Positions 1 through 26,992 of a DNA stretch of 26,992 nucleotides are shown here, piece by piece. The stretch covers positions 1-26,992 of the forward strand of contig MU633722.1 in the NCBI GenBank assembly GCA_026770595.1, read 5' to 3'. Within the stretch, counting starts at the first letter, position 1, and each line of letters begins with the position of its first letter. The stretch comes from Ochromonadaceae sp. CCMP2298 (Eukaryota; Sar; Synurophyceae; Ochromonadales; Ochromonadaceae). The notes below the pieces were generated by a model that was not told the origin of the DNA, did no database searches, and was given only the letters and a program-made list of their open reading frames with translations. Both the position numbers and the translations under genes were made by a program.

Positions 1-60
1 GGGGGGGGAGGGGGTCACTAATCCACACCCAACCAGCCCCCACCCCAGCCCAGACAACAG

Positions 61-2108
61 GGGGCGCTGCTTCTCTGTCAGTGACTACTTAGAGTCCCAG
101 GATCGGGATAATGACTTAGAGATGGGGGAGGGGGGGGAGGGGGGGTCGGACCCAGATGTTTTTACACCCCTCATACCCACGTACAGTCTGCAGGGACAGA
201 GTCAGGGGAGACAGGGGCAGTTCACCCCCCCTAGGTCTCAGCGGTCTGGACGGTCGCGCACTCTCTCTCCGGTCATACGGGAACAGGGGTGCAGGGGGGG
301 GGAGCAGAATCGGGAACCTGGGAACAGGGGGCGCTCCCGCAGTGTGTCTTTCGCGAAAAAACCTGGGAACAAAAAGGAAAACAGGGAATTTGGAAATAGG
401 GAATCTGGGAACAGGGAACAGGGAAATACAAGCTCCCGCACCCTCTCTTTCGCCACACCAAAGATCGTCGCGAATCTAGTGCTGCTGCGGGAGACGGGCA
501 TAGTACTCGTACCCTTCGCATTCAGAGGCATCCTCGGTAATACTGTCGTATTTATATCGTATTGTTATCGCTGTGTCTTAATAGTATGTTCCTTACTGCA
601 GCCTTGGTCTGACCTCCCACTCTGTGTTATCCCCCCATCAGTGGTGAGTATGGGTTTATTCCACTGCTACATGGACTTTGTGGGTTGCTACGCGCAGCTC
701 AGGGGGGTTGTGAGGGAGGGGGGGATGGCAGCGGAACTAAACTTCGAATACTACTGCTGGTAAGATATGCGTACATATACACATACCTATGCCTATACAT
801 ACATACATATCCACACCCAACCACCCTAAACCCCACCCCCACCTCCATACCCACCTCCATACCTAACCCTTAAACCCACCCTATCAATGACACACCCACC
901 TATTAAACCCACCCCCTCTATGGCACACCTACCTATTAAACCCAGGATGACCCTGGGCTGCTGTGTCTCGGTCCCCGCCTCCCTATTTTTCTCCAACACT
1001 ACTCTCGCCCGCACCCACATCGGCATCGCGGCCGTGGGTGCTGCAGTGCTATGCACAGGTACGCTATACACCCTCTCTATATTCTATTAAACCCCTCTAC
1101 ATATACCGTAATCCCCTATTACACTTTCTGTATATGCCGTATGCGTATTAAACCCATCTTTTTATTAAACCCATTACCGATGTGTATTATCATCTTTCTA
1201 CCCCAAAACCGCATAGGTGGGGGCCTGCTGCGGCTCAGGGTGGCCACCGCGCTGATCAGCTACGGAGAGTCCTGCCTGATGGCCCTCTCGCTGGGACTCG
1301 CTATCGACTATGGGTTTACATTGTAAGTAAATAGTTGTGTGTCTGGGTGGTATGATTTATTTTTCCGTCTCATTCCCTCTCCTCATTGTTATTCTTCCTC
1401 CCCCCCTCTCTGTGCGTCACAGGGATACTAAAGCCACAACCACTCTACTGATCAGGTTTAACAATTATCATTAATATACTTTTATTCTTATTATTGTACT
1501 ATTCTTATCATTCATTCGATAATTATTTTTCACATCATAATTCTCAATATCTGATCAATCTCATTCTCATTACACTATTCCCATTATCATTATACTTATT
1601 ATACTATTCAAATAATAATTACAGTGCCACTGCAGGCGACTGCTTCGCGCCTATCCTGATGTGGCAGCTCGTCCGATGCTTCGGGGCTGCAGGCTTCCCC
1701 CCCTTCATCGCAGTGCTGGTGGGGGTGAGTACGTATGTGTATGTATGCTGTTATGTATGTGTGTGTAATATACCATTTATATACAAATGCATATATATAT
1801 AATTTATGTGTTACACCTTATATACCGACTGTATACACATTTTTTGACATATATTATACTGTTATGTTCTGTTTTCTTATAACATATACTTCTATATATA
1901 TATATATATATGTGTGTGTTTCCTAAGGTGACGGTGCTGTTATTAATATATTTAGGTTTCTTGTTATGTATGTGTATCTATGTATATGTATCTCTGTATG
2001 TGTATCTATTTATGTATTACTAACTTCTTACATATGTATACTTAGGTGATGGTTCTTAGCTGCTGGTCGCTGCACTTGCAGTACCAGCACCAGTACGCGT
2101 ACAGATGA
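61..2108 (+). CDS. Multi-pass membrane protein, AAAP/SLC38-like amino-acid permease (5'-partial)
   Basis: Proposed exons are 61-759, 946-1058, 1217-1322, 1625-1724 and 2046-2108, with GT...AG introns. Codon phase is kept across all four junctions, and the stop TGA is at 2106-2108. An acceptor ends at 60, so the gene probably begins upstream. The first exon encodes a long hydrophilic N-terminal part rich in Gly, Asn, Arg and Glu (GNRE-type repeats). Hydrophobic segments follow, including one with the pattern GIVLVPFAF, which resembles TM1 of amino-acid/auxin permeases. The third and fourth exons give a segment with DYGFTFATAGD followed by FAPILMW, resembling TM10-TM11 of that family, where a GATAG-type turn is typical. 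Such proteins move neutral amino acids across plasma or vacuolar membranes. The protein looks too short: segments corresponding to TM5-TM9 are not visible, so it may be divergent, truncated or mis-modelled. Family assignment is by eye only. Another class of membrane protein is possible. Confidence 0.45.
790..945 (+). repeat. Family A intron repeat in sense orientation, with CCACCTCCATAC repeats
   Basis: The intron before the second permease exon contains three TATTAAACCC motifs, spaced by stretches containing CCCTCTATGGCACACCTACC. The last motif abuts the acceptor (TATTAAACCCAG at 934-945). The same unit occurs in the minus-strand ferlin gene on the opposite strand, for example at 7215-7260. 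Its orientation therefore follows transcription rather than the chromosome. Confidence 0.7.
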
Positions 2109-2340
2109 GGGAGGGGGGGGGGGTAGAGGCGGAGCCAATCACCCATTTATTTTACTTGGCTGGACTTACCTTCATTTCATTCCTTACAATACCAGTGCCA
2201 GTCCCCAGTGCAATTACTTCCAATTCCTGCGCTTGCGGGACAGACACACATTTTTGGGGTGTTGGGTACTTTTTTATGGCACACTTCTTGTACTGTTATA
2301 CTATTCTACTACTGTTATATAATGTTAAGTGCCTGAGATC

Positions 2341-2378
2341 TACAGGGTTACAGGGTTACAGGGTTGCAGGGTTGCAGG
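2341..2378. repeat. GGGTTACA/GGGTTGCA tandem repeat
   Basis: About five consecutive 8-bp units are visible: the early copies read GGGTTACA and the later ones GGGTTGCA. Confidence 0.85.
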
Positions 2379-2828
2379 AGATTTACTGCCTTACCGTTAA
2401 CTTCAAATTTAATACGGGATTCCGCCATTCCTTTATTGCTTTATTTTGGCAATGGAGTGTCGAGAAAGTATACTGTGTCTGAAAAGGATTATCTGCTGCG
2501 CCGAGAACGAAACGACTTATGCATTGAGTGTTGCGTGTGTTGTGTATCTAAGGAGGGTCACAAGCAAAGGAATCGACTCCGTTTCACAGGCGACGGATAC
2601 GGGAAAGCAGCGCACGGCCATTCGCTACGATTGCTGGTGCGTGTGTTATGTAAGTTGTATGTACTATATGTACTGTAGTATATTAGTACTATAGAGTGCA
2701 GGTGCATATCTCGGTAATCCCCAAAAGCAACCGCTTTGCCTGCAATATCATTTAAACCTTTCATCCATGCGGCTAAATCGACAAAAACCCAGGAACGCTG
2801 GGGGAAGTTACTAATCTCTGTCTCTACT

Positions 2829-2925
2829 AATGCTGCTGGTACTGCTACTGCTGTTGCTGCTGCTACCGCTGCTGCTGTTGCTTCTGCTGCTCCTGCTGCT
2901 CCTGCTCCTGCCGCTGTATGCCCCA
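2829..2925. repeat. Imperfect CTG/GCT trinucleotide repeat
   Basis: The stretch is nearly all CTG, TTG, CTA and CCG triplets. It reads poly-Ala on both strands in one frame, which produces spurious open frames. Confidence 0.85.
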
Positions 2926-3033
2926 TTCTGCAGCACATAGCTCCTATCTACTATCTGCTACATCCCTTTGCTTCTGTCCCCTCTGCCCCTTCTGCCCCCT
3001 CTCCCCTGTCCCCTAGTACCCCTCACTCGGTAC

Positions 3034-3066
3034 TCAGCACACCAGGAAGACGAGGTTTATGATAGG
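3034..3066 (-). pseudogene. Decayed partial copy of the ferlin terminal exon
   Basis: On the minus strand this reads IINLVFLVC followed by TGA. It closely matches the end of the real ferlin coding region (INLVFLVY then TAA, 3175-3207). It lies about 140 bp downstream of the real stop. A CTTAG acceptor-like site lies just 5' of it, so use as an alternative last exon cannot be excluded, but a relic is more likely. Confidence 0.55.
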
Positions 3067-3174
3067 ATCCCTAAGTCCCTAAGACCTCCCCCCACACTCC
3101 TACCCCCCACACTCCCCTCCTACCCCCCATACTCCCCTCCTACTCCCTCCTACCCCCCCCTACTCCTTCCCCCC

Positions 3175-6097
3175 TTAGTAGACCAGGAACACCAAGTTTA
3201 TGATGATGTTGAGTGCCGGCTGGCAGAAGATCATCAGGGCCAAGAAGCCCAGGCAGATGAGGCAGCAGAACAGCTGTTCGTAGGTAGGTGCCACACAGGG
3301 GTGGGTTTAATAAACGAGAGTTGGGGGGGTTAAATTCGTATTATAGTGAGGGTGGGTTCAACACATATAATAGCAGCAAAAGGTTAATATATAAATATAT
3401 AAATATATAAATATACGATATTATAATAGTGTAATGATACACAACACTTACCTGCGCACACAGGGCGGGGCCGCACAGCTCGCTGCCCAGCACGAAGGGG
3501 TTCCACGAGAACTGTGTGTTATGTGTGGGCAAAGAGTAGGGGTGGAGGGTTTGTAAGAGTTTATGAGGTATTCGGTATTCGATATTGGGTATAGGGTATA
3601 GGGTATAGGGTGTATAGGGTGATATAATATAGTATGTGGTATAGTATAGGGTAATATTATACAGGGCATAGTATAGGGTATATGGTGTATAGGGTATATG
3701 GTAATTAATATACATAGTGTATGGTATAGTACGTACTTTGAAGCGGCCTACGGGGGGGGGGCAGAAGGGGTTCGAGTTGGGCTCGCTGCGGCCCGCACCG
3801 GAGGGCATCACGAGCGCCTTGTCTTTGGGCCAGATCTGATGCGTGGGGGTCGAATACGTTTGTGTGCAGGGGGGGGGGTTAATAATTACACACAATAAAC
3901 ATTCACACAATGCACACCTGTACTGTGTAGATAGAGTAATATACACATGCTATACACAATATGCACGTACATACACATAATATACACAAACACCTGCACG
4001 GAGTAGCAGATACTACGCATGCGTTTGACGACAGTGGGATCTAAATACGCACACATGCACATACTAAACACATACTTATACATACTAATCGGATATTATA
4101 TGCAATAGTAGGGTTTAACTACACATAATATACACCCCCCTACCCCCCTACCTGCACGGAGTAGCAGATGGAACCCATTGGTGTGACGATTGTGGGATCG
4201 TCCCTGTCCTTAGTCTCCAAGTGATACCTGTTCAAGAGGTTGGGACATAGAGGGGGTTAATTAGGTTTTGTGGTATGGAGAGGGAGGGTTAAATAGATTA
4301 TGTGCCATAGAGGGGGTTTAATACATTATGTGCCAGAGGGTATTAAATATAGATATAAATATAAATATATTCACATATGTACACATCGGTTTCTGTATAC
4401 TATACACAGCACGTACCATGCGGAGTCCTCCGGGTCCAGGTCCCACAGGCCAGTCATGTTCTTGAAGGAGCTGATGAGGGACTTCAGCTCCCCGTCCTCG
4501 TCCTGTGGGTTTAATACACATTGTAGCGGAGAGAGGGGGGGTTTAATACATATTGTAGTGGAGAGGGAGGGGGTTTAATACACATTGTAGTGGAGAGGGA
4601 GGGGGTTTAATACATATTGTAGTGGAGGGGGAGGGTTGATACGCAGAGGGTAGAGTGAGGGGGGTTAATACACATTACAGTGTAGAGGAGGGGGTAAATA
4701 GATACACACACTAATCGGATACTTCATAATCAGATACACACCTCCTCCTTCTCCTCCTCCTCCTCCTCCTCCATCATGGGCTGACCCTCCGCATCCAGCA
4801 TGGGTTCCCCACTCTCGTCCAGCAGAGGCACCCCATCTGTGTGGGTTTAATTCATATTTGTGTATAGACAGAAGGGATTTAATACACATCCAAGGGGAGC
4901 GGGTGGGTAATTTAAATACAAGTAAAGTGGGGGAAGAGGTTAGGGAATGAGGTTCATTAACGAAAAGAAAAACGAGTAGAAAATGGGATACCCATAAGCA
5001 GTATGAATATTGGTTTATACGCGCGCATACCTGGCTCCTGCTTCTTTCTCCAGAAGGCCATCCAGGCGAAGCGAGAGGTGGTAGCCTTCTTTCTCTCTAC
5101 CACTACCTCTTTCTCTTCCTTCTTTTTACAGAGAGAGGGAGTTAATTACACATTCATGCTCAGAGAGGGGGTCAGATACAAAAATACATAGCAAGAGGGG
5201 TTTAATCATAGAGGGATTAAATAAATAAATAAATAAATAGGGTGTAAATACCTTCTTTTTACGCCTGAGAGGTTGGTTGGGTAGGATATTATTTTTACCC
5301 ACACCGCCCATACCCACCCCCATCGCCCCCTAGTTTAATGCATAGTATAGTAATGGTTACATAGAGGGGGTTGAATGCATAGAGAGGGGGTTGAATGCAT
5401 ACAGAGGGGGGTTTAGTACATAGAGAGAGGAGGTGCACATTATCTAGCGTACAGCGAATTGAAAAAAGTTACACCCGTTTGGGGTATTAAAAGGTGCATT
5501 TTACACCCATGTGGGGTATAAAAACGGCATTTACCTGCATCTCCTCGTCGCTGTCCTCGTCGTCGGAGTCCCTCTCCTCCCTCTTGGGCATCAGCTGGCC
5601 GATGGGTGCGAAGTCCGGGCGCTGGCTCCTGGGCACCGCCTTCGTCTCCTTGGTGTCCCCCTCCGTGGCGAGTAGGGGGCTCATCGTCACCTCCTTTTGA
5701 TGGGTGTGATGGGTGTGATGGGTGTGATGGGTGTGATGGGTTGGGTATTAAGGGTTTAACACATATGAGAGAGGGAGGTTGATACATAGTATAGTATAGA
5801 GGGAGGGGGTTTAAAATATAATCGAAGGGGGCTTATTGTCACCTCCTCCTCTTTCTCTTCCTCTTTCTCCTCCTCGAAGGGGATGTCCTCCTGAGGAGTT
5901 TAATACATATTGTAGTGTAGAAAAAGTGGGTTAAATACGTATTATAGTTTAGAGAGATAGGTTTAATACAAACTCCATATTATATTATATTACAAATAAA
6001 CATATATACTATTATACATAATATGCGTACCTCTGTATCCTCCGGCACCGCTCTCTGGAATGACTGGGTCTGGTTGTCCCTGCGAGCAGCCGCACCC

Positions 6098-6139
<42 letters not shown>

Positions 6140-9100
6140 TAATTACATATTGCGTAGGAGAGGGTTTAAGGGTTAATGGGTTTGTGGGTTTACATACAGT
6201 GAACAATATAACAAATATAAAACACACAACAAACAAACACACATCTACAAGTGTGCACCTTCTTGGTCTCGAACAGCTTCAGGGCAAGGTTCCTCTTGTA
6301 GGCCTTGCGGTAGTAGCGGCCCAGATTGATCGTTCCTACATAGAACGAGTGGGTTTAATACATATTACAGTTTCGAGGGGGTTTAATATGTAGAGAGTGG
6401 TAACAATATAAATAATATAAAATATAAAGCATAATATAAAATAGAATATAAAATATAATATATAATATATAATACATAAAATATAGCATATAGCATATAA
6501 CATAAATATACATAACATAAAATTATAAAGCATATCCTTTTATACGTAATAAAATATATTAAAGTGTAATAAAATATATTTAACTTAATATAACACACGT
6601 ACCCTCGCCAGCGCAGTCGTTCCACTTGAGAATGTCCCTGTCCCACAGCTGCAGGTGCAGGTAGGGGAACTTCATGGCGCGTGTGGAGTGGCCCAGCTCG
6701 ACGTCGAAGAGCAGCCGGTAGTTGTAGCTGGACTTGCCCTGTAGGTTTCATACACATTCATGGCAGAGAGAGGGTTAGTGAATACATATATAATACGTAT
6801 ATAATACATGCATAATACATACATAATACATATATATAATACATACATACATGTATGCATAGTCACCTTCTTCGCTCTCCAGTGAGTGTCGGTCTCTGCC
6901 GGCTTGCACCCCTCCGGCCAGCACTTGACGAAGAGGTCAGACATCCCCTCCAGAGAATCCATGGGCGGCACGTTCTTGCACTTCCAGATGACCACACGCA
7001 CCTGTGGGTTTAGTAGGTATTGTAGTATAAGAGGAAGGGGTTTAATACACATTACATTATAGGAGGGGATTAAAACACATTCAAGCACATCATAGAGGGG
7101 TTTAATACATAATAGTAAAGAAGGGGGTTGAACACAGTTATAGGACGCACCTCGAATGTTTGGGTGGGGGGGAGGGTGACGTCGTCGGGGGGGAAGGCAG
7201 AGGACACCTCGGGGGTCATGATATCCACCCTGGGTTTAATAGGTAGGTGTGCCATAGAGGGGGTGGGTATAATAGGTATTTACACAGAAAGGGAGGGATT
7301 AATGGATATTTTGTTTAGATGGAGAGGCTTTAATACACAGCATAGTGTAAGAGGGGGATTAATACACATTATAGTATAGATAGAGGGGGTTTAATACACA
7401 TTATAGTATAGTATAGTATAGTATAGTATAGGAGATGTCTTACCACAGCTCCAGCACTCCCTGGCCCAGCGTCTTGGAGGGGATGTAGATGGAGCGCCTC
7501 TCGATGGGCTTCGTCTGCCACCGCACCTGGTTTAATAGGATGGTGGGTTTAATACGTATTATAGTGTTAAGAGAGTGGATTTAATAGGTATAGCCGGGGA
7601 TATATAATTATACATATATATACATCATATACATAATATACATAATATACATATAAATATAAATATACATATAAATATATACATATACATATACATAATT
7701 AGTATAGTAGACGCCGTACCTTGGTGGGATCGTTGGCATCAGCACCGGGCATAAGAACATTCTCCTCTCCCAACTTCTGCCATCTGGGGAACAGGGGAAC
7801 AGGGGAACAGGGGAAAAGGGGAATCAGGGGAATCAGGGGAACAGGGAAATATGAGTGGGAATTAGAGGAAAATGAATATTTAACCCCTTTTTTTTTCGGC
7901 GTGGGTGTGCATTAAACCCACTCCATCTATACTATAAAGAGTATTAAACCCACATACCTTGCGTCGAACCACCTGTCTTCGAGGTCTATGGTGGTCTTTC
8001 CGATCAGGTCGTCGCTGCCTGTACAGTGTAGGTGTATAGGTGTAGTGTATAATAGTAAGTTATAATGGTTAGTTAATGTAGTACGTATATAGAATGTATA
8101 TTAGATAGTTTATATAGCATTATAGACATACATATACATATACATATACATATACTAATGAATAATAGTATAAAGTATGATACATTTAATATACCTATGA
8201 GGTCGGCGTCCCAGAGAGCTATCTGCAGCTGAGAGGTGCCGGGCAGTTCGCAGTTGAACGTGATCAGCTGCGGGGTGGAGGCAGGTAGGGCGGGGTAAGG
8301 GGGAAGGGGATATAGGGTTATGTTTGTTATTATGATTATTCGCGGTTAAAGAGATGAAAATTTTGAATAAATTTATATAATATTATATAATATTATATAA
8401 TATGATAAAGTATATTATACTGTATACTAAACACTCAACACTAAATACTATACTTTTAACGATTCTATTATACTATATCGTACCTTGTATAGATCCACGT
8501 CCTTGACGTCTTCTACGTAGTTTTCTCTGTCGTTGAAGCTCTCCTTGCCCAGGGACACCTACACAGGGACGTTGGGTTTAATTAAGGTTTTAGGGGTCAG
8601 GATATGGGTTAAACATTTTCAGTATACAGGGGGGGAAACTATTTGGGTGATAAAGGGTGTACAGAACTCACCTTTAGGTAGGGGTCAGAGTTGGCGGGCT
8701 GGCCAGCCATGTTGAAATCCATGGCCGCTAGTCCTTTCCCAGCCAGGCAGTAAAGGCGTACCACGTACCTAGGTGGGGTTAATTCACATGGTAAAATAGG
8801 GGGTTAAATAAACATGATAGTGTAGATAAAGGGGGTTTAATACACATTTATAGAGGCGCACTTCTCGGGTTTGAGCAGCTGCGCCATCAGCTCGGGGGAA
8901 AGCAGCGGCTCCTCGTCCTCCTCCAGCATCACCCTAACCAGCCCCTTTAACTTGCCCACCACCTAGAGTGTATGGGTAGGTTATGGGTAGATTAAAGGTA
9001 GATTATAGTATGGGTTAATTTTATAGTTGGGAGGGATTAAATGGTGATGTACGTATATGAGTAGAGTTATTTAGGTATTATGGGTCATTAAGGTAGTATT

Positions 9101-12100
9101 GAGGCATTACACAGGGTTATTCAAGCATCATGAAGGGGTTTCAAGGTATTATGAATTAATAAATGGTATGGGTTTTCCAAGTATTATGGGTTTTTTAATG
9201 TAAAGCTACCTTGAGCGTGCTGCCCATCATGCCCTTGGTGCTGCCCCGCATCAGCGAGTAGGTCTCGAATGGCGTGGTCTGCAGCTCCACCTATGGTAGA
9301 TGTAAGAGACAGTAAGGGGGATTAAAAGACAAAAACGTAATAGGAGGGGATACAAATTATAATGTATAGATATAGATGTAGATATATATAGGTATATATA
9401 TAAATAAATATTTATATAATGTACACATTACATAGTACGTACAGTGCACAGTACGTACCTCGAGCTCCTCTGCCAGCTTCTTCCTGCCCACTGCCCAGTC
9501 GGGGGGTTGGTCCCCATCATCCTGTGGGTTTTAATGCGTTCATAGGTGTATAAATATGGGTTTATATTGATGTGTTATTATGTTGTGTGGGTTTACAGGT
9601 GTTGGTAGGTGTGAGGATGTGGGGTTTATATGTGGTTTAAAGGTGTGGTTTTTATATGTGGTGGTTTATATGTTTTTTGTGTACATGTGTATTAAACCCA
9701 CCTGTGACCAGTCGGGATCCGCGAAGGCGTCTGATGCTGTCTTCTTCTTCTTCGAGCCGCCCGACGCGTCGATATAATTAAGCGCACCGAACACCCCCGC
9801 CCCTGTGTCCTCCTCTGTCACCTGGGTTTATATGTATTTTTGCGTATGTAAATATGGGTTTATATGTGTCAGTATTAGAATGTATCAATAGGGTTTAATA
9901 TAGTAGGTTTTTACAAGTATACAAAGTACATAATATAAATATATATAGTACACATATACATGATACATACACACATACACATATATAGTACACATACATA
10001 CCTTCCCCTTAAGATACTGGGCGATGGACACGGGCTCTGGCATAGCTACGAACTCGTCCTCTGCCTCCGCCTGTCGCTGCCTGTAAGTATCCGATTAGTG
10101 AGTATGCGATTAGTATCCGATTAGCGATTTATGGTTTTAGAGTATCCGATAAGTGTGTATACTATATAAATTATATAGCCCTGTTTATATACAATCATTT
10201 TATCAAACCCCTGTTTATGTTTACATGTATTGCATCAAACCCTTACCTCTCCATCTCGGCTACTTGTTCTTTCACAGAAGCGGGATCAAGACCACCCCCC
10301 AGGCCCCCCGCACCACCTATAGGTAAGGGTATGTGTTCGTAGGTTGCGGTTATATAGGTTAGTAAGGGTTTATAGTAATTAAGGAACATCCAAACATATA
10401 ATTATGATACACAATACATATACATATAACTACTTTAATAATACATAATACTATAGTATTATGTATATATTCAAATACTATATATACTACGTATACGCAC
10501 CTCTGTCCAACACTGTCTATATGTACTAACATATGTAATAACTATATATATACATTAACTATATATAATAGTATATATACATTATTCTACATACTAATCA
10601 GATACTAATCGGATACTAAACGGACACTAATTCGATACTAATCGTATACTGTATACTATATGCTAACATAGTACGTACCTCTATCCGTCACGGGTTGATA
10701 GAAAATGTCAGTAGCAGGAGCAATGTAAGTCTCCTCGCACCAGGGTATCTGTGTGGGTTTATATGTGATTGTAGGTGTGATGATGTGGGTTTATATGGTT
10801 GATTGCGTCAGTATAAGTGTGCGTGGGTTTATGCGAAAGTTAATGTATGAAGGTGGGTTTATATGATATCATGTTATGTTAGTGTGTGTTTGTGCGTGTT
10901 AGTGTGTATATAAATAGATACTATATAATCGAACTAATCGGATAATATATACATATACATACATACATGTATATACCTTCGTGCTCATATCGATCTGACA
11001 CACACCCACCACGGGCTTCAACCAACCCCCCAGGCGAGTGTCCCTGGCGCGAACCTGGGTTTAAATGTGTTTATAGGTGTGAGGATGTGGGTTTATATTT
11101 TGCGTGGGTTTATACGTGTTTATAAGTGTGTGGGTGTGGGTATATATGTTTATGTGTGTAAGAGTATTAAATTATAATAATATAATACATACGTACTAAT
11201 CGGATACTACATAGTACGTATCTGTAGCGGGGAGGAGAACACCGAGTGCTCAGTTGGCATCATAAATACTGTAATATGGAACTGTATACTATAATATACA
11301 AATATACAAATATACACATATACGGGGTATATGCACACATAATTATTCACATATACTATAAAAATGAAACTTTACCTGTAGGGGGGAGGAGAACACCGAG
11401 TGCTCGGGTAGCATCACTGGCATCACGATCTTCTCCAGGAAGTTGGGGTTCGAGGGGTCCGGTCTCTTCGAGGAGGCGGTTTCCAGCAGATAGGTGGAGC
11501 CGAATGAGTTCAACTCGAACTGCAAAAAGGGCGACTGCATGGCCTGGAAGTTGTAGGGACTCATGTGCCTGATGCCGATCAGGATCAGCTCCAGGTAGGC
11601 CTTCCGCGTGTCTGGCACGATGGGTGCGGGGTCGCGGGATATCTGTTTACCTGTGGGATTAATTGCAAATGTGTGTGTCAGTGTGTGCTAGTGTGTGGGT
11701 TTAAATAAATATATGTGTTTATGTACACTTTATGTACACTTTATGTACTCTATATGTACACTATATCTATGCATAATGCGTACCCAGGGTGGGGATGAGC
11801 TGCACCATGGTCAGCAGCTGGCCGGTGCTGTCTCCCGGCGTCTCGTAGAAGAAGTCCGACCACTGGGAGGGGGTGGGGAGCTCTGCGTTTGTGGGTTTAT
11901 ATGTGTATGTGTGTACACAAAGATTGGTTTGTATGTGTTTGTGTGGACATAAAGATGGATTTATATGTGTGGGTTAAAATGTGTTGGTTTATACAAATTT
12001 TGGGGATATTCTAGTGCGTGTGTGTACGTATATACGTACACATACTCTATAATCCAATACTAAAATCGAAAAATGATCGGATACTCTATAATCAGATACT

Positions 12101-15100
12101 ACATAGTACCTGCGTCGGGGTTGGCGGTGACGACAGAATCCTGCATCGAGTATGAGCATGTGCCTGCGGGTTGTGTGTTAGTGTGTGTTAGTGTGTGTTA
12201 GTGTGCGTTAGTGTGTGGAAGTGTGTGTTAGTGTGTGTTAGTGTTTATAGGAGTTATATAGTAAGTAAGGGTTAAGGAGGGATTATAGTATTATATTATA
12301 CTATTAATACTATTAATACTATTATACTATTATACTATTATACTATGATACTTATATTATAACACTATTACATCATTACATAATCATATTATACAATATT
12401 ATATATATTTATATAAGTAAATGTACCCAGGTAGTCGTCTCCGTCCAGATCGTAGTCGTACAGCCGGTAGGTGATCTGTGGGGGGTTAATACACATATCA
12501 GTATAGAAAGAGAGGGTTAAATACACATTATAGTAAATCATAAAGCATAGCATAGCATAGTATAGTGTATAGTATATCATAGCATACATCCATACATCCA
12601 CGTACCTGTGTCGCGTACTCGAAGTTGTTGTGCTCCGGAATCATCACGTCGTCGAAGATGAGCGTCTGGTAGTAGCCCGGGTACCTGTTCTTCTTGACCG
12701 TCTTGGTCTTCTGCACCTGGCCATTCAAAACCACCTTTGTGGGTTCCAGGGGAATAGGGGAATAGGGGAATAGGGGAATAGTGGGGGGTTTTTAGGATGT
12801 ATTACATACCGGGTTCGATAGAAAGGTTTTCGCGTACAAAAAATACCCACGATAATCGGATACTAATCGACTACTATATAATCGGATAACTATATAGTAC
12901 ATACCTTCACGTAGGGGTCACACGCACACACAAATATATACATATAACATATACATGCACACTAATCTGATACTGTATAATCGGATAACATATAGTACGT
13001 ACCTTCACGTATGGGTCGCACAGTCCGTTGGCGTCAGCTGCCGGTAAGTCCCTAGCCTGATACATGTGAACCCGCACCTGATAAGAAAATAGGAGGAATA
13101 GGTCAAAAGGTATAAGATAAGAGGGTAAAATACATGCATAGAGGGATTATGCTTACAAATACTAACATGAAATGTAGTTAGACACATATAATTCGTAATA
13201 CATACTACATTGTATATAAATACATGTGAGCATACCTGGTAGGGGGACGCCTTCTTCGCACTGTCCAGACAGGCCCTCCACTCCCCCGCCCTCTTCTCAG
13301 ACTCCTCGGCCGTGCCAAAACCCACCTGTGTGATGGGTTTTTATGGTATGCGTTAGTACGTAATGATGGATTATGAACATTTTAGGTTTCGATTGAACAC
13401 ACAGATATACAAAGATATTACATATCATTCATAAATATACACATCGTACGTACCTTCAGCAGCACGTTACCGGGGAAGACACCTGTGTTGAGGGCATCGA
13501 TGGACTTGTCCTCCTGCAGCAGGTACCACTCCGCGCCCTGTGTTGTAGCCGATTATATAGTATCCGATTTGTGTGTGTTTATTATTCGATTAGTGTGTGT
13601 AGTATCCGATTGTGTAGTATCCGATTGTGTAGTATCCGATTGTGTAGTATCCGATTAGTATATAGTATATAGTATATAGTATATAGTATCCGACTTTATA
13701 TGGCGTAGATGTGTATTGAAGTATTGAACCCACCTGATCGAATCCCATGAGAGTCCCCTGTTTGTCGACGACTGGCTTCAGGCGGGTAAAGCACACTGGC
13801 TTCATATCGTCTTTCACCTAGAGGGGAATAGGGGGATAGGGAATAGGGGAATAGGGGTATGGGGGAATAAGGGGATAGTAGGCAAAGGAAATATATTAGG
13901 TTAATAAAAGTAGAAAGAGGGGAATAGAAAATGTTTTTTGAGCCTCACCAAGTGCACGAATATGTCGGGAATCTGGGAAACGTCCAGAGGCATTGGGAAC
14001 TTGTCTGATTGTACGAACTCTAGCCAGCGGCACTGTCCGTTCTCGAATTTGGCGGGGCGGGTGGACAGCTCCTGGGTGCCTGGGTTTTAATACATATTTG
14101 GTATAGGATTAAGGGTTTTAAAACACGTGAATAAGAAGAAGGGGGTTAGTACGGGTATCAGATGGTATACTGAGATGATGAGATGAGTATTTCAAGCATA
14201 TATGGGTACTAACCCATGGATATCTGAATTCGAAGCGACTGACTGGTAATGGTGCCGAATGAGGGCAACTCGATACCGCTCAACACCAGGGCCTGAGAAG
14301 GTTAAAAAATAATAAAATTACCGAATAATAATCCAAACCGAATAATAATCCAATAAAGATAAAATAATAATAATAAAAATAAGATTCAATAATATTGGGG
14401 GATTAAGAACCCACCTGAAGGACGTACTCCTGGCAGGGAGGCTCCTGCACGCGCTTGATCCTTTTAGTAGAGGTAATGAGATCATAAGATTATAAGATTT
14501 TAAGGTAATAAGAATATAAGATTATAACAGAGTGGTAGTGGGAAATTTAAATTAAAATAATTATAAAATAGTTATAACAATTATTTTATAAAAATGACAA
14601 CAATTATTCAATAAGCGTACCTCTTAATGCGTCTTTTGAACGGCTCCATCTCGGGCTTGTCGTATTTCTCTGCAGGCCACGGGAAGGGTTTAATAGGTAG
14701 TGTATACCATGGGGGGGGGTAATAAGAGAGGGATGAGGAAGGGAAAAAAATGATAGGATTATAGGATGATAGGATAATAAAACCAATAGTATATATAAAT
14801 ATATAACATATATAATAATAATTGTTATATACAATCATTACCATACACAAGTAGATAATATATATAATATATAATAACATTAAGATATCAGCAATAGTAT
14901 ACCTGGGCGGCGCGACTCTATTCTCCAGCGCATCAGGCAGCGACCCTTGAACGCCGTCGCCTATGTGGGTTTAATACACATTATAGTATAAAAGGAGGGG
15001 TTTTAATAGGTAGGTGTCATGTAGAGAGGTAGGGTTATATATGTATGTGGTATATTGTTAGGGTTGGGGTGAGGGGGTATGAGTAAATATAATAAATGAC

Positions 15101-18100
15101 CCAATATTATCTAAATAACCCACAATTGCACAATGTAAATAGCTATTAAACCCACATACGTGTGGTACAAATATCTATTTAACCCACCTTATCGGGCACG
15201 TTATTGTAGTAGTCTACGTAGTCTATGTCCCCGTTGATGGTTTGCTGTATGGGAGGGTTAGGGTTAGTATGATAAGGAAGGGATAATAAAATGATAGGAC
15301 GAAAGGATGATAGGATAGTAAAATGATAGGATCATAGGATGATATTAATATAATATACCATGAGGATAATAAAATTAATATAATAATTACATCACTATAC
15401 CTGTGCTGCCTTTGCGACGCTCATCGCCCCCTTCTTGATGTTGCTCAGCAGTTTGTCGTTCTTGAACTCGGGCGCTCCGTACATGTTGTACCACTAGGAT
15501 ATACATATATATGTTGTGTATATAGAGGGGGTTACAAACACATATAGAGGGTATCTATTGGAATTAATACACATAGATAGGGTATATAGAGGGGGAGAGT
15601 ACACATTTACGGGGATTAATACACACGTATAAGGTACATATGGTATATATAGGGTTTTAGGGTGCATATGTTGTATATAGGGTATATAGGAGTGTGTACC
15701 TGCACATCGGTGGAGCATCCTGGCAGTCGATCCAGTCTGTTGTACCTCTCCACCACCTAGATGGGCATAATACATATTATAATATAGAGAGGGAGGGTTT
15801 AATACGCATCATAGTATAGAAAGGAGAATTTAATACACATTATAGCATAGCGAGGAGGTTTAATAATGTAGAGTTTAATAAAGGGTTGAATAGGTTAGTA
15901 AACAATAAGAGAGGGAGCGTTTAATTAATACTTACAAAATACATAATACATAATACATAATACATAGTACATGATCTTACTTGTCCGATTAATTCCGACT
16001 CCGTGGGGTCCTTGTCCCACACGCTGAAGCGGACCACCTGTGTGTGTGTGTGCGTGTGTGTGTGTGTGTGCGTATGTGTATAAGTATGTGTGTGTGTGTG
16101 GTTAAAAGACAAAGTAAGGTATAGGGGATGAGATTAAAAATACAGGTCGATAAAAAGACAAAAAACAGTATAGGGGAATGGGATAAAAAGACAAAGACGT
16201 ACCTGGGTCATGGTGGGTACGGAGACAGGGTACCACATCTCGTAGTTGAAGTCAGGATTGATCTCCCCTCTGCAAAGTCGGAAATTTTTAAGTCAAGAAT
16301 GTGTTAAGTCAGAAATGAGTAAAGTCAGGAATGGGTTGTATAATGTCAGGAAGAAGGGTTCAATAATGAAAAGGGTTATACACGTATAAACACACAGGGG
16401 TTTAATGCGCATACCTTGACTTTCCCTTGCGCGTGACCACCTTCGTCTTGATGGGGTGCCCCCCTGCGAATGAGTATTTGCAGAATGCGTCCGTGCCTGA
16501 GGGTTTAATAGGCAGGTGTTCCATACAGAGGGTGGGTTTAATAGGTGTAGGTAGGGGGGAGGGGGAGGGGTTAAATACACGGTATAGAAGGAGCGGGGGT
16601 GATGACCATCTGTGTATAATCATATATTTCTTACCTGCCTCCTTCAGCGTAGCGATGCCCATACCCACCTATGGGTTGTATAGAGGGGGGGGTTATTACG
16701 GTATAGGGGGGGTTAAGACACACATACGTTATTGAAAGGGAGGGTTAATAAGGTGGGGTAAATACAGTAAATATGTGTGGTAGAGAGGGTTTAAACACGC
16801 ACTGGAAGAGGGGGGGTTTTATACACACATTTATAAACATATTAATATGAAACACACCTTCCCGTCCATGACAGGCAGCCCCTCGCACCTGTAGATACAG
16901 ATTAAAGACAATAATAGGGGGATTAAAAGACAGTTTATAGGATTTTAGGATTTTAGGCTTATAGGCTTATAGGCTTATAGGATTTGTAAGATAATACTGT
17001 AATATATGATATGGAGGTAGATCACGCACCTATAGATGCTTGCCACCACGAATTTCCACTCCTTTCTGATGGTGGGCGTGGACAGGCACAGGGAGCCCAC
17101 GTCCCCACCCACAGCGTTCTCTGGGGGTTTAATAGGTAGGTGTCACATAGAGGGGGTGGGTTTATTCGGTAGGTGTCACATAGAGAGATTTTAATACGGT
17201 TTAGGGGAGGTTAATAGGTGTGGTATAGAGGTGCTTAATGCACATACGGGGTTAATACACACATAGAGGGGGTTAATACACACATAGCGGGGGTTAATGC
17301 ACACATAGCGGGGGCAAATACACACACACAATTACCTATAAAGGATCTACACATATTATGGGTCAATACACACACGTACCTCTCTTTATCTCTGCTGCTA
17401 GCTCTGCGGCCTCGTCGTGCACATACAGCTTCTCTCCGGGGCCGATGATCTGGATGGAGATTTTGAGATAGCCCTATAGATGGAGATAGTGGGTTAATTA
17501 CATTGTAATGGGTTTAAATACACTTTAAATACACTTAAGATAATGTGTATTAAACCCCCTGAATAGTATAATGTGTATTTAACCCACTCTATTTATACTA
17601 TGATGTGTATTAAACCCACCTGCACGCCCACGTCTTCTTTGTCCTCATCGTCCATGAGGGGCACCCAGGCTCTGTACAGCTCGTGCTGCAGAGTGTTTTA
17701 GAGTGGTATGTAAGTTAGTAGTGAATTAGTATGCAAGTATTAATACGCGTATAGTGTTATGTAGTTTTAGTATGTAGTGATGGAGTTATTTAGTTATGGG
17801 GTGGGGGGGGGGGTATTAAAAGACAATATAGTAGTATGGGAGGTTAAAAGACAGTAGAATAGTAAGATCATGTTATTTAAAGACAGTATATTAGTAGGAG
17901 TATGGTATTAAAAGACAGTATATTGGTATACACACGTACTAATCGGATTCCTTATAATCGTATTCTATATAATCGGCTACTATACACACCTGTTTGTTCA
18001 TCGTATAAATCATGGAGGCGTCGATGGCATAGGCTCCGATCATGGTGTTCCCAGCGAAGGGGATGGAGTTGGAATCGTAGCAAGCGATGCGCAGGAGCCC

Positions 18101-21100
18101 GTCTGTTAGGGGGTAAGGGGGTAAGGGGGTTCAGTAAGAGGGGTTAGTAAATATACAACACACAATACAACATACGATACAGCATGCGACACACTCTACG
18201 ATCTGATACACATATACATATAGTAGGCACCTTCGAAGGTCTCCTTGTCCAGTCTCTTCATGTCGAAAATCAGCAGCTCGTCGTACACACAGCTGGTCAC
18301 CTATGGGTAGGGGTTTAATGTACATGATTGTATCGAGGAAGGGGGTAACGTACATTAAATACGGACAAAAAACGTATAAAATTCATATAAAATACATATT
18401 ATATTCATATAAATTACATATAAAATATAAATATACATACATACATAAATATACATATTACTACGTTTTCATACCTGGTTGATGACGATGGTGTTCTGCT
18501 TCTGCCCGAAGCACTCCACAAACACCACGGGATCAGAAGTTCCGTCCATGTTCTCTGCCTTGAGGTCGCGGGCCTCGATTATGTGCACCTGGATCTGGTA
18601 GTCCCCGTCCTTTATCTGGATATCTGACAGCACCTTCCTCTGCTCCTCCTCCTTCTTCTTCTGATCCTCCTTCTCCTCCTCCGTCTGGGGTCGTTCCAAC
18701 TCAGTGATTTTGTCCAGCTCGTCCTACGACACGGTGAAGATACGGTCAAAATTCGGTGGAAATGTGAAAACAGGTGACAATACAAAAATAGGTGATACGT
18801 GTACGATACGGTGTCAATACGACAAGGGTGTAACTTACGTCGCTGCCCGGGTCTGACTCGGATCCAGACCCCCCCGCAAACTCCGCCAGCTTACCGCCGA
18901 AGGCCGCCAATTTGCCTGTATAGTATCCGATTATTGACAATCCGATTATATAGTAGGAGTAAGTAGGTAGTAGGTAGTAGGTATTAGGAGAGAAGAGGTA
19001 TTAGTTAGTGTATAGTATCCGATTATTGAGTATCGATTAGTGTGTGTGTGTGCATGTGTGTGAGTATACATGTGTTTGTGTATACATAATGTGTGTGTGT
19101 TGATGTGTTGATGTGTTTATATATATATACACATATATACATGTATACTATATGTATATACACATAGTGCATATTGCTCACCCAGGGTGGATTTCTCGTA
19201 GGCTTCTTTTTTCTTGCTGATACTCTCCAGCACCTCCATGGAGAATTTCCAGTGAAGCATGACTTCCACCTCACCCCTGTACAGTAACGTGTAGTATAGT
19301 AAGAGGGGGTTTAATAGATTAGTGGGTTAAATAGGTGTAAGTTGTGCATAGAAGGAGGAGGTTAATATATATAATTATATAAAGGATACACAATTATAAT
19401 ATAAAAGATACACATTTATAGTATACAGTATAAATTTATATACTAAATATAAATTTATACATATATAACTCACCTATCGACCCCGTCCACCACCATGGTT
19501 CTATTACGCAGCTTGTACCACTTCTTTACGGGCTTTTTGTCATCAAAATGTCCCAGGGGAATGGAGTAGCGGCCCATGAACGAGGCGCCCTGGTAGTGTG
19601 GTGGATTTAATACATATTTTAGTATAGAAGGAGAGGTTTTAATAAAAATTGTAGTATAGAAAGGGTGAGTTAAAAACATATTATGAATCGTATACGGAAA
19701 TTTATTATAAATGTTATATGTTATATGATATATGGATATATGTTATATGTTATATGTTATATGTTGAATGTTGAATGTTATATGTTATATGGGATATGGG
19801 ATATGGGATATGGGATATATGGGATATGTGGGTTGTATGGGTTAAATAGAGTCATAGATGGATTTATATGTGGGATTAAAATTTGGGATTATATATGGAT
19901 GTACATGGGTTATAAATATGTGCAATAGTAGGGTTTAAATACACATACCTATACAGACACACATACATACACATATAAGCCCATACCTTGATGTCGTTGT
20001 GATCCTCCACAGTCACGATGAGGCTGAGGCTGCTGTCCGTCAGCTCGGTGAACACGTGCTTGGAGTTCCACACGGGGTAGACGGACTTGCGGATGTAGGG
20101 GGTCTTCTGGGAGTCGAACCCCTCGATCTTCAACTTCACTTGGGGGTCGGAAGAGCCCCCGCCGAAGATGGATTTGTCTTTAGAAAGGGTTAAAGTTTTA
20201 GAAGACGGGGTTATTAGAGTCAAGGGGGGATGTGTTAGTAAAGGATTTGGGGAAGGGTTGGTGTATATTTTACTATTTAGGCAAAAATAAGTAAAAACCT
20301 ACCCTTGACCTCGAGGCGGCGCCCCTGTACGACCGTTACGTGCAGTTCGTTGGGGCGTAATTCCTATGAGAGGTTTTTAGAATACGCGATAAAAAAGGAT
20401 AAAAAGATAGGGTTTAAACTGATATTAGAGGAAAGGCGAGGGTTTTATAAACATATGGGAGAAATGGAGAGATTTAAAGACATTTTATGGGGTTTTCAAA
20501 TATATACATATACATAACAGCACATACATATACATATACAAACCCTTACCTCCAGCTCAGCCTTCTCCTCCTCTGTCATATCGGCCTCGTCCTCGAGAGT
20601 CATAGGCACCTATGGGGGATATAGAGATTATGGGTTGTGGGTTATGGATTATATGGGTTATGGATTATATGGGTTATGGATTATATGGGTTATGGGTTAT
20701 GGGTTATGGGTTATGTGTTATATGGGTTATGGGTTATATATGGGTTATAGATGTGTGTGGATGGATAATATATGGATGATACATATAATATAGATATAGA
20801 TATACGTATAACCGGAGATATAGTATAGTATACATACATAGTATAGTATAGTATAGTTTCGTACCTCTGAAGGGGTTATAGGACGGTCGAAGCTGATCCT
20901 CAAGTGCAGCTCTCCGGTTACGATCTTCATCCTTCCAGAGAGGTTCAGAGGATACCACATATCAGAGGCTTCGCCAGAAGGGTCTACGGTGTCCAAGTCG
21001 ATATGAATCTCTCCTGTGTTTCGTGCACATTGTAGTATAGGGTATATATATAGTATAGGGGGTGGGGGGGGTAATGCACAATATGGTATTGTGAGATAGG

Positions 21101-21499
21101 GTTTAATGAACAATATAGTAGAGTGAGAGAGGGTTTAATGCACGATATAGCATAGAGGGGGGGGTTGTACGTACCCATTGGCACATCTGATGTGGAGAAG
21201 GTAGCCTTGTGGGTGAGAACCAGGTTGAGGCTGGGTAGCTCTCCGTCCGTATCTAGGTTGTAGTTGTATCCAAACGTGAATTTCTCGCCCCACCTGGGGG
21301 CCAGGGTCTTGCTCTGCGGTTTGCACTTGAATGACTCCTTCTTCACCTCGCGGGTGGCGAGATCAGTCAGAAACACGGCCAGGTTAGGGTCGGAATCGCC
21401 CGTCTTTGTGCACTTCACGAGGTCGCGCCCTTCCAGCACCTCCACCACCAGGGTGCGCATTTCCGAGGCCTGCGTGATGGATTTGCGCCTGCCGAACAT
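3175..21499 (-). CDS. Ferlin: multi-C2-domain, tail-anchored membrane-fusion protein (65 exons)
   Basis: Ferlins are large tail-anchored proteins with serial C2 domains. They bind Ca2+ and acidic phospholipids and act in vesicle fusion and membrane repair. I traced 65 exons, from ATG at 21497-21499 to TAA at 3175-3177. All introns are GT...AG and every junction keeps phase. Exons sum to 6030 nt (2009 residues), a normal ferlin length. Approximate residues: C2-1 13-140, C2-2 179-290, C2-3 398-510, C2-4 570-690, C2-5 795-900, C2-6 951-1075, a C2-like segment 1088-1205, C2-7 1400-1510, C2-8 1575-1700, a charged linker, then a C-terminal hydrophobic anchor at about 1978-2006. Ferlin landmarks include WYNMYG, GVLELWVDIM, GRSEPNSNPF before the anchor, and DDLIGKTTIDLEDRW. 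C2-6, C2-7 and C2-8 keep the Asp pattern of Ca2+-binding loops. The least certain boundaries are the exons at 5031-5118 and 5252-5329. Introns make up about two thirds of the gene and average 190 bp. Confidence 0.93.
3994..4040 (-). pseudogene. Pseudo-exon: partial copy of ferlin exon 4152-4227
   Basis: The minus strand matches the last 48 nt of the exon at 4152-4227 at about 39 of 48 positions, including the CAG|GT donor. It reads DPTVVKRMRSICYSVQ where the real exon reads DPTIVTPMGSICYSVQ. It sits in the intron just downstream. It has an acceptor-like TTTAG, but used in place of the real exon it would give TG+A, a stop, and used as an added exon it would shift the frame. It is probably a relic. 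Confidence 0.7.
4503..4735 (-). repeat. Tandem family A intron repeat
   Basis: Five to six copies of a roughly 35-42 bp unit, each carrying TATTAAACCCCC on the minus strand followed by CTCTCCACTACAATGTG-type sequence, run through this ferlin intron. The first unit abuts the acceptor (TATTAAACCCACAG at 4503-4516). The far end holds family B motifs (CTAATCGGATA at 4710-4720). Confidence 0.8.
5217..5238. repeat. AAAT microsatellite
   Basis: Perfect run of the tetranucleotide AAAT/TAAA in a ferlin intron next to the donor of exon 5252-5329. Confidence 0.9.
5691..5842 (-). other. Intron with tandem-duplication footprint at both splice sites
   Basis: The intron start on the minus strand (GTGACAATAAGCCCCCTTCG) nearly repeats the start of the next exon (GTGACGATGAGCCCCCTACT). 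Both are preceded by GGAG. This is the pattern expected when an AGGT-containing exon segment is tandemly duplicated and the two AG|GT copies become donor and acceptor. The intron interior holds GGTGTGAT repeats at 5701-5740 and family A units. Confidence 0.7.
6098..6137. repeat. GT microsatellite followed by GTGG repeats
   Basis: GT repeats abut the acceptor of the exon at 6031-6096, giving a (CA)n CAG acceptor on the coding strand. Four GTGG/GGGT units follow. Confidence 0.9.
6259..7783 (-). other. Ferlin exons 49-54: C2F-type domain and its leader
   Basis: Exons are 7720-7783, 7444-7526, 7151-7229, 6867-7001, 6603-6738 and 6259-6335. The leader reads GVLELWVDIMTPEV. The domain starts FEVRVVIWKCKNVPPMD. 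It continues with MSDLFVKCWPEG, then TDTHWRAKK, LHLQLWDRDILKWNDCAGEG and TINLGRYYRKA. This is the best-preserved ferlin signature in the window. Confidence 0.93.
7227..7440 (-). repeat. Family A units tandemly repeated in a ferlin intron
   Basis: Several TTTAATA(C/G)-type units spaced about 40 bp fill the intron between exons 7151-7229 and 7444-7526. One unit closely matches the unit in the plus-strand permease intron at 905-945. A short TATAG array lies at 7402-7430. Confidence 0.75.
7786..7848. repeat. GGGGAACA/GGGGAATCA minisatellite
   Basis: Seven or so short units lie beside the acceptor of exon 7720-7783. Related GGGGAATA units occur at 12750-12782 and 13813-13875, and GGGAACAG-like units occur inside the permease first exon at 300-425. 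Confidence 0.85.
7958..8768 (-). other. Ferlin exons 45-48: C2E-type domain
   Basis: Exons are 8672-8768, 8484-8558, 8195-8267 and 7958-8018. The start YVVRLYCLAGKGLAAMDFN leads to NSDPYLKVSLGKE, then QLQIALWDADLIGSDDLIG and TTIDLEDRWF. Loop 1 and loop 3 aspartates are retained, which suggests calcium binding. Confidence 0.9.
9522..9701 (-). mobile_element. Introner-like intron, family A, inverted ends
   Basis: On the coding (minus) strand the intron begins GTGGGTTTAATACACATG and ends GCATTAAAACCCACAG. The ends are therefore inverted repeats of GTGGGTTTAAT. Interior GTGGGTTTATATG-type motifs repeat. No coding capacity is visible. I read it as a non-autonomous element acting as an intron; this is inference. 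Confidence 0.55.
10501..10518 (-). pseudogene. Possible short copy of the donor end of exon 10679-10748
   Basis: The 3' end of the exon plus donor (GGATAGAG|GTACGTA) resembles GGACAGAG|GTGCGTA here, about 180 bp downstream in the intron. It is short and imperfect, so chance similarity is possible. Confidence 0.35.
10585..10678 (-). repeat. Family B repeats at the donor of exon 10679-10748
   Basis: On the coding strand, just after GTACGTACTATG, come five divergent copies of a TAGTATCCGATTAG-type unit. Similar arrays follow the donors of exons 12110, 13003, 17990 and 10977 and of the eIF5 exon at 24571. Confidence 0.75.
10977..11882 (-). other. Ferlin exons 35-37: extra C2-like segment after C2D
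   Basis: Exons are 11784-11882, 11376-11650 and 10977-11054. The 275-nt exon encodes KAYLELILIGIRHMSPYNF, then a P-N-F motif (NPNFLEKIVMPVMLP), followed by VRARDTRLGGWLKPVVGVC. This agrees with the degenerate C2 found between C2D and C2E in ferlins. Residue positions are about 1050-1205. Confidence 0.75.
11222..11262 (-). pseudogene. Pseudo-exon: copy of the 3' end of ferlin exon 11376-11650
   Basis: About 36 of 41 bases match the last part of the 275-nt exon, including CTACAG at its end. The donor has become AT (ATACGTAC) instead of GT, so this copy cannot splice as the original does. It lies about 150 bp downstream in the intron and is followed by a family B motif. Confidence 0.75.
12171..12243. 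repeat. GTGTGTTAGT 10-bp tandem repeat
   Basis: Seven near-perfect copies of the unit GTGTGTTAGT lie next to the acceptor of exon 12110-12163. Confidence 0.9.
12905..12923 (-). pseudogene. Short copy of the donor end of ferlin exon 13003-13077
   Basis: Seventeen of nineteen bases match the end of the exon (encoding CDPYVK). Both copies are followed by a family B donor stretch (GTACGTACTATATG and GTATGTACTATATA). The duplicated unit thus includes the exon end, the donor and the repeat. Confidence 0.65.
13454..14460 (-). other. Ferlin exons 25-29: central C2-like segment
   Basis: Exons are 14415-14460, 14214-14292, 13949-14079, 13734-13817 and 13454-13537. A C2-like start (ALVLSGIELPSFG) is followed by LRIQISMG, then CRWLEFVQSDKFP and FVHLVKDDMKPVCFTRL. 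This corresponds to the degenerate C2C region and its extension. Calcium-loop aspartates are not obvious. Confidence 0.7.
13538..13733 (-). repeat. Intron with a family B tandem array
   Basis: The array at 13599-13690 has several TAGTATCCGATTGTG units on the plus strand. On the coding strand these read as AATCGGATACTA, the inverse of the donor-side orientation seen elsewhere. Here the motif lies on the acceptor side. Confidence 0.75.
14621..15493 (-). other. Ferlin exons 21-24: WYNMYG region after the fourth C2
   Basis: Exons are 15401-15493, 15188-15244, 14903-14960 and 14621-14669. WYNMYGAPEF matches the W-N-x-YG motif found between C2B and C2C of ferlins. The segment continues through FKGRCLMRWRIESR, corresponding to the conserved GR-L strand of the family. 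Confidence 0.8.
14961..15187 (-). mobile_element. Introner-like intron, family A, inverted ends
   Basis: On the coding strand the intron begins GTGGGTTAAATAGATATTTG and ends GTATTAAACCCACATAG, giving inverted terminal motifs. A second GTGGGTTTAATAG lies about 30 bp inside the donor end. No open reading frame of note. Confidence 0.55.
15700..17120 (-). other. Ferlin exons 14-20: fourth C2 domain cut into very small exons
   Basis: Exons are 17030-17120, 16858-16888, 16635-16668, 16415-16496, 16203-16269, 15981-16037 and 15700-15756. Two are only 31 and 34 nt. The translation includes FVVASIYRCEGLPVMDGK, GEINPDFNYEMWYPV and VVRFSVWDKDPTESELIGQ. It keeps DKD and a later acidic residue of calcium loop 3. 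At 16269 the acceptor giving AGGGGAG preserves frame; the one two bases further on does not. Confidence 0.87.
16039..16100. repeat. GT microsatellite
   Basis: Interrupted (GT)n beside the acceptor of exon 15981-16037. Confidence 0.9.
17121..17379 (-). repeat. Family A tandem units in a ferlin intron
   Basis: At least six units of GGTTAATACACACATAG or GGTTTAATAGGTAGGTGTCACATAGAG type fill this intron, the first abutting the acceptor. Confidence 0.8.
17474..17619 (-). mobile_element. Introner-like intron, family A, inverted ends
   Basis: On the coding strand it begins GTGGGTTTAATACACATC, repeats a GGGTTAAATACACATTATA unit twice, and ends with TTAACCCACTATC then CTATAG. The donor-side and acceptor-side motifs are inverse complements. 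Confidence 0.55.
17990..18723 (-). other. Ferlin exons 9-11: third C2 domain, with a charged leader
   Basis: Exons are 18475-18723, 18231-18300 and 17990-18102. A Glu/Lys-rich coiled-coil-like stretch precedes VHIIEARDLKAENMDGTSDP, a classic C2 loop 1. The domain closes with LRIACYDSNSIPFAG and MIGAYAIDASMIY, matching the ferlin C2B region. Confidence 0.88.
19474..20609 (-). other. Ferlin exons 3-6: second C2 domain
   Basis: Exons are 20550-20609, 20303-20363, 19987-20177 and 19474-19589. The domain starts at ELHVTVVQGRRLEVKD. It continues with SSDPQVKLKIEG, then VYPVWNSKHVF, and ends with FMGRYSIPLGHF, where ferlin C2 domains usually carry an IG(x) strand. Loop acidic residues are sparse here, so calcium binding is doubtful. 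Confidence 0.85.
20629..20755. repeat. GGGTTATGGATTATAT tandem repeat
   Basis: Variable-length units of GGGTTATG and GATTATAT repeat through the intron between exons 20550-20609 and 20865-21013. A similar TATGTTATATG array lies at 19711-19820. Confidence 0.85.
20865..21499 (-). other. Ferlin exons 1-2: first C2 domain
   Basis: Exons are 21175-21499 and 20865-21013. After a short basic N-terminus (MFGRRKSITQ) comes a C2 fold start, LVVEVLEGRDLV, then DSDPNLAVFL, a typical first calcium-loop region. The chosen Met is the first in frame. The junction joins G to GA, giving DVPMGEIHIDL in frame. Confidence 0.85.
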
Positions 21500-21962
21500 G
21501 CTGTCTGAGATCTGAGGTCACAAGTAAATCTGCAACTTGCAACTCGAAAAGCTCTCCGTACTCTGTAACCCTCTACTCTGCGCGATGCGCTAGCCAGCTG
21601 GACCACAGGGTTGGCGGAACAAGAGCAAGGGCTGCAAAGTGGCAGGTTCTATTTTCTCTTGCTCTGTTAACAAGCTCACCACAACTGAAATGATCCCCTT
21701 TGTTTTTGGAGGTGATGTTGAATGAATTTTTTAGCCACACAGAAATTGGCGTCCGTATTATAGGTCTGTATAATTAATGCGCCTCTATTTGTGAAACAAG
21801 CATTTTTTTGGATATTTTGGTGAAGGATTTTGGGGAAGAGGGGAATGATTATCTTACACACAACTAAACTCATTCTCAGCTCACGGATCGCAGAAATTGA
21901 TCTCGTGCAGTAATTTCGTCCCGAGGGCGGAACAGGGGTCTTTCTGGACCGAGGGTTTTAGT

Positions 21963-22021
21963 GAGAGCCGAGGTTTGCCAAGCCCAAGGGCGCAGCCCGA
22001 GGGCGGAAAACCTCGGCTCTC
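21963..22021. mobile_element. 59-bp element with perfect 14-bp terminal inverted repeats
   Basis: GAGAGCCGAGGTTT at the left is the exact inverse complement of AAACCTCGGCTCTC at the right. The GC-rich centre contains two GCCC(A/G)AGGGC mini-hairpins. The sequence CCCGAGGGCGGAA also occurs just upstream near 21922. No clear target-site duplication is visible. It may be a miniature inverted-repeat element or a structured RNA/terminator element. Confidence 0.6.
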
Positions 22022-22435
22022 GAGATTTTTATGCCGAGAGAGAAACGATATAAATATAATATCTATATAAATATCGATATAATAATTGTTTCCCTATATA
22101 TCTTGTATATTTGTTATTTATGTTGTGCTGAGATTCGGTCGGAATACCAACCGTCCTGCGGTGATTAATAATTATGAAACGCAAAGATCCCAAATCATAA
22201 ATTGATAATTTTTTTAAGAGACATAAAAAATCACCTTGAAGTGATGGGTGTTGAACGCGGTAGATGCCAGTACTTGCGGGCTAGCAGATATTCAAAAAAA
22301 AATGTTCAGATGCCGGAGTTTGTTAATTTTTAACTTATGCACTACGGTGGGAACCACAGAATCGAGGGAATCAGGGGAAAAGGAAATCGGGGAACAGCCA
22401 TAGGGGCTTAGTCCATTGTCTCTGCCAGTGTCGGG

Positions 22436-22558
22436 GACAGGGTACGGAGTACAGGGTACAGGTATGGGGTACAGGGTACAGGGTACAGGGTACAGGGTAC
22501 GGGGTACGGCGTAAAAAGGTACAGGGTGCTGGGTGCTGGGTGCAGGGTGCTGGGTATT
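22436..22558. repeat. GGGTACA / GGGTGCT minisatellite
   Basis: Seven-base units GGGTACA, then GGGTGCT and GGGTGCA, repeat with small variations. Confidence 0.9.
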
Positions 22559-22715
22559 AGGGACAAAGGTCCGCAAAGAGTGGGTATGTGGGGTGGGTGG
22601 GTGGAGAGAATGGGGTGAACCCCCCTCCCAGAGCACAGAGGGTAGAGAGTAGAGAGTGTTTAACCCACTTAGCGAAAGGGGTTTTAAACCCTATTCCCAC
22701 TAAGAATAAGGGTTT

Positions 22716-25462
22716 TTAACCCTCCTCCTCCTCGTCCTCGTCCTCGTCCTCCTCCCCGCTCTCCCCCTCCTCCTCTGCCTCCTGCAGCCAGGTCACGAAG
22801 GGGGCAGCGGCGCCCTTGAGGACCTCTAGCGTATCCAGGCACACCATAGTCTGGGCGCTGTACTCGTTTCTCGTCAGATCCGCAGCCCACTCCAGGAACA
22901 CGTCCTATGGAAACAATAGAGAGGATAAGACATAGATATATATATTACAGAGGGTAGGGCGATAATACTCTTATATATACTTCTACTAAAATTACTATAT
23001 CTACTATTATGTATACTATTATATATAAATATACACAGTACATACCTCCTCCACGAGCTCTTCCTCGAGCAGGTCCTTGAGAACCACTGCGAAGTAGCGA
23101 GCCTGGGTTAAATACACATTACAGTACAGAGAAGGAGGTTTTTAAAGGCAGGTGTGCCAAAGAGAAAGAAAAGATTAAATATATATAATTGTGTTGAGAG
23201 GGATATAAACTACTATATATTATGTATTTCATACTTTTCTATTTACCATATTATACACTATGCTTTATATACTACTTTATAACATACATACTATTAGATA
23301 TTAATGATATACTATAGTACATACCTTCGCGGGGTATTTGGTGCCGCACAGCCACTCGAAGGCCGCAATCAGATGTCTCTGCTGGATTGTCGATGTCGAC
23401 AAAGCACTCAAATATTTCGAGTGCATCCGAATCTCCTTGCGCTCGACAAGTGCATCCGTGAAGAGGGCGCCTGGGTTTAATAGGGGTTATAGAATAGTGG
23501 AGGGTGGATTGAATATGTCAGGGGTGAGGCTTCAATAGGTATGTGTACATAGAGAGGGATATGGTGTACTATGGGAAATGGGTGGGAAATAGCGTACCTA
23601 GCAGGATCAGCACCCTATCGGCAGGTCTCAGGGACGCCATGGTCTGGATGTTGCGCAGCTCGTCCAGCAGGGGGGGGAGCAGGGCAGGGCTGAGGGTTTA
23701 ATAGGAATATTGTGTAAGGAGGGGGTTTATTACACATTATAGTGTTGAAGGAGGGGGTTTAAAGCGTATCATAGAATATAAGGAGGGGGTTAAATGCACA
23801 TAAGTATAGAAGGAGGGGGAGAATAAATATTTAGAAAGAGGGGGGTTATGGGTTTAGGGTAGGGTTTAATAGGTAGGTGTCACATAGAGAAGGAGGGAAA
23901 GGGGTACCTGAGGGTGGGGAAGGGCTCTCTGCCGTCTGCTGCCGCCTGCAGAGAGGGATCGTTATGTCCCAGCCACAGCCGTAGGCGCTCCATGCCCTCC
24001 TCTAGTGGGGTGGGGGGGGGGTAGGGTTAAATTGTATGTTTATGAATATGTTTATGTATACAGGTATGCATAGAAGTATATAGATGTATATTTAGGTATA
24101 GATATAGGTATACACATTTGTATGTATGTATGTATGTGTGTACGTGTATATGTATATGTAAGGTATAGGTATGTATATGTATATATATATATATTTATGA
24201 GTGTGTGTGTGTGGCTGGGGCTCAGACAGCAGATGTTGCCAGTAGGTATACGCATCGGGCTAAGCAGGAACCAGGGTCCCAAAAAGGTTCCCAGGTTCCT
24301 GACAAACGCGTGCTTCCGAGAGGGTTCAGTTCGCAGAACAAACGCGCCCCGAATCTGTACAGTTGATGTGTCATCATGGCCGCCACACATATATGTTTGT
24401 ATGTGTGTATGTATATATATACATACATACATACATATATACATACATACATACATATATAAATACATACATACATACATACATACATATAAATATATAC
24501 ATATATTTACTAATCGAAAAACTCTATGATCGGATACTATATAATCGACTATATAATCGATAGTACGTACCTGCCGCTCTCTCATCACTCTCCTCCTCCC
24601 CCTCCTCCTCCTCCTCCTCACCCCCCTCCTCCACCTCCCCCTTATCCTTCTTTTTCTTCTCGCCCTTCTCCTTCTTTTCTTTTTTTTCCTTCTTGGCTTC
24701 AGGGGTTCCCCCCTTCTCCTCCCCCTCCTGCCCCTCCTTCTCCCCCTTTTCCTTTTTCTCCTTCTTCTTATCCTTTTTGTCCTTCTTCCCGTCCCCTTTA
24801 GAAGCCTCCTTCGCCTTCTTGTGCTGGGCTAGGATGAAGGAGGTAAGCTTATGGTTCATATCGACCGCGTCCTTGGCGCCACAGGCTAGGCACTTTTGGC
24901 TGATGAGGCCTGTAGGTAGGTTTAGAAGGTATAATTGCGATTAAATGGGGGATTTAAGACACATTATAGTAGAGAAGGAGGGGGTTTAATAGGTATATGT
25001 GTTGTATAGAGGGAGGGGGGTTATAATATTATAAATACAATTATATAAACTATGTTATATATAAGTATACATACACTTATTAAATACATAAATTTTATAT
25101 AATATTAACGTACCGTCTTTGATCTTGTAGTGTGTCTCGGGCAGGCGGCAGTTCTTGCACAGTACGAAGTTCTCGATGTACCTCTTCAGGTGGGTCTGCA
25201 GGTCGGTGTCGATGTGTGCCCCGTTCACGATAGCACGGTCTGTGTCCGCCGCATAGGTGGTCTGCGAACCCACCTCGCAGCCGAAGAACTTGGTGATCTC
25301 GGGGGCTTCACGGTTCAGGCTCGAGGCCAGCTCGGATATGTTCACCAGCACGGTCTTGATGCCGTTTCCTCTGCCCTCCACCTTACCGATGAGTCGCGGC
25401 ATCTGGTAGCGGTAGGAGGGATCGTCAACCGGGGTGAGACCCGCAATATTTATGGTCGTCAT
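22716..25462 (-). CDS. EIF5: Eukaryotic translation initiation factor 5 (eIF5)
   Basis: eIF5 is the GTPase-activating protein for eIF2 in the scanning 43S complex and helps select the AUG start codon in the cytosol. Seven coding exons, 25114-25462, 24571-24909, 23908-24001, 23598-23689, 23325-23470, 23046-23102 and 22716-22904, sum to 1266 nt, or 421 residues plus TAA, with phase kept throughout. The N-terminal domain has YRYQMPRLIGKVEGRGNGIK; the Arg in YRYQM aligns with the family's catalytic arginine finger. A zinc ribbon follows with CKNC and CLAC cysteine pairs. Residues about 150-230 form a long Lys/Glu-rich linker. The C-terminal W2 (HEAT) domain includes ADRVLILLGALFTDALVERK and ends in WLQEAEEE and an acidic tail, as in the family. 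The start lies in a CCACCATGA context; an upstream in-frame Met gives no family-like sequence. Gene symbol is by homology. Confidence 0.96.
23690..23907 (-). repeat. Family A tandem units in an eIF5 intron
   Basis: Five or more GGGTTTAATA/GGGTTTAAAG units, 30-45 bp apart, fill the intron between eIF5 exons 23908-24001 and 23598-23689. They have the same sense as in the ferlin gene. The acceptor itself is TATTAAACCCTCAG. Confidence 0.8.
24215..24390 (-). ncRNA. GC-rich, structured island in an eIF5 intron (possible snoRNA or other intronic RNA)
   Basis: The 569-bp intron between exons 24571-24909 and 23908-24001 is AT-rich repeat except for this non-repetitive island. It holds a hairpin with a 12-bp stem (one mismatch) at about 24267-24302 built from CAGGAACC and GGTTCCTG. 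On the transcribed strand there is ATGATGA (24371-24377) and CTGA (24326-24329), matching C and D box consensus in the right order. No terminal stem is obvious. Intronic snoRNAs in translation-factor genes are common, but this call is tentative. Confidence 0.3.
24411..24505. repeat. ACAT tetranucleotide microsatellite
   Basis: Long interrupted (ACAT)n in the eIF5 intron. It creates spurious Tyr/Ile/His-rich open frames on both strands. Confidence 0.9.
24506..24570 (-). repeat. Family B units at the donor of an eIF5 exon
   Basis: On the coding strand the donor GTACGTACTATCG is followed by CGATTATATAG repeats and a GTATCCGATCATAG unit, the same arrangement as in ferlin introns. This shows the family is not limited to one gene. 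Confidence 0.7.
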
Positions 25463-25467
25463 GGTGG

Positions 25468-25646
25468 CTGCAGGAGGGTAATAGGCGAGAAGGAGAGTGA
25501 GATGAGAGGAGGGGAGGCGATAGGAGGCGATGGGAGGAGGGAGTGATAATAGGAGAGGATATAGCATAGGAGGGTATCTGTTATGAGGGCATATATGAGG
25601 AGGGCGAAATGAGGAAGGGGAGAGATGGAGTGAATAAGGGGCTCAC
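25468..25646 (-). other. Predicted 5'UTR intron of eIF5
   Basis: A donor CTAAG|GTGAGC (minus strand, at 25646) and an acceptor CCTCCTGCAG (25468-25477) placed five bases before ATG would splice to CCACCATGA. The interval is rich in CT on the coding strand. RNA data would decide. Confidence 0.5.
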
Positions 25647-26337
25647 CTTAGGGGCTGGGTGGGTGTTCGAATCATACAAGAGTAGTCCGAGAAATGTGTT
25701 CGCGGTTGCGTTGGCTTTGGAATTGCAAGCGTTGTTCCTAGCGCGAGCTAGATTTAAAACAAGAGGTGGTGGTGGTCTTGAAGTACCAGTTCGGGTGATA
25801 GCCCAGAACAGATTGTGAGAGCGGATGGTGTGTGAGACGCAGGAATGTTCAACTGTTCAACCCTTTGCACTGATTATTGGGCTGAGGTCTTGTTTGCACA
25901 CACCACCACCCTTCCTTCTGATGGCAAAACATTGCAGGGACCGGATTTCAAAACCCACAATAATACTGAAAAAAACAACCACAAACTCTATTCAGACACC
26001 CAAATCGGGGTTTTAATGAAAACGGCAATATGTTTTGAAAATGGTCAAGGTTTGTGTAAGTTTGAGTTGCACCATTCAATTGCCAGCGGACGCGGTGAAT
26101 GTGGGTGTTGGAGAGCTGTTGGTGGAGATGGAGTTGGGAAGGTCCAGGTGAACAATTGTTGGATCCCTACTTGTCCTGTGAGCGTGAGCCGAGCAGAAGA
26201 GTGGAGCGTCTGAGAGACGGAGAGAGCAGCAGAGACAGCAACAGAGAGAGATAGACAGAGACAGAGACGGAGACGGAGAGAGAGGCAGAGAGAAAGACAG
26301 CACTCACTCAACCTCAACCTCAACCTCAACATCAACT
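25647..26337. promoter_or_regulatory. Divergent promoter region of eIF5 and the POL5-like gene
   Basis: The two genes start about 0.9 kb apart on opposite strands. The region has mixed composition, with a CTAGCGCGAGCTAG near-palindrome at 25738-25751 and a purine-rich GAGACA/GAGAGA stretch at 26213-26300. Four CTCAAC units lie just before the ATG (26304-26336). No TATA-like element can be assigned with confidence. Confidence 0.45.
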
Positions 26338-26607
26338 ATGTCCAAGGACAAGGCCTTTCTGCAGTTCTTCTGGGACCTGGCGGAGGACGAGGCGGGCCTA
26401 AGGGTGGCGGGGGCGGCCGGGCTGCTGCGCTTTGTGCACACACATCCCGAGGAGCTGCAGTATGCAGTTGGAAGACTGGTGAAAGGGCTGGCCAGTCCCA
26501 GACACAGCGCCAGATTGGGCTTTGCCTCGTGCTTGGCGGGCCTGCTGCAGGCGGAGGAGGGGGTGGATGTGAGGGAGGTGCTGGAGCTGCTGGACGAGAA
26601 CAGCAAG
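26338..26607 (+). CDS. POL5/MYBBP1A-like nucleolar protein, first exon (3'-partial)
   Basis: The exon runs from ATG at 26338 to AAG|GTGAGT at 26607/26608: 90 codons ending in phase 0. The protein begins MSKDKAFLQFFWDLAEDEA and continues through LQYAVGRLVKGLASPRHSAR then LGFASCLAGLL. This matches the N-terminus of the POL5/MYBBP1A family, where FW-LA and RLV-GL-S-R-SARLGF are conserved. Those HEAT-repeat proteins act in the nucleolus in rDNA transcription and ribosome biogenesis; despite the name POL5 is not a functional DNA polymerase. The rest lies beyond the window. The short exon and in-frame start without an upstream Met support the call. Confidence 0.8.
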
Positions 26608-26992
26608 GTGAGTTTAATAGATTATGTGGTATAGAGGAAGGGGGTTGAATACATATATTGTTGGGGGGCAGTAGGTGCAAGGGTGCATATGTGTATAGGT
26701 ACATAGGTGCATAAGTGCATAGCATATTAGCATAGCAGGGTAGTAGCGCATTCACACACGTACTACCACACGTGCTGTACGTACTGTGCACTGTACGTAC
26801 TGTACATCCATCTTACATCCCACCCCCATCTTATATCCTCTCCCCCCTACCTCTCCTCCCCCCTATTTTTCCCTCCCCCCTACTTCCCCACCTCCCTAAC
26901 CCCTACCCCCCTCTCCGTACCCCTACATCCCCCTACCCCCTACCTAACCCCCTATCCCCCCACACCGCACCCCTACCTCCCCACATCCCTCA
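26608..26992 (+). other. First intron of the POL5-like gene (incomplete)
   Basis: The donor GTGAGTTTAATAG is followed by GGGGGTTGAATACATA, a family A unit in the opposite orientation to that seen at acceptors. The last 180 bases are C-rich, with CCCCCTACC-type units and a few T runs. No exon is visible before the window ends. Confidence 0.6.

Follow-up and report, generated by a model that had tools for sequence, protein, structure and literature searches.

The window analysed here, a stretch of 26,992 nucleotides from Ochromonadaceae sp. CCMP2298, carries a short motif at intron ends in all four of its genes, and this raises the question of whether a mobile sequence has made these introns or has only settled in them. 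We favour the former view and give a probability of about 0.6 to introner-like gain and growth of introns through a dispersed minisatellite that inserts into genes, probably at staggered breaks, where mobilisation of the repeat is the step that we infer. The unit is tandemly repeated and dispersed, is restricted to introns in the window and shows a bias for the sense orientation. Duplications lie around some of its arrays, and many of the introns are missing in relatives.

Gene models were obtained with our own ab initio dynamic-programming finder, which was trained on the window and assumes GT-AG introns. In these models, the G+C content is 58-60% for exons and 33-36% for introns. The following genes were modelled:

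3175..21502, minus strand: ferlin gene, 71 exons and 70 introns, with a 2016-aa product containing seven C2 stretches
22716..25464, minus strand: eIF5 gene, nine exons and eight introns; exon 1 matches solved eIF5 at E 1e-31
1..2108, plus strand: third gene, partial model (the putative "permease" of the first-pass annotation), seven introns; acceptor-proximal motif in introns 760-945 and 1314-1455
26200..26759, plus strand: fourth gene, partial model; antisense motif at the donor of intron 26608-26698

The tandem unit and its place in introns

The exact 12-mer GTGGGTTTAATA or its inverse is present in 11 copies in the window (6 + 5). When up to two mismatches were allowed, 90 copies were found, while 5.2 ± 2.1 are expected from shuffled sequences and the largest shuffle gave 12. 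As revealed by Tandem Repeats Finder, the motif forms one end of a repeat unit about 32 bp long, whose copies follow each other head to tail. The spacing between 22-bp cores lying at most 70 bp apart was exactly 32 in 51 of 95 pairs (the runner-up was 29, n = 7), and 32 was also the mode of the spacing between profile matches (41 of 157 pairs). Such head-to-tail units, with a period of mostly 32 bp, fall within the 10-60 bp of minisatellites. A single unit was detected in 35 of 100 arrays, two or more in the other 65. The "longer bodies" of about 35-45 bp that had been noted before are indeed shared, and their nature can now be given more precisely as tandem copies of this unit. Introns of the window in which arrays or end-placed units are easily seen include:

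4503..4741, minus strand: ferlin intron with about six tandem units (array 4507-4695, period 32, 6.1 copies; Tandem Repeats Finder and gene model)
15757..15980, minus strand: ferlin intron with about three tandem units (array 15768-15865)
21014..21174, minus strand: ferlin intron with about 2.5 tandem units (array 21072-21150)
23690..23907, minus strand: eIF5 intron with units, motif 2 nt from the acceptor

Two unit types can be distinguished, GTGGGTTTAATACACATTATAGTATAGAaGGa and its sister GTGGGTTTAATAGGTATGTGTCACATAGAGAG. A sense unit ends with TATTAAACCCAC toward the acceptor, and an antisense unit starts with GTGGGT. In the complete assembly (11.2 Mb on 724 contigs, the window being contig C56) a 23-bp pattern with up to three mismatches had 172 forward and 69 reverse matches, compared to 0 for the reversed control, and the unit sequence is spread over many contigs. 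An exact 24-mer gave 0 matches to viral contigs in a search that may have left out records near the query. The overlapping contigs C209/C223, C11/C15 and C629/C271 were considered as alleles and then dropped, being 100% identical and thus assembly duplicates.

All 71 window matches of the main profile and 48 of the 49 matches of the sister profile are located inside modelled introns, the remaining one in an exon; neither profile matches the 3247 intergenic bases of the window. For the acceptor-distance set, 191 of 454 predicted introns passed the filters; the main set, filtered separately, has 225 introns and covers the window and the sampled contigs. Units are present in 38 of the 71 filtered introns of the window. 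In the main set, units of either type were found in 104 of 225 introns (87 sense only, 13 antisense only, 4 both), a proportion that is not a genome-wide rate, since most sampled contigs were picked for carrying the pattern and since L044 duplicates a part of L045, through which 4 of the 104 enter the count two times. Similar sequences occur in introns of many different genes, as they do in introner families.

For the motif on the coding strand, an acceptor-proximal position had been proposed in at least 15 ferlin introns, three eIF5 introns and one permease intron. With up to two mismatches, we now find it at most 30 nt from the acceptor in 19 of 70 ferlin, 3 of 8 eIF5 and 2 of 7 third-gene introns. 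For the inverse motif, a position at most 30 nt from the donor is seen in 6 of the 70 ferlin and 1 of the 2 fourth-gene introns, and these counts together bear out the first-pass observation of the motif at intron ends in all four genes. Relative to the modelled sites the distance to the acceptor is spread, with 18 of 44 matches at 0-4 nt and the rest up to the 30-nt limit. Sense units are located within 40 nt of the acceptor in 67 of 225 introns. Within the same distance of the donor they are found in 41 of 225, and the acceptor is therefore no unique place for them. As to splice-site use in the models, the antisense motif starts at the donor, and a duplicated ...CAG is found at the acceptor in L055 and L029.

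Direct repeats, probable intron gain and intron growth

Two tests were applied to find target duplications; the second takes the place of earlier counts that contained coding repeats (L018), self-matches of units or overlaps in short introns. In the first test the two flanks of an array were compared after masking of units, which was possible for the 95 of 100 arrays with enough flank, and flanks of other arrays (399 pairs) served as control. A flank-to-flank score of at least 14 was reached by 12 of 95 arrays (1.9 expected), and a score of at least 20 by 5 (0.5 expected). About half of the 12 contain exon sequence, the others being unit-like, intronic or AT-rich (e.g., L034 2072, L031, window 6349 and 9685). 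Duplications containing exon sequence include, outside the window, those of 37 bp in L029 (35 identical), 29 bp and exact in L033 (23 bp of exon plus GTGGGT), 20 bp in L034 (18 identical) and 19 bp in L027 (17 identical). Below the score of 14 there are 21 bp in L038 (18 identical) and an exact 13 bp in L030, and a further exact repeat of 19 bp in L030 was found by eye.

The second test was restricted to those 178 introns of the main set that are at least 110 bp long, and searched for repeats in splice-site register, with low-complexity matches dropped. Nine introns scored at least 9.5 (0.37 expected); five belong to the 87 unit-bearing introns (0.25 expected) and four to the 91 that are unit-free (0.21 expected). 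Two of the nine are weak, window 5122-5251 being A-rich and L026 2218-2382 a short tandem repeat. The longest in-register repeats belong to unit-bearing introns, and most unit-bearing introns show none. Since they are equally common in both classes of introns, the duplications are not specific to the repeat of about 32 bp and mark intron gain in this genome generally. Exon direct repeats of variable length at both intron ends, as left by repair of staggered breaks, are thus present; the unit-bearing inserts, however, are not unrelated filler but belong to one unit family. In the window, direct repeats were located as follows:

5694..5842, minus strand: ferlin intron with two sense units, flanked by a 22-bp direct repeat (20/22 identical)
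5674..5695 (copy 1) and 5826..5847 (copy 2): duplicated 22-bp exon sequence
3992..4041 and 4150..4199: diverged 50-bp direct repeat (41/50 identical) at an exon-intron border, with a weak unit match (4111-4130) between the copies
16889..17029, minus strand: ferlin intron without unit matches, in-register 13-bp direct repeat at its ends

Individual cases point to two outcomes of insertion. In the NDUFA6 gene (L029) a 461-bp intron with 14 units, which make up 91% of it, lies between MELEETLMQ and WKQKTHLLRI. At the acceptor, a copy of the exon end ACTCTaATGCAG is present in the form ACTCTcATGCAG (11 of 12 bases), and the best solved relative aligns without gap across the place of the intron. 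The intron of the bleomycin hydrolase gene (L055) between TVDFLQ and NVAGG is similar, with 16 of 19 bases repeated and a gap-free alignment of the best solved protein at this place. L027, the protein of which had no Pfam match, and window 5694-5842 have the same layout. We read these four introns as gains, those of NDUFA6 and bleomycin hydrolase lying within a conserved block, where for L027 and for 5694-5842, in a variable acidic stretch of ferlin, the surrounding sequence is exon as predicted by our own models. Where the duplication stops at an already existing splice site, as it does in L033, L038 2807, L030 (19 bp), L029 2148 and window 3992-4199, the case is one of growth of an intron, not of gain. 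A GH92 query had no match among solved structures.

To judge the age of the introns, their positions were compared to relatives with at least 60% identity, namely 30 of the 120 listed for GRP94 (437 found), 47 of 59 found for ferlin and 99 of 110 found for eIF5, some of these records possibly being transcripts, which are uninformative on intron absence. Among the GRP94 relatives listed, the intron positions aa 105, 132, 157, 207 and 235 (L045) were crossed uninterrupted in 30 of 30, position aa 94 in 29 of 30 and position aa 25 in 14 of 30. The introns at aa 94, 105, 132, 207 and 235 bear units and those at aa 25 and 157 do not; as relatives also cross the two unit-free positions, intron gain is not limited to the repeat of about 32 bp. 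The window introns compared in the same way are listed here; the ferlin relatives that do not cross mostly do not reach the respective place:

7230..7443, minus strand: ferlin intron with units, position crossed by uninterrupted open reading frames in 17 of 47 relatives
7002..7150, minus strand: ferlin intron with units, crossed in 23 of 47
6739..6866, minus strand: ferlin intron with one unit match and the motif 2 nt from the acceptor, crossed in 35 of 47
6336..6602, minus strand: ferlin intron with units, crossed in 19 of 47
24910..25113, minus strand: eIF5 intron 1 with two unit matches, crossed in 61 of 99

That part of the records are genomic is argued by the lengths of their contigs and by intron-like tails. 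The GRP94 relatives P0171, P0174 and P0228 are found on contigs of 11-99 kb and have non-homologous residues before about aa 84, and their start looks like a different intron. The intron 1 of eIF5 is shared by P0001 and P0002 (99%). In P0006, P0102 and P0107, and perhaps also in P0038 and P0059, the match breaks off at a distance of a few codons from it, and some relatives may have an intron at this place. For GRP94 and ferlin, insertion appears to have created introns that the relatives lack, and loss in the relatives is less likely. Matches of eIF5 with a named organism include the dictyochophyte Rhizochromulina marina (63%) and Bremia (59%); a brown alga is among the matches of GRP94 (53%) and Phaeothamnion among those of ferlin (64%). 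These matches point to a stramenopile as the probable host.

These data bear directly on the alternative that the introns are old and that the repeat only grows or spreads inside them, by minisatellite mutation or gene conversion, and never makes an intron. Such a history would account for the duplicated arrays at existing splice sites (L033, L038, L029 2148) and for duplications being equally common without units. It would also suit the low coverage by units (median 0.27, 85 introns), many introns having few units within longer unrelated sequence. However, it leaves unexplained why so many of these introns are missing in relatives, why exon repeats are found on both sides of the in-exon arrays in NDUFA6, bleomycin hydrolase, L027 and ferlin, and why the NDUFA6 intron consists almost entirely of units. 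We regard it as unlikely, yet as an explanation to be taken seriously.

Possible routes of insertion

Intron gain and growth by the minisatellite could proceed as follows. The unit of either type would insert into a gene, often as a short head-to-tail array, and insertion would duplicate about 12-37 bp of the target. Splice sites would then be supplied by the duplicated exon end (often ...CAG), by the unit, or by both: a sense unit would bring TATTAAACCCAC close to the acceptor, and the GTGGGT start of an antisense unit could act as donor. Insertion inside an exon would give rise to a new intron, insertion at an existing splice site to an enlarged one. We infer staggered breaks as the sites of insertion because the length of the duplications varies between 12 and 37 bp. 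The arrays may act as filler or as template during repair of the breaks, the modelled sites presumably correspond to the spliced sites, and selection for spliceable inserts would result in the sense bias.

A more far-reaching idea, which we put forward tentatively and with more doubt than the mechanism itself, is that introners without transposon origin can be mobile minisatellite arrays. One family, whose unit has a donor-like start when read on one strand and carries an acceptor-side sequence on the opposite strand, would have been captured repeatedly at staggered breaks in transcribed genes and would drive much of the recent intron gain in this lineage.

Duplications of variable length (12-37 bp) could also be produced by a retroelement-like route, in which RNA of an array is copied into nicked DNA. 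The units lie in genes and are presumably transcribed, and reverse-transcriptase domains were detected at four places in the genome, three of them over the cut-off. But in the parts of the genome that were searched, neither these domains nor the transposase domains could be linked to the unit, nor was a fixed 3' end or tail established, which makes this route quite improbable. A fixed array end appeared plausible by eye in L030, L034, L050, L055 and L058; it is not claimed here, the distance between motif and acceptor being spread over 0-30 nt.

The first-pass annotation had named three introns in which the motif is present, inverted, at both ends:

14961..15187, minus strand: ferlin intron, antisense unit at the donor and sense unit at the acceptor (inverted ends); three sense and two antisense profile matches
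17474..17619, minus strand: ferlin intron, antisense units from the donor and inverse copies near the acceptor; the gene model splits at 17555/17559, and the reading as a single intron is ours
9522..9701, minus strand: ferlin intron, exact GTGGGTTTAATA at the donor and a weaker inverse at the acceptor by eye; no sense and two antisense profile matches

The inverted ends are clear in the first of these and complex in the second; in 9522-9701 the donor copy is exact, and the acceptor copy, weaker and seen by eye, is missed by the profiles, which detect no sense unit. In the main set an acceptor-near sense unit (67 introns) and a donor-near antisense unit (17 introns) coincide in 2 of 225 introns, compared to 5.06 expected if they were independent (odds ratio 0.29, two-sided Fisher p 0.10). 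Random combination would be enough to produce the three introns, and the element is not built on inverted ends.

This has consequences for the view that a non-autonomous DNA transposon with terminal inverted repeats (TIR), ending in GTGGGTTTAATA like a classical introner, lies at the origin of these introns and that the arrays arose by later internal expansion. Up to three window introns with inverted ends speak for it, and the genome does contain transposase domains (DDE_Tnp_4 at 11 places, MULE at 3, of which 2 over the cut-off, and the hAT dimer at 3), none of them linked to the unit. The duplications that we measured have lengths of 12, 13, 19, 19, 19, 20, 21, 22, 29 and 37 bp, not 3-9 bp (shorter ones would be below detection), and 87 of the 104 unit-bearing introns have units in sense only. 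Three features leave a TIR element unsupported, namely inverted pairing at no more than chance frequency, duplications that are both long and of variable size, and a body built of tandem copies; we consider this origin very unlikely. What stands of the introner-like mobile system proposed before is the dispersal, the location in introns, the ability of units to lie at the acceptor in sense or at the donor in antisense, the target duplications in several genes and the absence of the introns in many relatives; the TIR DNA element is without support.

Two further ideas were dropped. A foldback element with tandem units in inverted arms would fit intron 17474-17619 only, and the pairing is not above chance. 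A fixed 2-bp AG target duplication was suggested by 9522-9701, but the identity of donor and acceptor flanks per position is near expectation and the repeats that we did find exceed 2 bp. When mismatches were allowed, the donor pattern and the acceptor pattern could not be told apart genome-wide, and neither is used here.

The motif lies near acceptors and looks like a branch-point sequence with a short C-rich stretch after it. That it represents no more than the organism's branch-point and acceptor consensus, the reading under which the first-pass annotation would have abandoned a mobile element, is virtually excluded, as TATTAAAC is found among the final 50 nt in 38 of 92 unit-bearing and in only 2 of 106 unit-free introns, the C-rich acceptor consensus is common to both classes without the motif being part of it, and the unit is conserved across genes beyond the 22-bp search core (positions 23-26: 101, 95, 95 and 111 of 128 units).

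Relation to known systems of intron gain

The bulk origin of new introns is a long-standing question. The introner survey of Gozashti et al. 2022 (PMC9860276) includes Micromonas, Aureococcus, Florenciella and others, and describes target duplications 3-9 bp long as well as inverted ends for some of the families. As in these introners, one family is present in introns of many genes, splice sites come from the element or the target, and the distribution among relatives is patchy (PMC9860276). Here, in contrast, the body is a tandem minisatellite, the duplications have 12-37 bp and inverted ends are not above chance. The system is introner-like in behaviour and does not belong to the inverted-repeat transposon type. 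The survey (PMC9860276) discarded families of low complexity, and a class of minisatellite introners may have gone unnoticed for this reason.

For the neo-introns of Daphnia pulex, repair of staggered double-strand breaks, direct repeats of exon sequence of 4-12 bp and an unknown source for most inserts have been described (PMC4202315). Both systems have direct repeats of exon sequence that vary in length and sit at the two ends of a new intron; here one repeat family supplies many of the inserts. The "mirage" minisatellites of amphioxus (PMC3087553) likewise link duplicated exon-intron borders to new intron positions. There, however, the border itself is tandem in single genes, whereas here a multi-gene unit lies between two copies of the border. 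Introner elements of Amoebophrya (PMC7789003) also are repeated introns with direct repeats overlapping the splice boundaries. They differ by direct repeats of 3-5 nt, inverted repeats of 8-20 nt and introns with non-canonical splice sites, whereas GT-AG introns are assumed in our models and inverted units pair no more often than by chance.

Among the matches listed, titles and abstract openings of open-licence literature contained no dispersed minisatellite introners. This genome appears to bring together two routes that have been described, transposon-derived introners and the use of filler DNA at staggered breaks; a shared repeat family would be the filler. Surveys that drop low-complexity intron families may undercount intron gain. 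The combination of duplications and unit arrays makes the gains directly testable in sister strains.

Finally, an 89-bp composite of units was found with 93-100% identity at five places, including the query, among 45 matches. Different flanks of its copies had been taken as a sign of mobility. The flanking repeats in L030 and L034 do differ, yet TGAGAGGC is common to both, which weakens this argument, and the composite may have been copied along with some of its flank.

Intron positions in homologous proteins

The positions of introns were compared with breaks in the reading frames of homologous proteins. For ferlin, at amino acids 129–135 of the query, the frames of many relatives end close together, at about residues 129–132, and the intron of our own ferlin model in that region lies at residue 143. 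Because so many frames break off there, the alignments suggest an intron that would be common to the relatives and absent from this genome. For eIF5 (amino acids 114–122), at least three relatives apparently carry an intron no more than a few codons away from intron 1 of our model. This could reflect either parallel gain at one spot or one shared intron with shifted ends.

Apparent border duplication with other filler

L038 (contig C28), 1121–1221: intron without a clear copy of the 32-bp unit, containing a copy of the exon end GGAGACTTC...AGGTATGCAT

Since this intron has the exon-end copy without a clear unit, duplication of the exon-intron border seems to happen also with filler other than the unit of about 32 bp.

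Further repeats

L030 (contig C530), 378–560 and 1252–1430: second introner-like family, with copies of about 180 bp located in the introns of a single gene model
L018 (contig C10): repeats of about 170–730 bp (79–91% identity) within 8 kb, called coding by the gene finder
Window, 10086–10650, 12840–12990, 13558–13689, 17930–17980 and 18916–19040: dispersed TATCCGATTAGT-like repeat or its inverse, recurrent in ferlin introns

The two L030 copies are 92% identical, and the family occurs at 15 genomic places (70–100% identity, query included). Genomic copy counts are slightly too high, since the contig pairs C209/C223, C629/C271 and C11/C15, with kilobase-long overlaps of 100% identity, are assembly duplicates.

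The TATCCGATTAGT-like sequence, in part arranged as tandem units of 11–15 bp, is a further dispersed repeat in the ferlin introns besides the 32-bp family.
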